Positions 1-64,000 of a stretch of DNA of 64,000 bases are shown here, one piece after another. Position 1 is the first letter of the stretch, and the number at the start of each line of letters is the position of its first letter. Origin of the DNA: Adlercreutzia sp. ZJ304 (lineage in GTDB: Bacteria > Actinomycetota > Coriobacteriia > Coriobacteriales > Eggerthellaceae); contig NZ_JAAKEG010000006.1 in NCBI RefSeq assembly GCF_011039075.1, positions 62,001 through 126,000 of the forward strand, in the 5' to 3' direction. The notes under the pieces were generated by a model. That model ran no database searches. It was given only the letters and a program-made list of their open reading frames with translations, and was not told where the DNA came from. The translations under genes were made by a program, and so were the position numbers.

Positions 1-362
1 TCAACAATAGACTCTGCGCCATAAGTTTCTCGCGCCCGAACTACTTCATCAGTAATCAGATCAAGTGCCTCATCCCACGAAATACGCTCCCAAGCATCTT
101 TTCCTCGATCCTCACGATTACGCTTCATTGGATAGAGAATCCTGTCGGGGTGATTTAAGTACTCAGGCAATGTCAGGCATCTAGGGCACAGCCGACCCTT
201 CGTAACAGGATGATCCGGATCGCCTTCTACCTTAACGAGTTTTCCATCTTTAACGAAAAGCCTTACACCGCATCCCACAGGATGATCACCCGGAGGCGAC
301 CAAGCACAACTTCTGGTAACACATGTCCCATCTTCGAGAACGGTTCTCCATTCTTGATCCAT
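1..362 (-). CDS. Molybdopterin oxidoreductase, N-terminal part (runs off the window)
   Basis: About 120 N-terminal residues of a DMSO-reductase-family molybdoenzyme are visible; the rest lies left of the window. The start ATG at 362-360 has an AAGGGGG ribosome site just upstream. The N-terminus carries Cys19, Cys31, Cys59 and Cys62 around a glycine-rich turn (GDHPVGCG), then the family's typical LPEYLNHPDRILYPMKR stretch and WERISWDEAL. The same cysteine layout and much of the wording recur in the 776-aa enzyme at 10941-13271, so the two are paralogs. There is no twin-arginine signal, so it is probably cytoplasmic. The canonical CxxCxxxC iron-sulphur motif is absent: only the last two classical cysteines are easily matched. 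The substrate cannot be told from this fragment. Acetylene-hydratase-like enzymes and Gordonibacter-type catechol dehydroxylases are the closest groups I would consider. Confidence 0.85.
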   Translation of the reverse strand, partial: MDQEWRTVLEDGTCVTRSCAWSPPGDHPVGCGVRLFVKDGKLVKVEGDPDHPVTKGRLCPRCLTLPEYLNHPDRILYPMKRNREDRGKDAWERISWDEALDLITDEVVRARETYGAESIV

Positions 363-847
363 ACGTCCCCCTTCTTTGATTTACGTGTGAGAGGTAAAAT
401 CAATACGAGACTGGCACCTCGAATGGTAACTGCCACACAATCAGGTGCTAATATAAAGTTCTTATGCCTTTATTCAAAAATACGATGTGCGGCGATACGA
501 AGTACTGGCAACATTCGCCGATAGCTTAATTTCCAAACCCTCCATTTATTCACCAGAGTACTGGCGGAAGCTATGCAAGCGCTTCGGGCTAATGGTGGGA
601 GGTCTTGCCCGAACCTGTGCAAAATTTCGTAGCATATTTTCCACTCACTCAGGGAATAATTCAGAATCACTTCAGAAATACAGGCTTTATAAAGTAGGGG
701 CAGCTTGCGCCATGCTTCGCTTCAATCGCATAACGTTGCGTTACCAGAAAGGCAACAATGCCGCCCTCTCTCTCGCAATTATGACAAGCGAAGGTTAAAT
801 GACCTTACAACAGAAAAAGCATCGCCTTTTGAAAGGATGATATCGAC
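363..847. other. Divergent intergenic region between molybdoenzyme and hdcA
   Basis: Nearly 500 bases separate two divergently transcribed genes and must hold both promoters. I see no convincing coding sequence: the open frames here have no family resemblance and unlikely composition. No T-box or obvious riboswitch core was found. A GAAAGGATG stretch near 830 serves as ribosome site for the decarboxylase gene. Confidence 0.4.
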
Positions 848-1798
848 ATGGTTTCTGAAAAACGAGATAACAGAATGATTGCAACCGCAATTGGCAAGCA
901 TAAGGAAATGCGCAGACCCCACATCGACAGGACCGCCATAAGCCCTTATGACCAGTGGTGCGACGGCTATGGCATGCCCGGCGCTTACGGTAACGGCTAT
1001 GTAAACGTGTTGAAAGTCTCTTGCGGCGCGGTTGACAAAACCAAAGACGCGCTAATCGACGAAATCGTTACCTACGACAAGGGCGAATGCGCCGATGCCT
1101 ACGTCGGTCAGATAAATATGCTAACAGCAAGTTCGTTCAACGGTATCCAAGGGCAAATATGGGGGCACGACCTTGCCATGCACGACGACATCAAGAATGG
1201 CAAGATTCAGCCGCTTTTCGCCGAAAAGCAATTCGACGGCTCAAAGCTTGAAGTCTACGACGGTAAGCCCCTCATCCATGCGGGCATTGAGCTGTTCGGC
1301 ACCGATTCCGACCGCCGTTATCATCCTGCTCCGGGCGCGCACGTTATATGCGCTAACAAAGGAGTAACTGCTTATCGCCCAAAGGAAGACCGACCTCTCA
1401 AAGACGGCGAGGCTTATGGCGTGTGGTGCTTCATTGCTATATCGCTGACAACCGACCCCGATTATGCAGCAAATCTATTCATAGAAGACGCTGGTGTATG
1501 GACCGAAAACGACAACGAGCAAGACTTGGTAAATTTCCTTGATCAGCACCAACGCGAGATTGTCTGGTCCGTCGTGGAATGCGGAAACGATTCCGGCGTG
1601 CTCTTCGATCGTACCTATATCTCTTACAACTATTTGATGATGGAGCCGAACCAGATCGGCAATGCTATCACGGTAGGTCCTTACGTCACGTTGGCGAAAG
1701 ACGCTATCCCAGCTGAAGGATTCAGCAAGCTAAACGATATGACCATTAGCGAATGGTTGAAAGATCAGCAGTTCGAGTCACTGACAGGACTCAAGTAA
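848..1798 (+). CDS. hdcA: Histidine decarboxylase, pyruvoyl-dependent (prohistidine decarboxylase)
   Basis: Converts L-histidine to histamine and CO2, consuming a proton. At 316 aa it matches the usual length of the Gram-positive pyruvoyl enzymes. The self-cleavage site is visible: MLTASSFNG at residues 91-99, where cleavage between Ser95 and Ser96 would give the beta chain and an alpha chain with an N-terminal pyruvoyl group. Other family landmarks are DKTKDALIDEIVTYD (about 63-77), DAYVGQIN (83-90), GAHVICANK and TAYRPKE in the middle, and EDAGVW/WSVVECG further on. The enzyme is cytosolic. A histidine/histamine exchanger follows 63 bp downstream, the arrangement of the lactobacillar hdc operons, giving acid resistance and proton motive force. 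Assignment is by remembered similarity to the Lactobacillus enzyme and is very secure. Confidence 0.96.
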   Translation: MVSEKRDNRMIATAIGKHKEMRRPHIDRTAISPYDQWCDGYGMPGAYGNGYVNVLKVSCGAVDKTKDALIDEIVTYDKGECADAYVGQINMLTASSFNGIQGQIWGHDLAMHDDIKNGKIQPLFAEKQFDGSKLEVYDGKPLIHAGIELFGTDSDRRYHPAPGAHVICANKGVTAYRPKEDRPLKDGEAYGVWCFIAISLTTDPDYAANLFIEDAGVWTENDNEQDLVNFLDQHQREIVWSVVECGNDSGVLFDRTYISYNYLMMEPNQIGNAITVGPYVTLAKDAIPAEGFSKLNDMTISEWLKDQQFESLTGLK

Positions 1799-1812
1799 GT
1801 TTGGTTTTGTGC

Positions 1813-1834
1813 GGTGCGACCAAGCGGTCGCACC
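1813..1834 (+). promoter_or_regulatory. Hairpin between hdcA and hdcP
   Basis: Perfect 9-bp inverted repeat (GGTGCGACC / GGTCGCACC) with a 4-base loop in the 63-bp gap. There is no U-run after it, so it is more likely an mRNA-stabilising or partial attenuation hairpin that sets the decarboxylase-to-transporter ratio than a full terminator. Lactobacillar hdc operons have a comparable hairpin after hdcA. Confidence 0.45.
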
Positions 1835-1861
1835 AAGCGGTTTCGATGTTAGGAGATTACC

Positions 1862-3466
1862 ATGGCTGAAACAAAATCAACCACGGTCGCCGCCCCGGCA
1901 TCACCTTCCAGCACCCCGGCATCACCTTCCAACGCCCCGACAAAAGCGCCAACAGCTTCAATCGGAACAGGCAAAAAACCGGCTAAGAGATCAGCTGACG
2001 CAAAGAAAGTCGGGCTTATCGGACTGATCGCGATCGTCATCTCGGCTATGGTGGGCGGCGGCATATACGACTTGCCGCAGAATATGGCAGCAAGCGCGTC
2101 AGCGGGAAGCCAGATTATCGCTTGGGCAATCACCGGCGTAGGCATTTGGTTCATCGCGAACACCTTCCGCGTGCTCGCGCAAGTGAAACCCGACCTGAAG
2201 AACGGTCTGTACACCTACGCGGAACGCGGGTTCGGCAAATTCGTGGGCTTCCTTATCGCCTATGGATACTGGATCTGCAACTGCTTTGCACTCGTAGCTT
2301 ACGGAGTGCTTATTATGTCCACTATGGACTATTTCTTCCCGGGAATGTTTGAGGGAGGCAATAATTGGCCATCTATCATCGGCGCCACGGTTATTACATG
2401 GGCGATGCTTTGGCTTGCGCTGCGCGGATCTAAAAGCGGTGCGTTCATCAATATTATTGGCACCATCGGCAAGATTTTGCCCGTACTGGTGTTCCTCGTG
2501 CTCATCATAACCATTTTCCAATTCGGTATGTTTGTGGATGCCTTCTGGGGAGTGGCGAAAGACGGACATGCACTTACGTTCAATTTCGGCGATGTTATGA
2601 ATCAGGTATCGGGTACGATGCTTGTAACTCTTTGGCTGTTCATTGGAATAGAAGGCGCGGTTGTTGTATCGGGCGAGGCAAGAAGCCAAAACGATGTGGC
2701 GAAAGCAACAACTATCGGATACCTCGTCATATTAGTGCTGTATGTGTTAGTGTCCCTTCTTCCACTGGGTGTCTACACTCAAGCCGAGATTGCAGGCATG
2801 TCGGACCCGTCCATGGCGGCTATCATGCAGCAGAAGTTCGGTGCTTGGGGTGCTGTCATGGTAAATGTTGGCGTTATTATCTCGGTGCTGTCATCATGGC
2901 TTGTATGGATGCTTATGCTGGGTCAGATGCCGCTTTTCGCAGCGCGCGACGGAATCTTCCCCAAGAAATTCACGAAGCAAAACTCGAAGGGCGCACCGAG
3001 TTATTCTCTGCTTTGGACCACCATAATCATTCAGGTGCTGCTAATCCTGTGCCATTTCACAAGCGGTAATGCTTGGAACACTATGATATCCATCACGTCA
3101 GTTATGGCTATGCCCTGTTACCTAATTTGTGCGCTGTTCTTATGGAAGGTTGCTGTTAAGGAACCGTGGAAGAAGGGCGAAAACAGAGTGCGCTTTTCGA
3201 AGACCAACGGACTGGTTACGGGCATCATTGGAACGATTTTCGGGTTGTATCTTATTTATGCAGCGGGCTTGAATTACCTGATGATTGCAGCCTTCGTGTA
3301 TGCCATCGGCATTCCAATTTTCATTGTTGGTCGTTGGCAGGCAGGTCAGAAGGGCAACATTCTAAAGATGTTCACCACGCCCGAGAAGATTCTTTGCGCC
3401 ATCGTTATTGTTTTGGGCATCGTCGGAATCATCTACAGTATCTCAAGCGGCGTGTTCACGGCGTAG
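1862..3466 (+). CDS. hdcP: Histidine/histamine antiporter (APC superfamily)
   Basis: A 534-aa polytopic membrane transporter. After about 50 residues of low-complexity Pro/Ser/Ala/Thr sequence (an imperfect PASPS repeat) come about 12-13 hydrophobic segments. The first holds the APC-family signature ISAMVGGGIYDLPQNMA (about 60-76), as in ArcD/basic amino acid antiporters. The position directly after the decarboxylase gene points to electrogenic exchange of extracellular histidine for intracellular histamine. An AGGAG site lies 6 bases before the ATG. The repeat-rich N-terminal tail is unusual for the family and is probably a disordered cytoplasmic extension. Substrate is inferred from operon context; the transporter family itself is clear. 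Confidence 0.9.
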   Translation: MAETKSTTVAAPASPSSTPASPSNAPTKAPTASIGTGKKPAKRSADAKKVGLIGLIAIVISAMVGGGIYDLPQNMAASASAGSQIIAWAITGVGIWFIANTFRVLAQVKPDLKNGLYTYAERGFGKFVGFLIAYGYWICNCFALVAYGVLIMSTMDYFFPGMFEGGNNWPSIIGATVITWAMLWLALRGSKSGAFINIIGTIGKILPVLVFLVLIITIFQFGMFVDAFWGVAKDGHALTFNFGDVMNQVSGTMLVTLWLFIGIEGAVVVSGEARSQNDVAKATTIGYLVILVLYVLVSLLPLGVYTQAEIAGMSDPSMAAIMQQKFGAWGAVMVNVGVIISVLSSWLVWMLMLGQMPLFAARDGIFPKKFTKQNSKGAPSYSLLWTTIIIQVLLILCHFTSGNAWNTMISITSVMAMPCYLICALFLWKVAVKEPWKKGENRVRFSKTNGLVTGIIGTIFGLYLIYAAGLNYLMIAAFVYAIGIPIFIVGRWQAGQKGNILKMFTTPEKILCAIVIVLGIVGIIYSISSGVFTA

Positions 3467-3521
3467 CGCGCTTGGTAGATGCATTCTTGGCTTCGCTTAT
3501 GACTTTTCAAAGGACTGAACA

Positions 3522-3830
3522 ATGAAAGCGAAAACACTGCATAGCGATGCGCCGAAAAAGAGCCGTCGGAAAATCTATATAGCCATTGCTATACTGCTGG
3601 CGATTGTTGTTGCCTGCGGATCATCAAGCTTTCTGGAAAACCAAGTCGATGACAAGAGTCTTTCCCGTGGGTCCAAACTTCACGGGAACAAAGCCGCAGT
3701 AGCTGTAGCCCTTTGCTGCCCATTCTTTTATGACAGGCTTATATCCTTCGAGTTCGGCGTTCCATGCGGGGTTGTTTTCCATGTCCATAGTTACGAATTC
3801 GGTCTGCATGATATGGTTCCTTTCGTGTAG
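3522..3830 (+). pseudogene. Truncated membrane-anchored ORF, 3' part antisense to another gene
   Basis: An AAAGGA site precedes an ATG that opens a basic N-terminus (KKSRRK) and a single hydrophobic helix (about residues 18-32), typical of a membrane-anchored or exported protein. From about residue 35 the frame runs antisense through the small gene at 3624-3809, and the translated sequence loses coherence (cysteine- and phenylalanine-rich). The simplest reading is a gene whose 5' end survived at a junction and whose body was lost. An alternative is a genuine 102-aa membrane peptide in antisense overlap. No family recognised. Confidence 0.35.
3624..3809 (-). CDS. Small hypothetical protein, 61 aa
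   Basis: Compact, well-composed ORF starting with an ATG that has GAAAGGA about 7 bases upstream. It has alternating hydrophobic residues and conserved-looking aromatic and glycine positions (EWAAKGYSYCGFVPVKFGPTGK), suggesting a small alpha/beta domain. I do not recognise a named family with certainty; small DUF4177-like proteins have a similar feel. It lies 21 bp downstream of the XRE/AbrB regulator gene on the same strand, so the two are probably cotranscribed and the regulator may control this protein. Confidence 0.6.
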   Translation of the reverse strand: MQTEFVTMDMENNPAWNAELEGYKPVIKEWAAKGYSYCGFVPVKFGPTGKTLVIDLVFQKA

Positions 3831-4265
3831 TCAGTCAGAGATTCTCTCGCTTATGGCACGACCGAAGTTTTCCAACTCGGCGATGGCGTCCTCCACGCGC
3901 TGCAGCGCAAGCCCTTGCGACTCGTCACCCAACACGAGTAGCTCGCTTCCGGTGTTAAGGTCAAACACGTCGCGGGCTTTCTTGGGGATGACAATCTGCC
4001 CGCGTTCGCCCATGCGCACAACACCGAAGATGTGCAGCCCGCGCGGTGGTACAGGGTAGCCAATTTGCTCTTCATCGTGATGAACGAGCGAATCAATGCT
4101 TACGTCGAATATCTGAGCGAGACGCATCGCGTTGTCTAGGTCGGGAATAGCGTCTCCCGCCTCCCACTTCGCGACGGTCTGCCTTGCCACGCCAATCTTC
4201 TGGGCTAGTTCTTCTTGAGTTAAGCCCTGCCTTGTTCTGAGTGCGAGAATGTTCTGATTGATCAT
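3831..4265 (-). CDS. XRE-family regulator with C-terminal AbrB/SpoVT-like domain
   Basis: 144 aa from the second ATG, which has GGGAGG at proper spacing; an ATG three codons upstream lies too close to that site. Residues about 3-60 form a Cro/CI helix-turn-helix (LTQEELAQKIGVARQTVAKWEAG). After a linker comes an AbrB-type swapped-hairpin segment with the GERGQIVIPKKARDVF signature (about 86-101), followed by a short C-terminal helix. The double DNA-binding architecture is known in Firmicutes and Actinobacteria. Probably an autoregulator of its operon with the 61-aa gene. Confidence 0.82.
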   Translation of the reverse strand: MINQNILALRTRQGLTQEELAQKIGVARQTVAKWEAGDAIPDLDNAMRLAQIFDVSIDSLVHHDEEQIGYPVPPRGLHIFGVVRMGERGQIVIPKKARDVFDLNTGSELLVLGDESQGLALQRVEDAIAELENFGRAISERISD

Positions 4266-4352
4266 ATCTTTCATACCTCCCGGTTAATTCTATGGGGCTT
4301 TTTCTTGCGAATCCACCAATTGAAAGTTGCAGCACTTCACCATTCTTGTCAC

Positions 4353-5087
4353 CTATAAGTGACATTCTACATTCAGCGCCATCTCAACATCCATATTGTG
4401 ATGGTGCGAATACTTCGAACCAAGCACATCGCGTGCATCGCGCGCCTTACATGCAACGGGCGCCAGTTCGTCCTTGTGGGGAAGCAGCAGATCGTAGAGG
4501 TTCACGTGCAAGCCGCGGTAGTCGGGACAAATTCTCTCAAGCACAGAGATGCAACTGCTCACTTCGAACTGCGCGATCCAGCGCACCTCGGCGAGAAGCT
4601 GTGCAAGCCACGCCTCCACGTAGTCGATGCCTATGAGGTTTGAGTTCACGGGCGCGCTCAGCTGATAATCGATGTCGCCGGGGACCTCGTGCGCGGCGAA
4701 ATATACGTCGTAGCGTCTCTTTATCTCGCCCAGACTAGCCAACGTATCCCTCAGGGCGATGTTGCGAATGGGCGGCATGGTGGTCACAGCCTTGCGCCAG
4801 AGGATGAGCGCATCATCCATCCGTCTTTCCAGCTCTCGAATAGCTTCATGCCAGAGCGCAACGGGGTCGTCCGCGTTAAGAACGCAGGCGGCTTCCTCGG
4901 GCGTGGCGTCTGCGATGCCCAGCGCGTAGACCACCGACGTTGCCAGCTCGTGTGCCTCGTAAGCGGATATACTTGATGTTCCACCTGCGCAGTACAGATC
5001 GACTACGTGCATCATCAGGCGAGCGAAGTTTTCCCTTGCCCTGTCAATGTCGGGGGTGAGCCCATATCTGCTAATCGTCCCAACCAT
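4353..5087 (-). CDS. DUF6179-like protein
   Basis: A 244-aa soluble, helical protein from the ATG that follows GAGAGGTGGGCTG and overlaps the end of the upstream gene by 17 bases. No catalytic motif can be named. The wording (ARENFARLMMHVVDLYCAGGTSSI, then long amphipathic helices) resembles the DUF6179 proteins that sit beside DUF6323 genes in Coriobacteria and Clostridia. The overlap implies translational coupling with the DUF6323-like gene and therefore a shared, unknown function. Family members I recall are longer, so this may be a short or C-terminally trimmed version. Confidence 0.55.
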   Translation of the reverse strand: MVGTISRYGLTPDIDRARENFARLMMHVVDLYCAGGTSSISAYEAHELATSVVYALGIADATPEEAACVLNADDPVALWHEAIRELERRMDDALILWRKAVTTMPPIRNIALRDTLASLGEIKRRYDVYFAAHEVPGDIDYQLSAPVNSNLIGIDYVEAWLAQLLAEVRWIAQFEVSSCISVLERICPDYRGLHVNLYDLLLPHKDELAPVACKARDARDVLGSKYSHHHNMDVEMALNVECHL

Positions 5088-5637
5088 CAGCCCACCTCTC
5101 TCCATCCCATCCGTCGGCTTGCTCGTTGTAGTCCCATTCGGCGGCATCGAATGTATACATGCGCCCTTCGTTATCCACTATGCAGTACGCCTCAGATCCT
5201 TCTGCTTCAGCTGCCCGCACATATTCAGCAGAAAAGCCCATGACCTCATCCGCCGACATCGAAGCGACCATAGCGGCATCGCCCCATTCGTCTAGGCAGC
5301 CGCGCAGAGCTTCGGTAATCTCCGCGTCGGGCACGTCAACCGGCAGTTCGTCCCGAAGTGCGTAAAACGCATCCTGCAGGTCGGCAAGCGTGTCCACCAC
5401 TACATCTTGGGCGATACTCGGAGAGGAAGCAACAGCCTCAGCGATCGCAAAAATGGCGGGCGTGCCGAACTCCACACGCTCTGTTTCCGCAAGAGACTCG
5501 GCTCTACGCTCCGCCAGAATACGAACATCCTCGCCCGTGATAGCCATATCGCTTACGGCGAGCCGCCTGTTCAACTCGTCCAGCATATCCTCTGTTCCAC
5601 CCACCATCCTCATGGCGAGCCAAGCGTTTGCGCCCAT
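5071..5637 (-). CDS. DUF6323-like protein with acidic C-terminal tail
   Basis: 188 aa from an ATG preceded by AAGGGG; the frame is open further upstream. The core reads like DUF6323: a helix with RRLAVSDMAITGEDVRILA, then RVEFGTPAIFAIAEAVASSP and DTLADLQDAFYALRDE, ending in a helix with EALRGCLDEWGDAA. The final 40 residues add a Trp/Asp-rich tail (WADGWDD) not expected in the family, possibly the result of a fusion. It is cotranscribed and overlapping with the DUF6179-like gene. Function unknown. Confidence 0.55.
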   Translation of the reverse strand: MGANAWLAMRMVGGTEDMLDELNRRLAVSDMAITGEDVRILAERRAESLAETERVEFGTPAIFAIAEAVASSPSIAQDVVVDTLADLQDAFYALRDELPVDVPDAEITEALRGCLDEWGDAAMVASMSADEVMGFSAEYVRAAEAEGSEAYCIVDNEGRMYTFDAAEWDYNEQADGWDGERWADGWDD

Positions 5638-5872
5638 ACGCACAGCCCCTTCCCAAATCGCGGTCAATGTCTAATACCGCGAAGAGGTACCCAGTTCAAG
5701 ACTGCAAATCCAGACGAAAATATGGTAATGTGAGACTCGTCAAGAAGCACTTCTCCACAAAAACTTACGCAATGGTCAAATACCCGCCGCCCCCGCCGCG
5801 CCAATCCTGAAGTACATATATGCGCAAATCGTTGCCAGCGAAAAGCTGTATGCCCGCGTCATAAACAGCCCC

Positions 5873-6439
5873 GTGCCGTACAATATTGAGAAGATCAAGG
5901 TAAAAGTTTGGAAGGCGAGGGGTTTGGCGAACGCGCTCACCATATGCAGGATCGCGCTTAGCGTCGCGCTGCTAATACCGGTCGCTCTCTCGCCCGCCTT
6001 CCTTATCATCTACACCATTGCCGGTCTAACGGACATGCTCGATGGTTTTGTGGCAAGAAGGACGGGTACGGAAAGCAAGCTTGGCGCCATGCTCGACAGT
6101 GTTGCGGATCTTATTCTCGTCATCGTTTGTCTGGTTAAGATACTGCCCGTTGTCTCGATGCCGCCGTGGCTGTGGATTTGGGTCGCAGCGATAGCTGTTG
6201 TGAAAATAGCAAATGTGATAAGTGGCTTTGTGGTGGCAAAGCGCATGGTCATGCTCCATACCACCGCCAATAAAGTTGCAGGGCTCGTAACGTTTCTTGT
6301 GCCTTTCGCCATCCCGTTCTTTGGCATTGTAGCCCCGGCTATCCCCGCGTGCGCCGCAGCAACATTCGCGGCAGTCCAAGAAGGACACTTCATTAGAACA
6401 GGCTCTGCCGTGATTATCAACATAAACCATAAGATTTAA
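5873..6439 (+). CDS. CDP-alcohol phosphatidyltransferase family protein
   Basis: Integral membrane enzyme that would transfer a phosphatidyl group from a CDP-activated lipid to an alcohol in phospholipid synthesis. The CAP motif is intact: DGFVARRTGTESKLGAMLDSVAD (about residues 56-78), with the two catalytic Asp pairs, the Arg and the Gly in register. Five or six hydrophobic helices surround it. The first start codon is a GTG with no ribosome site; the same frame stays open to about 5725 without an ATG, so the 5' end may have been altered by deletion. The 3' end overlaps the convergent regulator gene by 23 bp, and the last 15 residues look non-native. Likely functional core, doubtful ends. 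Confidence 0.75.
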   Translation: MPYNIEKIKVKVWKARGLANALTICRIALSVALLIPVALSPAFLIIYTIAGLTDMLDGFVARRTGTESKLGAMLDSVADLILVIVCLVKILPVVSMPPWLWIWVAAIAVVKIANVISGFVVAKRMVMLHTTANKVAGLVTFLVPFAIPFFGIVAPAIPACAAATFAAVQEGHFIRTGSAVIININHKI

Positions 6440-7781
6440 GGCGTCGATATATAGTTGTTTTACTCATACCAAGAATTTGAGCAGCCTGAACCATATCGTG
6501 ACCGGCTGTTTCGTAGGCCCTGATAATCTGTTCGCGTTCTTGTTCTTTAAGCGATAGCAACTTTAGTTTAGATTTATCTGTTCGAGATTCAGCATAGATG
6601 ATATGAGTGGGTAAATCTTCTTGGGTAATTATTTCCTCTTCGCATACGCGACATGCATGTTTAATAGCAGATTTAAGCTCATGGATATTGCCAGGCCAAT
6701 CATAAGAGAGTAGAACTTCTCCTGCTTTTTCAGATATAGCTAATGGCTTTTTCCCTCTTTTTGCAAGAAACTGTTCTGCAATTAATGTTGATAAAGGCAA
6801 TATATCTACCGGACGATCTCGAAGAGGAGGTAACAAAATAACTTCATGCGCAATGTGATAGTAAAAGTTATCGCGTGCCTTTTTATTTATTTGCCTGTTC
6901 ATAGAGGTAATTAATCGAAAGTTAGCGGGAATTGAATGTGTACTTCCAAGAGGTCTAATGAGATTTTCATCAAATATCTGTATGAAAATTGGACGTACGT
7001 CAGGATCTAACATATCAACATTGTCTAGATAAAGAGTACCTCCATTAATTTTTGATAAAGCCCCAAGATGAGTAATATTATTTTCTTGAAACCCAGCAAG
7101 AAATCTTATGGCATGTTTTGCATTCAATGAGGCACAATTCACTTTAAGGAATAGCCCTGCAGGATTTGAAGCGGTGTGAATAGCCTCAGCAAAAAGTTGC
7201 TTTCCAGTACCCACTTCACCAACAATTAAAATTCGTCTATTTGTGGGAGAAAAAAGAAGAGATCTTGTGATTGCTGAAGACAAGTTTGGACTGGTGCCCA
7301 CAATATCAAAAAACGTGCTTAAATTTGAATGATCAGGATTAGACTCATTTATCATATCTGGACCGGTTGATAATTTAAGACCGGATGGTTCAAAGTCTAT
7401 ATACTTAAAAGCAGATCTAATTAATACAAGAGATACAAAAGATTCATCAGACTCTTTTTGCAGTATTGGTCTACTTGAAAATCGATACGGAGGAATCTTT
7501 CCGTATAACACAATATTACTTATGGGGTAACGTTGAAGTACAAGAGATACCAATTCAGCTTTCATATTGGGAAGGTCTTGAATTCTATTGACTTTATTAA
7601 ATGACTGATCCTGTATTAAAGAAGATCCAAAATTATGTCTAGCTATTACATTTCCTCTAGAGTCAACAAGAAAAGCTAAAACATCCATTGATCGACCAAG
7701 AATCTCAAAAAGACTTAACCATAGTGAAGATACACCATCATTTTCTTGCTTGTATTGTTCTAAGTAGATAGATTCTTGCAT
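6417..7781 (-). CDS. NtrC-like AAA+ transcriptional regulator, GAFTGA-less (regulator A)
   Basis: 454 aa. An N-terminal sensor region (about 1-150, no named fold) is followed by an AAA+ domain with Walker A GEVGTGKQLF (about residues 189-198), a Walker B-like GGTLYLDNVD, and an arginine-finger region, then a Fis-type helix-turn-helix ending in MSKTTIYRRLKSYGL. The sigma-54 contact loop GAFTGA is absent, and the Walker B Glu is replaced by Asn. So although it has the architecture of bacterial enhancer-binding proteins, it probably neither remodels sigma-54 polymerase nor hydrolyses ATP normally; TyrR-like action is one alternative. It is encoded 15 bp after a paralog and divergent from the MFS/molybdoenzyme operon, which it likely regulates. 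Confidence 0.85.
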   Translation of the reverse strand: MQESIYLEQYKQENDGVSSLWLSLFEILGRSMDVLAFLVDSRGNVIARHNFGSSLIQDQSFNKVNRIQDLPNMKAELVSLVLQRYPISNIVLYGKIPPYRFSSRPILQKESDESFVSLVLIRSAFKYIDFEPSGLKLSTGPDMINESNPDHSNLSTFFDIVGTSPNLSSAITRSLLFSPTNRRILIVGEVGTGKQLFAEAIHTASNPAGLFLKVNCASLNAKHAIRFLAGFQENNITHLGALSKINGGTLYLDNVDMLDPDVRPIFIQIFDENLIRPLGSTHSIPANFRLITSMNRQINKKARDNFYYHIAHEVILLPPLRDRPVDILPLSTLIAEQFLAKRGKKPLAISEKAGEVLLSYDWPGNIHELKSAIKHACRVCEEEIITQEDLPTHIIYAESRTDKSKLKLLSLKEQEREQIIRAYETAGHDMVQAAQILGMSKTTIYRRLKSYGLC

Positions 7782-7796
7782 TTGTTAAAAACCTCT

Positions 7797-9140
7797 TTAA
7801 ATTCGTTTTTTAAGATATTTGTACAAAGTCGATCTTCCAATACCAAGAATTTCAGCAGCTTTGCTTACGTTATTACCAGTTGACTGCAATACACTAGCTA
7901 TATGTTTATCCCTCATTTGAGCGATATTAATATTGCTCATAAGTGATTGCGAATCAGCTTGACCGGCATAATTATCTCCACAAACATAGTCTGGTAGATC
8001 ATGGGTAGTAATAATATTGTTTCGGCAAATAGTGCTAGCTGAAGTAAGCACTATTTCCAATTCTCTAATATTACCAGGCCAAGAATACTTCGTAAGAACC
8101 TGAAGCGCGGAATCGGAAATAGTTGTTGCTTGAGAATGTTTTGAAGGACGATGATTCATAAGAATTTGCTTGCTAAGCAACGGGATGTCATTTCTTCGTT
8201 GCGAAAGAGAAGGAATCATAATTTCATCTTGAGCTATGCGATAAAACAGTTCTGGCAAAAAATCGTTTTTCTCGTTATTTAGCGCAAAGCACGATCTAAG
8301 TTTTGTAGATGCGGTCGCAATAATTCTAAACTTGGTAGGTATTATTTTGAAATCCATATCACGAACAATTTCATGGTGGTCTAAAGCTCTAACGAAAAGA
8401 GGCTGGAGGTTCAGAGGCAATTCATCAATGTTTCCAAGCAACAACGTGCCACCGTTAGCTATTTCCAATAATCCTCGCGTCGCTTTTCCGTGATTCATAC
8501 TTCCAAAGAGATATTCGACCGGATCAATAAGATGTAACGTCGAACAATTGCACGCCACTAAAGATGCATTGGGCGCAGTTCCATTGCAAATTGCACGCGC
8601 AAATGAAGTTTTCCCTACTCCAGAATCGCCCATTATCAAGATGTTCATAGATGGTTCAGTGCACAATGATTGCGCACGTTCTTTAGCAGCCATAAAAAGG
8701 TGGTTTTGACCTATTAATTCATCAAAATTGTTTTTTGATCGATATGCATTATCTGGCTTAAGTGCTTCCTCGGATGCAGTAATAAAACTAAATGCGATAA
8801 AAGATCCTGATAGGGATGCATCATTAATTAAAGATGCATTTATACGCAAAGAACTTGCATCAGAGGTTTTATTTACAAATTCAAATTCTACATTCTTCAG
8901 TGTTTTACTACTAAGAATTTGATCGATAAGAGCACCGCAATCTTTTATAAATGACCGTATATTTTGTTGCTTAGGCGAATTATTATTATTATTTATTAGT
9001 CTTTGGGCAATTTCATTTGCAGCGACAATTGTTCCATAGGAATCAGTAATTACCAGCCCGAACTCCACCATAGAAAGCATAGTCTTAACTAAAGAAGAAG
9101 CTTCGATTGTAGGTTTTGAACGAATAGAATTTGCCAACAA
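7797..9140 (-). CDS. PAS-containing NtrC-like AAA+ regulator, degenerate Walker B (regulator B)
   Basis: 447 aa. Residues about 18-115 look like a PAS sensor (VEFGLVITDSYGTIVAANEIAQRL). The AAA+ domain has an intact Walker A (GDSGVGKTSFA, about 166-176). Where GAFTGA should lie the sequence reads GSMNHGKATRG, and Walker B is GGTLLLGNIDEL, with the key Asp changed to Gly. The C-terminus is a Fis-type HTH (VSKAAEILGIGRSTLYKYLKKR). It heads a two-gene operon with regulator A. A PAS ligand, possibly an aromatic compound, could control DNA binding. The duplicated pair, both lacking sigma-54 contact residues, suits a phylum in which rpoN is generally absent. Confidence 0.85.
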   Translation of the reverse strand: MLANSIRSKPTIEASSLVKTMLSMVEFGLVITDSYGTIVAANEIAQRLINNNNNSPKQQNIRSFIKDCGALIDQILSSKTLKNVEFEFVNKTSDASSLRINASLINDASLSGSFIAFSFITASEEALKPDNAYRSKNNFDELIGQNHLFMAAKERAQSLCTEPSMNILIMGDSGVGKTSFARAICNGTAPNASLVACNCSTLHLIDPVEYLFGSMNHGKATRGLLEIANGGTLLLGNIDELPLNLQPLFVRALDHHEIVRDMDFKIIPTKFRIIATASTKLRSCFALNNEKNDFLPELFYRIAQDEIMIPSLSQRRNDIPLLSKQILMNHRPSKHSQATTISDSALQVLTKYSWPGNIRELEIVLTSASTICRNNIITTHDLPDYVCGDNYAGQADSQSLMSNINIAQMRDKHIASVLQSTGNNVSKAAEILGIGRSTLYKYLKKRI

Positions 9141-9584
9141 AGTCTCCTTAGAATTAACAACGCTCTATTAAATATGAGGCTGAAATATGCCTCTCAAGCG
9201 CAATCACTCGACCCCATTGAATTACTATGGACATAGTAATTCAAAATGAGACAAAAATATCTATAAACAATAGTTAAGTCGAAGTTTTATCTCATAAGTT
9301 TCCAATAAGCGCAAATCAAATATTCATAATGAGACATTTTTCAAAAACATTCTCAAAAACTTTTTTATTAAAAAGTGTGAATCTTTAAATCTAATTACCA
9401 TTTGCTTAAAGATCAGCTGATTAGAAGAGAAGCCTACTGCTAATCCTAGGCTAGGCAGGAAAGCTTAATAGTCTTTTTAGTGAAAGGGGGAGATTTCTAA
9501 GTCGCTCAGTATCCATAAATATTTTTGAGTACTGAGTTGACAGGTTAAGTAGATATTTCCAGTTATATTGCGAAAGGTTTACAA
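9141..9584. promoter_or_regulatory. Divergent control region with operator palindrome
   Basis: AT-rich 444-bp gap between the regulator pair and the MFS/molybdoenzyme operon. At 9219-9228 and 9233-9242 lies a perfect 10-bp inverted repeat, GAATTACTAT and ATAGTAATTC, with 4 bases between, a good dimeric operator. The octamer AATGAGAC occurs just after it (about 9245) and again near 9331. A further AAAGGGGGAG stretch near 9483 precedes no gene. A start site for the MFS gene (GAAAGG, 8 bases before ATG) ends the region. Which regulator binds is inferred from position only. Confidence 0.5.
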
Positions 9585-10856
9585 ATGCCAGAAGACATAA
9601 AAAGGAAAGTATCTTACTATGCTATTGCAGTAGCATTTGCAGGCATGCTGACCCAATTTACCTTAATTTTTTGTCAAAGTTCGTTCTCGCAAGTTATACC
9701 TGACTTCCTAGAGAGTACAGGATTAACAAAAACAGATTCAGGTGTTATTACTTCAACTTTCGGTATCGTATATGCTCTTAGTGGCATAGTCTGGGGTTGG
9801 GTAAATGACCGAATTGGCTCGCGTTCAACGTACGCCATTATGGGTCTTGGTGGCTCTTTATTCATGATTCTGTTTGCATTGCTATCCACGAATCTTTTAG
9901 TTGCTACTTTGCTATACAGCATCATGGGATTTATGATTGGCGGCATGGCCGCTGCATCATTGCCGAAACTTATTGGTAATTGGTTTACACCTTCCCGCCG
10001 TGGTTTTGGCATGACCATTGCTAATGTTGGTGGCGTTCTCTGCGGCGCACTTATTGGCGTGTTGGTCCCGCAAATTCTTATTGCTACAAACAGTTGGCGT
10101 ACCACGTTGACTACTGTAGGCATAATTGCTGCGGTAATTGCTGTTGTTTATATCCTTATCATGAGGAATAAACCATCCGATAAAGGGCTTCTTCCTTTTG
10201 GTCCAGAAGAAGAAGTACGTGCTCAAGTTGAAGATCAAAAGAAAATAGAAAAAGAAAAGAAGCCAGGAATTCGTGCCTATCTTGATGCGCTCAAGCTAAA
10301 AAACATCTGGATTCTTGGAATCATGTATATTTTCTTCCAGTTTGCATACTCCGGAACTAATTCCTACCTTGCTACATCTTTCCGCGAATTGGGTCAAGAT
10401 GCGGTAATGGCTGGTTTCGCTGTAACCATCTATAACATTGCACAATTCATTGGTCAGCTTTTCTGGGGTAACTTATCTGACCGCATTCCTCGTAAATGGG
10501 CTATGGCCGGAGCATGCTTCACATGGGGAGTTTTTGGTGCCGTATTCTGCTTTACCTATGGTGCAGACATCATAATCATGTACGTTATAGTGTTTTTCAT
10601 GGGTATTGGTCTGGGTGCCATGTCAGTTAAAAATGCCATCAACATTGACTATATTCCTGGAGAAATCAGAGGCACAGGCGCAGGGGTGGTAGCAACCTAT
10701 GCGGTTATTGGTCGCTATCTTGGCCCAATGCTTACTGCTGTTCTATGGGAATCTGTAGGACTCCAATGGGCGTTCTTGGCAATGGGTGGTGCAATGATAT
10801 TAGCTGGTTTAACCGCTTTGCTACTTCCAAAAATTACAAAGAAAGAAGCAATTTAG
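9585..10856 (+). CDS. MFS transporter (OFA-like)
   Basis: 423 aa, 12 predicted membrane helices with a central charged loop (EEEVRAQVEDQKKIEKEKK, about 206-224). The MFS signature between helices 2 and 3 is present (WGWVNDRIGSRSTYAIMG) and repeats in the second half (WGNLSDRIPRKWAMAG). It is the first gene of the operon, 84 bp ahead of the molybdoenzyme gene. Gordonibacter catechol dehydroxylase loci are reported to carry an MFS gene beside a molybdoenzyme, so import or exchange of the enzyme's substrate and product is a reasonable guess. The substrate is not readable from the sequence. Confidence 0.88.
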   Translation: MPEDIKRKVSYYAIAVAFAGMLTQFTLIFCQSSFSQVIPDFLESTGLTKTDSGVITSTFGIVYALSGIVWGWVNDRIGSRSTYAIMGLGGSLFMILFALLSTNLLVATLLYSIMGFMIGGMAAASLPKLIGNWFTPSRRGFGMTIANVGGVLCGALIGVLVPQILIATNSWRTTLTTVGIIAAVIAVVYILIMRNKPSDKGLLPFGPEEEVRAQVEDQKKIEKEKKPGIRAYLDALKLKNIWILGIMYIFFQFAYSGTNSYLATSFRELGQDAVMAGFAVTIYNIAQFIGQLFWGNLSDRIPRKWAMAGACFTWGVFGAVFCFTYGADIIIMYVIVFFMGIGLGAMSVKNAINIDYIPGEIRGTGAGVVATYAVIGRYLGPMLTAVLWESVGLQWAFLAMGGAMILAGLTALLLPKITKKEAI

Positions 10857-10940
10857 TTGAAAAGCCAGCTTCGCGATGAGCAAATATAGATGTCTATAAA
10901 TATGTTTTTAGGACATTGAGGAGAAAGAGATAACAGAGAT

Positions 10941-13271
10941 ATGGATATAGATCTTAGTAAACCTTATGTTTCTGGTACTCAAGATGATTATGTGGTGAGA
11001 TCATGTGCATGGTCTCCTCCTGGAGATCATCCAGTTGGATGCGGCGTAAAACTGCACGTGAAAGATGGAATGCTTATTGATGTAGAAGGTGACGAAGCGC
11101 ATCCGATTTCTCAGGGTCGTTTGTGCGTACGCTGTCTCGATCTTCCAGAGTATGTTCATAATCCTCAACGCATTATTTACCCAATGAGACGTGTGGGAGA
11201 ACGTGGAGAAAACAAATGGGAGCGCATCACTTGGGATGAAGCAATTGATGAAATCTATGAAAAGACCAAGGCGCTTCAAGAAAAATACGGAAAGCAAACT
11301 GTAGTAGTTTTTGCTGGCACTGGTCGCGAAGCTACCCTTTATTATTGCCCATTAGCTTTTGCCGTGTTTGGAACTCCAAACGCATGCTTTGCTATGTCTG
11401 GATTTGCTTGTTACGGTCCTCGCCGTTCTATTGCGTACTATCTGTTTGGAACTGGCTATCCAGAGGTCGATTTTGCGGGGTATTTTGCAGACCGCTATGA
11501 TCATCCCGGTTACGAAGTACCAAAATATATTATTTGCTGGGGAAAACAACCACTTTATTCAAATCCTGATGGTTTTCCCGGATTCTCTATCATTGACATG
11601 ATGAAACGTGGATCCAAGATCATCTCTATTGATCCACAAGTCACTTGGTTGGCAGCACATTCTGAATATCATGTGCAGTTAAGACCTGGTACTGATGCTG
11701 CATTAGCTTTGGCTATGCTTAATATCATCATCAATGAGGATCTTTATGATCATGACTTCGTAGAGAACTGGTGCTATGGTTTTGAAGATCTTCGTGAACG
11801 CGTACAGGAATATACTCCTGAGCGTGTAGCTAATATTTGCTGGATAGATGAACAACTCATCTATGATGTAACGTATGCTTATGCAAAGAACCATCCTTCC
11901 GCTATTCAATGGGGACTCGCTTTTGACCAGACTTCCACTGGTGGACAAGCAGGTCAAGCAGTACTTTCCTTGATGGCAATTACCGGTAATTTGGATGTCC
12001 CGGGCGGACAAACACTGGGGCCACGCACCGTATTCTTAGGCAAATGGCGCTTCGATACCGCACAGTATCTTGATGAGGGTATGTTTGATCAAGTTCGTAT
12101 TGGTCAAAAGTACCCCGGATTCTTGAACGCTATGAGCACCGCACAACCTGACGAGCTGCTTAAGACCTTAGAAACCGATGAGCCTTATCCTCTGCGCATG
12201 GGATTTTTCCAGAGCTCAAATTTCTTGACTGCTACTTGCAACGTAGCGCCACAGCGTTGGTATAAGGCTTTACAGAAACTTGAGTTCAACGTAGTAACCG
12301 ATCTATTCATGACACCAACTGCCGTTGCTTTAGCAGACATATTCTTGCCATTAGCATCGCATGCAGAGCATGTGGGTGTAGTTACTCCACACTTTGGACG
12401 CAATCTACATTTCATGGGTGCAATGAATAAGGCTTTACAAGTTGGCGAATGCAAGTCTGATATTGAGGTATGTATCACATTAGGAAAACGTTTCAACCCT
12501 GATGCTTGGCCGTGGGATACTGCAGAAGAGTTCTTTGATGAGCAGTTAAAGTTAGCTTTCCCTTTCGGTTTGGATAAACTTCAGCATGATATTACGTATT
12601 CACCGGATCTTACATACAAAAAGTACGAGACAGGCGGATTGAGATCAGACGGAAAACCAGGATTTGAAACCACAACTGGTAAGTGTGAGCTGAAATCAAC
12701 TATTTACCCATTGTTTGGTGAAGATCCACTGCCGTTTTATAAAGAGCCTCATTACAGCCCTTATAGCCAACCTGAATTAGCTGAAGAATATCCCTTGATA
12801 CTCACAACAGGAGGTCGTAAGCTCACCTCTTTCCACTCAGAGCATCGTCAGCTAGAAACACTGCGTGAGATTGATATGTATCCAGTGGTAAGCATCAATA
12901 CGGAAACTGCTGCTGCGCATGGTATTCAAGATGGTGACTGGGTTTGCATTGAAAACATGTTTGGTCATGCTATTGAAAAGGCCCGTGTCACTCCTTTGAT
13001 TCCTGAGAGAATTGTTCATGCATCTCATGGTTGGTGGTACCCAGAGCAAGAAGGTGCCGAACCTAATTTGTTTGGCAATTGGAAATCTAATATCAATACA
13101 TTACTTCCAAATAGCTGCGTAAGTGCTCTTGGATTTGGATCCATTCATAAGGATATGATTTGCAAAATTTATCGCGTAGATAGCCTCGATGAATTTGGAC
13201 CTACTGGTGGACTTTTTGAAGAGGGTCGTTGGTTATATCCGGAGTATGGAGAGGAGCACCTAAATGGATAA
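10941..13271 (+). CDS. Molybdopterin-dependent oxidoreductase (acetylene hydratase / catechol dehydroxylase-like)
   Basis: 776-aa member of the DMSO-reductase family binding bis-MGD molybdenum or tungsten. Visible parts: N-terminal cysteines C22, C34, C62, C65; WERITWDEAIDEI (about 94-106); the cofactor-binding core with FAGTGREA; FADIFLPL-type motifs (ALADIFLPLASHAEHVG); and the C-terminal cap domain (about 610-776) with HGIQDGDWVCIENMFG. No Tat signal, so cytoplasmic. The usual CxxCxxxC cluster motif is missing: a GDHPVGCG turn replaces it, as in the paralog at the left edge. The downstream ferredoxin-like gene overlaps by 8 bp and probably supplies electrons. A reductive dehydroxylase or hydratase acting on a plant-derived aromatic is the leading idea; exact chemistry is unknown. 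No strong ribosome site lies right before the ATG. Confidence 0.88.
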   Translation: MDIDLSKPYVSGTQDDYVVRSCAWSPPGDHPVGCGVKLHVKDGMLIDVEGDEAHPISQGRLCVRCLDLPEYVHNPQRIIYPMRRVGERGENKWERITWDEAIDEIYEKTKALQEKYGKQTVVVFAGTGREATLYYCPLAFAVFGTPNACFAMSGFACYGPRRSIAYYLFGTGYPEVDFAGYFADRYDHPGYEVPKYIICWGKQPLYSNPDGFPGFSIIDMMKRGSKIISIDPQVTWLAAHSEYHVQLRPGTDAALALAMLNIIINEDLYDHDFVENWCYGFEDLRERVQEYTPERVANICWIDEQLIYDVTYAYAKNHPSAIQWGLAFDQTSTGGQAGQAVLSLMAITGNLDVPGGQTLGPRTVFLGKWRFDTAQYLDEGMFDQVRIGQKYPGFLNAMSTAQPDELLKTLETDEPYPLRMGFFQSSNFLTATCNVAPQRWYKALQKLEFNVVTDLFMTPTAVALADIFLPLASHAEHVGVVTPHFGRNLHFMGAMNKALQVGECKSDIEVCITLGKRFNPDAWPWDTAEEFFDEQLKLAFPFGLDKLQHDITYSPDLTYKKYETGGLRSDGKPGFETTTGKCELKSTIYPLFGEDPLPFYKEPHYSPYSQPELAEEYPLILTTGGRKLTSFHSEHRQLETLREIDMYPVVSINTETAAAHGIQDGDWVCIENMFGHAIEKARVTPLIPERIVHASHGWWYPEQEGAEPNLFGNWKSNINTLLPNSCVSALGFGSIHKDMICKIYRVDSLDEFGPTGGLFEEGRWLYPEYGEEHLNG

Positions 13272-13599
13272 CGCTCTATTAGTCAATTATGAGTATTGTT
13301 TTGGTTGCCATTCCTGCGAAGTTGCATGTAAAAAATCGCATAATTTGCCTCTAGGTGAATGGGGAATCAAGGTGCAAGAAACTACTCCTCAAAAACTCGA
13401 AAATGGGCGCTGGATGTGGGATTTCGTTCCCTACATTACTGAGAAATGTGACTTTTGCGCAGATCGCGTAAAAGAAGGAAAAAAGCCTTCCTGCGTACAG
13501 CATTGCTTGGCTTTCTGTATCGAATATGGAACTATTGAAGAAATGGTCAAACGTCTTGGTGAAGTAAAGGGCAAATGCGAGATCCTCATTCCACGTTAA
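13264..13599 (+). CDS. Ferredoxin-like 4Fe-4S electron-transfer protein
   Basis: 111 aa. Two cysteine groups are visible: CFGCHSCEVACKKSHNLP (residues about 12-29) and CDFCADRVKEGKKPSCVQHC (about 63-82), the pattern of DMSO-reductase B-type subunits cut down to roughly half size. GGAGAGGAG lies before the ATG, and the gene overlaps the molybdoenzyme gene by 8 bp. It would carry electrons to the catalytic subunit as a small soluble partner. Full B subunits have four clusters; this one can hold at most two. Confidence 0.88.
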   Translation: MDNALLVNYEYCFGCHSCEVACKKSHNLPLGEWGIKVQETTPQKLENGRWMWDFVPYITEKCDFCADRVKEGKKPSCVQHCLAFCIEYGTIEEMVKRLGEVKGKCEILIPR

Positions 13600-13624
13600 G
13601 GTAGTCAACCTAATCTACAAGGCT

Positions 13625-13654
13625 TGTGGGTCAGTATATAGGTACTGACCCACA
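13625..13654 (+). promoter_or_regulatory. 12-bp inverted repeat upstream of the small membrane gene
   Basis: Perfect arms TGTGGGTCAGTA and TACTGACCCACA around a 6-base loop. It lies between the ferredoxin gene and the 46-aa gene, with no U-run. Likely an mRNA processing or stabilising hairpin inside the operon; a partial terminator is possible. Confidence 0.55.
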
Positions 13655-13674
13655 GCAAAACAGGAGGAAGTATC

Positions 13675-13815
13675 GTGGAGTTTTGGCAAATAGTGCTGAT
13701 TGGTATCATTCTGGTGGTTATCAATGCAGCTGTACTGACTGCGGATCTTCGATTTTGGAAGAAATTCTTCGAGACGAGAAACAAACGTCACAAGCATATC
13801 AAGACTAATCGTTAG
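13675..13815 (+). CDS. 46-aa single-pass membrane peptide
   Basis: Starts with GTG, with a near-perfect AGGAGG site 8 bases upstream, and ends 21 bp before the LigB-AMMECR1 gene. Residues about 4-23 form one hydrophobic helix (IVLIGIILVVINAAVLTA), followed by a strongly basic tail (FWKKFFETRNKRHKHIK). By the positive-inside rule the tail is cytoplasmic. It could anchor or organise the molybdoenzyme/ferredoxin pair at the membrane; nothing in the sequence proves that. No family recognised. Confidence 0.7.
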   Translation: MEFWQIVLIGIILVVINAAVLTADLRFWKKFFETRNKRHKHIKTNR

Positions 13816-13836
13816 TTTGCTATTTAGGAATCTGTC

Positions 13837-15246
13837 ATGAGAACCATCGTTGGGCGTTTTATAATGCCACATAGTCCCAATACTATTCCATGGCTTAGCA
13901 AAGGCCATTATAAAGAAGCGACACAAACTACTACTGCTTGTGAAGAAATTGGTAGTAGGATAGGACAGCTAAAACCAGATACAATAATTGTTATCAGCGC
14001 TCATGCCCCATCAGTAGGAAATTATTTCTACGTTCCTAAGCGGAAAATTATGTATGGAAATACGGGGGAGTTTTCCTTCCGTCAACATATGATAAAAAAA
14101 GAACCAGCGTGGAATTTTATAGATAAACTCGTAGAAGTTGGTAAGAGAAATAGTTGCCCTATTACCACCTTTGAAAACAATCCAAGACTTCGTCGTAAGC
14201 ACAAGCTTAACGGAAGCTTCGATCTTGCTACCTATATCCCTCTCTATTTCGTAGAACAGTTTTGGCAAGATTATCGACTGGTAACTATTTCTCTTAGTGA
14301 TCTACCTCCTTCAGATCATTATCTCTGCGGCACAGTTATCGAACGCACTATTCAACAGCTAGAAGGAACGTATGTAATCATCGCAAGTGCCGAGCTATCC
14401 CACAAAACAACAGAAGATAGTCCGTATGGTTATGTTGAAGATGGTCTAATTTTCAATGGATTAGTGTGTCAGTCGATACTGGATGGAAATGTAAATAAAC
14501 TACTCTCTTTAGATTACGCAAGAAGGAATCATGTGGGTCAGTGTGGAGTAGATGCCATCGCTATGCTCTATGGAACTGGCAATAGCATGAAGTTCTCGGG
14601 TGATATTCTTTCTTACGAGCATACTTTTGGTATTGGAATGGTGGTTGCTTCACTTACTCACACTAACAAGAAAAGCAAGACTACCAATTCAGCAATCAAG
14701 GCACGTTCTTTGGAACTTACAGCGGACAAAAGATCGCGTGAATCTGAACCCGTACGTCTTGCTCGAAAGGCCATCGATTACTACCTTAGAACTGGAGAAA
14801 CTCTCGATGACCCGCCTCCTTCATCTATTCCAGCTCTTATGGAGCCTTCGGGTGTATTTATTTCATTAGTAAAAAATGGAAAATGGAGAGGATTTTACGG
14901 CAACCCTGATCCCACAGAATTCAGTGCAGCTCACGACATCATAGATTATGCGTTGACGGCTGTTATCGAAAACGATATTGGTCCAATTAGTAGAAAAGAA
15001 CTCAGAGAAATAGATATTGTAGTGGAATTGGTTACCTCTATTGAACCAGTTTCAGATATGAGCATGTATGACTGTAATAGCTACGGAGTGCTTGTAAAGT
15101 ATCGCCAAACAGAAGGCATTATTGTCGCCAATGCGCCTAGCATTGCGAATACTGAAAGGCAATATGAGGCAGCATTACGAAATGCTGGTGCGAAGAAAAA
15201 CAGTAAAGTTCGACGATATAGATTTACTACTGAACGTTTTGAATAG
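13837..15246 (+). CDS. LigB-type extradiol dioxygenase domain fused to AMMECR1 domain
   Basis: 469 aa in two halves. Residues about 1-275 match the class III extradiol ring-cleavage / Memo fold, with VISAHAP (about 50-56) and the ASAELSHKTTEDSPYGY segment carrying metal-ligand-type His and Glu. Residues about 300-460 match AMMECR1 (ARKAIDYYLRTGE, then PSGVFISLVKNGKWRGFYGNP). This pairing is the protein A/B part of the AmmeMemoRadiSam set, but no radical SAM partner lies nearby. In an anaerobe an oxygen-dependent ring cleavage is unlikely, so the domain may act as a metal-dependent hydrolase or isomerase. It sits in the middle of the molybdoenzyme operon with an AGGAATCTGTC-ATG start. Confidence 0.85.
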   Translation: MRTIVGRFIMPHSPNTIPWLSKGHYKEATQTTTACEEIGSRIGQLKPDTIIVISAHAPSVGNYFYVPKRKIMYGNTGEFSFRQHMIKKEPAWNFIDKLVEVGKRNSCPITTFENNPRLRRKHKLNGSFDLATYIPLYFVEQFWQDYRLVTISLSDLPPSDHYLCGTVIERTIQQLEGTYVIIASAELSHKTTEDSPYGYVEDGLIFNGLVCQSILDGNVNKLLSLDYARRNHVGQCGVDAIAMLYGTGNSMKFSGDILSYEHTFGIGMVVASLTHTNKKSKTTNSAIKARSLELTADKRSRESEPVRLARKAIDYYLRTGETLDDPPPSSIPALMEPSGVFISLVKNGKWRGFYGNPDPTEFSAAHDIIDYALTAVIENDIGPISRKELREIDIVVELVTSIEPVSDMSMYDCNSYGVLVKYRQTEGIIVANAPSIANTERQYEAALRNAGAKKNSKVRRYRFTTERFE

Positions 15247-15284
15247 CAATCAAATTTCAATCGTTTTGAAAAGGCTGTGATTAT

Positions 15285-16667
15285 ATGAGCGAAAATCAAA
15301 AAATCGCAATATCACGAAAAATTGCACGATATGTTACGAACATGAGAATAGACGATGTGTATGAAGGAGGCGTTGAACGAGCGAAACAATGTTTCCTTGA
15401 TACGTTAGGATTAGCTCTTGGCGCTAAAAATGAGCCTGCTGTCCGGTTAATGAAAAAGACTATCGACGAGATGGGGTCCACTGGTCCATCTCTTGTTCTG
15501 GGTTTTGATGAACATATGGCAACGGTTTTGGCAGCACGAATTAATGGCGTAGCGGCTCATGTTGCCGACTATGACGATAATTCTTCTTTATCAACTACAC
15601 ATCCTTCCTGCGTACTTGTTCCGGCATGTTATGGAGCAGCAGAGTATGTGAATGCAAGTGGAGTAAAAATGCTCGAAGGGTTTATTGTTGGCTTTGAAGT
15701 TAGTTGCTCGCTTGGGCGTGCAGCTGGCTGGGCTCACTATAACCTAGGATGGCATCCTACATCTACCTTTGGCACTTTAGCAGCCACTTGCGCTGTGGCT
15801 AAGATTATGGGGCTTTCTGAGAATGAAATCGTAAATGCATTTGGAATTGCAAGTTCAAGTGTTGGTGGTATTCGCCAGAATTTTGGAACAATGTGCAAAA
15901 GCTATCATGCGGGCAATGCTGCATCTGCAGCATTATTTGCTTGTATTTTGGCAAAAAATGGCTATGACGCTGCAGAAGATGCCATGGAAGGTAAGAGTGG
16001 TTATTTCAGTACAATGAATTTTACTGACGGCACCATGGAAGCGTTTGATTGGCTTGGTCGAGATTATACAGAAACACTCGGTCATCAATTCTTTAAACTT
16101 TATCCTTCATGTGCGATGGCGCATACTCCGATCGAAGCTGCTCGACAATTGGTAAAAGATAACGGAATTGATTTTGATTCAATTGAATCTATTGATTGTT
16201 ATATGCGTCCTGTTGTACCAACACAGCTTATTTACTCAGATCCAAAAACAGGATTAGAAGCAAAATTCAGCCTTGAATACAATGTTGCGTCAATGTTGAT
16301 AACTGGCGAATGCTCACCAGTTTCTTTTGAAGATGAAAATGTAGGAAATCCAAAAGTGCGCGCTTTTATGCCTAAAGTACATATGCACACTGATGAGCGT
16401 CTTGAAGATATCGTAAAACAAAAGGGAATATTGGCTCCTTGCATAGTCAAAATAGCCTATGATAACGGGAAAACAGTATCGCTTCTAAAAGAAACCGCTA
16501 GTGGTGGTTTTGATGATCCAGCTACATGGGAAGACCTTGAAATCAAATTCCATGCTGTGGTATGCAAAGTAATTGAAGATGAGCAAGAAAAGCAAATTGT
16601 ACGTCTCTGTAAATCACTCGATCAAATCGAGATTAATGAATTACAGAAGGCCTTGGAAATTCATTAA
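15285..16667 (+). CDS. MmgE/PrpD family dehydratase/isomerase
   Basis: 460 aa, the normal length for the family that includes 2-methylcitrate dehydratase, cis-aconitate decarboxylase and iminodisuccinate epimerase. Landmarks: FLDTLGLALGAKNEP near 36-50, the active-site stretch ADYDDNSSLSTTHPSCVLVPA (about 98-118), GWHPTSTFGTLAA, FGTMCKSYHAGNAA, and LYPSCAMAHTPIEAARQL. It lacks an iron-sulphur cluster and works on small hydroxy- or unsaturated polycarboxylates. Placed ahead of a TRAP operon, it suggests that a carboxylate substrate is imported and then dehydrated, decarboxylated or isomerised. Which reaction cannot be told. Confidence 0.9.
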   Translation: MSENQKIAISRKIARYVTNMRIDDVYEGGVERAKQCFLDTLGLALGAKNEPAVRLMKKTIDEMGSTGPSLVLGFDEHMATVLAARINGVAAHVADYDDNSSLSTTHPSCVLVPACYGAAEYVNASGVKMLEGFIVGFEVSCSLGRAAGWAHYNLGWHPTSTFGTLAATCAVAKIMGLSENEIVNAFGIASSSVGGIRQNFGTMCKSYHAGNAASAALFACILAKNGYDAAEDAMEGKSGYFSTMNFTDGTMEAFDWLGRDYTETLGHQFFKLYPSCAMAHTPIEAARQLVKDNGIDFDSIESIDCYMRPVVPTQLIYSDPKTGLEAKFSLEYNVASMLITGECSPVSFEDENVGNPKVRAFMPKVHMHTDERLEDIVKQKGILAPCIVKIAYDNGKTVSLLKETASGGFDDPATWEDLEIKFHAVVCKVIEDEQEKQIVRLCKSLDQIEINELQKALEIH

Positions 16668-16701
16668 TCTTAATAAAATTCCAATAGAAAGGTGCTTGCT
16701 T

Positions 16702-17013
16702 GTGAACGGGACACCAAATGAATGCATAGGAACGTGTGCAAATACAGTTTGTGAAAAAAAGCATATTCCTAATACAAAACCAACATTTCACATGAAGTGT
16801 AATAACTGCGAAGCAGAGTTCGATATTCTATCCTCCTATGCTGAATTGGATAAAGAATTATGCCCAGAATGCGGTTCTAATGACGTAAAAGATATTTTTG
16901 TTTCTTATCCATTGGATGGTCCCGGATTTCAAGAAGGTTATAGCACCGAGAAGCTTTCTGTCTGCGGAATGGAAGATATAAATAACGAGCTTTGTCTTTT
17001 AACAGACCGTTAA
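16702..17013 (+). CDS. Zinc-ribbon protein, FmdB-like
   Basis: 103 aa from a GTG preceded by GAAAGGTG; the frame is open further upstream but would overlap the MmgE/PrpD gene. Residues about 35-60 form a zinc ribbon with CxxC pairs (KCNNCEAEF and LCPECGSND), the pattern of FmdB-type regulatory proteins. Extra cysteines at the N-terminus (ECIGTCANTVCEKK) may bind a second metal. It lies between the enzyme and the TRAP genes, so it belongs to the same operon, perhaps as a small regulator or chaperone. Confidence 0.75.
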   Translation: MNGTPNECIGTCANTVCEKKHIPNTKPTFHMKCNNCEAEFDILSSYAELDKELCPECGSNDVKDIFVSYPLDGPGFQEGYSTEKLSVCGMEDINNELCLLTDR

Positions 17014-17047
17014 CAAGTGGATGCGCTTGTTGAAAGAAGGAATGATC

Positions 17048-18136
17048 ATGCACAGACAATCTAAAAACTTATTTTTAGTATGCATGCTTGCAATGGCAGG
17101 CTGTCTCTTGATCCTGCCTGGATGTGCTGCAACTTCAAGCGACCGCATAAAAAACATGGAGGAAAGCAAAGATACTGTCTATAACCTTGCGTACGCTACC
17201 AATAATTCCTCCACCTCAGAGATGTATCAGAATGTTGAGCATGAACTTCTGGCAAGAATTACCGAAGCCACAGACGGTCGGATAGTATTTACAGAATACC
17301 TCGCATCGTCATTGGTTAAATCTGGTGAAGGCAAGGAATCAGTTCTCAACGATATTGTCGATGTGGTATTTGATTCTCCGTCATGGTATGGAGGAGCATT
17401 CCCTCTTACTACAACTACGGAACTTGCCTTGGGTTTAGAATCGGGCAAAGTAATGTCTTATGTCTATAGGGATCTTATAGAAGAATTTCAACCTGAAGAA
17501 TATAAGGGTCTCAAAGTTTTATTGCCCATGTCTTCTGGATCACGCTTAATCATATCAACTGATCCGATTAAGTCGTTAGAAGATTTACAAAACAAGCAAA
17601 TCCGCGCAAGTGCGACAACCAGCAAGTTGGTTCGTGAGTGGGGCGCAGTACCTACTACTATCAGCAGCAGTGATGTATATGAAGCTTTACAAAACAATCT
17701 CATTAGCGGTGGTGTATTTTCTTATGAGAGCATGATAGAGAGTAGGTATTACGATATCTGTGATTTCATTACTGATCTTGCGGCAACTCAAACGAATACT
17801 GTTATCTACATGAGTCAAGATAAATTTGATGCACTACCTGAAGACATTCAACAAATTATCGAAGAAACTGCTGATGAGTTTTTCGAAGAAAAAGCCTCAG
17901 GATGGTGGGCATCGTTTAGAGATGAAGCTCTTCGCATTGCTAAAGAGAACAATCCAAATATTGAGTGGATAGAGTTGGACGATGAAGAGGTAGCACGATG
18001 GGTAGCAGCAGCAGATGATTACACTCAGGAGTATGCAGAGCAACTCGATAGCTTAGGCTATAATGGTCAAGAAATTCTTAACTGGATAAAAGAGCGCTAT
18101 GCTCATTATAAACAACTCTATCCGGATTCTCTTTAA
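17048..18136 (+). CDS. dctP: TRAP transporter substrate-binding lipoprotein
   Basis: 362 aa from an ATG seven bases after AAGGA. A lipoprotein signal is visible (basic start, hydrophobic stretch, lipobox LPGC at about 18-21), so the mature protein is tethered to the outer face of the membrane. The body follows the DctP family: an early GRIVFTEYLASSLV-type segment, then SLEDLQNKQIRASAT and a conserved Arg region that usually contacts a substrate carboxylate. With the next two genes it forms a complete TRAP system for a carboxylate-containing substrate, driven by an ion gradient. Confidence 0.9.
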   Translation: MHRQSKNLFLVCMLAMAGCLLILPGCAATSSDRIKNMEESKDTVYNLAYATNNSSTSEMYQNVEHELLARITEATDGRIVFTEYLASSLVKSGEGKESVLNDIVDVVFDSPSWYGGAFPLTTTTELALGLESGKVMSYVYRDLIEEFQPEEYKGLKVLLPMSSGSRLIISTDPIKSLEDLQNKQIRASATTSKLVREWGAVPTTISSSDVYEALQNNLISGGVFSYESMIESRYYDICDFITDLAATQTNTVIYMSQDKFDALPEDIQQIIEETADEFFEEKASGWWASFRDEALRIAKENNPNIEWIELDDEEVARWVAAADDYTQEYAEQLDSLGYNGQEILNWIKERYAHYKQLYPDSL

Positions 18137-18181
18137 TAAATATCTACTGTTATATCCAGTCGTAGCTGAGTAAGGAAATAC

Positions 18182-18748
18182 ATGAATGCCGAAAAAAACA
18201 TAGAGAAGGTTTTTAGCGTTCTTGAAAAGATTGCTGGCACTATCATTTTACTTTTAGCCGTTTTGACTGTTGTTAATGTAATCATGAGACGACTGTTTAA
18301 TTTACCAATATTTGGAGTGACTGAAATCGTTGAGTATGGAACATTGTTAGCAATGTGCTTAGCAGCAGGCAATTCTTCTTTCAAACGAGTTCATCCTTCA
18401 GTAAATATTCTTGTCGACCGACTCAAAAAGAGAACTCGTTATATAGTGTCTGCATTTGTTGATGGGATTTGTGCACTTGTTATGAGCTATACCGGTATTG
18501 GTCTAATCCCGAATGCTCTTACCTCAATTAGTGAAAGCCGAGTCACAGAATCGCTAGGTATACCATATTCGATCGTGTATGGACTTATCATTATTTGTGT
18601 ACTTGCAGTTGCTGTCGCCTATTTGCTGCTTGTTTTCTTTGATATAAGGGCTTTTGCGAAAAAGGAGCCGAATCTAAATCTAATTGAAAAGAATGGAGCA
18701 GATATAAATATAGACTCAACGCTCGGTGATAAACATAAAACAAACTAA
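18182..18748 (+). CDS. dctQ: TRAP transporter small permease
   Basis: 188 aa with four hydrophobic helices, the first containing TVVNVIMRRLFNLPIFG and followed by TEIVEYGTLLAMCLAAGNSSFKR, both typical of DctQ. The start is preceded by AAGGAAATAC. It bridges the substrate-binding protein and the large permease. The hydrophilic C-terminal tail (about 160-188) is longer than usual. Confidence 0.9.
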   Translation: MNAEKNIEKVFSVLEKIAGTIILLLAVLTVVNVIMRRLFNLPIFGVTEIVEYGTLLAMCLAAGNSSFKRVHPSVNILVDRLKKRTRYIVSAFVDGICALVMSYTGIGLIPNALTSISESRVTESLGIPYSIVYGLIIICVLAVAVAYLLLVFFDIRAFAKKEPNLNLIEKNGADINIDSTLGDKHKTN

Positions 18749-18826
18749 GCAAATCTCATTTAAGCAATGATCAAAAATATGGAATGAAATTCGACAAACG
18801 TGCGAGCATGACAGAGAGGAGCTCTC

Positions 18827-20137
18827 ATGTTTGAAATCATGGTAGGAATTGCGGGTATTCTTATTTTCTTAGCACTTCTAATTACAAGTTTACCCGTTGC
18901 TTTTTCAATGCTATTAGTAGGTGTGGTTGGGGTTATTGTACTAAGATCACCAGTAGCAGCCATACATATGATTAACACAAGTTTTATTAGCTCTTTTGCT
19001 GCGTATACCACAACGGTAATACCAATGTTTATTTTAATGGGTGCTATTGCGGGATATTCTGGCATTAGTTCAGGATTGATTAATGCTATTAGCACCTGTA
19101 TTGGTCACTTAAGAGGCGGCGTTGCCATGGGGGTGCAAGCAATTTGCGCTGCCTTTGGTGCAGTCTGCGGTTCCATACCAGCAACATTAGCAACGGTAGG
19201 AAAAATTGCATACCCAGATATGGAGAAACTAGGATATGATCAAAAGCTTTCAACGGGTGCACTCTGTGCCGGATCAACTCTGGCAGTACTAATTCCTCCG
19301 AGTATTACTTGTATAACGTATTCTATGGTGACAACTGAATCTGTTAGCTCTCTGTTTCTTTCTATCATCATGGCTGGCATTGTTATGACGATCATCTATA
19401 TGGTTTGTATAAAAATTTGGGCTACAGTAAAACCAGAAGCTGCACCCCGAAGCAAGCGTTATAGCGGGAAAGAACGTTGGAATGCTATTAGAAATGGTAA
19501 TTTTGTAGAAATTCTTGTGATATTCGTTATCAGCATGGGTGGTCTTTTCACCGGACTGTTTACCGCAACTGAGGCAGGAGCTGTCGGCGTAATTGGTGTC
19601 ATAATTGTTACGTTTATAACAAAGAAGATTACATGGAAAAAACTTGTTGAGTCAATGATTGAAACACTCAACCTTTCGATTACGATTTATTTCTTATTAG
19701 CATGCGCTTCTGTTTTTGGAAAATTTGTATCAATATCTGGCATACCCTATGCTTTGGCGCAGTGGGTTACTATGAGTGCATTTCCAGCCGGAGTAATTTT
19801 GCTTCTTATTACGTTAACCTTTTTGGTGTTAGGTATGGTAATAGATGGCACAGCAATGATATTGCTGCTTGTTCCAATATTTTATCCAATTATTACAGGA
19901 CCATTAGGACTAAACGGGTTGTGGTTTGGTGTCTATGTAGTAGTAGTTTTAGGTCTTGCGATGATGTCTCCGCCAATTGCAATCAATACTTATATTATGC
20001 AAAACATATCGGGTGTTCCTCTTCAAAAGATTTTTGTCGGAGTGGTTCCGTTTATAATTTGCAATTTATTAATGTGTGTATTGTTGATTCTTTTTCCAGA
20101 CTTCTTCTTGCTTGTTCCAAATCTTATGGGAATTTAA
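18827..20137 (+). CDS. dctM: TRAP transporter large permease
   Basis: 436 aa with about 12 hydrophobic segments and the DctM signatures: VIPMFILMGAIAGYSGIS early on, GAVCGSIPATLATVGKIAYPDMEKLGY, and LIPPSITCITYSMVTTESVSSLF. GAGGAG lies just before the ATG. It forms the transport path with the small permease and is the last gene of the operon that began at 9585. A hairpin about 150 bp downstream may end the transcript. Confidence 0.93.
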   Translation: MFEIMVGIAGILIFLALLITSLPVAFSMLLVGVVGVIVLRSPVAAIHMINTSFISSFAAYTTTVIPMFILMGAIAGYSGISSGLINAISTCIGHLRGGVAMGVQAICAAFGAVCGSIPATLATVGKIAYPDMEKLGYDQKLSTGALCAGSTLAVLIPPSITCITYSMVTTESVSSLFLSIIMAGIVMTIIYMVCIKIWATVKPEAAPRSKRYSGKERWNAIRNGNFVEILVIFVISMGGLFTGLFTATEAGAVGVIGVIIVTFITKKITWKKLVESMIETLNLSITIYFLLACASVFGKFVSISGIPYALAQWVTMSAFPAGVILLLITLTFLVLGMVIDGTAMILLLVPIFYPIITGPLGLNGLWFGVYVVVVLGLAMMSPPIAINTYIMQNISGVPLQKIFVGVVPFIICNLLMCVLLILFPDFFLLVPNLMGI

Positions 20138-20694
20138 AGAATGGAGTGAATGATTAAACAGTCTGAACTAAAACAGTACGCCCTAAAACATTCGAAACTT
20201 ACGCCTTTTATGTTTGCGATGCTAAGGAATGTCAGATAAGTTCATAAAAGAACTAAGGAATGTACGAGTTTGTTAACTCTCGTAATTAGAAACAGGTTAC
20301 AGAGGTACTTAACCTAGCAGATCGCCTTTTGTAACCTGTTTTTAGGATTTTCCTCATTTTTCTATTGTTTTGACAATTTGTGCGTTCCCCTCTTGGATTA
20401 GAATCTTACTTCCTTTCAAAGCTATGAAAATTTGACAGTCGAAGACGTAATGTGTGATTCTAATGTTTCTAGAAAAAGAATCCTATAGCACTTGGAAGAA
20501 AAAATGTAATTGAAGTAGATAGTACCTACAGTTTATATAAGTTACCAGTTCAGAATACGTATTTAAGTGATTTGCCAACACAATTTTAGCGAATGCTGTT
20601 TTTGGAATTGAATAATTAGTAAGATGCAATACGAAATTTAAAGTTTAAATTTTCAATTACTCCACATGTCAGCTCATACATATGGTCTGACAAA
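20138..20694. other. Intergenic region with a 12-bp inverted repeat
   Basis: No coding sequence is convincing here. Perfect arms AAACAGGTTACA (20290-20301) and TGTAACCTGTTT (20330-20341) enclose a 28-base loop and run into a few more T residues, so this is probably the operon terminator. The rest is AT-rich with no further structure that I could identify. Confidence 0.5.
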
Positions 20695-20922
20695 TTATAC
20701 TGAAGGTGGCTTTGGCGCTGATGGCGCACATGGTGCTGAGGGCACACTTGGAGCTGATGGGTTTGGTGGCATATTACCTTTAGCAGCTTGTTCAGTGAGT
20801 TCAGATAGATCGGTGCCGCAATATGGACAAATCGGAGGATACAAGCTGCCAATAGGACTAATGGAACCACCACATTCTAGACATTCTACAGGAATGGCCA
20901 CTGAAGCAGGTCTAAAGCACAT
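20695..20922 (-). CDS. Small zinc-ribbon protein with Pro/Ser-rich tail
   Basis: 75 aa; AGAGGT lies just before the ATG. Residues about 14-38 carry two CxxC pairs (CLECGG and CPYCG), a zinc ribbon. The C-terminal 25 residues are a repetitive PSAPSVPSAPCAPSAP run, disordered and unusual. Followed on the same strand by nothing close; the next zinc-ribbon gene (21077-21277) lies upstream. Function unknown. Confidence 0.7.
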   Translation of the reverse strand: MCFRPASVAIPVECLECGGSISPIGSLYPPICPYCGTDLSELTEQAAKGNMPPNPSAPSVPSAPCAPSAPKPPSV

Positions 20923-21076
20923 AAGTACCTCTTTTCAATAGGAAAATCTTTATTCAAATATAAAGCGTCAAATAAGGTCGCTTACTTGATTTCAGAGATA
21001 AACAAAAATTGAACGATAGATTGTCTCAATTTGAAAAATAACAATGCATCAATTAAGAAAGTTGATAGGATGGTAT

Positions 21077-21277
21077 TTATTCGTTGTCGGATTTTTCCAA
21101 AGTCTCAGCTTTACGTTTTCTCCAATCGTCTATAGCTTTTTGTTTATCAACTTCTGTGAATTTTCTTCCGCAAGATACACATTCATTCATTAGCAAAAAA
21201 GCGCGGTTTCCACAACTTTCGCACCATATGAACTTTGGTTTGCAATTATCGCAACCTGGCAAACACACATAACACAT
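21077..21277 (-). CDS. Small cysteine-rich zinc-ribbon protein
   Basis: 66 aa, ATG preceded by AAAGGTGATG. Eight or more cysteines are arranged as CxxC pairs (CYVC, CDNC, CESCG, CVSCG), enough for two zinc sites, followed by a basic-acidic helical tail (DKQKAIDDWRKRKAETLEKSDNE). It is probably cotranscribed with the zinc-ribbon gene downstream. Such pairs may bind nucleic acid or partner proteins; no named family recognised. Confidence 0.72.
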   Translation of the reverse strand: MCYVCLPGCDNCKPKFIWCESCGNRAFLLMNECVSCGRKFTEVDKQKAIDDWRKRKAETLEKSDNE

Positions 21278-21830
21278 AGTCTCATCACCTTTCTTAATAA
21301 TTAGATAGAAAGATAATACTGCGTAAGAGTAAAAATGTTATTGAATTAAAATAGGGTTAAAAGGGATACAAGGAGAGTCTCAAATTGAAATCAGGTAATC
21401 TATATCTAATTTCTGTGATAAGGGATGTCGTGTTATGAGTTCTTATGAGTTCTCGCCCATTCTTTACTCCAGATGGAAAACCTTTCGATACTTCGAAAAC
21501 CATTTGTCCTGAATTTGAAGAAAAAGAAGATAAATTTTTAAGTATAAAGTGAATGCCTTTATACGGGCGGTTCGGTCGCCTTTGAATAAAACGCATAAAT
21601 AGAATTCTTTATTTGGCGTTGGTAAGAAAAAACAGTATCAGACAATCAGACGGCAAGTTATGAATAGCTCGCCGTTTTTGTTTTCGTTTCGAGGCTTTAC
21701 TTAATTAAAATTTTCTGCTGCAGCTCTGATGTCAATGCCTTGCATTGACCGTAGTATATATCGTTACAACGATATATATAACCAAGATAAAATAACCGCA
21801 CCGTCCAATCTTAACATTCAGGAACGCGAG
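21278..21830. promoter_or_regulatory. Intergenic region with two palindromes before the 69-aa gene
   Basis: Mostly non-coding. Two adjacent inverted repeats stand out: GTCAATG/CATTGAC with a 5-base gap (21731-21749), and TATATATCGTT/AACGATATATA with a 2-base gap (21755-21778). The second is a near-perfect 24-bp palindrome and a good regulator binding site. They lie 50-100 bp upstream of the small ORF, in promoter range. Confidence 0.5.
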
Positions 21831-22040
21831 ATGAATACCACACGAGCAGTTGCCGATGTGGATTACGACGCCAAGAAAGCCGCGGTCTCCAAAGTGCAGG
21901 ACTGCTTCGACATGGACTTCGATATGGAAGACGAGCTCGCTCCTACGGCTCTGCCCACGCCCGGCTTAAGCTTTACCGTTGAGCAGCTAGAGGCCATGCT
22001 TGTTCAGGCTAAGACCCGCCAAGCGACTGCAACCGAGTAA
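21831..22040 (+). CDS. Small acidic hypothetical protein
   Basis: 69 aa from the ATG that follows AGGAACGCGAG. Acidic middle (DCFDMDFDMEDELAPTALP), and a C-terminal helix FTVEQLEAMLVQAKTRQ that resembles the tail of the tyrosine recombinase at 42062-43363 (FSIEELEEMIAVLKK). That tail type is common in element-borne regulators of this group. Probably part of the same mobile remnant as the ORF6N gene 64 bp downstream. Confidence 0.5.
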   Translation: MNTTRAVADVDYDAKKAAVSKVQDCFDMDFDMEDELAPTALPTPGLSFTVEQLEAMLVQAKTRQATATE

Positions 22041-22104
22041 AACCGACGGGGAAGGCGCTTTTTCCATAAGTGCTTTCCCCGCTTGATACAATCCATCCAA
22101 CCAA

Positions 22105-22641
22105 ATGCAGAACGAAAGGGCGGAAGCTATTGCAGGAAAAGAGAAGGACCTATCCGCCGAACCCATGGAAGCAGAAGAGGATGCATCGGTCGCAATCGTT
22201 CCTGCGAATGAGCCGGCCATACGCGACCTCATATATACAGTGCGCGGGGTGCAGGCAATGGTGGACAGCGACCTGGCCACTCTGTACGGAGTGGAAACAG
22301 GCAATTTGAACAAAGCCGCAGGAAGGAACGCCGAGAGGTTTCCGAGCGAATTCCGCTTCAAACTCACTTCTGACGAATGGGCCTCTTTGCTCTTCCAAAT
22401 TGGAAGAGCAAAACCCGAGGGTCGCGGCGGCAGACGAACACCACCTTACGTATATAGTGAACAAGGCGTGGCGATGCTCTCGGCAGTTCTTAAGAGTGAG
22501 ACAGCCGTGCGTGTGAGTGTGCAGATTATGAAGTCTTTTGTCGAGATGCGTCACTTCATCGCCAGCAACGCCTCCATGTTCGAGCAGGTGCGTGGCGTAG
22601 AGTTGGTGTGTGTGATCCTCTCGCGTCTCGAAAGACCGTGA
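22105..22641 (+). CDS. ORF6N-domain protein, C-terminally truncated
   Basis: 178 aa. Residues about 38-150 match the ORF6N domain (phage/KilA-N related DNA-binding): RGVQAMVDSDLATLYGVETGNLNKAAGRNAERFP split over two strands, then FRFKLTSDEWASL and YVYSEQGVAMLSAVL. The usual protein continues after FEQVRGVEL into a long coiled coil; here the frame turns to unrelated residues and stops, so the C-terminal half is missing. The preceding acidic N-terminal stretch is normal for the group. Such proteins accompany prophages and defence islands. Confidence 0.82.
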   Translation: MQNERAEAIAGKEKDLSAEPMEAEEDASVAIVPANEPAIRDLIYTVRGVQAMVDSDLATLYGVETGNLNKAAGRNAERFPSEFRFKLTSDEWASLLFQIGRAKPEGRGGRRTPPYVYSEQGVAMLSAVLKSETAVRVSVQIMKSFVEMRHFIASNASMFEQVRGVELVCVILSRLERP

Positions 22642-22648
22642 ACGCCAT

Positions 22649-22679
22649 CGGTTAAGGTCGCAGATTGCGACCTTAACCG
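22649..22679. terminator. Strong hairpin between convergent genes
   Basis: Perfect 14-bp stem (CGGTTAAGGTCGCA / TGCGACCTTAACCG) with a 3-base loop between the ORF6N gene and the convergent phage lysin remnant. No T-run, but the symmetry suits a bidirectional stop. Confidence 0.6.
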
Positions 22680-22685
22680 AAAGCC

Positions 22686-22895
22686 CTACGCCAGCAGCTC
22701 GTTTACGCGTCTCTGCACGGATGCGTAGCTCGAACCCAAACGCCGCTTTCGCTCTTTTCCGTTGCCGTAGTCGCCATTGATTACGGCACGGGCAAGCACG
22801 TCGATGTCAGCTGAAGAACCAGAAGAGCCAGAGGGCAAACCAATGCTAAGGATCTCATTAACACGACTCTGGACGCCAGAATACTTATCGCCCAA
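22686..22895 (-). pseudogene. Phage endolysin C-terminal fragment (Cpl-7-like repeats)
   Basis: The translated piece ends in LARAVINGDYGNGKERKRR and then SSYASVQRRVNELL, a CW_7 (Cpl-7) cell-wall-binding repeat, preceded by the end of another repeat (DKYSGVQSRVNEIL) and a Gly/Ser linker. The catalytic domain is missing. The fragment begins within a holin-like remnant out of frame, so a deletion has joined the two genes. Clearly a decayed prophage lysis gene. Confidence 0.7.
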
Positions 22896-22962
22896 AGCCG
22901 CCCTGCACCACCGTGCGGAGCAGACGCCACTGCCAGTCGTTGCTCGTCAGAAATTCGTCCAT
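22885..22962 (-). pseudogene. Truncated holin start
   Basis: A 25-aa frame (MDEFLTSNDWQWRLLRTVVQ then GGFGR) starts right after the upstream lysis gene, as a phage holin would, but stops after 25 residues. Removing one base near 22888 would join it in frame to the endolysin fragment (GGFG-DKYSGVQ). So this is either a frameshifted fusion or a deletion scar between holin and lysin. Confidence 0.5.
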
Positions 22963-22963
22963 G

Positions 22964-23182
22964 TCATGCCACCTTCCCCTTGATCTCCTCGATGTCGTGC
23001 TTGGTCACCGCCATGTCCTGCTCCAGCTTGTAGGTGCGCTCCAAGACCCGGTTATACTTCTCGACCTTGGCCGTCAGGGCGTCAAGCTTGACCTCCATGA
23101 CGGCCCTCAACTTGGAATTGGAGAGGATCACCCCGACGAGAGTCACCACCCCCATGATACACGCGACGATGATTGACTCCAT
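22964..23182 (-). CDS. Phage lysis-cassette membrane protein (XhlA-like)
   Basis: 72 aa from the ATG preceded by GGGAGG. It has one N-terminal membrane helix (SIIVACIMGVVTLVGVILS), then a coiled coil (VKLDALTAKVEKYNRVLERTYKLEQDM). This matches the layout of phage XhlA/hemolysin-type accessory lysis proteins, and the gene sits directly upstream of holin and lysin remnants. The gene itself is complete; its partners are broken, so it is a leftover. Confidence 0.6.
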   Translation of the reverse strand: MESIIVACIMGVVTLVGVILSNSKLRAVMEVKLDALTAKVEKYNRVLERTYKLEQDMAVTKHDIEEIKGKVA

Positions 23183-23187
23183 AAAGA

Positions 23188-23227
23188 ACTGCCTCCCGAG
23201 ATCGACTTTCCGTCTTCGGGAGGCAGT
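23188..23227 (-). promoter_or_regulatory. Hairpin covering the ribosome site of the lysis gene
   Basis: Perfect 12-bp arms ACTGCCTCCCGA and TCGGGAGGCAGT with a 16-base loop. On the transcribed strand the GGGAGG ribosome site of the gene ending at 22964 lies inside an arm, so translation could be held back by the structure; a leftover terminator is an alternative. Confidence 0.45.
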
Positions 23228-23315
23228 ATCAGTTGGTGTCATAAGTACGTGGTTGTTGCCCTATTTCCGCGACTGGAGCCTGCAAGATTAACAGTAGTGG
23301 AGACGTAAAGAAAAT

Positions 23316-24416
23316 CTAGTAATCCTCAGATGTCATGAGCACTTTGGGCGTGGCTTCTTCGCTTGGCACCATTTTCTTCACCAAAGCGAAGCATTCTGCG
23401 AAGTAGTCACTTGACAAATAGAATTCCCTCTGTCTTCTGGATCCGTCGAGATACGTGACGCCGAAGGTAGTAGCGCCTACGTCAATGGCAGAGGCCTCGT
23501 CTTTCTGCTCCAGAAGAATATCTGCAACTATTTGAACAAGCTCGTCAAACAGCAACCTGTGATCTTGGCTGCTTGACTGGTAAGCCCACCTCAGAGGCAA
23601 GTTGCTTGCCGAATACTCTTGAGGTTCGTACTTGTAGCGTATCGAATTGGGCGTAATAGTGACACAATCCTTATAGACTTCATCAACGCTGCAGTGCCCC
23701 GAAGTTCCGCCGATAACGATACGGGTCATTGCAGGCAAACTGACCACAGGTAGATGCTTGTACTTCTCCTCAAACGAACTTGCATAGTTATCATCGGGTT
23801 CAGGCGCATAAACCTTTACAAAATCCCGTTCCTCAAGATACTCAAGCATCGCATCGATCACATCGCCTTCGTCTTGCCAGCCCATCGTTTGGAAGTACTC
23901 AAGGTCTTCTACTGGTTTGGCTATCGTGGGAAACCAGTGATGAAGTATCTGCGTTGTGTATCGGTCAAGGGTCTGTTCGAGCTCTCGCCTTTGACTCCAG
24001 CTAAGTTTTTTGAAATCACCTTCTGATATTCCATGGATTAGCAGCGTGTCCATCAGCTGTTTGTTGACCCCAATCCTTTCCTGCTCTACAAGCTGATATG
24101 GGAACTGTTTGGGGTCTAGGTAATTGCCGCGCCAGTAGTCGCGAACGCTCTCATTGTTCATGATTTCTAGCTCCAGAGTCCATGCATACTTGCCTGCAAG
24201 GTAATCAGGATGGACGTCGAGTTTCTTGGCGATTTCATCCAGAAGTGCGTACGAAATCGACCCCCTCTTAACAGCCCTTCGTATGGTTCTTTCAGTCTTG
24301 CTTATTTCTTTGTCACTGCCGAGCTTACGGATGCTTGAATCCTGCCTATGGATAACCCATTTAAACCAGTCAGGTTCTATCTTCTCGTAAACGGCATCGT
24401 TTCGATCAACGGACAT
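23316..24416 (-). CDS. XRE-like transcriptional regulator with large effector region
   Basis: 366 aa from the ATG that follows CAGGAGG. The N-terminal region (about 40-75) carries a helix-turn-helix (TERTIRRAVKRGSISYALLDEIAKKL, then VHPDYLAGKY). The remaining 280 residues are helical and then beta-rich, with no named domain. It lies between phage remnants and the methyltransferase cluster, facing away from a 115-aa ORF on the other strand. Possibly a regulator of the adjacent defence genes. Confidence 0.7.
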   Translation of the reverse strand: MSVDRNDAVYEKIEPDWFKWVIHRQDSSIRKLGSDKEISKTERTIRRAVKRGSISYALLDEIAKKLDVHPDYLAGKYAWTLELEIMNNESVRDYWRGNYLDPKQFPYQLVEQERIGVNKQLMDTLLIHGISEGDFKKLSWSQRRELEQTLDRYTTQILHHWFPTIAKPVEDLEYFQTMGWQDEGDVIDAMLEYLEERDFVKVYAPEPDDNYASSFEEKYKHLPVVSLPAMTRIVIGGTSGHCSVDEVYKDCVTITPNSIRYKYEPQEYSASNLPLRWAYQSSSQDHRLLFDELVQIVADILLEQKDEASAIDVGATTFGVTYLDGSRRQREFYLSSDYFAECFALVKKMVPSEEATPKVLMTSEDY

Positions 24417-24583
24417 ATTGCCTCCTGTATATATGCGGACATTTATCCCCACTCATGACACTATCCAAAGCACAATACTTCGCACTACCATGCATTATGT
24501 GGCCACAAGGTGCGGACATCAAGCGCACAATCAATACGGAATATTAGCAGGCCTCTAATTGGCCCGAGAATGGAGAATGAACA

Positions 24584-24931
24584 ATGGAGACCAACACGTT
24601 GGCAGCGCATTTTAACGACAATGTCATGGATCGGAAGGCCTTTGTTGATTATGCCAAGCAAAGCCTGAGCAAGGTCATGGATATCAACCATTCCATTGCC
24701 ATGCGTCAGATAGAAGTCTTGAGCATGCAGACAGATGAGACGCAGACTCTGCTCCAAAGCGGCAATCTGACCGATGAACAGTTCGATAAGGCATTGGAGG
24801 AATCTGAGAAGATCAGGCAGACGATGTCTGACACCACGATGAATCTGAACAAGTCGAACTTCGAGTTGGTCGTAGGCACATGTGTCATATCGCTCATAGG
24901 TAGTCTGTACATTGGCTTGCGTGCTGCCTAG
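24584..24931 (+). CDS. Hypothetical protein with coiled coil and C-terminal membrane helix
   Basis: 115 aa; GGAGAATGAACA lies before the ATG. The first 95 residues are helical with heptad-like spacing (MRQIEVLSMQTDETQTLLQ and later EQFDKALEESEKIRQ). The end is a hydrophobic stretch (VVGTCVISLIGSLYIGLRAA) that would anchor the C-terminus in the membrane. No family recognised. It stands alone on the plus strand in a defence region, so it may be an effector or accessory protein. Confidence 0.55.
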   Translation: METNTLAAHFNDNVMDRKAFVDYAKQSLSKVMDINHSIAMRQIEVLSMQTDETQTLLQSGNLTDEQFDKALEESEKIRQTMSDTTMNLNKSNFELVVGTCVISLIGSLYIGLRAA

Positions 24932-24955
24932 CAGGAATGCACGAGGGGGATGCAA

Positions 24956-26304
24956 TCATCGCCCCTCGCATTGGTTTCGCGCAGCGGTGATGTATTCAGG
25001 CGTGCTTGCGGTGCCGATGCGGAAGTGCGCGTACCCCGTATTCGAGCTCGTCCACGCCGTGCCGGCGCCGTCCAAGCGGACAATACGATATTTGCCGTCA
25101 TCGGTCACGGCAAGCTTGAAGTTGGTGAACCCAAATTTCAGTAGTAGTGCGTTTATTGCATCTGCTGTCTCTCTGACGTTGGTCTTGCTTCTCTCTGCTG
25201 CATCGAGTTCTTTTTCTGCTGTGTGTATCGATTTGTCAAGCCCTTCGATGCTCTTCTTAAGACCGTCGATTTTGCTCTGCGCCTTCAAGCGGCTTACATC
25301 AAATGCGCCAATGCGAGACTTAGCAGCTATAGCCGCATATAGCCATAAGTCGGCTATGATCTGTCTCTTTTGTTCGCTTCGATGGCTAATTATGTCGTTG
25401 TGTTGAGCGACTGCGACGCTTGCTTCGTTCAACAGACTCTCGAGAGCCTCGCATATATTAGCGGCACTTTGAAGCGTGATCAGGATACTCGGCTCGACGA
25501 GCTTTTTATCAAGCAGTGATTTGGTTGCCTGCACGTTAGTCTTTAGGTCGGCAAGTCAGGCTTCCATTGCCGGCATGTCGATAAAATCCTCGTGGGTTTT
25601 CATTATTTGAATTATCGCATCGATGATTGCAGTAGCGTTCTCAGCGTATTGATCTGCTAAAAGTCTGATTTCGGCTTTATCGGTCTCGTAAGTCTCGTCA
25701 AAGAAGGTGCTTATTTCTTCTCTGAACTTGTCAGTTATCATGGTTGTTGGCAGAATGGACAGATGTCACCCTCGGTAGCATAGTCAATACCCTGCGAAAC
25801 CCAATCACTGTTCTCGAGTTTTTTAATGAGCGCCCCTAAAGGTAAGTCTTCCCTTCCGACGATTTTCTTCTGCAAGATAGGCTCATCTTCGTAATCGACA
25901 AGTTGCGAGAGTTGGATTGTGGGTATTTCAGGTACCGTATTTGCGTTATCGTCAAAGACAATCGCGATTCGTCTCTCTATGTCTCGCAAATCTGGTTGAA
26001 TGTCATCGGGCTTGATGGCGGCGATTCTTGGTAGAAGCTCATCGCGGAAAGAATCTTTTCGTCCGGTGCCGGTCCAAACCTTCTTAACGTCATCTGGGAT
26101 TTCTGTCCTAAAGGTCCAACATGCTTCGCGAATACCGTTCTCAACGTCGGTCATCTCGTCGTATGCTTGGCGTAAATTGTCATTCGCCTTCTGTATCTTT
26201 TCCTGATCCTTCTTTATTTGGTTGGTGAGACGATCGATGCTACTCTGTGTGTCAACAGTCTCTTTACCCATGGCGAATACGCCAGGCACGATCGAGATCA
26301 TCAA
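24956..26304 (-). pseudogene. AAA_13-type ATPase remnant, broken in several places
   Basis: Pieces of one gene: 26304-25738, 25741-25556 and 25555-24956. The first begins inside the family (IPGVFAMGKETVD-like), so the Walker A part is gone, and ends at the zinc-hook-like CPFCQQP. A one-base shift then leads into an FFDETYETDKAEI segment. An in-frame TGA at 25556-25558 separates that piece from the last one, whose coiled coil ends in GFTNFKLAVTDDGKYRIVRLDG, just short of the Walker B/signature region. So N-terminus and C-terminus are both lost. Intact relatives (RloC/AAA_13 type) act in anti-phage defence, often beside restriction-modification genes, as here. Confidence 0.7.
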
Positions 26305-26393
26305 TCGTTACTTGTTCGTGGTCGAAGGGCGTTCTTAAAGGCAGTCGTATGCTTGTAATCATCATACATCCTGCAGCATTCGATCACACTGCC

Positions 26394-29300
26394 TTAAATA
26401 GCTTCCATACACGCCACGTTAAGACGCTCGAATTCCTGAAGGGTTCTATAAAACTGCTGGAATCTTCTCCGTCGACTACTGAGAGCACCGTTTGCAGGAT
26501 CTAGACATGAAGCAAGACGCGGATCCTCGGCACAAGCCCTCTTAATCCTGGCTTGCAATAGCTTCGTTGCTTCAACGACTTTGGCGTGTCTCTCATCATT
26601 CGGGTCGTATTCGCTAATAAGGCTAAGGGGCAGCGTGTGGATATGACGCTTCCCGAAGTTGCCTTCGGGTTGAAATTCTTTTATTGCGTCGTTGATGGCG
26701 TCGCTGTTGAGAAGGCCGACATAATAGAGGGCTTCATCCTCGCTGTTTGCCCCTCGCCAGTAGAGAGTCTGGTCAATAGCCAGCTTATGTGCCCTGCTGA
26801 TTTCCTCGCAATTAACAGCCGACGCACTAATGTTGCTGCCGCCGGCGCCGTACAAGACACGCCATTTTGAAGTGTCGTGCAGTGTATGCGAAAGCTTGTT
26901 TCTCGTGTCCAGATATGCGAGATAGCCGCCCTTTTCCTGGTAGAACTCAACACCGCCTTCCGTGCAATGTTTGACCTTGTCAGCAAGTACTTTGTTACTT
27001 CTTCCAAGCAAAGCAAGGTCTCGATCGGATAGCTCGACGGCTCCTTGTCCGGGGACGTACTTCACAGGTAGGAAAGCCCTTACAGGCTGGACAGGCGCAA
27101 AGGGCATGACCTGGTTAGATGTAATCATTTCATAGAGCAAACTGCCGTCAATATTTGCGACCGTGCCGATGCTGAAATTCTTACATTTCTTGCCATCCTT
27201 TATGGCAAAAGATAGCGAGTCGCCGTTTGCTGGAATCGAGCTAACTGTCCAGAGGTGATTCTGTTGCTGCTCGCATTTGAAGATAACAGCCGTTCGCGGC
27301 ATTCCATCAAAGCCCTGGTTGAAGTTAACGGCGTCTAGGGCTTTCTCAACATTTTGGGTGCTGTAGGAAAAGGCAGTTGCCTTTCCGTTAGTTATAAGCT
27401 TGTATGTGACTTGGGTCTCATCGAGGCTGCTATCGAACACAATGCCTGCAACTTCTCTGCTCGCAGTATCGGTGTGCTCCTTTTTGGCAAAGATGACTGC
27501 AGCGCGATTATTGAAGGCTTCCTTTGGTAGTTCCCAGATTTCGGTTAACTTAAATTCGGTTGTTAGCTCTGAACGAAGGTAGCCCCCTGTCCTGAAAGAC
27601 TCTTCATGCCTACCGTTAAGCATCGAGTGAGGCATGATGCATGCTATCACGCCGTCATCTGACACGTATCTTCGTATAGATGCCACCAAGAAAATGGTTG
27701 CAAGTTCAACGTGGGGGAAGGAGCTGCCGTGTGGCATTATGCCGTGCGAATTCGCCAGCTTAATAAGCGCGTCATGATATGGGTTCCCGCGCAGCCTGCT
27801 GAGCGCAAGCCAAGGTGGGTTGGATACGATGCCGTTGAAGAACGATGTGGCAAATGCGGGCTTGAACGAGTTGCTCAGAACAAAAGGCCAGATGCCATTT
27901 CTGTCTCGGTTGCGCAAGTCACTCAGCACTCGGATAAGAGTGGCAAACGTAGCTGCGGCAGAGTGATAGTTGTTCTCATCGAGTTCCATCCCCATATGCG
28001 TTACCAAGCTGGCGAAAATCCCATCCGTATCTGCGGTGTCGACCTCTTGTTCCTTTTTTGAGTAGTCGGCAGCGACGACGTCGGCTTTGACCATCATCTC
28101 GTCGAACAGTTGCCTATAAGGCCTGCTTATGAGGAACTGCGGAATCGAAACCGATCTATCGTGAAGGTGGGCAACAAGTTCGTTGCTGCTTGTATCATCG
28201 TGCGTGCTCACGGGTGTGCGCGTGAATAGGGAGTCGGCATGGTACACTGGAATATGTACGGGTCCCGCGAAAAAGCCAAGGTACTTCTTCATCACGAGCA
28301 CCCAGTTGACTTTCGAAAGGATGACGGCAAGCGGGTCAACGTCGAAGCCATATATGGATTCGCTGAGCATAATGAGCTCAGTGTCTTCTAGGCTTGCCGG
28401 ATTGCCCATGTTGTCGATGAGCTGTGACAGCGTTTCGACAATGAAGATCCCCGATCCGCAACACATGTCAACGAGATGGGGCGCTCGCCCGTTAAGGTTT
28501 TCTATAACCTTGCTGACCATTCTTGCAGCGATGGGCTGAGGGGTTGGTGCCTGACCGAGAAGTATTTTCTTGTCGACTCCTGCCATCTGAGAGATGAGTC
28601 CACCAAACAGGTCCGTTGTTGCCACGTTTGCGAAGTCGTAGACCATGAGGTCTCGCTGCAGTTCGATTGCGCAGTCGATAAGATCGTCAATGTACGGGTC
28701 TGCGTTCAGCCAGCCGAAATAATCGTATTCAACGAGGTTTTCGATGCCCAAACTCACGAAGTAGCTACCTTCAAGAATCTCTCGTATCTGCCCTGCGCTT
28801 CTCTCTGGCGCACCACCGTCAAGTATGTTTGCCGCTATAAGCTTTGCGAGGGTGATGATATAAAGCTCATGCGAGTAGTCTTCCGTGAACCCCGAGCCTA
28901 CCCCAGTTACACCTTCGACGAAGTTTGACCATAGGCCCTCAACGAGCTTCGCGTACCCAGGATTCTTTTTACAGGCGGTAGCGACTAAATCTCGTATGGC
29001 ATCAGTCCTGGTCTTAGTGCTTCCGCTGTACAGGCCGAAGTCAGACACAAGCGCTTTCGGGGTGAGCTCTTTCGAACCGATGCGTCCGTAATATTTGTTG
29101 ATGAATTTCTCGAATCTCCCCAGGTTCTCGTCGGAAGTGTCTGTCATGTCGAGTCGATCGATTTCACAAAGCTTTAGGTCATCCCGGCCCCAGAGGCCGT
29201 TCTCGGCCGTGGGTCGTCCGTCATATTCGATGTCAACTCGATAGGCGTACCAGTGCACGGTGTCGGAAAGGATTCCGACGATGTTGTCACGATCGACGTT

Positions 29301-29663
29301 TTTGTTAAGGAGACCCGCGCAATAGTCTTCGACCTGCTCGTATCCGTGATCGAATATGCTGCTTTGCGCTAGGTTCTTTTCGTATTCGACGGCGGTGTGG
29401 CCAATTAGCACGTCGGCAAATCCGCTCCTTTGCGTATTGTCGACGCTGTACGTTTCATTCGCTTCTGCTCTTCTGGCATGCTCGTCAATCCACCAAGGCT
29501 TGCTGGGGAACATTGTCGGCAACCGTGTACAGAAGAGGTAGCGTAAGGGGTCTTCCTTTGACCTGTCCTGTATGTCGTGACTTGCCTGCGTGAAGAAGTC
29601 TCTGGCGGCCTCGTAGTCGAGCTCCGCGCGAAGCTCGTAGTCTTTCATATCCATAGTAGTCAC
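26394..29663 (-). CDS. Large N6-adenine DNA methyltransferase, possible nuclease fusion (type IIG-like)
   Basis: 1089 aa. SAM-binding motif I VDMCCGSGIF lies at about 398-407 and the catalytic NPPW at 615-618, marking an N6-adenine methyltransferase of gamma type. The N-terminal 200 residues include GFADVLIGHTAVEYEKN (81-97), which recalls a PD-(D/E)xK nuclease core without matching it exactly. The C-terminal 300 residues (EISRAHKLAIDQTLYWRGAN, then NSDAINDAIKEF and GNFGKRHIHTLPL) look like a target-recognition domain. The GTG start overlaps the upstream stop by 4 bases (GTGA); an ATG nine bases further in is an alternative. It is the last gene of a three-methyltransferase operon. Confidence 0.85.
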   Translation of the reverse strand: MTTMDMKDYELRAELDYEAARDFFTQASHDIQDRSKEDPLRYLFCTRLPTMFPSKPWWIDEHARRAEANETYSVDNTQRSGFADVLIGHTAVEYEKNLAQSSIFDHGYEQVEDYCAGLLNKNVDRDNIVGILSDTVHWYAYRVDIEYDGRPTAENGLWGRDDLKLCEIDRLDMTDTSDENLGRFEKFINKYYGRIGSKELTPKALVSDFGLYSGSTKTRTDAIRDLVATACKKNPGYAKLVEGLWSNFVEGVTGVGSGFTEDYSHELYIITLAKLIAANILDGGAPERSAGQIREILEGSYFVSLGIENLVEYDYFGWLNADPYIDDLIDCAIELQRDLMVYDFANVATTDLFGGLISQMAGVDKKILLGQAPTPQPIAARMVSKVIENLNGRAPHLVDMCCGSGIFIVETLSQLIDNMGNPASLEDTELIMLSESIYGFDVDPLAVILSKVNWVLVMKKYLGFFAGPVHIPVYHADSLFTRTPVSTHDDTSSNELVAHLHDRSVSIPQFLISRPYRQLFDEMMVKADVVAADYSKKEQEVDTADTDGIFASLVTHMGMELDENNYHSAAATFATLIRVLSDLRNRDRNGIWPFVLSNSFKPAFATSFFNGIVSNPPWLALSRLRGNPYHDALIKLANSHGIMPHGSSFPHVELATIFLVASIRRYVSDDGVIACIMPHSMLNGRHEESFRTGGYLRSELTTEFKLTEIWELPKEAFNNRAAVIFAKKEHTDTASREVAGIVFDSSLDETQVTYKLITNGKATAFSYSTQNVEKALDAVNFNQGFDGMPRTAVIFKCEQQQNHLWTVSSIPANGDSLSFAIKDGKKCKNFSIGTVANIDGSLLYEMITSNQVMPFAPVQPVRAFLPVKYVPGQGAVELSDRDLALLGRSNKVLADKVKHCTEGGVEFYQEKGGYLAYLDTRNKLSHTLHDTSKWRVLYGAGGSNISASAVNCEEISRAHKLAIDQTLYWRGANSEDEALYYVGLLNSDAINDAIKEFQPEGNFGKRHIHTLPLSLISEYDPNDERHAKVVEATKLLQARIKRACAEDPRLASCLDPANGALSSRRRRFQQFYRTLQEFERLNVACMEAI

Positions 29664-31501
29664 TCGTTCCTTAGCTTCAGCCTAATGTCAAGCTCTTCCC
29701 TCCATCGTGCAAGCAGGACACTGGCTTGTTCGTTCACGGCCATCACGTGCGCAATATCGCTGTCGATACTTGTCTGGATGGCCGTTGCCTCATCGATGGT
29801 GCGAGCTATCGCAAGCTCGGCTCCGCGCCGGCTCAGTGCCTCTATCAGTTCGCTCTTTGGTTTAGGCAGCTCCAACTTGCGTAACGACACGGCTTCGCAC
29901 TTCAAAGCCCCGCCGCCCAGTACGCTGCAGTGGCGCTCAAGCTCGAGCCTGACGTAAGTTGAGTTCAGCAGCGCGAGCGCGGCGTGCGCCATTTTGCGGT
30001 CCTTGCCGCTAACCCAAATCGTGGAGAAGTTGGCATCTGCTACAACCTGTCTGCCACCAGCAAGTAGGTAGGCGCGCACGACGCCTCCATTGATGCGGGG
30101 GATCACCAAGTCTGGCAGGTGTCTGTCTTTGAGCGCGGGCAGCATGTACCAGTATCGATCTACGTCGGGCGTGCTACTGAGGGGTCCGTTTGTCCTAACA
30201 GCCGAAAGGCTTGGTATATGCTGGCGTCGTCCACCCTGGACAACATCATGCTCTTCGCAGTAATCGATATATTTCCTCAAGCTTGTCAATTCTCGCTCTG
30301 CAATATCGGGGCTGTTCTCGATGGGCTTGCTGATGAGCAATAGCCGATATCCAGTTTTGCGTGCTGCTACAGTGTACGCATCTCCGATTTCGTCCTGGTA
30401 GCGCAGTGCCGGCATAAGCGGAAGGCGACAAGCGTTGGCAGGCTCCAATCCGGCACAATTCTCCCAAATACTGTTGCTGACCCGTCCGTCCTCGTTCTCC
30501 ATCAGGTAGAAGAACCCGTTTGCACCTGTGCGCAAGCCTTGGCCAACGTTAAGCCTCCAGTCGCGAAGAGATACCGTTCTCGTTTTGGCTTCTGGACACG
30601 ATGCGTATGAAACACGGCTGAGGTCTTCACGTCGTGCCCATACGAAGCTGTTCGAGAGATTCACTCCGTTTCGGCATAGATCAACAAACACCTCGTCGCC
30701 AGCATGTCCCTTGTACGCTAATGCGCCGGAAAGAGAATGCTCGCTAGCTGCCCGCTTCGACAAGCCTATATGATGCACATGCGTGTTATCTGGTGTCGTT
30801 CTGCTGTCATTGCGTTTGGTGGCAATAAGGAGGTTTGTCTTGACCTGCGCATCCGGGAACCAGGTGCGGCTTTCGTCAATGATAATCCGGTCAATCGTGA
30901 AATCAGTGTTCAGAACGTCATAGATGACGCTGGCATACTCTCTCTTCAGCCAGGCATCAGGCAGCACCATTGCAAGCTTGCCGCCGGGTTTAACTAGGCA
31001 TGCGCAAAGAATCCAGCAAGGCACAGCGAGGTCGGATAGCCCCGAGTACGATCTAGCTGCTTCGAGATACGGTCGCTTTGATCTCGCGGCATCGAGCGCC
31101 TCAAGGGTTTCGATGAGACGTTTGCGTATGGTCTCTACCGAATTCTCGCCGTAAAAGGTGTCGAGGGCCTGATACCTGACATAGGGCGGGTTCGTTATGA
31201 CCAGGTCCCACTCATGTGAATTGTACAAGTCGGTAGCCGATGGGCTCAATGCATCGCACTTAAGAAAATAGCTGTTTCCTAGCCTTGCCTTTGCAGCATT
31301 AACGGCATCGCCGTCGATATCAATCCCGTATAGCCGTTCTGCGTGCGCTCCGTGTTGCTGCAGGGCTACGAGCATGTCTGCCTGCCCGACCATAGGATCG
31401 ATGGCGTAAGTAGATTCGATATCGGCGATCTCTGCAGCGAGCACAAGAAGATTGGAGACTCTGGGTCCCGAGAAGAATTGGCCAATTTCCTTGTTGCTCA
31501 T
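29660..31501 (-). CDS. N6-adenine DNA methyltransferase
   Basis: 613 aa from an ATG overlapping the upstream stop as ATGA. Motif I DPMVGQADM at residues 35-43 and motif IV NPPY at 104-107 place it among adenine methyltransferases with an N-terminal catalytic domain. The remaining 400 residues (WRLNVGQGLRTGANGFFYL, RINGGVVRAYLLAGG) resemble the target-recognition part of TaqI/type IIG-like enzymes. Translational coupling on both sides shows that it works together with its neighbours. Confidence 0.87.
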   Translation of the reverse strand: MSNKEIGQFFSGPRVSNLLVLAAEIADIESTYAIDPMVGQADMLVALQQHGAHAERLYGIDIDGDAVNAAKARLGNSYFLKCDALSPSATDLYNSHEWDLVITNPPYVRYQALDTFYGENSVETIRKRLIETLEALDAARSKRPYLEAARSYSGLSDLAVPCWILCACLVKPGGKLAMVLPDAWLKREYASVIYDVLNTDFTIDRIIIDESRTWFPDAQVKTNLLIATKRNDSRTTPDNTHVHHIGLSKRAASEHSLSGALAYKGHAGDEVFVDLCRNGVNLSNSFVWARREDLSRVSYASCPEAKTRTVSLRDWRLNVGQGLRTGANGFFYLMENEDGRVSNSIWENCAGLEPANACRLPLMPALRYQDEIGDAYTVAARKTGYRLLLISKPIENSPDIAERELTSLRKYIDYCEEHDVVQGGRRQHIPSLSAVRTNGPLSSTPDVDRYWYMLPALKDRHLPDLVIPRINGGVVRAYLLAGGRQVVADANFSTIWVSGKDRKMAHAALALLNSTYVRLELERHCSVLGGGALKCEAVSLRKLELPKPKSELIEALSRRGAELAIARTIDEATAIQTSIDSDIAHVMAVNEQASVLLARWREELDIRLKLRNE

Positions 31502-33261
31502 GTTATTGCCCCGAATGATGTAAATCTCTCGTAGGCATCGCGGGCGTCCAGCTCTACCCGCAATCCGTTTTCGAGGCAATGGTTTACGTATGAGGCATAT
31601 GCTTCCCGCGGGTTGTTGGGGCATTCGTAAAAAACAGGCTCTGCTTCCGTGTCGACAGATGTGCCTGACTTATGCTCCGTCTTGCCCAGCAGTATAAGAG
31701 AGTCACCTCTCACGCCACCTGCTGAGACCACCTGCTTGAAGCTCTCTTGGGACTTTGCGAGATGCGTGGTTGTAACCACATCGAGACCTGCGTCTTCTAT
31801 TGCCGAAGCGAGCGCTTGCCACACATCCGCTTTTGATGAGTGGAACACGAGCGTCATGAGTCCGTCGTCTTTTAGAACGCGTTTGGCCTCAGCCAGTGAA
31901 GCCATAATCATATGACCGTACTTATTGGCATCCTTATCTTGAGAGGGGCTGATGATGACCTCATCTGAGCGATCAGTAGTCGCGTCCAGCCAAAGCTCGT
32001 TGATCTGATTAACCTCCGCATAGGGGATGAAGTCTCCAAACGGCGGATCGGTGAAGACGTATGAAATCGTCCTGTCGTCCTCTTGAAGTCTGTCACTGCT
32101 TTGGTTGACAACCTTAACATGTCCGGTGCACCCATTTACGTAGGAGAAGGCCCTTGCGAAGGGCTTTATTTTACGTTGTAGACCCTTAAGGATGTTCTTC
32201 TCAACAGGTAGGTTGCTAACGTATAGCACGCCGCTTTGGGCGCCTGTCAGCACGAAATCTGACGAATTGTGCTTGGCGACCACTCTCGTCATGAGAGTTG
32301 CGTGCGTGGCGTTGTAGCTGAGTATTAGGAGGCGCAGCGCGTCCCGAACGTCGCTTTCGTAATCTGCAGCCTTTTTCCAGAGTGCTTCGATAATGAGAAA
32401 ATTGCGCTTCGTGTAGAAGTGGTGCAGGTGAGAAATCCCGCTGTGATACCCAGCCCTATACAGCTCACCCCATTCAATTGGCTGTGGCTTTGTGTCCTTC
32501 GGATAGGCGAGAGCTTCGATTCTGGTTACACCATCGAGGTCCGTTGTATTTGCGGCACGTCGCCAGTTTCGCCCATTGGTTTCGCCATAGACCAGAACCG
32601 GAATCCTACGACGGCTACTTATGCTCTTGTCGAGCAAGGCGTCGTATTTCGTTTCCATTGAAAACGCGTTATCGCCTGTCGTCACTCTCGCACCGCAGTG
32701 AGGGCACTTGCCATTTGAATCGATTCTAAGGGGGTCCCAACTGACCATGCCTTCATAGAACGTGAAGTCACGGTCGCATTGCCTGCATGTTAGGACGCTT
32801 GACCAAATAATATGGCGAATAGTGCCAACATGCCCTTGGTCATCCTTAGCCTGATACAGATGGCCTAGTTCGACGTCCACGTCACGAATTAGTTTCTCTG
32901 CTGACTTGACGAAGAGATCCGAAGAGGGGGGGTTCGTCATCACACGAGTTGCAAAGGTGCCGTAAGTGCTTATGTCGTAGAGAATGGCGTTTCTAGGACC
33001 CCATTTGGGATCTACGCCGAGCTTCTCAGCAATGCTCAACATGCTTTGAGTCGGGTGCTCGCACATCTGGGCGGCTAGCCCCGTCGCCCCGCTCCCTGAG
33101 AACAAATCGAGGACCGTGTCTCCAGGATCAGTATGCGTGGCGATGTAGACGGCAATCGATTCTGGCGCTATCTTAGTTGGATACGCGTAGGTATTGAAGA
33201 AGACACCCGAGCGGAACGACGGCAACGCCTGTCGGTATAGTGTCGAAAGGTTGTTTTGCAT
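31498..33261 (-). CDS. DUF1156-like DNA methyltransferase with zinc ribbon
   Basis: About 587 aa. Motif I LDLFSGSGATGLA lies close to the N-terminus and the catalytic TDPPFGDF near residue 430, the order and spacing of the DUF1156/DNA-methylase group. Between them a zinc ribbon (CRQCDRDF and CPHCG) may read DNA. The ATG at 33261 has only a distant GGAG; a TTG 48 bases upstream in the same frame is another option. It is first in the operon and overlaps the next gene by 4 bases. Confidence 0.82.
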   Translation of the reverse strand: MQNNLSTLYRQALPSFRSGVFFNTYAYPTKIAPESIAVYIATHTDPGDTVLDLFSGSGATGLAAQMCEHPTQSMLSIAEKLGVDPKWGPRNAILYDISTYGTFATRVMTNPPSSDLFVKSAEKLIRDVDVELGHLYQAKDDQGHVGTIRHIIWSSVLTCRQCDRDFTFYEGMVSWDPLRIDSNGKCPHCGARVTTGDNAFSMETKYDALLDKSISSRRRIPVLVYGETNGRNWRRAANTTDLDGVTRIEALAYPKDTKPQPIEWGELYRAGYHSGISHLHHFYTKRNFLIIEALWKKAADYESDVRDALRLLILSYNATHATLMTRVVAKHNSSDFVLTGAQSGVLYVSNLPVEKNILKGLQRKIKPFARAFSYVNGCTGHVKVVNQSSDRLQEDDRTISYVFTDPPFGDFIPYAEVNQINELWLDATTDRSDEVIISPSQDKDANKYGHMIMASLAEAKRVLKDDGLMTLVFHSSKADVWQALASAIEDAGLDVVTTTHLAKSQESFKQVVSAGGVRGDSLILLGKTEHKSGTSVDTEAEPVFYECPNNPREAYASYVNHCLENGLRVELDARDAYERFTSFGAIT

Positions 33262-33835
33262 AGCTCGGATGTTGCTCCAAATCAGGCTAGATAGTTGCGT
33301 ACAGTACAACCGAGTTATTTTACAATCTAAGCGGTTCTCTCAAGTCTAGGTCCTTGTTTTTGGCGACGTAAAAACATATTCGTTCTGACGAGCGGCTCGT
33401 AGTCCATTATTTATGCGATATGCCGTTAAGGATGGTTTTCGAGTGCTCTAGCGTTCTCCTAACCCGTTAATGATTCTTTGTTGAGAATCGCCGAATCCGT
33501 TAGCCCCACGTCGTCGAATTTTTCTGTGCCGCCATCCCCGGTCGCTGACCTGGTCGCGCGGTGCGTCGTCTGCTCTCCAGATACATCCACTCATGACCAT
33601 GGAGGCGCCCACTCCAGCAGCACAGCCGCCCGCACTCCGGGTGTGCTGCTGAGCCGTGCGAGCCACGCGGCAGCCATGGCGCGCGCCACGGACTCATCCT
33701 CGCCGCACCAGCGCCCTTTGCGGGGTCTTGCCCTCTGGCCGCCAAGCCGCTTCGCTTCTCGGCTCTAGCTGCGCATGCCAGCAAGCTGTCATGCTCCGCA
33801 GCTCCATAAGCCTTGCCGTCAATGCGCAAATCATG
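33262..33835. other. Intergenic stretch, no gene supported
   Basis: Between the methyltransferase operon and the IS200-like element. Open frames on both strands at about 33450-33830 have Ser/Ala/Arg-rich composition and no family resemblance. Short coherent-looking tails in different frames hint at a decayed gene, but I cannot name it. The methyltransferase promoter should lie at about 33270-33420. Confidence 0.35.
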
Positions 33836-34006
33836 AACCACCCCTCAAAGGGGTGGTTTGCTCTAGGTCTATAAGGTCAAAGGGTGCCGACAGCGTCTAA
33901 AGGCGCTTGCCTTTCACTTCGTTCAAGCCGTATCGCCTTTGACGCTTAGCAAGCCGCTGAAAGCGGCTTTTGTATTACAGGGCTGCCCCTAAAGGGGCTT
34001 TAGCTA

Positions 34007-34462
34007 TCATTTCTTGAATGGATCCTCGTACTCTTTGACACTCAACTTATCGAGCGCTTGGTCATGGGCTTCCTGTTCTCTGATGTATTTAGCGATAGTA
34101 GCCTCATTCAACCCGACGGTCGATACATAGTAGCCTTCAGACCAGAAGTGACGGTTTCCGAACTTGTACTTCAGGTTCGCATGTTTGTCGAACATCATAA
34201 GGGCGCTTTTGCCTTTCAGATACCCCATGAAACTCGATACGCTGTACTTGGGCGGAATCGCAAGCAGCATGTGCACATGATCGGGCATAAGATGCCCCTC
34301 GATTATCTCCACGCCTTTGTAGCCGCAAAGTTTCCTGAAGATATCCCCCAAAGACTTCCTGTATTCGTTGTAGATGAGCTTTCTCCTGTATTTCGGAGTG
34401 AACACGATATGGTATTTGCACATCCATTTCGTGTGAGACAAGCTGTATGATTTATTTGCCAA
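34007..34462 (-). CDS. tnpA: IS200/IS605 family transposase TnpA (Y1 HUH)
   Basis: 151 aa from a TTG with AAAGGTGG 5 bases upstream. The HUH pair is visible as HVHMLL within GHLMPDHVHMLLAIPPKYS, and the catalytic tyrosine in EGYYVSTVGLNEATI. Length is normal for the family and no break is seen, so it is probably active. It cuts and joins single-stranded DNA at hairpin ends. Its ribosome site lies in the arm of the upstream hairpin. Confidence 0.9.
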   Translation of the reverse strand: MANKSYSLSHTKWMCKYHIVFTPKYRRKLIYNEYRKSLGDIFRKLCGYKGVEIIEGHLMPDHVHMLLAIPPKYSVSSFMGYLKGKSALMMFDKHANLKYKFGNRHFWSEGYYVSTVGLNEATIAKYIREQEAHDQALDKLSVKEYEDPFKK

Positions 34463-34463
34463 A

Positions 34464-34529
34464 ATGACCACCTTTCCCAAGAATGATACGACCTGAACAA
34501 TCGCATCATATTCCTTGCCGGGTGGTCAT
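34464..34529 (-). promoter_or_regulatory. 5' hairpin that masks the tnpA ribosome site
   Basis: In the transposase mRNA, the 9-base ATGACCACC pairs with GGTGGTCAT, which contains the ribosome site of the transposase. IS200 elements are known to limit their own translation by such a 5' stem; the pairing here fits that. Confidence 0.55.
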
Positions 34530-34570
34530 CTGGTCTTTCAAGGGCAAAGCCTTCAATGCGCACCCGCATA

Positions 34571-35819
34571 GCGGGGACATACAGGCAAAAAGTGTGTAGG
34601 ATTCTCACTTGACATCCCTGTTCAGGCAAGCTTTTTCCAAGAAAAAGTCAGTTATGGGCAGGGGTGAGCAGTGTTTACTAGAAAATGTGCAATCTGCGGC
34701 GGCAAGATGAAGAAAAAGGATTTACAAAAGCAGGAAGGCAGAGGTGGAGATGTAGCTTATGCGGAGGCTCTAGCGTTAGGAAAAACGATACCACCGTAAG
34801 ATGGCTTAAAGTGTTTGTTGGATGGCTTTTGGGTAAACTTACTCAAAGCGAACTTGGAATGGCTGCAAGAACCTTTCGAGACAAGACATCTGTATTCTGG
34901 TCGCTTTGGCCAATCCTTCCCATTTGCGATGAGGTCCATCATGTCATCTATATGGATGGCATATGGCTCGTTCGCAACAAGGCGGTAATCCTTATAGCCT
35001 TAGCCGAGAGGCATGTCGTCGGCTACCATCTGGCGAAGTCCGAAAACTCCAAGGACTGGGGATGCCTCATGCAGAGGATCGCCGCTCCAGACGTGCTGGT
35101 TTGCGACGGGACAGGCGGCATCAGAAAAGTCATGCACGCCTTCTGACCTAACACCCGAATGCAAAGGTGCACCTTCCATGTGTTCTGCCAGGTCAAAAGG
35201 TGCACCACCGCGCGCCCGAAGACGCAGGCAGGGGTCGACCTGTACGCGATCGCCAAGGATCTCATACATGTCAAAACCAGCACGGAGGCGGCCGTATGGA
35301 TGGCGCGCTTCCAGAGGTGGTGCACAGATTATGAAGAGTTCTTAAAAGAGAGATCTGAGACTGACCACAGAAAGTACAAACACGAAAAGCTCAGGAAGGC
35401 GAAGCACATTCTCACAGAGCATTGTAACTCAGGGATGCTTTTCACCTATCTGGATGAGGATGTGCTCACCGAAGGTCCTGTTTCCTCAACATCTAACAGA
35501 ATAGAAAACCTAAACGGACGCATAAGGCGCATGCTATCTACACATCGCGGCATGAACATAGACCATCGTATTAAAGCTGTGTTTTGGTTTTGCTATATGG
35601 AATCAGAAGAACCGATTCCCTTCGCAAGAATGACCAAAGAATTCCCAACCGATGAAGATATCGCCAGATGGCGATACCAAGCCGCAAGACAGCTTGGCGA
35701 TGATGGCAGCACACCAGCGAGATGGGGAGAAGGCCTGGTTTGGTCGGAGTTCCACAACAGCACTCCTACCCCTTTGCGATGGACTGAGCCTTACACACTT
35801 TTCTGCTTATATGCCCCGC
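34571..35819 (+). mobile_element. IS1249-like (IS256-related) insertion sequence, inactive
   Basis: About 1.25 kb with imperfect terminal inverted repeats. The left end reads GCGGGGACATACAGGC and the right end, complemented, GCGGGGCATATAAGC; both then run into AAAAGTGTGTA. No clear target duplication is visible. It holds one transposase gene with two lesions. Confidence 0.7.
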
Positions 35820-35824
35820 ATTAA
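34671..35824 (+). pseudogene. IS1249-like transposase, frameshift plus nonsense codon
   Basis: Reads as one protein from a GTG at 34671 only if two lesions are corrected. A -1 shift at the AAGAAAAAGG run near 34725 joins CAICGGKMKK to FTKAGRQRWRCSLCGG, the zinc-binding start of the family. An in-frame TGA at 35144-35146 interrupts HAF-(W)-PNTRMQRCTFHVF, where relatives have Trp. Downstream the catalytic mutator-type region (DEDVLTEGPVSSTSNRIENLN) is intact. The protein cannot be made in full, so the element depends on help from elsewhere. Confidence 0.8.
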
Positions 35825-35890
35825 CCCATGCCTGTCACGTGTTGGTCAAAAAAATCCCCGACCCGTTTAACCAAGTCAGGGATTAAGTTT

Positions 35891-35929
<39 letters not shown>

Positions 35930-36256
35930 GTAATAGGTTCATTATCTCCCGCGACCCCTACTATCAGGTATTTTGTGTATGTTTTCCCTGTTCGTCAACA
36001 TATTTCAAAATCCTGCTTGTCACTCAATCAACAACCAATAACACCGATTTGCACGCGATTAGTATTACTTTTTGTATTGCTTTTTCACGGGGTTTACGCT
36101 GGGCATATAACCTGTGATGCTTCGCTTGCGAATCAACCCGATTATACCCGGTAAGACCCATGCGCAAGCGACCACCCCTTAAACCGTCATAGAACGGTTC
36201 AGAGCCGTTCTAAGCCTTTTTAAGAGGTTCGAGTGGAAAGATACCCACTCATACAA

Positions 36257-36283
36257 AAACAGGGGCTTAAATCGCCCCTGTTT
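36257..36283 (-). terminator. Rho-independent terminator after the restriction-modification operon
   Basis: Perfect 10-bp stem (AAACAGGGGC / GCCCCTGTTT) with a 7-base loop, followed on the minus strand by TTTTTG. It overlaps the end of the 26-aa ORF. Confidence 0.75.
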
Positions 36284-36347
36284 CAGTCTTATTGCGTTGG
36301 ATTCGCTTATTCATCGTCTTTGATGAAGTTCTTCGCTTGGTTGCCAT
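36267..36347 (-). CDS. 26-aa basic peptide ORF
   Basis: ATG preceded by AAAGG; highly basic (ATKRRTSSKTMNKRIQRNK). It lies directly downstream of the specificity gene and before the terminator. May be a real small peptide or a chance frame; nothing else supports it. Confidence 0.3.
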   Translation of the reverse strand: MATKRRTSSKTMNKRIQRNKTETGAI

Positions 36348-36415
36348 CCTTTGTTCCTTTCCTTTGTTTGTCTTGATACCTAACAAATCCTTTTTGCTTA
36401 TCCACTTGTTCCGAA

Positions 36416-36898
36416 TCAGGCAAAGAAAGAGTTCAAGCGATTCGAAAATAACGACTTCATATAGTTTTCCATCCACTCCCAATCAGGCTCTCCTGATGCA
36501 GTACTTGGAAGTAATATTTTATGTCGCTTATAGTCTTTCTGACGATATTGTCTTCCATAGCTAAAACGATACTTATCTTGCAGTAGAACACTCACTATAA
36601 AATTACCTGATAGTTCGTTAAGTTTTTCGTTCTTTAAGACAAGAATATTGTCATCGCATTTGAACTTGCCTTTTTGATAAAAGGCATTACAAAACATATC
36701 GATAGTAATCGCATCAGAATGTGTTGTGGCTTCGGAATTAGAAATATAAGAAGAGATTCCATGGTCGCTTTCCCCTGCGGTAACAAAAGGTATATCACCT
36801 GGCTCTCTATCTTCTTGCGTAATTCTAGTTCCTCTTACAGGGTCACCAAAAAGGTCTTTCAAATCAAATTCTTGCCACGTTGATATATCAAGATTCAT
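36416..36898 (-). CDS. Restriction-modification specificity subunit, single target domain
   Basis: 160 aa with one target-recognition domain: an early FDLKDLFGDPVRGTRITQED, the mid IPFVTAGESDHGISSYI, and RFSYGRQYRQKDYKRHKILLP near the end. The tail EPDWEWMENYMKSL is the usual end of BcgI-B-like and single-TRD subunits. BcgI-type S subunits normally have two domains and about 340 aa, so either this one works as a dimer or it is half of an original. It overlaps the enzyme gene by 11 bp and gives the partner its DNA sequence specificity. Confidence 0.82.
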   Translation of the reverse strand: MNLDISTWQEFDLKDLFGDPVRGTRITQEDREPGDIPFVTAGESDHGISSYISNSEATTHSDAITIDMFCNAFYQKGKFKCDDNILVLKNEKLNELSGNFIVSVLLQDKYRFSYGRQYRQKDYKRHKILLPSTASGEPDWEWMENYMKSLFSNRLNSFFA

Positions 36899-38813
36899 AG
36901 ACTTGCCCTTCTTTCATCAAATAAGCTAAGTAATTGTTTGTGGTATTCAGAAAATCGGTTTCAGTCAGAAGCATATAGTCTGTTTCCATATATGCTTCTG
37001 CCACCCATTCCTCTTTTCCTTTAACTTCACACATCGCACTATACCCAGCTTCTACTTTTTTATTTTTGTACAGGTCAAGCCATTTTTCCTGAATCTGTTT
37101 CCAATTACTTTGTCCTTCGTCGTTAAACTGCTCGACACGCCCAAGATTCTTTTTCTTAATGAATCCATCGTCCTTGTAAAACCCGAAAAAAGTTTGCTTT
37201 CTCGGCGTAACACCATCTGTTTCGTAATGAGAGCGGTTCAGTGTGAATACCATGCAAACAGCCTGAACAGCTGCTCCTGGATAAAATATATCGGGAGGCA
37301 AAGTAAAAACGGCTTCGAGCGTGTTGTCCTGAAGAAGTCGTTCTTTAATACCGCCAACTCTTTCTTTAGTACCAATCGCAGCAGCCATAGGAAGTAGTAC
37401 GGCAAGACGCACCCCGTCCCAGCCTTCTTCTTTGGCAATATCAGATAGATACTTAACAAAAACCATTCCCTTCGTAGGGTCTGATTTACCGTTCTTTTCT
37501 GAAGCTGTCCAATCGGTTTTGTATCTATCAGGAATAGTTCTTGGTTTTGCGTTATACGGTGGATTCATCAGCATTACCGTAGGCTTCGCGTCAACGATAA
37601 ACTTCTGCTTATCGAAGCAAGAACCGAACTCAACATTTGAATTACCGTCACCATGAATAAGCATGTTCGTAGTGGCTAATCCGTATGCTTTTTCCTCGTT
37701 CTCAATTCCAAAGATATGCTTCTGCTTGATTTCATCAGCAAGCTCTTTGAATTGCACTTCAGTATGTCCGCGCCTTGCATCTGCAAGCTCTTTAACCATT
37801 GCTTGAACTAAGAACGAGCCACTGCCGCAGCACTCGTCAAGCACAACATCTTTGAAAGTAACGTCTACGACTTGACACATAAAATCGGTGATATGGTCAG
37901 GCGTAAATGCTTGATTCTTATCTGCCTTGCCAACGTATTTGTTAAACGTAATGAAGAACAGATTAAGAATGTCCTGACCTTCTGAAGAATCAGCGTCAAT
38001 ATAGCGATAGATATTCATAAGAATATCAGTTAGGACTTCAATCCACTCTTCCTGCGTAAGTGCTTTAACCTTTTGGTCGTTCAGAACGTCTCGCTGAAGC
38101 AGCTTAACTTTCAATTCTTTGTTCTTGCTACCGTCAAGTAGACCTTCAAGAACTTCACCAATAGCAGAGCGAATTTGTGTAGGGGTAAACTCACTCCAAC
38201 GCTCTTGCAATTTCTTTTTCATTTCATCAGTAATACGTCCACCATGTCCGTATTTCTCGACTTCGCTCTTGATAAACAAAAGACAAGTACCGACAAACTG
38301 GCTACGGTTGCGCTCGTCAATATCTTTTCTATGCAACAACTCATTCAGTGCATAAGTATTACGCATGACTTTTTCTCGGTCGTTCTGACGCTCGACAGAG
38401 AAAAGCTTTTTGTAATGCTCCATGCTGTCCAAAACTGTTTCATCGGGAAGAAGATGCTCGCCATCAACTTCTGACTTCCAAGCACGAATACGGTCATCGT
38501 TTGTGTTCGCCAAAATTGCAATGATTTTAGTTCCTCGATGCAGCGCATATTCTTCTTCAATATACGCTCTTAATTGTTCTGCATCTTCGTCTCTAAAGTT
38601 CTGCTTTGTTTCAATCAGAACTGCATAATCTCCCGTATCGTCACTATCTGCAAATCGAATATCAAGCTTGAAACGTTCAGGTGTTTCACCACCGAGTTTT
38701 GCTGTCAAAGTTGCCATATCTCCAGCATCTTTAACGTAGCTCCACTCTCCACCTTCTATATTCGATTCGTGGTATTGAGAGCCCACGGTTTCAACCATAT
38801 TGTGACGGTTCAT
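36888..38813 (-). CDS. BcgI-like restriction-modification subunit (nuclease plus N6-methyltransferase)
   Basis: 641 aa, very close to the length of BcgI subunit A. The N-terminal 120 residues hold a nuclease-like core (KLDIRFADSDDTGDYAVLIETKQ, with Asp and E-T-K). A helical HsdM-like region follows, then motif I VVLDECCGSGSFLVQ (about 328-342) and NPPYNAKPRTIPDRY (about 414-428). One protein would therefore both methylate adenine and cut, depending on the specificity subunit encoded directly after it. No break was seen, in contrast to the neighbouring mobility genes. Probably protects the host and helps the element persist. Confidence 0.87.
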   Translation of the reverse strand: MNRHNMVETVGSQYHESNIEGGEWSYVKDAGDMATLTAKLGGETPERFKLDIRFADSDDTGDYAVLIETKQNFRDEDAEQLRAYIEEEYALHRGTKIIAILANTNDDRIRAWKSEVDGEHLLPDETVLDSMEHYKKLFSVERQNDREKVMRNTYALNELLHRKDIDERNRSQFVGTCLLFIKSEVEKYGHGGRITDEMKKKLQERWSEFTPTQIRSAIGEVLEGLLDGSKNKELKVKLLQRDVLNDQKVKALTQEEWIEVLTDILMNIYRYIDADSSEGQDILNLFFITFNKYVGKADKNQAFTPDHITDFMCQVVDVTFKDVVLDECCGSGSFLVQAMVKELADARRGHTEVQFKELADEIKQKHIFGIENEEKAYGLATTNMLIHGDGNSNVEFGSCFDKQKFIVDAKPTVMLMNPPYNAKPRTIPDRYKTDWTASEKNGKSDPTKGMVFVKYLSDIAKEEGWDGVRLAVLLPMAAAIGTKERVGGIKERLLQDNTLEAVFTLPPDIFYPGAAVQAVCMVFTLNRSHYETDGVTPRKQTFFGFYKDDGFIKKKNLGRVEQFNDEGQSNWKQIQEKWLDLYKNKKVEAGYSAMCEVKGKEEWVAEAYMETDYMLLTETDFLNTTNNYLAYLMKEGQVYES

Positions 38814-38880
38814 ATAGACCTACTTTCCTTCCTCAAAACTCATTATGCCATTGGAGAACCGATAGCGGATTGACTATCGG

Positions 38881-40293
38881 TTATTCTCTAAATTCTCTTC
38901 TGTCTTGAAACTGCGAATCAAACGAAGAATCAACCCTGTTTACTTGTTCACGCTGCTGTTGCTTCACAATTTCCTTATACACTGTGTTACGCAGAAATTG
39001 GTGCAGCAGCTTTAAGAACTGTTGAACGGCTTTGTTCTTTGCAGCAATAGTTTTGTTTATGATTTGAACGAAGTTATCAAACCCCTCGTCCAACTTATCG
39101 TAATCTTGTTTGAAGCTATGAAGACCTTCAATCTGTGATTCTGTTTCCTTCAACTCTTGCTTCTTTTCTTCGTTCGCTATTTCGAGTTCTGATGATTCTT
39201 TCTTAGCATCGGAAACAATCGAATCTGCTTTCTGTTTTGCATCAACTAACATCTCGCTACTTTTAGCTTTTGTCATGTCAGCTATCTGCTTTGCAGATTG
39301 AAGATTTGCTTCTCTAAGCTCTTCAGCTTTTTCAACTTCTTTTTAAGTCTCTTCGAGTTCCGTAGCTGCTTTTTCGTTCTCTTCTTTGAGCTTTTGTCTG
39401 TCTTTGAGTTCGCGGTAATGCCTAAACTCTGTCGGCTCCATGTGTGGACACTTTGAACGGTTTTCATCATCAAGAATCAAACCTCTTTCATCGCACCAAC
39501 TATGGGCATAACTTTCAGCTACAGAGCGAAGATTTGCGGTGAACGTAACCTTCGGAGAGTTCTTCTGTTCGAAGTAACTATCTTTCTTATCTTCAAGTTT
39601 CTTGACATTAACTGCTTTCTGTTTCTCGGAAATATCTGTTTTTGCTTTCTCTTTTTCAATGAGCAAAGTTTGATATTCTTTCGTGCTCCCAAACGGTGCA
39701 TAGATATGATGTTCAAGAAGAGTATTCTTAACGTCAATCTTTCCTTTATTGATCATCGCAAAACGAATATGCAGATGCGGAGAACCTTGAACTCTGACAG
39801 CTTCATTACTCGAAATTTTTCGTTCTTCAGTCGTTACATCTTTGACAAAATTTTCAGGGTCTTCTGCTTCATCGTTGTGCAAGCCCCAACTCAAAACAAC
39901 TCCACCCGAACGCTCAATTTCTGCTTTGATTAAATCAGCTACACCAAGACAAAAAGAATCATCTACAAAACCGTTCTCAAAGTCCTCATGCGTTCCAATT
40001 TGTAAAATCATTTCTTGTGGCATGTGCTTCTTGTGATAGTCAACCATAGTCATAAGTCTTTCTTCGTGGCTTGAATCTATGGCTCTTTGGTTTTACGCAT
40101 CGAGCGTTTCTCTAAACGTCTTCTCATACCATTCAAGCTCTGATTTGTGCGAGTTCCCCATGCCCATAACGTCATAGTGAACATTCTTTCCTCGCATCTC
40201 GTACCCATCCTTATGCATTGAACGGTCGTTGTGTCTTGCTGTATCTTTAGCAGTCGCAATATGACAACTAACTTTCACTGTATGTCCGCTCAT
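38881..40293 (-). pseudogene. MobV-family relaxase with two in-frame stops
   Basis: Reads as one protein of about 470 codons if two TAA codons (40093-40095 and 39343-39345) are read through; the frame is otherwise continuous. Motif I HNDR appears early (ARHNDRSM), and the metal-binding HLHIRF of motif III follows at the expected distance after HNDEAEDPENF. The C-terminal third is a coiled coil. Such proteins nick oriT and let small plasmids be mobilized. The two stops, both plausible single-base changes of Lys or Gln codons, should abolish it. Confidence 0.78.
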
Positions 40294-40497
40294 AATTTCA
40301 CCCCTTTCTAAGACCTCTAAAACCTGTGTTCAACGTCTGTTTCGCCAGACGTAACTCAATACGTCCTGCCGGACATTTCGCCCCTCACACGCCGGGGTGC
40401 TTCGTTCGCCTATCGGCGAAATGAGAGAGGGATAACGCTCCCTCTCTCAAACTCTCTCTTCTAATAAATAGGACGACCTGTCATTGGGTCAATTCTT
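40294..40497. other. Region between relaxase and Rep genes: hairpins, possible oriT
   Basis: No gene. A perfect 10-bp stem (GAGAGAGGGA / TCCCTCTCTC, 40423-40448) is a likely terminator of the Rep transcript. Other short repeats (CGTCTG..CAGACG near 40343, TTCGCC..GGCGAA near 40405) lie just upstream of the relaxase start, where MobV elements keep oriT. No exact oriT consensus was recognised. Confidence 0.45.
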
Positions 40498-41336
40498 TTA
40501 GGTATCTAGGTCGTCTTCGAGTTCTGGCATAAATGCTCTCGCAAGCATTCGACTAAACAAGCTCTTGCCAATTCCCGAGCCATGTTCTGAATCGCGAAGG
40601 CAAATATAGAAGTTGATTCGATGGTCTGGAAGCGGTGCGGCATCAGTCAGATATACCCCTCGTAACTGCTGCAATTTATTCAAATCATCGGCATAACCCA
40701 AGGGTCATATTTGCGTGCCTCGCGAAGCGTCATACCCTCTTCTTGAACCTTCATACGAAGTTCTTGTTTCGGGGTTAAGTAACGCTTTCCACATTTTGCG
40801 ATTCTTGCCTGTAAAGCATCGACTTCTTCGCGGGGGTTGCAATTCTTTGTGTAAACAACAGCACTTTCATCGTAATGAGTTTTGTTTTGCTCTATAGCAG
40901 ATGTTGATTCATGAAAACCGTACTCTAGGCAATCTTCAAACGCTCCATGCCCCTTTTTGATTTCGACATATTGAGGATCAACATCGAACCATTTGGCGAT
41001 AGTTTTTACTCCTAACGCCTTATCTGATTTCAAATAAATATGAAGATGCTCTGGCTTTGCCCAGCCTGCAACATTTATAGGATTATTCCGCTCATCTTCC
41101 TCTGTGTAACAGTCATTTGAATGCGCGAAGATTGCAGCTCTTTTTATGGTTGCGTGATCCTCGCACGCTTCAATAGCTTTTTCTTTTGTAATCAAAGGCT
41201 TGTCATCAGCAAATTCAGGAAGCAATTTCCCTGCTAATTCGCTGTCAGCGTTACGCTCCAAATGGTGCGGATGATAAAGGTAATACATCACTTCAAAAAA
41301 GCGTACCGTAGGTTCTGTTGGGGTCTTATTGCTCAT
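40498..41336 (-). pseudogene. rep: Rolling-circle replication protein, frameshifted and truncated
   Basis: Start ATG at 41336 follows GGGGGTGG. The first 219 residues are a Rep_2-type HUH initiator (AKPEHLHIYLK metal motif; a Tyr in FEDCLEYGFHEST). At about 40700 the frame must shift by one base to continue as GYADDLNKLQQLRGVYLTDA, leading to a helicase Walker A (GSGIGKSLFSRML). The protein then stops about 15 residues later, so the helicase domain is lost. Autonomous replication is therefore unlikely. Confidence 0.75.
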
Positions 41337-41357
41337 GACAACCACCCCCAAAATGGG

Positions 41358-41461
41358 TACAGTTGGTACAGTTGGGAAATCGCCCTAAACACAAGCCCAA
41401 TATAGGGCGATTTCCCAGTTCAGAGGGAATCAGTTTTGTATTTAGATACAGTTGGTACAGT
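41358..41461. other. Putative double-strand origin of the rolling-circle replicon
   Basis: Just upstream of rep: iterons TACAGTTGGTACAGT at about 41358-41372 and again at 41447-41461. Between them is a perfect 14-bp inverted repeat, TGGGAAATCGCCCT (41373-41386) and AGGGCGATTTCCCA (41404-41417). Iterons plus a nick-type hairpin beside rep is the layout of pLS1-like origins. Confidence 0.6.
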
Positions 41462-41511
41462 GGTTTTAAGAAAACTTTTTTGTAGGTGTCTTTTTGCATC
41501 AGAATCACCCA

Positions 41512-41649
41512 CTACGCTTCGAGAGCGTCTGCCCACTTTTTAAGGTCTGCCAGTTTATATCGAGCAGGAGAACGACCGTTACCCTTTGAGTAACGTACAA
41601 ACTTTGGACCTTTACCAGCATTACGCCAGTTTCGCGGTTTTATCCTCAT
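41512..41649 (-). CDS. Excisionase-like small DNA-binding protein, short
   Basis: 45 aa (RNWRNAGKGPKFVRYS, then SPARYKLADLKKWADALEA). This is the second half of an excisionase/MerR-type winged helix, in which RNWR-x-GKGPKF-x(n)-RY-x-LADL-x-KW is typical. The usual N-terminal recognition helix is missing; a stop lies just upstream in the same frame. Either a shortened Xis or a 5'-truncated copy. Confidence 0.55.
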   Translation of the reverse strand: MRIKPRNWRNAGKGPKFVRYSKGNGRSPARYKLADLKKWADALEA

Positions 41650-41663
41650 GCCTTACAATGCGT

Positions 41664-41707
41664 TTGGTGCCAAATTGGTGCCAAGGATGGTGCCAACTTG
41701 GTGCCAA
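41664..41707. repeat. Four TTGGTGCCAA repeats
   Basis: TTGGTGCCAA or a one-base variant occurs four times with a spacing of 11-12 bp, that is, about one turn of DNA. Placed between the excisionase-like gene and the tRNA-end repeat, these look like arm-type sites for a recombinase or Xis. Confidence 0.55.
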
Positions 41708-41798
41708 GACGATTCAGGGCATGTTTGAACGATGAGTGTTTTGACAAAGAAAAAGCAGGTCAGACAACTTTTTCGGATTATCCAACCTGCTATTGAAG

Positions 41799-41832
41799 TT
41801 GGTCGCGGGGGCAGGATTTGAACCTACGACCT
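41799..41832 (-). repeat. Attachment-site copy 2: 3' half of a Met-type tRNA
   Basis: Same 34 bp as at 35891-35924, but here the similarity to tRNA continues further (to about 41850) and includes the anticodon arm with CAT. The D arm and 5' acceptor are absent. It lies 230 bp upstream of the recombinase gene, where an attL or attR is expected. Confidence 0.75.
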
Positions 41833-41970
41833 CCGGGTTATGAGCGATTCAAACCCTGTTAGCAGGTTTAATCAGGCTTTCCGCGCTTACTGCAAATAGG
41901 CCCTTGACCTTGAGTTTATTGTATCAGGCTTTGTCACGCATTTTCATGTTCTCCAACTTTTTTGACGCGT

Positions 41971-42015
41971 TTTGGTGGTCATTTGGTGGTCACTAAGGTG
42001 ATCATTTGGTGGTCA
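41971..42015. repeat. Four 11-bp repeats before the recombinase gene
   Basis: TTTGGTGGTCA at 41971, 41982 and 42005, and the variant TAAGGTGATCA at 41994, in near-perfect phase of 11-12 bp. Likely arm-type binding sites of the recombinase encoded immediately downstream; also in its promoter, so they may allow autoregulation. Confidence 0.6.
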
Positions 42016-42061
42016 CGATTTCTCCACCGTGCATTGTTGAAAGCGCTGGAAAGGAATCATC

Positions 42062-43363
42062 ATGCAATACAAACCGAAGAGCCTGAGACGCCGCAGAGGC
42101 ACAAACAAGTGGGAATGCGCCCTCACGCACGACGACCCCATCTCGGGAGAAGAGGTCATCACTTACCACACCGTTGAGGGCAAGACCAGAAACCAGGCGG
42201 TACAGGCGAGATGCGACCTCATCATCAAGCTGAAAACCGAAGGGCTCGCCGCATCCTCCGATATGACCGTTCAGCAGTTCATGGGCTGCTTTCTGGAATA
42301 CAAGGTGCGGTCAAAGACGATAGAGCCCTCTACCATCCGCGGCTACAGAGGCGAAACGAAGATGATCTGCCGCTACATTGGCTCCGAGGAGCTATCCAAG
42401 CTGACGATTCCCGTCGTCAACGCGTGGATGGCCTCCATGTCGCAGGATGGGTACGCGCCGAAGAGCGTCTCCAAATGCTTCCGCCTTCTCAAGCAAGCGC
42501 TCAACTACGCCATCGCCCAGGACCTTATCAAGAAGAACCCCTGCAACTTCTGCAAGCCGCCCAAGAGGGTGAAGACGAAGATCAACGCGCTGTCACGCGA
42601 GGAGCGCAGTCGCATGCTCGATCTTACGAGGAGGGCGCAGCCCAACGCCCTTGCCGTCGCCATAGAGCTTATGCTCACGACGGGCATGCGCAGAGGAGAG
42701 GTCTGCGCGCTCATGTGGGACGACTTCGACGAGACAAAGCGCGAGGTCGCCGTCTCTCATTCCCTCGGCAACGGAGAGGGCGGCTTCTATCTGAAAGAGC
42801 CCAAGTCTGGGAGAACGCGCACCATTCCGCTCACGGAGCACACGTTCAACATGCTCAAGGGGATGCAGGACGACGTGAAGTGGATGTGCGCGAAGCTGAA
42901 GGTGAAGCTGGGACAAGCCTACATTCTCGGCACCCTCGAAACGGAAAGCCGTCCTTACAACCCGACCCAGCTCGGCAAGGATTTCGCGGCGTTCTGTAAG
43001 ATGAACGGCTTCGAGTGCACGCTTCACGATCTGCGCCACACATTTGCGACCTATATGATCGCAGAGGGTGCCGATGTCCGCACCGTCTCCGACTACCTCG
43101 GCCATGCGAACCCCTCCATGACGCTCGACATCTATGCCGATGTTGACCCGGAGGCGAAGCGCTCCGCAGTGAAGTACATCGAAGGCGCGTTCGATGACGC
43201 CATGAGCGTTTTCCAACGTGACATCGAGCGCCGGAAGGCCGATCTTGACGGTTCGGAGGCGCAGTCATGTCCGGAGAGGATCTCTGGCGTCTCGCCGGAA
43301 TCCATCCCGTTTTCCATAGAAGAGCTCGAAGAGATGATAGCCGTGCTGAAGAAGGCGTCGTAA
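42062..43363 (+). CDS. int: Tyrosine recombinase / integrase
   Basis: 433 aa; GGAAAGGAATCATC lies before the ATG. It has an N-terminal arm-binding segment (about 1-60, SLRRRRGTNKWECALTHDD), a core-binding domain (about 75-175), and a catalytic domain with Arg in TTGMRRGEVCALMW, HDLRHTFAT, and the nucleophile in LDIYADV. All catalytic residues are present and the C-terminal helix FSIEELEEMIAVLKK follows. It lies just outside the tRNA-end repeat and reads away from it, so its own element probably extends rightwards to about 55.5 kb, with the left replicon stacked beside it. Confidence 0.92.
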   Translation: MQYKPKSLRRRRGTNKWECALTHDDPISGEEVITYHTVEGKTRNQAVQARCDLIIKLKTEGLAASSDMTVQQFMGCFLEYKVRSKTIEPSTIRGYRGETKMICRYIGSEELSKLTIPVVNAWMASMSQDGYAPKSVSKCFRLLKQALNYAIAQDLIKKNPCNFCKPPKRVKTKINALSREERSRMLDLTRRAQPNALAVAIELMLTTGMRRGEVCALMWDDFDETKREVAVSHSLGNGEGGFYLKEPKSGRTRTIPLTEHTFNMLKGMQDDVKWMCAKLKVKLGQAYILGTLETESRPYNPTQLGKDFAAFCKMNGFECTLHDLRHTFATYMIAEGADVRTVSDYLGHANPSMTLDIYADVDPEAKRSAVKYIEGAFDDAMSVFQRDIERRKADLDGSEAQSCPERISGVSPESIPFSIEELEEMIAVLKKAS

Positions 43364-43376
43364 GGGTCAGCGATAC

Positions 43377-43405
43377 GTCCACTGGGACAATTTGTCCCAG
43401 TGGAC
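43377..43405. terminator. 29-bp palindrome after the recombinase gene
   Basis: Perfect 14-bp arms (GTCCACTGGGACAA / TTGTCCCAGTGGAC) around a single T. Its core GGGACAATTTGTCCC recurs, complemented and with one change, at 56234-56248. It could stop the recombinase transcript or bind a regulator. Confidence 0.5.
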
Positions 43406-43498
43406 AGCTAACAGGCGGGCCCTCTGCAAGTCACCTGCCATGCATTGGGCGCAATGCGTTTCGAACGGCGGCGCTTGAAGGAAAAGGCCGTGGGGCGA

Positions 43499-44359
43499 TT
43501 AGGGGTGCGTGTTTATGCCCGCAAATCTGAGAAGCTCGCTTGCAGCATCCATGGCCTGCTCGAAAGACACGCCAACAGCGTAGGACGCGTCTTGGACATA
43601 GGAGTCCCATACGCCACTCATCGCATCAGACGAGCGAACCTCCTCCACAACGCTTTCCCAATCCTCCATCGCATCCAATGACCCGCGCCTCTCGCAAGTG
43701 GATTGCAGCGCTTCGCTCAGCTCTTCGGGATTCAGCTGGTCGGCTACCGTATGACGCAGGATATAGAGGTCGTAGTAATCCCTTCCGCGCGTGTTCGCAG
43801 TTCCCCGGCTGATCACCGTCTCCAGCTTTTCCGCAACGACCGTAGCCAAATGGTATGAGAGAATCTCCAACGAACCTTGATCGAACATGAGCGCATAGGG
43901 ATAGCTGATTGCCCTCGGTCGCAAGGCGTCTCCGGTCGTAATGTCGATCTTGATGGGAGCGTTAATCTTGCCGTACCGCACATTGATGTGGGCTCGCCAG
44001 TTGGCGTACTCGTCATCCTCGCGAATGGGCTCTATCCTCACGAATTCGTAAGCCATCCCATCGCCAACTTCGATATCGCAGATCTTCTCGATTGCGGCTC
44101 TCACAGTTTCTTCATCCATGTTCATGCCTATGACCGTCGTGTCCATGTCCATGGTCGTACGCTGGACAACCCCCGTAATGGCGGATATGAGTAATCCGCC
44201 CTTGAGTACGAACTTGTCAGCATATGGGCTTTTCTCTAGCCTCATAAGCAAGTGCTCGAACAGATACATCTGGAGAACCTCTTGGGGCTTGAGCGCATGG
44301 TCTTTTGCGAACTGGCGTATCTTGCCTTTCAGGCTCGCATCGCTTTTGATCTTGTTCAT
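43499..44359 (-). CDS. abiEii: AbiEii-type nucleotidyltransferase toxin
   Basis: 286 aa. The nucleotidyltransferase core is visible: KFVLKGGLLISAITGVVQRTTMDMDT in two parts (about 47-72), with the D-x-D metal residues in TMDMDT, followed by INAPIKIDITTGDAL. GGAGG lies ahead of the ATG, which overlaps the antitoxin stop by 4 bases. AbiEii transfers nucleotides onto tRNA and blocks growth on phage attack; the coupled antitoxin prevents this normally. Confidence 0.9.
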   Translation of the reverse strand: MNKIKSDASLKGKIRQFAKDHALKPQEVLQMYLFEHLLMRLEKSPYADKFVLKGGLLISAITGVVQRTTMDMDTTVIGMNMDEETVRAAIEKICDIEVGDGMAYEFVRIEPIREDDEYANWRAHINVRYGKINAPIKIDITTGDALRPRAISYPYALMFDQGSLEILSYHLATVVAEKLETVISRGTANTRGRDYYDLYILRHTVADQLNPEELSEALQSTCERRGSLDAMEDWESVVEEVRSSDAMSGVWDSYVQDASYAVGVSFEQAMDAASELLRFAGINTHP

Positions 44360-44955
44360 GTGAGCACCTCCAGGTAGGTTTGCAGCTCGTCACGCACCCC
44401 TAACGCCTCGCTCATCTTGGCGAGTTTGGGCAGGTCGCGGTCGCTCTTCCTGAAATACCCCACCAAGGCGTCTCTGACGAGTTGTGGGTTCACAGTGCCC
44501 TTCGCCCTCTCTTGGATGATGTCGGCTATGGAGCGCTCCGCATCGTAGGCGGGCACGACGATGCCCATGGGGTCCTTCACCGTGGTCCTGCCCAGTCCGT
44601 AGAGCTTGTCGCCCTCGCGGTAGATCCTCATGTCCGGATGGGTGCGCCTCAGCTCCTGCGGATTATATCCCCGCGGGACACTTACGCTCAGGTTCCCGGG
44701 CACGCGGTCGGAGAGCCCCAGCAAGTACAGCGCCGTGCCATGCGAGAGGATGCACTTCGGCCAGCGCATCGTGACGGCCGCGAACTCGTCGTCCAGCACG
44801 TCGAGGGAGCAGTAGACGCCACGGGTGAGACGGTCGATCCTGCCGCTGCTGAAGGCGTGCTCAATCACGCCGGGCGAGAACCCGGCCTCCTTGAGCTGCG
44901 CCGCGGTCGCCACGCCCCCCAGCTCCTCGATATGCTCCGCTACCGACCTTGTCAC
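44356..44955 (-). CDS. abiEi: AbiEi-type antitoxin
   Basis: 199 aa from a GTG preceded by AGGAG; the frame continues upstream and could start earlier. It has an N-terminal winged helix (ELGGVATAAQLKEAGFSPGVIEHAF, then GRIDRLTRGVY) and a C-terminal domain with SHGTALYLLGLSDRVPGNLSVSVP, both typical of AbiEi. It represses the operon through inverted repeats and neutralises the toxin encoded just after it. Confidence 0.87.
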   Translation of the reverse strand: MTRSVAEHIEELGGVATAAQLKEAGFSPGVIEHAFSSGRIDRLTRGVYCSLDVLDDEFAAVTMRWPKCILSHGTALYLLGLSDRVPGNLSVSVPRGYNPQELRRTHPDMRIYREGDKLYGLGRTTVKDPMGIVVPAYDAERSIADIIQERAKGTVNPQLVRDALVGYFRKSDRDLPKLAKMSEALGVRDELQTYLEVLT

Positions 44956-44972
44956 TTGAACTCCTAGATTTT

Positions 44973-45002
44973 TAGACACATATTTTATTGTATTTGTGTC
45001 TA
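44973..45002 (-). promoter_or_regulatory. Inverted repeat before abiEi
   Basis: TAGACACA (44973-44980) and TGTGTCTA (44995-45002), with 14 AT-rich bases between them, sit in the promoter region of the pair. AbiEi proteins bind inverted repeats of this kind to autoregulate. Confidence 0.5.
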
Positions 45003-45262
45003 TAAGTCTAATTCCATTCAATTACCGCGACCCCCTATGGCAGACCACCTTCCCTTCAAGCGAAAAAACTTGCCGAGAACCTGAATGCACGCAAGGACCG
45101 CGAAAACTTTTTATGTAGGTGGCTCATTTCTTACACCGCCATAAAAACTCGGGCCCTCACGGGTTTCGCGTTTCTCCCTTGCGTGCACGACGGAGCCCCG
45201 GCGCCCCTCCGCTCGGAAGGCGAAGGCATAGGGCCTCGCCGAAGATCAGGAGGTCGCAAACC

Positions 45263-45432
45263 ATGGGAAATCGAGCCGTCATAACGACCAAGGACCGCAA
45301 GCTCGGCGTGTATGTGCATTGGAACGCACGGGCAAGGCGTACGTCGGGCGCTACGGCTCAGATGGCGACTACTCGCAGAACCCGAACAACCACCCGCAAG
45401 GCGAGACGTGCCGCATCAAGCCCCGCAGATAG
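45263..45432 (+). pseudogene. Element-borne small protein remnant, frameshifted
   Basis: Starts after GGAGG with MGNRAVITTKDRKLGVYVHWN, the start of a protein common on mobile elements of this group. It then loses frame; in the next frame the usual end appears (GKAYVGRYGSDGDYSQ, then NPNNHPQGETCRIKPRR). The middle of the gene is missing. Confidence 0.6.
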
Positions 45433-45508
45433 GCTCGCCCCCAGCGCCGTCGGCCTACGCCGCTGGCGGCGCTTCCCCCAAACCATCATCGTCACGAAAG
45501 GAGCTTCG

Positions 45509-46000
45509 ATGCCCCACTCAAAGAAGACCTTCACTCCGCAAGATGCCGATCTGCGCCGGATCACGGAGGCCTTTTCGCGCCTGAAGACGGCGGGAAGGGA
45601 CGATCGCGACATCTGGTCCGCCTTCGTCACGATGGCTGCAGCACCCATGGCCATGGCGGCTGGCTGCGCACCCGGCTCGCTCGTCGAGGACGCCGAAAGG
45701 CGGTTCAAGAGATACGATGGGCTCACAGACGAGTTCGACGAGATGCTCTCCGCTCTCACCGACGCGCTTGAGGCGGATTCCGACCGCGATGTCATGGGCC
45801 ACGTATACAACGCCCTCGGCCTTCCGATGCGCTCCCGCTCACAGTTCTTCACGCCCTATGGCATCTCCAGGATGATCGCGCGGATGATGCTTTCCGACAG
45901 CGCGAAAGCCAAGGAGAAGGGCTACGTCACGATATGCGACCACCCGCGAGGGCTACGAGCGTATTTGCAGGCGCGTGGACGAGCTGAGCGAGGGCCGTGA
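45509..46000 (+). pseudogene. N-6 DNA methylase, N-terminal part fused to repeat unit
   Basis: AAAGGAG lies ahead of the ATG. About 143 residues belong to an element-type N6-methylase, ending in SRSQFFTPYGISRMIARMML and GYVTICD, just where motif I (DPACGAG) should come. At 45939 the sequence switches abruptly to the 286-bp repeat and the frame stops at 46000. So the catalytic part was removed by a recombination event. Confidence 0.68.
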
Positions 46001-46224
46001 CGCCTATCCGCTCATCGGCACGGAGCGGGAGCCTGAGTTCTTCGAGGAGCAGGACGGCTCAGTGGTGTTCGGCTGGGACTGGGTCAAGTGGTACGACGGG
46101 CAGCTTGCGGACGTGACGGACGTCTCCGATGCGCTTTCCGAGATCGCGGATGACGGCATCGCTTGCGCGCGGCGTGCCCGACCTCCGGATAGCCGGCGTG
46201 ACAGATCGGGCTGCCAGCGAGATC
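45939..46224 (+). repeat. 286-bp direct repeat, left copy
   Basis: Nearly identical to 55766-56051 and the same length. It encodes an internal piece of a protein (REGYERICRRVDELSEGRDA, then EREPEFFEEQDGSVVFGWDW), with no start of its own in this copy. The two copies flank the transhydroxylase island. Differences are few: for example, the bases near 46192-46208. Confidence 0.85.
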
Positions 46225-46235
46225 TGTCACGCCGG
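46193..46235. terminator. 15-bp hairpin at the left edge of the catabolic island
   Basis: Perfect arms CCGGCGTGACAGATC and GATCTGTCACGCCGG, loop 13. The left arm lies in the repeat and the right arm mostly outside it; the right-hand copy of the repeat does not have this pairing. It follows the SDR gene and probably ends its transcript. Confidence 0.6.
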
Positions 46236-46243
46236 ATTCCCCT

Positions 46244-47023
46244 TTAAGCCATTTCTCCACCATCGATCAAAATGCTGGAGCCTGTCACCCACTGAGAAGC
46301 ATCTGATGCTAAATACAAAACTCCATTGGCGATATCTTCAGGCTGACCCAATCGCCGTAAGGGGATCCTTTGTGCAGCAGGGGCCACGAATTTCTCGAAT
46401 TGCTCGTCCATTCCTTCTGGATGAGTCATCTCTGTCTCGATAAGGCCCGGTATAACAGCATTGACGCGAATCTTTTCCGGTGCGAGCTTCTTAGCGAAGA
46501 ACTTGGTCCATGCCTTGATCGCACCCTTCGCTGCTGTATATGCAGCGCTACCAGCAGCATGAAGACTGGCAAGGGAGTTGACAAGTATGATTGAGCCATT
46601 ATCCGATTTGGCACATTCTTTGTGTCCGTACTTGAGCATGTAGAAAACGCCATCTAGGTTTATATCCAATACATTTCTGTAGTTCTCCATGTCGAACTCG
46701 TCATCGATGGTTCGTCCATTTAAGCCATTAATGCCATGGGCAAGGACGATGACATCAAGTCTTCCAAAACGACTGACGCACTCTGTGATCGCTCGCTTGC
46801 ATTGTTCTGGATCCGAGACATCAATGGCGCAATATCCGGCTTCAACGCCGTAGGCTTTGATTTCCTCTACAGCCTCAGCTAATCGATCTTCGCGTCTCGC
46901 TATCAAGAAGACGTTAGCCCCTGCTTCTGCTAGCACTCGAGCAGAAGCTTTGCCGATGCCCTCACTGCTTGCTCCGGTAATAAGCGCAACGCGCCCTTCC
47001 ATACTGAATTGATCTAAGTTCAT
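46244..47023 (-). CDS. Short-chain dehydrogenase/reductase (SDR)
   Basis: 259 aa, classical SDR. Cofactor motif GASSEGIGKASA (about 17-28), AHGINGLNG in place of NAGxxG, active-site Ser in VNSLASLHAAGSAAYTAAKGA with Tyr and Lys four apart, and a C-terminal GSSILIDGG. The basic ARREDRLAE after strand 2 favours NADP(H). It is the last gene of a minus-strand run within the transhydroxylase island. A role as phloroglucinol-type or cyclic ketone reductase is a reasonable inference but unproved. The homologous SDR at 54280 is at the other end of the island. Confidence 0.9.
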   Translation of the reverse strand: MNLDQFSMEGRVALITGASSEGIGKASARVLAEAGANVFLIARREDRLAEAVEEIKAYGVEAGYCAIDVSDPEQCKRAITECVSRFGRLDVIVLAHGINGLNGRTIDDEFDMENYRNVLDINLDGVFYMLKYGHKECAKSDNGSIILVNSLASLHAAGSAAYTAAKGAIKAWTKFFAKKLAPEKIRVNAVIPGLIETEMTHPEGMDEQFEKFVAPAAQRIPLRRLGQPEDIANGVLYLASDASQWVTGSSILIDGGEMA

Positions 47024-47061
47024 TCTTCTCCTTCAGCAACTTATCTAACACACGTTTCTTA

Positions 47062-47673
47062 CTAACCCATTTCCCTTATGAAATCGGTTTCACCATCCCA
47101 ATCTTTACCGGCATTGATCACCATGTCGTGAATGAATTTCGCTCCATCATCAATAAGTTGAACCATCATTCCTAATTCCTCGGTCATGTCTACGACCATG
47201 AATCCGATCTTGTTCTCATCCAAGCCTAGCGTTGAAGGATCGATCCCCATCGCTTCGCATTTCTCCAATGCTCCTGAGATGTCGGTATACCCAATAACGA
47301 CAATCGGGATACCAAGTTCCTCACATGCCTCTTTGGCTTCTTCGAGACTTTCGACGAAAACATGAAGATGATTGATCCCAGGTTTATCCATATCGTTGTA
47401 ATCGGTATACATGGAGTCGCCTGGGGTTAATTGCTGTACAACTTCCACAGAATGACTTCCCCATGCGCCGTAATACGCCCGAAGCTCAAAAGGGTTTTCA
47501 AGCTCTTTCCCTCGATAGATCACCTTGCTGAATTTGTTTACTGTTGTGAAATAAGGGCCTGAGCCGAATAACCTGTTGTGCTCTCTAGCAAATCGTTCAC
47601 CATCTGGGGCATAAAAGCCGATCTGATGAACAAAGTCTCTGCCCTTGAAGTAATTTTGATACCTGCTGCTCAT
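47062..47673 (-). CDS. VOC-fold (glyoxalase/dioxygenase superfamily) protein
   Basis: 203 aa. Two beta-alpha-beta units of the vicinal-oxygen-chelate fold are visible: FVHQIGFYAPDGERFARE near the start, and GINHLHVFVESLEEAKEACEELGIP in the middle (metal-ligand His positions). Late on, DMTEELGMMVQLID carries the last Glu. VOC proteins isomerise, hydrate or lyse metal-chelated oxygenated compounds, without oxygen in many cases. In this island it may act on a ring-reduced or ring-opened polyphenol product. A second VOC gene lies at 48752-49204. Confidence 0.85.
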   Translation of the reverse strand: MSSRYQNYFKGRDFVHQIGFYAPDGERFAREHNRLFGSGPYFTTVNKFSKVIYRGKELENPFELRAYYGAWGSHSVEVVQQLTPGDSMYTDYNDMDKPGINHLHVFVESLEEAKEACEELGIPIVVIGYTDISGALEKCEAMGIDPSTLGLDENKIGFMVVDMTEELGMMVQLIDDGAKFIHDMVINAGKDWDGETDFIREMG

Positions 47674-47708
47674 CGTTCTCCTCCTTTTGGATCGAATTCC
47701 AGACCGTA

Positions 47709-48215
47709 TTAATTCACGTTATTTATCATTCGCTCTAGATTCTCGTACCCACCTTGTAATGGTTTTTGCGTAACGATGTCTTTTGCGCCGATCTTTATCA
47801 GATAGCCCAAATCGTTCTCCACTGACTGAATCCTTGAATCCAACGGGCCATTTATCAAGGTCATCCATGTATGGGACTCGTCCTTCAAAAGCGGAAGTAA
47901 CAATTCGAGGATTTCTTCAGATCCTGAGACATCGAGAACATAGGCGATCAGAAGACCTAGCAGCCTTCTTTGCTCAATGGTGCATGGGTCGTCAAACAAG
48001 GCTGAAACATCAAAGAGCGAAGCGCCTAGGTAATATCTGATCTGATTTAGAATTCCATAGTAATCTTCAGCAATTTCTAGGGGAACTTGCACTTCATTGG
48101 CGGCATTTCCAAGCAAAACCAAATCATCTTTTGGAATTCCATCTGAAGAGAGCTTGAGGATAAGGTCTCTGGTAATAAGGAAATTGCTAAAGGGGGGTAT
48201 GATTCCGTGTGCCAT
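47709..48215 (-). CDS. Hypothetical protein, all-helical
   Basis: 168 aa, no cysteine or catalytic motif; several amphipathic helices (RRLLGLLIAYVLDVSGSEEILELLLP). No family recognised. It lies 35 bp upstream of a VOC gene on the same strand and so is part of the island's operon. The promoter should be in the 230 bp gap to the right. Confidence 0.6.
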   Translation of the reverse strand: MAHGIIPPFSNFLITRDLILKLSSDGIPKDDLVLLGNAANEVQVPLEIAEDYYGILNQIRYYLGASLFDVSALFDDPCTIEQRRLLGLLIAYVLDVSGSEEILELLLPLLKDESHTWMTLINGPLDSRIQSVENDLGYLIKIGAKDIVTQKPLQGGYENLERMINNVN

Positions 48216-48443
48216 TATGTCTCCTTGAGTATCCTTATCTTCAACTTTAATTGCTTCGGATTATTTCGCCATTCACAAAAAAAACTGACTGCATTAGACC
48301 TATGAACAAATCTTAAGAATCATTCATTTTAGGGTTGCAATTCCTAAAAATGTAACCTTGATCTCGTCATCCATTAAAGCTGTGAATTGAGACTAGGCGC
48401 AATATTCGCAATTATGGAATCACCCGATAGAAAGAGGTGACCC
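48216..48443. promoter_or_regulatory. Divergent promoter region within the island
   Basis: Between a minus-strand operon and a plus-strand small gene. It has an imperfect palindrome ATTTTAGG..CCTAAAAAT near 48327-48352 and AT-rich stretches suited to promoters. GAAAGAGGTG before the small gene is its ribosome site. Confidence 0.4.
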
Positions 48444-48659
48444 ATGGCTTTGTCGGTAAAAACAAAGTTGAAGGAGATCATGAAGCGCGAGGATGCAATG
48501 GACGTTCTCGAAGAGTACGTACCAGGTGTTAAGGAAAATCCGAAGCTTAAACTCGGTGCTTCAATGCCAATAGACATGCTTGCGAAAATGGCACCTGACA
48601 TGCTTCCGCCAGACAAGATCCCTGAACTGGATGCTGCACTTCAAAAGCTTCCAGATTAA
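48444..48659 (+). CDS. Small helical protein (71 aa)
   Basis: AGAGGTGACCC lies just before the ATG. The sequence (DAMDVLEEYVPGVKENPKLKL, then DMLAKMAPDMLPPDKIPELD) looks like the short helical domain found at the end of some glycoside hydrolases and as a free-standing protein in this family. It probably mediates binding rather than catalysis. It is the only plus-strand gene within the minus-strand part of the island and has its own terminator. Confidence 0.6.
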   Translation: MALSVKTKLKEIMKREDAMDVLEEYVPGVKENPKLKLGASMPIDMLAKMAPDMLPPDKIPELDAALQKLPD

Positions 48660-48690
48660 ATCTTCTTAAAGCTGGAGACTCTGTACCTAG

Positions 48691-48723
48691 AAAAATGACC
48701 CTGGCAATATCAGGGTCATTTTT
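48691..48723. terminator. Bidirectional terminator
   Basis: Perfect 13-bp stem (AAAAATGACCCTG / CAGGGTCATTTTT), loop 7, with A-run and T-run on either side, between convergent genes. A textbook two-way rho-independent terminator. Confidence 0.85.
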
Positions 48724-48751
48724 AGTTTGTGAATAGCTGAGAACTATGTCT

Positions 48752-49204
48752 TTATTCTTCGACGGGCATAGGGAAATATTCCAGAACCGTCCCAATATCA
48801 TCACGGAAATCGTAATACTCCCACTCAAATGGAATGCCCTTTTGATAACCCGCCAACAAGAGCTTATGACCTGAATTCCTTAGGTCGTCCTCATCATCAG
48901 TAGAGACGCTAATATGATGCAGAGAAATCCACGTATCGAGCTTGTCTAACCAATGTGCATAGTCTGAATGATCATCGAGTGGCTGAATCAATTCTATCTC
49001 GATGTCCAATTCAGAATCTGTTGCGCAAAGGAAAGCATAGTCCTGTTTCTCTCCATCACAAATCATCCCAGTAAATTCTTCGTTTGATACTTTGGTTACA
49101 GGACTCCAATCCGTAAGTCCCACCTTGGTGAAGTTCTCTATTGCCTTCTCTATGTCCCTTGTAACGAAACCAAGTTGCTTTATTTCTGTAATATGATTTG
49201 CCAT
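48752..49204 (-). CDS. VOC-fold protein
   Basis: 150 aa, AAGGACATAAT ahead of the ATG. Starts with ITEIKQLGFVTRDIEKAIENF, the first beta-alpha-beta unit of the glyoxalase fold, then WISLHHISVSTDDEDDLRN with a metal-type His, and ends with YYDFRDDIGTVLEYFPMP, with the typical Glu. Single-domain length. Cotranscribed after the TetR gene. Its partner in function may be the larger VOC protein at 47062. Confidence 0.85.
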   Translation of the reverse strand: MANHITEIKQLGFVTRDIEKAIENFTKVGLTDWSPVTKVSNEEFTGMICDGEKQDYAFLCATDSELDIEIELIQPLDDHSDYAHWLDKLDTWISLHHISVSTDDEDDLRNSGHKLLLAGYQKGIPFEWEYYDFRDDIGTVLEYFPMPVEE

Positions 49205-49238
49205 ATTATGTCCTTCTAACGAATCAAAATCTCACGGA

Positions 49239-49820
49239 TCAAAGGTCTGCGAGTTTCATCCAATAGTTAATGCTCATATCGTTGAAAAGCTTCGAAAGAT
49301 TGCTTGCGCTCACTTGCTGGCCGTCTTTTAGCCATCTTTGAATCAAGACTGCGTTGCCTGCAGCAAAATAGTAGCTAACATATTCTTTGCGCCAATCCGA
49401 ATCATCCATGCCGAGATTGGAGAGTATCTCGGTATTCAATATTCTGATGTTCTTGATCAGAGCTTCCACTAAGGGGCTATCTATGTCTCCAGCTTTGCAG
49501 CAGAGACGAGAATAGAATTCGAAATCTTCGCTGATCTCTTTGTAGATCATCTCGTTTACAGCAGTCGGAAAAGTGGTTCTAAGCTCCGGATTCTCCATCA
49601 TAGACATTACGACATCAGATAACTGAATCAATGGTCGAATCAATTTCTCATGCACCAATTGATCGACAATGTCGTATTTACTCTTGTAGTGAACGTAAAA
49701 GGTCTTTCTAGACACGTTCGCATTGTCGCAGATTTGGTACACAGCGACTTTGTCATAAGAAATCCCTTTATTCACAATGAGATCTCTGAAGCTCTCTGCA
49801 ATGACCTCTTTTGCGTTCAT
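49239..49820 (-). CDS. TetR/AcrR-type regulator
   Basis: 193 aa. An N-terminal helix-turn-helix (ISYDKVAVYQICDNANVSRKTFYVHYKSKYDIV, about 19-51) matches TetR-type proteins; the rest is a helical ligand domain. It lies directly after the two transhydroxylase genes and before a VOC gene. A long palindrome sits just upstream of its start. It likely controls the island in response to a phenolic ligand. Confidence 0.87.
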   Translation of the reverse strand: MNAKEVIAESFRDLIVNKGISYDKVAVYQICDNANVSRKTFYVHYKSKYDIVDQLVHEKLIRPLIQLSDVVMSMMENPELRTTFPTAVNEMIYKEISEDFEFYSRLCCKAGDIDSPLVEALIKNIRILNTEILSNLGMDDSDWRKEYVSYYFAAGNAVLIQRWLKDGQQVSASNLSKLFNDMSINYWMKLADL

Positions 49821-49839
49821 GACCTTTTCCGAAACGACA

Positions 49840-49871
49840 ATAGGTAGGATAAGTCTTCTTATCCTACCTAT
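49840..49871. promoter_or_regulatory. 32-bp palindrome before the TetR gene
   Basis: Perfect 14-bp arms ATAGGTAGGATAAG and CTTATCCTACCTAT with a 4-base centre. It lies 20 bp ahead of the TetR start and 26 bp after the end of the transhydroxylase small-subunit gene. Its length and symmetry suit a TetR operator; a terminator for the upstream operon is the alternative, but there is no T-run. Confidence 0.55.
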
Positions 49872-49896
49872 CTAATTTTACACTCTTGATACTCGG

Positions 49897-50697
49897 TTAT
49901 TTGAGCGCAATGTTGCCCATTCCGATGGATTTCTCCTTAGTAGAAACATTTCCTTTGTAGGACTTTCCTCCACCATGGATGGTGAGCTCTAGCTCCTCTT
50001 CGGGAAGATTTCTGAGCCAGAAATCTCCAAAAGCATCAGTCTTTACCGTCCAGCTCCCACTTGGACTTTTAGCGGTAACCGTAGCACCTGTTACTACTTC
50101 TTCGATTTCAGGATCATAAACTTTACCAGCAACGAATCTCTTTGGAAGACCGCGATAATAAACGCGGGTCTTGAGGCCAAACTCAGGCTTTAGCCTCTCT
50201 GTATCCGCAAGGTCCAGCTCAGATTCTTCGCCGAATTGAATTGCATCAAGGTGGCAGTTATCAACACACCTAGGAACACTGATCGGATGGCCACGATCGA
50301 TAAGATGCGCACAGCCGGTGCACTTCTGCGGAATCTCAAGCTCTTCGTTCCAGAAGATTGCCTTGTAAGGGCAAGCATCAACAATCTGCTTTTGACCCTT
50401 TGCCTTCTCAGGATCGATGATCACTAGACCATCTTCTCTTTGATATACTGCATCGTCTTTCGCCGCCTTGATGCAAGGAGCATTCTCGCAATGCTGGCAC
50501 ATGACAGGAACATAAGAAACCTTTACATGAGGGCGTGCGCCATGTTCGGTTTCGTATAGGTGCAGCCAAAATTGCCCAGTGTCAGGCTGTGACTCAGCGT
50601 AGGGCATCCAACAATTGCCGCAATGCTCATCTTTGCAGCCAATCTGGCAATCGTAGCATCCTACGCACTTGTTCAAATCAACAAGAAAGGCTTTCAT
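49897..50697 (-). CDS. Transhydroxylase-type small subunit (iron-sulphur, with beta-barrel tail)
   Basis: 266 aa. Cysteine groups CVGCYDCQIGCKDEHC (11-26), CQHCENAPC, CPYKAI and CTGCAHLID, and a later CVDNC give room for three [4Fe-4S] clusters. The C-terminal 75 residues (KVYDPEIEEVVTGATVTAKS and so on) form an immunoglobulin-like or carboxypeptidase-regulatory beta domain. This unusual combination matches the beta subunit of pyrogallol-phloroglucinol transhydroxylase of Pelobacter (about 274 aa). A single base separates it from the large-subunit gene. Confidence 0.9.
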   Translation of the reverse strand: MKAFLVDLNKCVGCYDCQIGCKDEHCGNCWMPYAESQPDTGQFWLHLYETEHGARPHVKVSYVPVMCQHCENAPCIKAAKDDAVYQREDGLVIIDPEKAKGQKQIVDACPYKAIFWNEELEIPQKCTGCAHLIDRGHPISVPRCVDNCHLDAIQFGEESELDLADTERLKPEFGLKTRVYYRGLPKRFVAGKVYDPEIEEVVTGATVTAKSPSGSWTVKTDAFGDFWLRNLPEEELELTIHGGGKSYKGNVSTKEKSIGMGNIALK

Positions 50698-50698
50698 A

Positions 50699-53374
50699 TT
50701 ATTCGACTCCTTCTACCCAGCCATCATAATGAGAGCCAGATGCAGGATCGTATGCTCTCTCGAAGGCTTCAGGATATTGTTTGACCCATCCAGCCATCTC
50801 CTCGTCAGAGACCTTCTGAACGTCTACAAGATAGCCACTAACCGCAAAGCCATAGCAATGCTTAGAGATTGGTCCTGCAGGGCTGATCAGATTGATATTT
50901 CCTCCGCGGTCGAATTCACTAGCTATTGGATCTGAACGTGAACCCTTGTTCACCATTACTGACTGAGGAAGGATTCTCTCTGAAACCTTAGCTCCGCAAA
51001 GAACGGTGCCACGCTCGTTATAAACCTTAACGATATCGCCATCCTCGATGCCCTGCTTCTTCGCATCCTCAGGGGACATCCAGCAAGGCTCATAGAGGTA
51101 TCCATCCTTACCAACAACCTTTGCTGTTGGGATCTCGCGATGCCAAGTGATATCGTCGCATTGTGCATGGAAGCGCCAACGTCCAGTGCAAGCATTGACC
51201 AAGAATGGATACTTCTTGGCTCGCTCGCCCGCAAGGGTTTCATCATGAGTCCAGCCCTCTGACTCAGGACCGCCTACGATCCATTTTGCGAGCGGCTGAC
51301 GCTCTTTGTCATCAGGGAAATTCTCTTCGAGCTGATCAGAATAGAACTCGATCTTTCCAGAAGGCGTGCCAACCGGGAAGCTCTCAGGATCTTCGTAGAA
51401 GAGTCGAGCATTTGGCTTGTAGTCCTTTGCGTATGGATCCTGTTTCGGTACGTAGAAACCCTTAGCCTTTAGCTCTTCCCAACCGATTTCACTAACAATT
51501 GGCGAACGTTCATATTCAGACTTCTTCTGCTGTTCGATTGTGAGTCCGAATGCCGGCTCACCCTCGATGCGACCTTCCGCCATCTGTTTAGGAAGCTCAG
51601 GGTCGAAACGCTCTGCTATCTTCAGGGAGATTTCGTAGTCAGACAGCGACTCGCCGACAGGTGGGATCGCAGCGTCTTGGACAGCGACCACCTCAATAGA
51701 GTCGCCCATGCCTGATCCTACGATATCCGATTCTTCAGCAGGGGTGGTTACAGGAAGAACAAGGTCTGCAAAAAGCGAGTCGTTCTCAAGCCAAGGATGA
51801 TTCGTGATCACACACTCTAGATCCTTGTTGCGCATCGCCTCTTGGAATTCGAATCCGCCATTCCAGCAAGTTTGATTACAAGGCTTTTCAGACCAGAGCA
51901 TATGGACCTTAGCGCCGCCCTCATCTTCCTCGATGGGATAGAAATTATGCTCGAATTGCTCGTCTGGCATCGCGAAGATGATCTGCGGGCTTCCCCACCA
52001 ATCCGAATGTCCATTCTGAATCGAGCGAGCAACCAAGGTTCTCGGGATTGTCTGATCTGCTGGATAGAACTGCATAGCATGCATTTCTGAGAACATCATA
52101 GGGCCGTAAGGAGTAGGACGAACCGCCTGCTTGCCTCCGCCATACGAGAACAGATGGATCTGCTGTACGCCAGGAGCGCCAAAGCCCTGCAGAGCGAGTT
52201 TGTATACCTCAGTGCGTCCAGGCTCATGGCTGTATGGCCCACGAACATGGCAGCCGCAGTAGTGCAGAATAGAGGTTGTCTTAGTGCCCCATTCGCGTGC
52301 GAGTGCTTTAATTGTCCAAGGCTCTACTCCGCAAATCTCAGAAGCCCATTTTGGAGTCTTAGGAATACCATCTTCTTCGCCTAGGACATATGCCTTCAGC
52401 TTATCGAAGCCATATGTATGGGTCTCCACATAGTTGACGTCATAAAGGCCTTCCGTAAGCCAAACGTACATCATGCCGTAGTCGAGAGCGACATCAGTAT
52501 TTGGAAGCAGCGGGATCCATGTGATCTCGTCATGGCAAACAGAGGTGTATGTGCAGAATGGGTCAACAACTACAAGCTTGATGCCGATATCCATCCAGAA
52601 GCGCATGACGCGACTCATCCATTGGCTGGCATAATTTTGGGTGGTCTCAAGGTCGCCCGCCTGCATGATGACCATGTCGGCATTTTTGGTGACATCTTCG
52701 ATAACGTTCCATCCGTTATCGAACATTCCCAAACCAGCTTGCACCTGTGCGCCCCAAGCGAACTTGGCTCCCCAGTAGAATCCCTCAACTGAGTCTGGGG
52801 TTCTGACCTCACGAGTGAAACCGCCGGTTCTCATGAGCAAGTTGATGTGATTACCACCAACCATGTGGATGATCTTCGATTGGCAATGTCCATCTTCGCC
52901 GACTGCAAGTACGGAATTCTCACCGTAAGTCTTGCGAACACGTTTGATCTCATCGGCGATGATATCGCATGCTTCATCCCAGCTAATGCGAACGAATTTG
53001 GATTTGCCGCGGTTCTCGGCGTTGATCTTGTCGGGGTCTCCGCCTGGTTCCCAGTCAACGCGTTTTAGTGGATACTTTACGCGATTCTTCGAATAGATGC
53101 GCTTCTTGTATGCAAGCGACTGATAAGGTGGAGCGGTTTTCACTGGACATTTCAGCGTCTTTCCTCTTGCCGTGAAAGACCAAAGGCTGTCTTTGAGCTC
53201 ATCCATCGAATACTCATCGGTATATCGAATAGGACGAATTCTGACTACCTTGCCGTCTTTCGAATCAATGGCTGATAGTTCACCGCCTGTGCCACCGCAA
53301 GCCATCCCACGATAGATCGTAGTTTCTGGTTCTTGCCATGGGCCGCTTGCGACCTCATGCTCTGCCATATCCAC
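50699..53374 (-). CDS. Pyrogallol-phloroglucinol transhydroxylase-like molybdenum subunit
   Basis: 891 aa, close to the 875 aa of the Pelobacter alpha subunit. N-terminus GGTGGELSAIDSKDGKVVRI lacks the cysteine motif of most family members, as in the transhydroxylase. Then come FTARGKTLKCPVKTAPP, KYPLKRVDWEPGGDP, FVRISWDEACDIIADEI, and the bis-MGD contacts DLETTQNYASQWMSRVMRFW. The C-terminal cap ends with RGGNINLISPAGPISKHCYG, again as in the Pelobacter enzyme. No Tat signal, so cytoplasmic. It would move a hydroxyl group between positions of a trihydroxybenzene without net redox, or reductively remove one. Substrate is not certain. Confidence 0.9.
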   Translation of the reverse strand: MDMAEHEVASGPWQEPETTIYRGMACGGTGGELSAIDSKDGKVVRIRPIRYTDEYSMDELKDSLWSFTARGKTLKCPVKTAPPYQSLAYKKRIYSKNRVKYPLKRVDWEPGGDPDKINAENRGKSKFVRISWDEACDIIADEIKRVRKTYGENSVLAVGEDGHCQSKIIHMVGGNHINLLMRTGGFTREVRTPDSVEGFYWGAKFAWGAQVQAGLGMFDNGWNVIEDVTKNADMVIMQAGDLETTQNYASQWMSRVMRFWMDIGIKLVVVDPFCTYTSVCHDEITWIPLLPNTDVALDYGMMYVWLTEGLYDVNYVETHTYGFDKLKAYVLGEEDGIPKTPKWASEICGVEPWTIKALAREWGTKTTSILHYCGCHVRGPYSHEPGRTEVYKLALQGFGAPGVQQIHLFSYGGGKQAVRPTPYGPMMFSEMHAMQFYPADQTIPRTLVARSIQNGHSDWWGSPQIIFAMPDEQFEHNFYPIEEDEGGAKVHMLWSEKPCNQTCWNGGFEFQEAMRNKDLECVITNHPWLENDSLFADLVLPVTTPAEESDIVGSGMGDSIEVVAVQDAAIPPVGESLSDYEISLKIAERFDPELPKQMAEGRIEGEPAFGLTIEQQKKSEYERSPIVSEIGWEELKAKGFYVPKQDPYAKDYKPNARLFYEDPESFPVGTPSGKIEFYSDQLEENFPDDKERQPLAKWIVGGPESEGWTHDETLAGERAKKYPFLVNACTGRWRFHAQCDDITWHREIPTAKVVGKDGYLYEPCWMSPEDAKKQGIEDGDIVKVYNERGTVLCGAKVSERILPQSVMVNKGSRSDPIASEFDRGGNINLISPAGPISKHCYGFAVSGYLVDVQKVSDEEMAGWVKQYPEAFERAYDPASGSHYDGWVEGVE

Positions 53375-53520
53375 TCCTCTCTTGTTTTGTCAGATTATTC
53401 CGACATTACAAAGGTAGGAGACGGGACTAAGTCAACTCAATTCTCAAAAAGGTATGCTTTGGCAAAACAGTTGACAGTTTTGCCAAATAGAACAAACCGG
53501 GTTACAAAAGAAAAGATTCG

Positions 53521-54039
53521 TCACTCATTATCATGTTCACAGTGAAGATGCGCCTTACACCCGCATTCCTTTTCATGATGGTATTCTTCGTGGCTTATCG
53601 CATCTTCTTCGGAGTTGATAATTTTTACTACAGAGATCTTGTAGTTAATAGCATTTCCCGCTAGTTCATGATTGTGGTCAAAAGTAACGGTATCATCTGA
53701 AACTTCGACTACCTTTGTCCGCATAGGCCCCATATCAGTGTTGAAGATTATATAGTCGCCAACAGGAAGAGCGTCTGCGTTTGGAATGTCTGATCTCGGA
53801 ACTTTTTCAATAAGATTTGGATCGTATTCACCATAAGCATCTTTTGCTTCGACCCTCTGTGTGATCCGGCTATCTTTATCCAAACCGAGTAGAATCTCAT
53901 TCAGCAGTGGCAGGATTTCTTTTTGCTGCAAGTCAATTTCTATAGGTATCCCACCTTGGCGATGGGTGTCGAAGAAGGTTCTTCCATCGTCAAGGCTAGC
54001 TGTGATGTGAATCTTAGCCTTGCTGTTTTTCTCTATCAT
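53521..54039 (-). CDS. SlyD-like FKBP-type peptidyl-prolyl isomerase with metal-binding tail
   Basis: 172 aa. FKBP/SlyD layout: a first strand with ITASLDDGRTFFDTHR, AYGEYDPNLIEKVPRSDIP in the flap region, then VTFDHNHELAGNAINYKISVV, as in SlyD. The last 20 residues are rich in His and Cys (EEYHHEKECGCKAHLHCEHD), the metal-binding tail of nickel chaperones. It may help metal insertion or folding of the molybdoenzyme encoded next to it. It lies 146 bp upstream of the large-subunit gene on the same strand. Confidence 0.85.
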   Translation of the reverse strand: MIEKNSKAKIHITASLDDGRTFFDTHRQGGIPIEIDLQQKEILPLLNEILLGLDKDSRITQRVEAKDAYGEYDPNLIEKVPRSDIPNADALPVGDYIIFNTDMGPMRTKVVEVSDDTVTFDHNHELAGNAINYKISVVKIINSEEDAISHEEYHHEKECGCKAHLHCEHDNE

Positions 54040-54279
54040 CTCATCTCCCCTTTTTTTGAATCTATCAAGTGATTCGCGATCATGGAACTTCTCAATATGT
54101 ATATTTGTATAACTTCTTCAGGAACTTTACTGGATTATGTCACCCGCATTGTTTGAGACATCTTTAATTGAGAATGGTAAGCAACGGGGATTAAGGGTAG
54201 CTTTAAATCACTTGCAAGTTCAGAAAGAGCGCATCGGTCTCTTTCTGGCTCGAGAACAATTTTGAGAGGACGATGGCGT

Positions 54280-55101
54280 ATGGAAAGCGAGATGAAAGTA
54301 GATGTAAACAAGGCATTCGATTTAACTGGCAGAGTAGCACTTATCACTGGTGCTAGCTCATGGGGTATCGGATCCGCTTCGGCCGAGGCTATGGCAGAAA
54401 AAGGAGCAAAGGTTTTCTTAGTTGCACGTCGCGAGGAACAGCTAAAGCAAAAGGTTGAAGAGTTCGAGAAGAAGGGCTATACAGCTGCATATGCGGTTTG
54501 TGATGTTGAAAAAGAAGAAGAATGCAAGGCAGCAGTTGATAAGTGTGTGGAGGCGTTCGGTCGCCTTGACATCCTCGTGACGTCCGCAGGCAATGCTGGT
54601 GAAGCGCCCTATGAGATCGCAGACGAGTTCGATACAGACAATTGGAGATGGGTGCATAGCCTGAATCTTGATGGAAGCATCTGGTTCATGAAGTATGCAT
54701 GGAAAGAGTGTTCAAAACACAAGGTTGGATCGATTATCTTCATCTCTTCGCTCGGAGCATTTACTGCAGATGGGTGTGCTGCATATTGCTCGACAAAAGG
54801 CGCTTTGCGAAGTCTGACAACCCACTTTGGTTATCATCTGGCGCCATTCGGCGTGCGCGTTAATAGTATCTATCCAGGATACATTGCTACAGATCTAACC
54901 AAAGAAGCATTCCTGAATCCCTATTCCAGCGGTAATTTCATCGAAAGGGTTCCGATGGGGCGTCTTGGTATGCCAGAGGATATTGCATACGGAGCGTTAT
55001 TCCTTGCGTCTGACGCATCGGCATTCATGACAGGGCAAGGCCTCATCATAGATGGCGGTCAGATCATCGAAGGAAGGGGCTTTCTTGAGTATGAAGGATA
55101 A
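54280..55101 (+). CDS. Short-chain dehydrogenase/reductase (SDR)
   Basis: 273 aa from the ATG preceded by GAGAGGA. Cofactor motif GASSWGIGSASA (about 25-36), SAGNAG, the active site SSLGAFTADGCAAYCSTKGALR with Tyr and Lys, and a C-terminal MTGQGLIIDGG. It resembles the SDR at 46244 in both ends and length, so the two probably arose by duplication and act on related cyclic intermediates. It is divergent from the SlyD gene and has its own terminator. Confidence 0.9.
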   Translation: MESEMKVDVNKAFDLTGRVALITGASSWGIGSASAEAMAEKGAKVFLVARREEQLKQKVEEFEKKGYTAAYAVCDVEKEEECKAAVDKCVEAFGRLDILVTSAGNAGEAPYEIADEFDTDNWRWVHSLNLDGSIWFMKYAWKECSKHKVGSIIFISSLGAFTADGCAAYCSTKGALRSLTTHFGYHLAPFGVRVNSIYPGYIATDLTKEAFLNPYSSGNFIERVPMGRLGMPEDIAYGALFLASDASAFMTGQGLIIDGGQIIEGRGFLEYEG

Positions 55102-55144
55102 ATTATAAGCACTGCGCCAGTTCTTACTTTTCCCATTCTCTTGA

Positions 55145-55178
55145 CTACCTGACTCCCCTAGATCAGGTAGCCTTTTTT
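55145..55178 (+). terminator. Rho-independent terminator after the SDR gene
   Basis: 8-bp stem (CTACCTGA / TCAGGTAG), loop 10, then CCTTTTTT. Confidence 0.8.
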
Positions 55179-55454
55179 ATGTTAATCCTCATTGAAGTAG
55201 ACGAACTTTTCTGTATAGGTTCAGAGCTTTCCTAAGAAGTTATCTCTGGGCAACTGATGTATCTTCGGCTTGTTCGGTGGCTTGTTCGGTATTCCCGCTT
55301 GTTAGCGCATCATCTTGTTCCCCAGCCCAATCCAGGTGCATGAACCGATTCTTCAATACGTTGTCCTCCCCGAGCAAAAGATTCCTGAAGAACGTCTCCA
55401 AGCCCTTGGCATCCGATGCTGTCGTTCAAGTCTCAGATTGAGTTCTGTTTGCTT

Positions 55455-55497
55455 TTGGTCGCGGGGCATGATTTGGATCTTTGATCTCCGGGTTATA
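55455..55497 (-). repeat. Degenerate third copy of the tRNA-end sequence
   Basis: TTGGTCGCGGGG, then several mismatches, then GATCTCCGGGTTAT, in the same order as the copy at 41799. Similarity is clear but eroded. It would fit an old right-hand attachment site of the element that carries the recombinase at 42062. Confidence 0.5.
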
Positions 55498-55662
55498 AAC
55501 AGATATGGGCCTGTTCGCAGTTGAAACGAACAGGTCCATTGTTTATTCAGGCGCAATCCGACATTTCCATGTCCGATTCCAGCCAATCCATGCAGTGGCC
55601 GCAGGCTAGAATCTATCCGCCAGCGCAACGAGGCGTTCACATCTGATTACAGGGAGGTTTCC

Positions 55663-55797
55663 ATGAGGCGCAGGAAGAGGGAGGTCCTCGACAAGGACGA
55701 GGTCTTCGGGATACTCGCGAGGTGCAAAACCGTGCGCATCGGGATGTTCGGCGATAGGTACCCCAACCACCCGCGAGGGCTACGAGCGCATTTGTAG
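55663..55797 (+). pseudogene. Pyridoxamine 5'-phosphate oxidase-like gene fragment
   Basis: GGGAGG lies ahead of the ATG. About 35 residues (MRRRKREVLDKDEVFGILAR, then CKTVRIGMFGDRYP) match the start of the flavin-binding PNPOx-like family. The gene then runs into the 286-bp repeat at 55766 and stops 10 codons later. So the repeat unit was joined here too. Confidence 0.55.
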
Positions 55798-56051
55798 GCG
55801 CGTGGACGAGCTGAGCGAGGGCCGTGACGCCTATCCGCTCATCGGCACGGAGCGGGAGCCTGAGTTCTTCGAGGAGCAGGACGGCTCAGTGGTGTTCGGC
55901 TGGGACTGGGTCAAGTGGTACGACGGGCAGCTTGCGGACGTGACGGACGTCTCCGATGCGCTTTCCGAGATCGCGGATGACGGCATCGCTTGCGCGCGGC
56001 GTGCCCGACCTCCGGATAACCGGCGTAACAGCCCGAGCTGCCAGCGAGATC
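55766..56051 (+). repeat. 286-bp direct repeat, right copy
   Basis: Partner of 45939-46224. Here the open frame continues beyond the repeat into a further 160 bp, so this copy keeps more of the original gene. Confidence 0.85.
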
Positions 56052-56207
56052 AGAGCACTGGTCCTGGCGGCGATGAAGACGCGAGGCATCCGACTGCCGA
56101 AACGCGCCGTCACGGTCGACCTCGTGTTCGACGTGCCTTTCGAAGCGATAAGCGAGCTGAGTCTCGCCGTATATGCCTCGTTGGTCTCTGCGTCTGGGAT
56201 AATATAG
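55956..56207 (+). pseudogene. Fragment resembling the start of a ComM/Mg-chelatase-like protein
   Basis: A frame partly inside the repeat and continuing past it: VPDLRITGVTARAASEIRAL, then GIRLPKRAVTVDLVF and SELSLAVYASLVSASG. The pattern recalls the N-terminal domain of ComM-type proteins (VGLPDAAVREAR..RAAL..SGF..P.RR.TVNLAPAD). It has no start of its own and is cut off at the 3' end. Low-certainty homology. Confidence 0.35.
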
Positions 56208-56275
56208 GAGCTTGACAAGATGTTTGCCCAGCTGAGACAAATTGTCCCAATTGGGGTCAAGAGGGGAGGACGGAA

Positions 56276-57286
56276 ATGGGCGCAACGCGAAGTCAGAAGA
56301 GGACTTTGATCGCCTTCTGCGAGTTATGCATTGCCCTTTACACTTACGGCGTCATCTCTGCTTCATATATACCAAGCCATATCGAGGGCATCGTTTTGCC
56401 TCTCGACTTCATGGTTGGGATCCCGCTGGGCTTCTATATTCTCGTCGTCAGGCCGCGAAGGCTTACGCTGCTGGCTATCATCCCTGTCATCTGGATCGGA
56501 TACGGGCTGAGCGTGATTGCGCTCGGGTCGCCCAATGCGGGCATGCTTCCGTATCTGCTCGCCGTGTTAATTCCTTTCGAGCTTGCCATCGCGGTCTGGG
56601 AATGCCTGAAGGTCGTCAAGGTCTACAGGTCTGCGAAGGCGAAGAGCGAAGACCCTGTTGTCTGGTTCAAGGAGACGATGCTCTATCTCGTCCGGAAGGA
56701 CGCGCCTGCGAGCATGGCGGCAGCCGAGCTCAGCGTCTGGTACTACGCATTGCTCTCGTGGCGAAAGAAGCCCTACGTGCTGCCGGGCGAAAGGGTGTTC
56801 AGCTACCATAACGCGGGCGGCTATATGAACATGATGCTCGGTATCGCGCTCGCGTTCCCGGTGGAAATCATTGGCGTCCATGTCCTCATATCCCAGTGGA
56901 GCGTCGTCGCTGCATGTGTCGTCACGGCGCTCTCGATCTATGCGGCTATCTGGCTCGCAGGCGATGCGCGAGCCCGCGTGATGCGACCTGTCACGTTAGG
57001 CGATGGCTATATCCGTCTGGAATGCGGCATCCAGATGAAGGCAGTGGTTCCGTTTTCCGACATAGAAAAGGTTTGTTTTTCCGAAAGCGAAATCAACGCT
57101 TTTGCGAAGACGGACAAGCTCAACTATGGAACCTTTTACCAAGCGAACGTATGGGTTGTTGTTAAGCATCCAGTTGAAGTCAGCACGATGCTCGGAAAAA
57201 AGCGCGTACGCGTCGTCGGATTGAGCCTGGACAATCCGGTGGCGTTAAAGAATTCTCTATCGGAACAGGAGTCGAGAGGACAATGA
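56276..57286 (+). CDS. Polytopic membrane protein with C-terminal PH-like domain
   Basis: 336 aa; GGGGAGGACGGAA lies before the ATG. Four N-terminal and two central hydrophobic helices (for example IVLPLDFMVGIPLGFYILVV and TLLAIIPVIWIGYGLSVIAL). The last 95 residues (GDGYIRLECGIQMKAVVPFSDIEKVCF) are beta-rich and recall the bacterial PH-like domains attached to membrane proteins. Family not named with confidence. Composition matches the GC-richer right flank. Alone in its transcription unit. Confidence 0.65.
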   Translation: MGATRSQKRTLIAFCELCIALYTYGVISASYIPSHIEGIVLPLDFMVGIPLGFYILVVRPRRLTLLAIIPVIWIGYGLSVIALGSPNAGMLPYLLAVLIPFELAIAVWECLKVVKVYRSAKAKSEDPVVWFKETMLYLVRKDAPASMAAAELSVWYYALLSWRKKPYVLPGERVFSYHNAGGYMNMMLGIALAFPVEIIGVHVLISQWSVVAACVVTALSIYAAIWLAGDARARVMRPVTLGDGYIRLECGIQMKAVVPFSDIEKVCFSESEINAFAKTDKLNYGTFYQANVWVVVKHPVEVSTMLGKKRVRVVGLSLDNPVALKNSLSEQESRGQ

Positions 57287-57345
57287 TAAGGCTCCCCGCC
57301 CCCATCGGGTTTTGGGAAGGTGCGTACCCTTTCAAGCCGAAGTTG

Positions 57346-58252
57346 TCAGCCGTGCATGCGGTTTAGCTCTGCATTAGCAGCCAGCGCTATGAGGCCGTTC
57401 GCCCAGCCGGCCAGCTGCTTTTGCAGGTCGGCATCATCCGTTGACACAACGATCTCCTGCCCGAAAGGCGCAACCCTCAAAATCGCATAGCCATCCTTCA
57501 ACTCGGCCCTTCGTCCTCCCTGCCATGAGATGTTAATCCTTTCGTCGGCGAAAAACGGCTCCAGCTTCCAGAGGGTCATCTTGTTCTGGCCCTCCAAGGT
57601 AAGAACGAGCGAATCGCTGTTCTTGATATTCTCGTCGGTTTCGTTGAACTTGAACGTGCCGTGCTCGCTTGGAGTATAGAGCCGGTTGTTTGGGCGCTCC
57701 GGGTTTTTGCAATGGGGATGCCAAGGGTAGCGCTCGATGCCCTCTGGCCTGTCTAGCTTCTCTTCGACCTTCAGCAGTTCAGATGAATTTCTTCAGCTCC
57801 GTTTCGCGCGTGATAGGCGCTAGTCCCAAAATCCTATCAGCTTCACCTCGTCGTCGGGGCTGCCGTCGAGGCAGGGCAGCCCATCTCTTCCTGCCCCGTA
57901 GACGAAGTCGTAGACGCTCCGCAGGTTCTTTCGCAAAAGGCGAAGGGCGGTGCACCAGCCGCCGTGCTCGAGCCTCTTCTCTATCAGCAGGTCGTCAGGC
58001 ACATCGTCGAGGCGGCGGCCAGAAGATCATTTCGCTGAGGTCGTCCAGGGCCAGCCATTCTTCGTCGCGAACGAGGCCGTCTTCGCCGAACAGCTCCGCA
58101 GGCTCGTCGGCAAGACCGCCGAACGCGTCTTGGACGCGGTCTTGCAGCTCTTGCTTCTCATGCTCGGGAAGGCTCTGGGCCTCGAGCAGCGTGTAGCCGA
58201 AGTAGCCGAGGACGCGCTTATGAACAGGCTCGAACTTGCGTACACAGGGCAT
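57346..58252 (-). pseudogene. Hypothetical gene with three frameshifts
   Basis: A start with GGAGAGGAACTCCC-ATG at 58252 opens MPCVRKFEPVHKRVLGYFGY. The coherent protein continues only by changing frame near 58010 (to LLIEKRLEHGGWC), near 57825 (to PITRETELKKFI) and near 57785 (to ELLKVEEKLDRPEGIERYPW). It ends in a beta-rich domain (FFADERINISWQGGRRAELK) at 57346. About 300 codons in all. No family recognised. Three lesions in one gene point to advanced decay. Confidence 0.6.
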
Positions 58253-58396
58253 GGGAGTTCCTCTCCATGAGGGAATGGGCAGTGCGTGACGCACATGGCG
58301 AGCGCCGCTCATGACGAGAAGCGTGAAGCGTCTCACATCTCCAATGCCTACTATCTTCGATCCCGCATCAAGTCGGGACGAAAGGAAGAGGTGCAC

Positions 58397-58668
58397 ATGC
58401 AAAATGTAACAAGGGAAAGAAGGGGGCTGCTCTCAGGGACAGCAGAGCCGGCAGGACTTGCAAGACTCACAGGAATCGCGGGGTTGGCACTGCCAGCAGA
58501 GGGACTGATCGTGACCAGCCCGGACAAGCCACGTGGAGCAGGCGCCTGCTTGCTGCGGGCATGGCCTTCTCGGTATTGAGCGTTGCGGTGTTCATCGCCT
58601 CCAGGCAGCCGTATGCGGGAATCGTCCGTTTCGCCCTTCTCGTGATAAAAGGATTCTTTTTGAGGTAG
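58397..58668 (+). pseudogene. Small two-helix membrane protein, frameshifted
   Basis: AAGAGGTGCAC lies ahead of the ATG. The first 50 residues (NVTRERRGLLSGTAEPAGLA, then LTGIAGLALPAEGL) end at a stop after a frame change near 58558. In the next frame a hydrophobic helix follows (GMAFSVLSVAVFIASRQPYA, then RFALLVIKGFF), ending at 58668. It lies just downstream of and convergent with the flavodoxin-ferredoxin gene. Could alternatively be two tiny unrelated frames. Confidence 0.35.
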
Positions 58669-58679
58669 ATTATGCGATT

Positions 58680-59444
58680 CTACAAAAACAGCTCTGGGTC
58701 CTTCTTCTCCATGCAGGCCTTCTTGATGGCCTTCGCGGCAACAGACACCATCATCTTGTTGATGCTGCGTGCATTCTTTGGGCAGACTTGGATGCAACGC
58801 ATGCACGAGATGCAGAGGGCCTTGTTGGCAGCATAATCCTCCGAATTAATGGCGGCGGCTGGACACGCGCGTGCGCACTCTCCGCACGAGACGCAATTGC
58901 CGGTCACTTTGGGAACCAGCGGAACAGACCCCGCCTTCTTATATGGCGTGTTCCCAGGAACCTCGAACGGCTCGTTGGCCCCTGCTTGCATCTTCTCCTT
59001 TATTTCTTCAGCAAATTTCTTGAGAGCATCGACTTCGGGAAGATCGGGCATTCCCGTTGCATACTGGTGCATGATCGAATGCTCCGTAATGGCCGATATG
59101 GCGGCGATAACATCAAACCCCATCTTCTCGGCTGAATCCTTGAGCTCGAGCAGCGCATCGTCGTAAGCGCGGTTACCGTAGGCGATTACAACTATGGATT
59201 TCGAGCCCTGAGGATCGATCTTTTGCAAGCGCTCCAAAGCGAGCGCCGGAACCCTTCCCCCGAAGCAAGGCATCGATATAACCGAGAGGCCGACCGGATC
59301 CAAGACGAGATCGCTCTCGTTTACGAAGGGGTCCGAGAGGTCTATGGTCCTTATCTCGCCGCCGTCCGACAGCGATTCGCACAATACGCCGGCGATCTTC
59401 CCGGTTCCTCCTGTAGGGCTGAAGACTATGTTGTTGATAATCAT
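58680..59444 (-). CDS. EFR1-type flavodoxin-ferredoxin fusion
   Basis: 254 aa from the ATG preceded by GAGAGGAAGAACG. An N-terminal flavodoxin fold with the phosphate-binding FSPTGGTGKIAG (about 8-19), then from about 185 a ferredoxin part with two cluster motifs: CVSCGECARACP and CISCMRCIQVCP. Such proteins pass electrons between flavin and 4Fe-4S clusters and often support radical SAM or reductase enzymes. It sits 81 bp downstream of a radical SAM gene on the same strand, so it may be that enzyme's electron donor. Confidence 0.9.
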   Translation of the reverse strand: MIINNIVFSPTGGTGKIAGVLCESLSDGGEIRTIDLSDPFVNESDLVLDPVGLSVISMPCFGGRVPALALERLQKIDPQGSKSIVVIAYGNRAYDDALLELKDSAEKMGFDVIAAISAITEHSIMHQYATGMPDLPEVDALKKFAEEIKEKMQAGANEPFEVPGNTPYKKAGSVPLVPKVTGNCVSCGECARACPAAAINSEDYAANKALCISCMRCIQVCPKNARSINKMMVSVAAKAIKKACMEKKDPELFL

Positions 59445-59473
59445 CGTTCTTCCTCTCTTGGTCATGCCTAAGA

Positions 59474-59503
59474 GCCCGTGCGCTTCGGCAGCCGCGCACG
59501 GGC
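59474..59503. terminator. GC-rich hairpin between rSAM and EFR1 genes
   Basis: Perfect 10-bp stem (GCCCGTGCGC / GCGCACGGGC), loop 10, in the 81-bp gap. No T-run; it may reduce read-through or stabilise mRNA. Confidence 0.5.
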
Positions 59504-59525
59504 GGGGTCGTTCGCGGGCGGGGTC

Positions 59526-60896
59526 TTATAGCGAGCGTCCTTCCGCTAGCAGGACAACGCCCGTCTCGTCGATCTCTATCGGTTCGATGGAAGCGACCCA
59601 GCCATAGAGATACTCGTTCGCGGTGTACTTCAGCGGATGGCATGGATGGTCTGCACACTGCTTTCGCTCCCACTCGCAGTTCCCCTTGCACAAGGGCAGC
59701 AGCGAGCATTCCGGACATGCCGGGTCATCAAAGGGATACGCCGGCGCCAATCCCGTCGGGATATCGGTCGCGTCGCCTATCGAATCAAGGTTGAAGGCCA
59801 GATGATCGGTCCTCCCCATGCGGCCATCGCACTTGTACACATCTCCCATCGCATCAATGGCATAGTAGCGTTCCTTCTGGCCACGGCAGAATAGCGGTAT
59901 CGGCTGGAGCAGCGCGGCGAATTCGGCAAATGCGTGCCCTTCTTCGCAGAAGCGCTCGCATTGAAGGCGCGAAAATTCGCGATGGTCCATAAGCGAGAAG
60001 CGCGGCTCGCAGAATCGGCCGCGACCGAACGTGCCGTAGTAATCGTTCAACTTCGCGCGGATTGCGCTCATGCCGAACCGTTCTTGGAGCTGCGAATTCA
60101 GTTCGCTGAGGCACGAGTCGTTCACCTTGTCGGTGTTCATCAGCACCGTGACGCCGATGCCCTCGCCGAGCAAATTGCCGATGCCATCGAGAACGGCCTC
60201 GTACGAATTGCCGCCATTTCTCATGGGACGCCGCCCGTTATGCACAGCCTCCGGGCCGTCGACGGTGACGAGGGCCTCGGTCACGCGGCTCCGTCCCAGC
60301 ATAGCGGCTTCCTCAGCACCGATGCGCGTCGCGTTCGACACCATGTTCGCGCTGAATCCGAGACCGCGCTCCTCGCAGAAGCGCATGAGCCCGGCCGAAA
60401 TAGCATCTATCGCATCGGGCATGAGCATGGGCTCGCCGCCGTACCATTGGACCTCGATGCTCTCGTACGGCTCCGCTTCGAAGGCCAGCCTTGCGAAGTC
60501 GACGATCTTCTTCTGCATCGACCGGTCCATCCTCTTGCCCGAAGAGCTGCGCCCCTCTTCGTAGCAGTAGGGGCAAGCGAGATTGCAAGTGTAGGTCGGT
60601 ACTATGCAGAGCGAGAGCACCGAGGAATCCTGCTGTAGCGCGCGGTGTTCCGCTACCGCTTCGGCGAGCTCGTCACAGGCGGCAGCGACGAGAAGCCCCG
60701 ATCTTGCCAGCTGGGCTACAGCTCTCGCATCTATTCTCGCAAAGTCGCTTTCTTCGAGCAGCGCGCTCATCCCGAGGACGGCCGCAATGCTCTCATCGAC
60801 GAGCGCCAGCGCTCCTGTGCGAGTGTTGTAGACAATCGAGCCATCGCGGCTCTCTTGCAATGCGACGATGTTGTATCTGGAGGGCTTCAGTTCCAT
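59526..60896 (-). CDS. Radical SAM/SPASM-domain protein (peptide or sulfatase maturase-like)
   Basis: 456 aa from the second ATG. A PqqD-like or leader-binding N-terminal region (about 1-90: TGALALVDESIAAVLGMSAL) comes before the radical SAM core with CNLACPYC (CxxxCxxC, about 107-114), the SAM-binding GGEP, and later a SPASM region with CRGQKERYYAIDAMGDVYKC and CPECSLLPLCKGNC. It is of the type that modifies peptides or sulfatases. No obvious precursor peptide is encoded next to it; the small membrane ORF at 58397 is the only candidate and is weak. The gene downstream is a likely electron donor. Confidence 0.88.
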   Translation of the reverse strand: MELKPSRYNIVALQESRDGSIVYNTRTGALALVDESIAAVLGMSALLEESDFARIDARAVAQLARSGLLVAAACDELAEAVAEHRALQQDSSVLSLCIVPTYTCNLACPYCYEEGRSSSGKRMDRSMQKKIVDFARLAFEAEPYESIEVQWYGGEPMLMPDAIDAISAGLMRFCEERGLGFSANMVSNATRIGAEEAAMLGRSRVTEALVTVDGPEAVHNGRRPMRNGGNSYEAVLDGIGNLLGEGIGVTVLMNTDKVNDSCLSELNSQLQERFGMSAIRAKLNDYYGTFGRGRFCEPRFSLMDHREFSRLQCERFCEEGHAFAEFAALLQPIPLFCRGQKERYYAIDAMGDVYKCDGRMGRTDHLAFNLDSIGDATDIPTGLAPAYPFDDPACPECSLLPLCKGNCEWERKQCADHPCHPLKYTANEYLYGWVASIEPIEIDETGVVLLAEGRSL

Positions 60897-61254
60897 GGAG
60901 CCATTGTATCTTTCGCGCAAGGGCTGAGCAAGGACACGTTATCGTCACAGCCTCACGCTCGTCTTTTCTGTTGATTGAAATCCGAGGCGCGCCCCCAGCC
61001 ATTGCGCTTACTTATTCAATTAAGGGACAAGAGGGACTGATTGCTTGAAGCCTAAATTGTCAAACCCATCCGACTACGGTTGTTTCTCTATCGAGCCTAT
61101 CCGCGCTCTGAAGCTGAAACTCGTTGAATCCCATGAGAGACCGCCCCTTGATCGTCAGGCATCATTGAAATCAGATTGAGAGTCGGCCACAAGGTGAAAA
61201 CTGGGCTGGTCTAGCCCTCTTCGAGGTCTATGCCTTCTTTTTGATCCAGCAGCA
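60897..61254. other. Intergenic, nothing identified
   Basis: 360 bp between the radical SAM and SRAP genes. It should hold the radical SAM promoter. Short frames do not resemble known proteins; no strong repeats or hairpins seen. Confidence 0.4.
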
Positions 61255-61881
61255 CTATTTCGCAGCATCAATCTCCAGCCTGACCGACGAGCGGTCCGCG
61301 AGCTCCTGGTAGTCAGGTCCAAGCCAGAGAGGCAGCTCCTCCCGGCGGACGACGAGCGGCATCCGGTGGTGTATCGGCGCCATATCGGCGTTCGCCTCGG
61401 TCGTGACCATGGAGAACCGGTCGCCCTTCCATGTGCAGCCTATGAGTATCACGTCCTCGCCCGGCACCCTGAACTCGTACTGCCGCTTTATCGGCCTTCC
61501 CGTCTTCGGAGATACAAAAGTCTCGTCCCTGTGCGTCTCGTAGAACGACGCGACGGGGATGATGCATCTCCTGTGCTCCATGGAGTCGCGCCAAGTCGGC
61601 TTCATCGCGCTCTCGATGCGGGTATTGAAGATGACGCCGGACCTCCACGGCTCCTCGAAGCCCCAGCCCATCTCGCGGGCGGACAGGCTGCCCTCTTGCA
61701 GCTTCGCAATGCCGACGGCGGTGTCGAACTGCGGAACGATGAGCGGAGCCGCGGAGTTGGGGTATGCCTGGATCCTGCGCGCCGGCCAGTCCGGCTCGAA
61801 GTTGAACGCGGCGTCCAGCTCGATCTCCTTTACGATCTCAAGCACCTCGTCGAATGTGAATATGACGCATCTCCCGCACAT
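61255..61881 (-). CDS. SRAP (HMCES/YedK) family protein
   Basis: 208 aa beginning MCGRCV, so that Cys2 can form the thiazolidine crosslink with abasic sites in single-stranded DNA. Other family residues: NTRIESA, RRCIIPVASFYETH (with the Glu), and APIHHRMPLVV (with the His). It shields abasic sites from error-prone repair. The frame is open upstream but the MCGR start is mandatory for the family. It lies 14 bp after a small gene that may be cotranscribed. Confidence 0.93.
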   Translation of the reverse strand: MCGRCVIFTFDEVLEIVKEIELDAAFNFEPDWPARRIQAYPNSAAPLIVPQFDTAVGIAKLQEGSLSAREMGWGFEEPWRSGVIFNTRIESAMKPTWRDSMEHRRCIIPVASFYETHRDETFVSPKTGRPIKRQYEFRVPGEDVILIGCTWKGDRFSMVTTEANADMAPIHHRMPLVVRREELPLWLGPDYQELADRSSVRLEIDAAK

Positions 61882-61895
61882 GTTTCCATCCTTGC

Positions 61896-62129
61896 TCAGC
61901 AGACATGCCCGTCTGTGATTTTCTCCTCCACGAACCATCGCAGATCCTCGTGATAGAGGAACGTTTCCCTGCCGTTGATGACGACGGCGTAGCAGACCCC
62001 GTCGCCTCCCACGCGCTTGGAGGAGCGACGGCAGACCGAGACCACCTTCTCGATCGGATAGGTCGTCCCGTCCCACCACTGCACCGACATGGGACGCGTC
62101 CTGCCGTCCTCGTCGATGCGCTCCGTCAC
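61896..62129 (-). CDS. Small hypothetical protein beside SRAP gene
   Basis: 77 aa from a GTG, or 64 aa from the ATG at residue 14. Beta-rich: SVQWWDGTTYPIEKVVSVCR, then GGDGVCYAVVINGRETFLYH. No named family, though similar small proteins stand beside SRAP genes in this group. Possibly a DNA-repair accessory. Confidence 0.6.
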   Translation of the reverse strand: MTERIDEDGRTRPMSVQWWDGTTYPIEKVVSVCRRSSKRVGGDGVCYAVVINGRETFLYHEDLRWFVEEKITDGHVC

Positions 62130-62234
62130 GCAGCCAGATTTCTTCGCCTACAGGTCAAATTCGCCTCGTAGCTCTGAATGGGGCTTTTGGAAAAGAGTTT
62201 CATTCCGCAAGAGAATAGATTAATGCAGATCGCG

Positions 62235-63131
62235 TCACGATGCCAGGCAAACACTGGCTATCTCGTTGACGAAGTCGCGTATCACAGCAGCGGGGTCTTT
62301 TGAATAGATCAGGCCATAGGGCACCCGATAGCTCCACTCCATGGGTAGCGAGACGAAGCCGGGATGCACGCCCTCCCACGCATCGAGTGTCTCCATGAGC
62401 ATGGACTTCCTCTCGCATTCGTTGAAGGTCTCGATGCTGTAGAAGCGCGGGGTGTCTTCAATATTGATGTTCGAATAGTCTCTCTCGATCTCGCTTCGGA
62501 GAGAGTCCATCACCGGCGAGGCCCCCTTCTGGACCAGCATGATCGATTGCCCTTCGAGGTCGCTCCATGTCAAGGATCGCCTCTGCGCAAGTGGATGGCT
62601 TCTTGGAACCGCCACTTCGCATTCATAGAAACCGAGCTTCAAGACGCCGCATGTCCTATGCCAGGCGGGCGCATCGCATGGCCCGAGGAAACAATCGATA
62701 TGCGACCCCAATTGGGAAACCACCGCGTCAAGCTCCGTGTCGTCGTCAAAGGGAACGACCTCTATGCCGAACTCGCTGTGCCGCCCTATGCGCGACCACA
62801 CTTCGAGAAGCCTTGAGCAGGGGCGCAGAAGCGATGTACCTACCCTTATCGTCCTCTTCTCCGCCTCACCCAGTGCCTTTATCTCGCTGGAGGTGGAACC
62901 AGAGATCTCGTTCATCCTCAGCGCGCCCTCAAGCAGGATGCGCCCCGCTTCCGTCAGGCTAACGCCGCGATTGGTTCTGGCGAGAAGCTTGGTCGCTAAT
63001 TCTGCTTCAAGCGAATCCATCTGCTTTTTGACGGAAACCGCTGACAAGAAAAGAACATCAGCGGCCTTAGAGAAACTGCCAGCCTCTGCAACAGCGAGGA
63101 AAGTTACTATGCGAGCATCGAGCAAACCCAT
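62235..63131 (-). CDS. LysR-family transcriptional regulator
   Basis: 298 aa. N-terminal winged helix (RIVTFLAVAEAGSFSKAADVLFLSAVSVKKQMDSLE in the first 45 residues) and a periplasmic-binding-like effector domain to the end. The HTH is typical except for SAVSVKKQM in place of SQSAVSRQI. It is divergent from the SDR gene at 63259 and probably controls it together with the flavodoxin-fold gene after it. Confidence 0.92.
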   Translation of the reverse strand: MGLLDARIVTFLAVAEAGSFSKAADVLFLSAVSVKKQMDSLEAELATKLLARTNRGVSLTEAGRILLEGALRMNEISGSTSSEIKALGEAEKRTIRVGTSLLRPCSRLLEVWSRIGRHSEFGIEVVPFDDDTELDAVVSQLGSHIDCFLGPCDAPAWHRTCGVLKLGFYECEVAVPRSHPLAQRRSLTWSDLEGQSIMLVQKGASPVMDSLRSEIERDYSNINIEDTPRFYSIETFNECERKSMLMETLDAWEGVHPGFVSLPMEWSYRVPYGLIYSKDPAAVIRDFVNEIASVCLAS

Positions 63132-63147
63132 GGACGAATCCTTTCTG

Positions 63148-63180
63148 AATTAACCACAAGTTAACACGCATTAGTTAATT
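63148..63180. promoter_or_regulatory. Inverted repeat in the LysR/SDR intergenic region
   Basis: AATTAAC (63148-63154) and GTTAATT (63174-63180), just upstream of the LysR start. Spacing and location suit a LysR recognition and autoregulation site. Confidence 0.45.
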
Positions 63181-63258
63181 GAACCATTCCGGGATTCATC
63201 GGTAAAGCCTAGAGTTAACGACATCAGATCAATCTCTAGCGCGAAAGGAAGGCAGAGC

Positions 63259-63903
63259 ATGAGCAAGAAGGTCGTAGTTATCGGAGCAGGCCCCGGTCTC
63301 GGCAACGCAGTTGCAAGGAAGTTCGGCAAGGAGGGCTATGAGGTCGCGCTGGTTTCGAGGAACCAGGGTAATCTTGATGCTTACAAGAAAGAGTTCGAAG
63401 AGCAAGGCATCGTGACGACTGTCTACGTTGCCGATGTGTCGGACATCCCCGAGTTGGACAAGACGATCGAGGACATCCAAGCGGATCACGGCGATCCCGA
63501 TGTGATCATCTACAACGTCGGAATCACATCTGTTGACGAGGATCCCCTGACCGCCGAAGACGTCAAGCGCCACTTTGCGGCAGATGTCGTTGGCGCATAT
63601 GAGACCATACAGAAGTTCTCAACACCAGGCTTCGCCGAGAGGCGCGGCTCCATCATCCTGACAGGCGGCATCTTGGCCGAGTCTCCCTATCCCGGTTACG
63701 TCGCCCTCTCTATGGACAAGGCGGCCCTGAGAAACCTCGCGCTTGAAAAGAACCAGGAACTTGCCGATAGCGGCATCTTCGTCGGCACGGTGATGGTATG
63801 CGGGATCATCGGCGGCAACGAGCATTTCGACCCGGACAACATCGCCGAATCGTATTGGAAGCTGAACGAGACTAGGAACGCATTCGAGGTCAAATTCGAG
63901 TAG
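63259..63903 (+). CDS. SDR-family oxidoreductase
   Basis: 214 aa with a good GAAAGGAAGG site. The Rossmann motif is GAGPGLGNAVA (about 9-19), of the atypical kind. The classical Tyr-Lys pair is altered: YVALSMDKAALRN keeps Tyr and Lys but with the spacing S-M-D-K. It is shorter than most SDRs. Runs with the next gene, a flavodoxin-fold reductase, under LysR control. Confidence 0.85.
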   Translation: MSKKVVVIGAGPGLGNAVARKFGKEGYEVALVSRNQGNLDAYKKEFEEQGIVTTVYVADVSDIPELDKTIEDIQADHGDPDVIIYNVGITSVDEDPLTAEDVKRHFAADVVGAYETIQKFSTPGFAERRGSIILTGGILAESPYPGYVALSMDKAALRNLALEKNQELADSGIFVGTVMVCGIIGGNEHFDPDNIAESYWKLNETRNAFEVKFE

Positions 63904-63936
63904 ACGATCGACAGACATCTGAAAGCAGGAATGAAC

Positions 63937-64000
63937 ATGAGCACGCTATTCATCAACGGAAGTCCCAACAAGAGAGGAAACACCGCGCAGCTGGCGGATG
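63937..64000 (+). CDS. Flavodoxin-fold NAD(P)H reductase, N-terminal part
   Basis: Starts at an ATG after AGGA with MSTLFINGSPNKRGNTAQLAD. GSPNKRGNT is the FMN-phosphate loop of the NADPH-dependent FMN reductase / flavodoxin-like family. The gene continues beyond the window. It is probably cotranscribed with the SDR. Confidence 0.75.
   Translation, partial: MSTLFINGSPNKRGNTAQLAD

Follow-up and report, generated by a model that had tools for sequence, protein, structure and literature searches.

A low-GC island in Adlercreutzia sp. ZJ304 joins a Gordonibacter-type catechol-dehydroxylase-like molybdoenzyme to PrpD, LigB-AMMECR1 and TRAP genes

Catechol dehydroxylases of the Gordonibacter type have no Tat signal and are accompanied by a small 4Fe-4S partner and an MFS carrier alongside (eLife 2020, PMC7028382). 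Acetylene hydratase is their closest characterised relative (PMC7028382). In the eam cluster for ellagic acid, MFS carriers and a non-redox enzyme are encoded and induced together with dehydroxylases (PMC12771579). Dozens of uncharacterised dehydroxylase-like enzymes occur per gut Eggerthellaceae, for which finding the substrates is the limiting step.

The window analysed was a 64,000-nt stretch of the Adlercreutzia sp. ZJ304 genome (contig NZ_JAAKEG010000006.1, positions 62,001 to 126,000). A preliminary description had placed ten genes in one AT-rich run; all ten were found on a single strand, in the order and at the coordinates given below. The AT-rich run was also confirmed, but its extent was greater, at about 6417-21277. 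GC3 was 0.23-0.37 in this island (0.23 in AAA+ regulator 2) and 0.57-0.79 in most neighbours, which gave the island sharp edges. The low-GC block also takes in a pair of divergent AAA+ regulator genes and, convergent at the other end, two small zinc-ribbon genes, and the even low GC3 from the regulators through both zinc ribbons suggests a single unit. No match to Rfam was obtained in the region. The features were as follows.

6417-7781, minus strand: AAA+ regulator 2, NtrC-family-like, with Fis-type HTH and no GAFTGA loop
7797-9140, minus strand: AAA+ regulator 1, NtrC-family-like, with Fis-type HTH and no GAFTGA loop (PF00158, PF25601, PF02954)
9217-9244, no strand: perfect 28-bp palindrome, candidate operator of the regulators
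9585-10856, plus strand: MFS carrier of the organic-anion type (PF07690, 9e-54)
10941-13271, plus strand: bis-MGD molybdo/tungsto-enzyme of 776 aa, Gordonibacter-type catechol-dehydroxylase-like (PF00384/PF01568/PF04879)
13264-13599, plus strand: small electron-transfer protein of 111 aa with two 4Fe-4S motifs
13625-13654, plus strand: hairpin, 12-bp perfect inverted repeat without T-run (z = -4.4)
13675-13815, plus strand: single-span membrane peptide of 46 aa, GTG start
13837-15246, plus strand: LigB/Memo-AMMECR1 fusion, diverged (PF02900, 3e-20; PF01871, 3e-18)
15285-16667, plus strand: MmgE/PrpD-family enzyme, IDS-epimerase / cis-aconitate-decarboxylase-like (PF03972, 9e-64)
16702-17013, plus strand: FmdB-type zinc ribbon, likely GTG start at 16702
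17021-18136 (start more likely 17042 or 17048), plus strand: DctP, TRAP substrate-binding lipoprotein (DctP, 4e-35)
18182-18748, plus strand: DctQ, TRAP small permease (DctQ, 2e-17)
18827-20137, plus strand: DctM, TRAP large permease (DctM, 6e-81)
20286-20345, plus strand: terminator-like hairpin 3' of DctM (z = -4.4)
20695-20922, minus strand: MCFRP-type zinc ribbon of 75 aa
21077-21277, minus strand: second small zinc ribbon of 66 aa, MCYVC...CDNCKPK type

The intergenic gaps in the ten-gene run were 7-84 bp, and the ferredoxin gene overlapped the enzyme gene by 8 bp. Because of these gaps and the terminator-like hairpin after DctM, one transcription unit is plausible from the sequence. The listed ORF of the FmdB-type zinc ribbon overlapped PrpD, and its start lies later than listed. 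A strong hairpin at 13625-13654 separated the ferredoxin from the membrane peptide and is a candidate attenuator or mRNA processing/stability element.

The enzyme began with MDIDLSKPYVSGTQDDYVVRSCAW and, in agreement with the earlier claim that it is not secreted, had no Tat signal. Its N-terminal cysteines were spaced as C22-x11-C34-x27-C62-x2-C65; these four invariant residues were kept, and C157 was the metal-ligand candidate. The closest sequences came from Sporomusa (62%), Desulfosporosinus (60%) and Eggerthellaceae (55-61%), while identity with the Gordonibacter homologues was about 47-57%. In the phylogenetic tree, the enzyme was sister (support 99/96) to a clade of Eggerthellaceae loci (L055, L056, L133, L132 and L062) whose operons have FeS, zinc ribbon and/or PrpD. 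The Gordonibacter homologues fell within the same bis-MGD clade of this tree, the one nearest acetylene hydratase, on which the characterised enzymes were not individually labelled. A 4Fe-4S partner adjoined 149 of 152 homologues. The best PDB match was acetylene hydratase (2e7z, 2e-83), a fold that can also allow non-redox hydration; it is the best structural relative of the enzyme, yet the island has a ferredoxin partner. AlphaFold modelled the molybdoenzyme poorly (pLDDT 57). By these sequence features, the 776-aa protein is classed as a Gordonibacter-type catechol-dehydroxylase-like bis-MGD reductase. The comparison with Gordonibacter loci made in the preliminary description thus held for the absent Tat signal, the small 4Fe-4S partner, the neighbouring MFS carrier and the phylogeny.

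The same description had regarded PrpD as foreign to such loci, which was refuted by the family-wide survey. PrpD was carried by just 28 of 140 family genomes, and 24 of the 47 Eggerthellaceae PrpD genes lay no more than 3.5 kb from such an enzyme or its ferredoxin, G. pamelaeae included. Twelve followed the ferredoxin gene immediately and shared its strand. A PrpD gene in this position recurred in Gordonibacter, Raoultibacter, Adlercreutzia faecimuris and others. The literature searched held no mention of this linkage, which marks a subset of enzymes with a dehydratase/epimerase/decarboxylase-type step on the substrate and so leaves fewer compounds to test. The window PrpD had both MmgE/PrpD domains and kept the active-site His/Asp/Lys motifs. 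Its best characterised relatives were IDS-epimerase (2e-65) and cis-aconitate decarboxylase (2e-34); against the equivalog of 2-methylcitrate dehydratase (PrpD proper), it scored 47 bits and did not reach the cut-off of 458. It shared at most 30% identity with molybdoenzyme (MOLY)-linked PrpDs and 34% with rhizobial PrpDs; being no nearer to the former than to the latter, it need not share their job. An origin of this PrpD in Negativicutes was rejected on a single 33% match among 301 genomes.

AMMECR1 and TRAP had been placed outside such loci, and this was borne out: neither LigB-AMMECR1 nor TRAP adjoined any of the 152 homologues. Since they never occur with the enzyme elsewhere, both could be passengers. 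All three TRAP components were adjacent, and relatives of DctM occurred in just 7 of 140 family genomes, the six others being at most 31% identical. TRAP and PrpD were both absent from the two congeners. The best match to the MFS carrier beside a homologous enzyme came from Desulfosporosinus (38%).

In the fusion protein, the AMMECR1 signature LRGCIG was changed to WRGFYG, and relatives keep LRGCIG. The Memo motif ECG had become QCG, with loss of the Memo Glu; H12, H56, H189 and C236 were retained. Among the nearest folds of the LigB domain are enzymes that act on aminophenol, homoprotocatechuate, gallate and DOPA. Memo-AMMECR1 fusions of other Coriobacteriia shared 26-31% identity with the window protein. 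No close relative was found in about 85,000 genomes, and nothing above 31% identity was found in genome contigs, viral contigs, plasmids or the genomes of ten related-enzyme loci. The AMMECR1 radical-SAM partner (TIGR04337) was not found in the genome, which is 98% complete and in which the controls were positive. The search for relatives of the 46-aa membrane peptide returned none.

Homologues of the FmdB zinc ribbon (41-45%) occupied the equivalent position in L056, L062 and L132. For the second small zinc ribbon (66 aa), relatives were encoded next to homologous enzymes in L097, L141, L150, L148, L039 and L059. The MCFRP zinc-ribbon protein is recurrent and unnamed, and is found alongside enzymes of this class in both Actinomycetota and Bacillota. 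It was not exclusive to the class, as several copies were neighbours of pyrogallol-hydroxytransferase-like enzymes and some adjoined neither type. Heterologous expression of Gordonibacter-type enzymes is known to be difficult; Gordonibacter urolithinfaciens has been published as an expression host (PMC11887054). The MCFRP family offers a candidate, open to testing, for the maturation factor that is still missing for these enzymes.

Both regulators lacked GAFTGA, and RpoN (PF04552) was absent from the genome; sigma-54 control was therefore ruled out. The Bacillota counterparts of the regulators have GSFTGA or GAFTGA. TyrR and DhaR are relatives that lack GAFTGA and act with sigma-70, and regulator 2 gave DhaR/PrdR-like NCBIfam matches below cut-off. 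The divergent intergenic region contained the palindrome TTGAATTACTATG-GA-CATAGTAATTCAA, which was 100% complementary and unique in the 64-kb window, with 0 expected in shuffles.

Conservation of the gene set was partial: the full ten-gene set was found nowhere else, and the MOLY-FeS-zinc ribbon-PrpD core was kept in the sister clade. The low-GC island was probably acquired horizontally. Host drift, rather than transfer, may nonetheless account for its low GC: the GC of other loci of this genome was 0.41-0.49, and the sister enzymes occur in the same family. In the empty-site comparison, a flanking gene had no orthologue in the two congeners. An origin of the island wholly from Bacillota was rejected: the top identity of the enzyme was to Sporomusa, yet the tree placed it with Eggerthellaceae. 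The island may be of mosaic origin, as the regulator type and the MFS carrier resemble those of Bacillota loci.

We propose, with a probability of roughly 0.55, that the island serves substrate-inducible uptake and reductive dehydroxylation of an anionic, probably phenolic substrate; the gene content, enzyme class, island limits, phylogeny and PrpD/zinc-ribbon association are shown by the data, and the substrate type, reaction, step order and regulation are what we infer. TRAP and MFS would shuttle a probably phenolic anion that bears a carboxylate, together with the product made from it, through the membrane. The cytoplasmic bis-MGD enzyme and the two-cluster ferredoxin would reductively strip a hydroxyl, as in Gordonibacter-type catechol dehydroxylases, whose defining traits include para-dehydroxylation of a catechol and substrate-induced expression. 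PrpD would dehydrate, epimerise or decarboxylate this compound or a side chain of it, either ahead of dehydroxylation or following it, and the LigB-fold/AMMECR1 protein may, without O2, bind or process the aromatic ring or an intermediate. Maturation or assembly is the probable role of the zinc-ribbon proteins, and the two divergent AAA+ regulators, without a sigma-54 contact loop, would act on the 28-bp palindrome.

A non-aromatic polycarboxylate is an alternative substrate, which we consider possible but unlikely: TRAP would import a hydroxy-di/tricarboxylate resembling aconitate, citrate or tartrate, which PrpD would dehydrate or decarboxylate, and the molybdoenzyme would reduce or (de)hydrate the product. 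The characterised PrpD relatives use such acids, TRAP systems typically transport carboxylates, and the best solved match of the enzyme is a hydratase; however, the ferredoxin partner points to electron transfer, for which acetylene hydratase has no need, the enzyme falls in the clade of catechol dehydroxylases, and the LigB fold is tied to aromatics. It is rather improbable that transfer brought together two unrelated units, a cassette for dehydroxylation (MFS-enzyme-ferredoxin) and one for carboxylate catabolism (LigB-AMMECR1, PrpD, TRAP), with only a promoter or a neighbourhood in common. LigB-AMMECR1 and TRAP are unseen with the enzyme elsewhere, the hairpin divides the halves, and PrpD belongs to another subfamily. 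However, the genes share one strand, small gaps and even GC3, and the junction between the halves had no notable promoter-like match. Moreover, in the sister clade both PrpD and the FmdB zinc ribbon are linked with the enzyme, and the FmdB zinc-ribbon gene, downstream of PrpD, lies within the second half.

Low GC, mosaic content, the lack of PrpD and TRAP in both congeners and the altered hallmark residues of LigB-AMMECR1 would fit a decaying or non-functional island. This is very unlikely, as every frame was open, the invariant residues of the enzyme and the active-site motifs of PrpD were retained, and ribosome-binding sites, the palindrome and the terminator were in place.

Within the proposed uptake and dehydroxylation pathway, a more speculative role can be drawn for the fusion protein, and we hold it to be quite doubtful. 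A neofunctionalised LigB/Memo-AMMECR1, freed from its radical-SAM partner, might act, with no need of O2, on a catechol-type ring or ring-derived intermediate, which would pass via PrpD to or from the molybdoenzyme and be TRAP-fed. If true, this would be the first catabolic role of the AMMECR1/Memo family in bacteria. The operon sets this functionally obscure pair in a concrete metabolic context.

Compared with known systems, the island shares with the Gordonibacter-type loci (Dodh, Cldh, Gp Hcdh, Gs Vadh, Eadh1/2) a cytoplasmic bis-MGD enzyme that has about 780 aa and lacks a Tat signal, a two-cluster 4Fe-4S partner, an adjacent MFS carrier and the same clade. It differs in adding LigB-AMMECR1, TRAP, the FmdB zinc ribbon and the membrane peptide, and in having AAA+ NtrC-like regulators, whereas the Gordonibacter-type ones are LuxR/LysR. 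The eam cluster of Gordonibacter/Ellagibacter is likewise an island for several steps, in which MFS carriers and a non-redox enzyme accompany dehydroxylases (PMC12771579). Its hallmarks, the amidohydrolase decarboxylase Eah and a second dehydroxylase, were absent from the island, which instead of Eah and a LuxR regulator has PrpD, LigB-AMMECR1, TRAP and one dehydroxylase. In L055, an Amidohydro_2 gene (the superfamily of eam-type decarboxylases) was divergent to the MOLY-FeS-PrpD operon.

Acetylene hydratase of Pelobacter acetylenicus is the closest solved structure, with the metal-ligand Cys aligned; however, it is a hydration catalyst without a ferredoxin subunit, and its N-terminal cysteine spacing is unlike that of the island enzyme. 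The fusion of Memo (LigB fold) and AMMECR1 domains is common to AmmeMemoRadiSam, whereas the island protein has no radical-SAM partner, has lost RGCIG and the Memo Glu, and lies within a catabolic operon. The MOLY-FeS-zinc ribbon-PrpD operons of Eggerthellaceae (L132, L062, L055, L056) share sister enzymes (59-61%), FeS, and FmdB zinc ribbon and/or PrpD, but they have neither TRAP nor LigB-AMMECR1, LysR-type regulators are nearby, and their PrpD is of another subfamily (26-27%). The core enzyme type is known, and the accessory gene set around it is new.

The ten genes of the preliminary description (9585-20137) were all present at the coordinates claimed, on the + strand. The gaps between them were short (7-84 bp), and the enzyme and ferredoxin genes overlapped by 8 bp. 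The membrane peptide was a 46-aa ORF with a GTG start (13675-13815). The zinc-ribbon ORF as first listed ran into PrpD, and its likelier start was the GTG at 16702, preceded by AAAGG; for DctP, which carried the lipobox LPGC, 17042 or 17048 was the likelier start. A terminator-like hairpin was located 3' of DctM (20286-20345, z -4.4). Another strong hairpin, with 12 paired bases (13625-13654, + strand, z -4.4) and no match in Rfam, lay inside the operon between the ferredoxin and the membrane peptide. GC3 was 0.23-0.37 from two divergent regulators (6417-9140) through two small convergent zinc-ribbon genes, and 0.57-0.79 in most remaining genes of the window. Because the low GC3 spans regulators to zinc-ribbon genes, the natural unit was set at about 6417-21277. 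The operon is real, coherent and bigger than first reported. The two convergent genes were:

20695-20922, - strand: MCFRP zinc ribbon of 75 aa, N-terminus MCFRP, two CxxC pairs
21077-21277, - strand: second small zinc-ribbon gene, listed together with the MCFRP-type genes

The best solved relative of the 776-aa molybdo/tungsto-enzyme (10941-13271) was acetylene hydratase (2e7z, 2e-83), with thiosulfate reductase and formate dehydrogenases far behind. Cys141 of acetylene hydratase, the tungsten ligand, aligned with C157 of the window enzyme, a residue invariant in a 12-sequence alignment. The window enzyme showed all the traits given in PMC11887054, and very probably belongs to the Gordonibacter-type, catechol-dehydroxylase-like class. 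Its closest relatives in 140 Eggerthellaceae genomes were 55-60% identical; the best matches in about 85,000 named species were Sporomusa acidovorans (62%), Selenomonadales, Peptococcaceae, Desulfosporosinus (60%) and Eggerthellaceae. In an ML tree of 63 rows it was sister (support 99/96) to the enzymes of five loci (L055, L056, L133, L132, L062), all Eggerthellaceae or labelled Coriobacteriaceae, and the Bacillota enzymes formed a separate supported group.

The neighbor survey took in 152 distinct homologues with an identity of 40% or more, and the genes within 8 kb of each. The ferredoxin was near 149 of them, an MFS carrier near 41, and PrpD near 32, a count inflated by part of the loci having been picked by PrpD. 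The FmdB zinc ribbon occurred at three (L056, L062, L132), exactly within the sister clade, where L055, L062 and L132 also carried PrpD. An NtrC-like regulator was near five, all Bacillota; neither LigB-AMMECR1 nor TRAP was found within 8 kb of any of the 152.

PrpD had been thought foreign to such loci, but 24 of the 47 family PrpD genes, which occur in only 28/140 genomes, were within 3.5 kb of an enzyme or ferredoxin. Twelve of these lay directly 3' of the ferredoxin on the same strand, including those of G. pamelaeae (L106/L191), Raoultibacter (L163) and A. faecimuris (L170), and AMMECR1-centered control loci (371 kb) held no homologue of this enzyme class. From these counts and the control, PrpD is a recurring partner of the class. 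PrpD belongs to a recurring module, and LigB-AMMECR1 and TRAP distinguish the window operon. The window PrpD was of a different subfamily, at most 30% identical to enzyme-linked PrpDs and 34% to rhizobial ones; its nearest PDB relative was IDS-epimerase (2e-65), and DYDD...HPS, GWHPT and K-x2-HAG were retained. A conserved divergent pair of dehydroxylase-like enzymes, in which ferredoxin, PrpD and MFS carrier genes come after one of the two, was also seen in Gordonibacter, Raoultibacter and Adlercreutzia faecimuris (loci L057, L058, L060, L106, L163, L170, L191), and is apparently uncharacterized.

The AlphaFold2 model of LigB-AMMECR1 was confident (pLDDT 86). Its N-terminal domain folds like TK2203, human MEMO1 and the extradiol dioxygenases of aminophenol, homoprotocatechuate, gallate and DOPA, and its C-terminal domain like archaeal AMMECR1 proteins. 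Coriobacteriia relatives were 26-31% identical and several adjoined a radical-SAM gene; TIGR04337 (radical-SAM) had no match anywhere in the window genome. Against 18 relatives, H12, H56, H189 and C236 were conserved, but LRGCIG had become WRGFYG, ASGDLSH ASAELSH, and ECG QCG; the Glu of ECG aligned with E251, an iron ligand, in the beta subunit of aminophenol dioxygenase. With these hallmark motifs altered, the protein is a diverged copy, and probably no longer serves its ancestral function. Searches of about 85,000 species, viral contigs and plasmids turned up nothing closely related.

DctM-type permeases were present in just 7/140 family genomes, and those outside the window genome reached no more than 31% identity to the window's own, so the TRAP system was considered an import into the Eggerthellaceae. 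The two NtrC-family-like AAA+ regulators (6417-9140, - strand) had relatives in 36/140 family genomes. Bacillota regulators adjoining homologous enzymes carry GSFTGA or GAFTGA, whereas the window regulators lack GAFTGA; sigma-54 was absent from the window genome. A perfect, unique 28-bp palindrome (9217-9244) is the best operator candidate.

The MCFRP family had no Pfam or NCBIfam model above cut-off and no mention in the literature searched. It was present in Sporomusa, Desulfosporosinus, Moorella, Gordonibacter, Raoultibacter and Adlercreutzia faecimuris, and was not found in four family genomes lacking close window-enzyme relatives (G020, G064, G096, G102). With a regular expression fixing MC[FWY]RP, 22 of 33 genes in an unbiased sample were within 3 kb of a window-enzyme homologue (p = 3e-7 with the chance expectation purposely set high, at 24%), and 25 of 41 close homologues had an MCFRP gene within 3 kb. 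Several of the other MCFRP genes adjoined pyrogallol-hydroxytransferase-like enzymes. Small zinc ribbons starting MCFRP(A) recurred beside both molybdoenzyme types in Eggerthellaceae and Bacillota (L129, L135, L130, L149, L163, L191 and about 80 other loci). A maturation factor is possible.

The host genome was 2.0 Mb and 98% complete. Among the members of its family were G. pamelaeae 7-10-1-b (NC_021021.1), Gordonibacter sp. 28C, Raoultibacter, Paraeggerthella and Adlercreutzia, which places the host in the Eggerthellaceae. Two paralogues of the window enzyme (51% and 56%), each with a ferredoxin, lay about 25 kb or less upstream of the operon on the window's own contig (G000:C29:49607-51841 and 60128-62323), the latter ending at window position 323. 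At 49900-53374 (- strand), an 891-aa large subunit resembling pyrogallol hydroxytransferase, with an AhtL-like domain slightly below cut-off, and a small subunit (4Fe-4S plus carboxypeptidase-regulatory-like) are a candidate transhydroxylase of trihydroxybenzenes. The pair at 848-3466 (+ strand), a pyruvoyl-type histidine decarboxylase (PF02329, 2e-154) with an amino-acid permease behind it, is likely a histidine/histamine exchange locus. Adjoining the island was a restriction-modification and mobile-element region (26397-43360) that encodes several N6-DNA-methylases as well as an integrase of phage type.

In the proposed pathway, TRAP would import an anionic, probably phenolic compound, the window enzyme would reductively dehydroxylate it, and PrpD would handle the same molecule. 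Given the enzyme class, reductive dehydroxylation has a probability of roughly 0.65; a place for PrpD in the same pathway is quite likely, and an aromatic substrate is somewhat favored. Eggerthella-type enzymes require accessory genes for activity (PMC11887054), and MCFRP could be the counterpart of such genes for the Gordonibacter type. A characterized precedent for the multi-step layout is the ellagic-acid eam cluster (PMC12771579).

Follow-up and report, generated by a model that had tools for sequence, protein, structure and literature searches.

The gene cluster described here occupies positions 46244-55101 of the window (the whole stretch of DNA analysed, 64,000 nucleotides long) and belongs to a 2.0-Mb genome that is 98% complete and is placed in Eggerthellaceae because L009 and L010 show almost identical synteny. 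On the minus strand the gene order is FKBP, large Mo subunit, small Fe-S subunit, TetR, VOC150, a 168-aa orphan, VOC203 and SDR-B, and the plus strand carries a divergent SDR-A gene and a 71-aa gene. The features are as follows, with the supporting matches in brackets (clade A and the L009 locus are introduced below).

46244-47023, minus strand: SDR-B, 259 aa (PF13561; NF005559 above cut-off; motif alignment)
47062-47673, minus strand: VOC203, a Glyoxalase_4/VOC protein (AF2 model, Foldseek, invariant columns)
47709-48215, minus strand: 168-aa orphan (no Pfam or NCBIfam match)
48444-48659, plus strand: 71-aa small protein (family recurs near about 10 clade-A Mo genes)
48752-49204, minus strand: VOC150, a second epimerase-like VOC protein (PF13669; weak metmalonyl_epim match; Q/E/H/E pattern)
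49239-49820, minus strand: TetR-family regulator (PF00440; relatives at many clade-A loci)
49840-49871, no strand: 14-bp perfect inverted repeat between the small-subunit and TetR genes (terminator or TetR operator)
49897-50697, minus strand: small Fe-S subunit, 266 aa, AhtS-like (best PDB match 4v4c_B; Cys conservation)
50699-53374, minus strand: large Mo subunit, 891 aa, AhtL-like (PF00384, PF01568, weak AhtL-like_1st; best PDB match 4v4c_A)
53521-54039, minus strand: FKBP/SlyD-like prolyl isomerase with a His/Cys-rich tail (PF00254; many clade-A genes have an FKBP within 6 kb)
54262-55101, plus strand: SDR-A, divergent, likely start about 54292 (PF13561; 81% ortholog inside the L009 operon)

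All genes named in an earlier note on this DNA are present at the positions it gave, and Pfam and NCBIfam searches bear out its picture of Mo genes flanked by SDRs and VOC proteins (two of each), a TetR regulator, an FKBP/SlyD-like protein and a 168-aa protein; its list lacked the 71-aa gene at 48444-48659 (+), whose product has no Pfam match. An in-frame ATG near 54292 is the more likely start of SDR-A, as orthologs begin there. The 168-aa protein, which matches nothing in Pfam or NCBIfam, was detected in no more than 3 of the 138 Eggerthellaceae genomes, with a further weak relative in G040, and its AF2 model (pLDDT 58) was too low in confidence for a fold search. A TetR operator common to several promoters was ruled out, because the palindrome at 49840 has no second copy and is missing from the same place in relatives. 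A recent foreign island was also ruled out by base composition, with cluster GC at 46% compared with 47% at the other Mo loci of the genome. The GC-rich part is the flanks of the cluster.

The whole set is syntenic in L009, a locus from a sheep-ileum Eggerthellaceae metagenome-assembled genome, with identities of 87% (large subunit), 79% (small subunit), 87% (VOC203), 81% (SDR-A), 69% (SDR-B), 59% (TetR), 49% (FKBP) and ~40% (168-aa protein). The genes there are co-directional, ordered FKBP, large subunit, small subunit, TetR, VOC150, SDR-A, 168-aa, VOC203 and SDR-B, with a small gene on the opposite strand between SDR-A and the 168-aa gene; thus SDR-A lies inside the operon in L009 and is divergent in the window. 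The occurrence of the same genes in L009 argues that the set is a real unit, beyond chance.

Both Mo-enzyme subunits match the Pelobacter transhydroxylase, as the earlier note had proposed, and 4v4c is the best PDB relative of each over its full length. The large subunit scores 281 bits against 4v4c_A (pyrogallol hydroxytransferase large subunit) and 210 against DMSO reductase, and a family profile built from 24 relatives scores 509 bits against full-length AhtL, compared with 295 for TMAO reductase and 95 for acetylene hydratase. The small subunit scores 193 bits against 4v4c_B, versus 89 for the next match; the alignment includes the C-terminal domain (Pfam CarboxypepD_reg), and 12 Cys are kept, enough for three [4Fe-4S] clusters. 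These comparisons support placing the predicted enzyme with pyrogallol transhydroxylase, not with DMSO/TMAO reductase or acetylene hydratase. In the published structure, H144 and D174 of AhtL are active-site residues and S175 is the Mo ligand; they correspond to H163, D194 and S195 in the window and are kept in 38/38 aligned Eggerthellaceae sequences, although the profile-based alignment sets the active-site His one residue off. No Tyr corresponds to AhtL Tyr404 in the Eggerthellaceae sequences, a stretch that is poorly aligned there, and the Tyr560 insertion is a gap in the alignment. Identity to AhtL is only 29.5% (over 796 columns) and conservation is lost around Tyr404, so hydroxyl transfer is a putative activity of this enzyme. 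The large subunit has neither a Tat signal nor an N-terminal Fe-S motif and the cluster has no membrane-subunit gene; lacking a Tat motif and a membrane subunit, the enzyme is most likely cytoplasmic.

Relatives of the Mo enzyme were found in 52 of the 138 Eggerthellaceae genomes searched. In a tree that included DMSO reductase and AhtL, the latter on a long branch, the window gene falls in a clade of 24 genes from 20 genomes (clade A; SH-aLRT support 100), whose sister clade comprises 14 paralogs at 40-46% identity. Some clade-A genomes hold several copies. The neighbourhood search proposed in the earlier note found a VOC relative within 6 kb of the Mo gene at 21/24 clade-A loci versus 0/14 in the sister clade, and an SDR relative at 15/24 versus 0/14 (Fisher 7e-8 and 1e-4, respectively, values that are not independent probabilities since the loci share kinship). 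In some of the 9/24 clade-A loci without a nearby SDR, the contig ends there. Sister-clade genes instead adjoin Na+/sulfate-type symporters and, in two cases, a different glyoxalase protein. Recurring at clade-A loci are MFS transporters, FKBPs, TetR or kinase/regulator genes, zinc-ribbon proteins and proteins of ~72 aa. The gene set is a conserved module in Eggerthellaceae. SDR-B and VOC203 (up to 84% identity for the latter) are also found side by side in another Coriobacteriia family, and the existence of this pair without the Mo gene argues that it represents one functional step. A betaproteobacterial relative, L011, is located near a BKACE and a 2-hydroxyacid dehydrogenase.

The paralog expansion in Eggerthellaceae, with one regulator per enzyme, and a host family shared with known catechol dehydroxylases (PMC7028382, PMC11887054) are what would be expected if the Mo enzyme catalysed a reductive dehydroxylation, with a plant phenol or hydroxyketone serving as electron sink, and were similar in function to catechol dehydroxylases but from another lineage. 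The three Fe-S clusters of the small subunit could supply the electrons; however, the absence of a membrane subunit and a Tat signal, together with the far higher score to the transhydroxylase than to acetylene hydratase, makes this reading doubtful. Membership of the catechol dehydroxylases proper, whose nearest relative among bis-MGD enzymes is reported to be acetylene hydratase (PMC7028382), was ruled out by lineage (95 bits to acetylene hydratase versus 509 to AhtL).

The VOC proteins suggest chemistry beside a carbonyl. The AF2 model of VOC203 (pLDDT 87.8) has methylmalonyl-CoA epimerases (3gm5, 6qh4) as its best Foldseek matches, and H16, E77, H102/H104 and Q172, invariant in 19 sequences, are probable metal ligands. 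A Q/E/H/E pattern is kept in VOC150/170. Against the TIGR03081 cut-off of 114.95 bits, VOC150 falls far below at 23.6 and VOC203 has no match. The residue layout suggests a metal-dependent enolising enzyme.

The SDRs are generic and glucose-1-dehydrogenase-like. Motif alignment recovered the glycine motif, the YxxxK catalytic motif and ARR after the second strand, the last as expected for NADPH-type SDRs. Their nearest solved relatives, at similar scores, are gluconate, 3-oxoacyl-ACP and 7-alpha-hydroxysteroid dehydrogenases, so the SDRs speak neither for nor against a particular substrate; the earlier note named greater similarity to steroid or bile-acid dehydrogenases as a refuting outcome, and the 7-alpha-hydroxysteroid enzyme is about as near as the other two. 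Another reading is a module that modifies a non-phenolic ring (cyclitol, quinate-type acid, steroid, triterpene or isoflavanone), in which an SDR-VOC-SDR set would carry out oxidation, epimerisation and reduction. Such sets would fit epimerisation beside a ketone, the SDRs are as near to 7-alpha-hydroxysteroid and gluconate dehydrogenases as to anything else, and equol is made via an SDR in Slackia and via an SDR and a racemase in Lactococcus (PMC4381290). We nevertheless regard a non-phenolic substrate as unlikely, as Pfam and NCBIfam searches of the cluster found no gene specific to sterols, cyclitols or quinate and the Mo lineage itself points elsewhere. To our knowledge, only one transhydroxylase of this lineage has been characterised so far; because that enzyme acts on trihydroxybenzenes, and because the named relatives come from gut samples, a plant phenolic is the most likely substrate class.

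A specific phenolic route, put forward in the earlier note, is degradation of pyrogallol through phloroglucinol. PF04199, which we take to be the family of the ring-opening dihydrophloroglucinol cyclohydrolase (DPGC), and BKACE (PF05853), presumably the family of triacetate acetoacetate-lyase (TAL), both gave no hit in profile searches of the 98% complete genome. PF04199 was detected in 25/138 Eggerthellaceae genomes, and just one of these (G090) carries a close clade-A enzyme as well. The established pathway comprises PGR, DPGC, TfD and TAL (PMC10470551), and its canonical form was ruled out by the missing PF04199 and BKACE and by the rare co-occurrence of PF04199 with the module. The island thus does not contain the known phloroglucinol degradation genes, and its description as a phloroglucinol degradation island was not upheld; phloroglucinol could be a released end product. 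Characterised phloroglucinol reductases carry a TR(S/N) NADPH motif (Zhou et al., PMC10470551), which was not found in the module SDRs, all of which have ARR when compared with the reported motif; the suggestion that these SDRs suit phloroglucinol-type reduction had gone beyond what was observed.

What stands of the pyrogallol/phloroglucinol proposal is the AhtLS relationship and the conserved H144, D174 and S175 positions. In its fullest form, the Mo enzyme would convert pyrogallol to phloroglucinol, an SDR would yield dihydrophloroglucinol, and the VOC and 168-aa proteins would replace the missing ring-opening steps. Phloroglucinol reductases are indeed NADPH-dependent (PMC10470551) SDRs, and a beta-diketone could fit the VOC metal sites. 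We consider this route quite improbable, given the missing PF04199 and BKACE, the scarcity of genomes with both PF04199 and the module, SDRs without the PGR motif, a Mo enzyme without the Tyr404 and Tyr560 loops, and the diversification of the enzyme clade into numerous paralogs at 55%, suggestive of many substrates.

We find it somewhat probable that, in this module, a transhydroxylase-type Mo enzyme acts on a plant ring compound and that SDRs and VOC epimerases process the ketone products; the locus is one instance of a conserved metabolic module in Eggerthellaceae that is probably substrate-specific. Taking the observed gene content, lineage, residue conservation and linkage as the frame, we infer the reaction type, order of steps and substrate class as follows. 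The cytoplasmic AhtLS-like enzyme would bind a ring compound of plant origin that bears adjacent hydroxyls, one of which would be moved or removed at a bis-MGD Mo centre. By analogy with the Pelobacter enzyme, a serine would hold this centre as ligand, and Asp194 and His163 would be the acid/base residues. The product, which could exist as a ketone, would have its carbonyl reduced (or oxidised) by the NADPH-type SDRs, and the VOC proteins, with their methylmalonyl-CoA-epimerase-like fold and four-residue metal site, may enolise the carbon beside the carbonyl and so epimerise or tautomerise the compound. The module would be turned on by TetR or, in relatives, by a histidine kinase/response regulator, and the MFS transporters of relatives may carry substrate or product.

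More tentatively, such modules may form a new class of gut bacterial pathway that parallels the catechol dehydroxylases yet is independent of them; transhydroxylase-lineage Mo enzymes, each adapted to its own plant compound, would shift or strip ring hydroxyls together with dedicated VOC epimerases and SDRs. A literature search, with many journals outside its range, found no paper that connects this Eggerthellaceae gene set with transhydroxylase-like enzymes. Across the at least 20 Eggerthellaceae genomes with clade A, the constant company of VOC and SDR genes predicts the surrounding chemistry, and many uncharacterised gut and rumen Mo enzymes beyond the catechol dehydroxylases become testable with a small substrate panel.

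Among known systems, Pelobacter acidigallici AhtLS (4v4c/4v4d/4v4e) shares the two-subunit architecture, subunit sizes, Fe-S set, small-subunit C-terminal domain and H144/D174/S175; the enzyme described here differs in its 29.5% identity, its unconserved Tyr404 region and Tyr560 insertion, and its setting in an SDR/VOC module. VOC203 resembles methylmalonyl-CoA epimerase in fold and probable metal-site layout but differs in sequence (~15% identity) and in its 203-aa length with a C-terminal extension. The Clostridium scatologenes phloroglucinol cluster (PGR-DPGC-TfD-TAL, PMC10470551) likewise has NADPH-type SDRs, whereas the module has neither DPGC (PF04199) nor TAL (BKACE) and carries ARR in place of TR(S/N). 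The equol pathway (PMC4381290) pairs dihydrodaidzein reductase with dihydrodaidzein racemase and, by its description, is comparable as an SDR and racemase-type pair acting beside a ketone, but genes for daidzein reductase and tetrahydrodaidzein reductase are missing here. The Eggerthella and Gordonibacter catechol dehydroxylases (PMC7028382, PMC11887054) are, as here, bis-MGD enzymes with many paralogs and their own regulators, whereas the module enzyme belongs to a different bis-MGD lineage and has SDR and VOC partners.

The transhydroxylase-like molybdenum (Mo) enzyme module (46244-55101) is enclosed near-exactly by two copies of a 286-bp direct repeat, at 45939-46224 and 55766-56051 of the window, which differ from each other by 7 mismatches. 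Genomes G010 and G304 each carry one copy of this repeat (74-85% identity). The GC content of the module is 46%, compared with 57-58% in its flanks and 47% in the other molybdopterin oxidoreductase loci of the same genome, which encodes about 20 Mo enzymes of this type in total. A second such gene lies within the window at 10941-13271, and by eye its neighbours were assigned as MFS, TRAP-type and MmgE/PrpD-like genes.

Directly left of the module, at 42062-45021, a phage-type integrase is followed by an AbiEi/AbiEii toxin-antitoxin pair. Farther left (26394-38813), several large genes in series, identified by eye as DNA-methyltransferase-like, are possibly BREX- or restriction-related defence genes. 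At 58680-60920, a radical SAM protein whose C-terminus is rich in Cys adjoins a flavodoxin/ferredoxin-type protein; the two are a possible peptide maturation pair.

Small related VOC (epimerase-like) proteins occur in other Eggerthellaceae clusters (stretches L126-L129), where their neighbours, judged by eye, are shikimate-dehydrogenase-like, Gfo/Idh-like and CoA-transferase-like genes; on the same visual basis, these clusters look like quinate/shikimate metabolism. A betaproteobacterial stretch (L011:8711-19442) encodes a transhydroxylase-like subunit pair adjoining genes for BKACE (the family of triacetate acetoacetate-lyase, a phloroglucinol pathway enzyme), a 2-hydroxyacid dehydrogenase, an FAD-dependent oxidoreductase, an EutA-like protein and a cupin.
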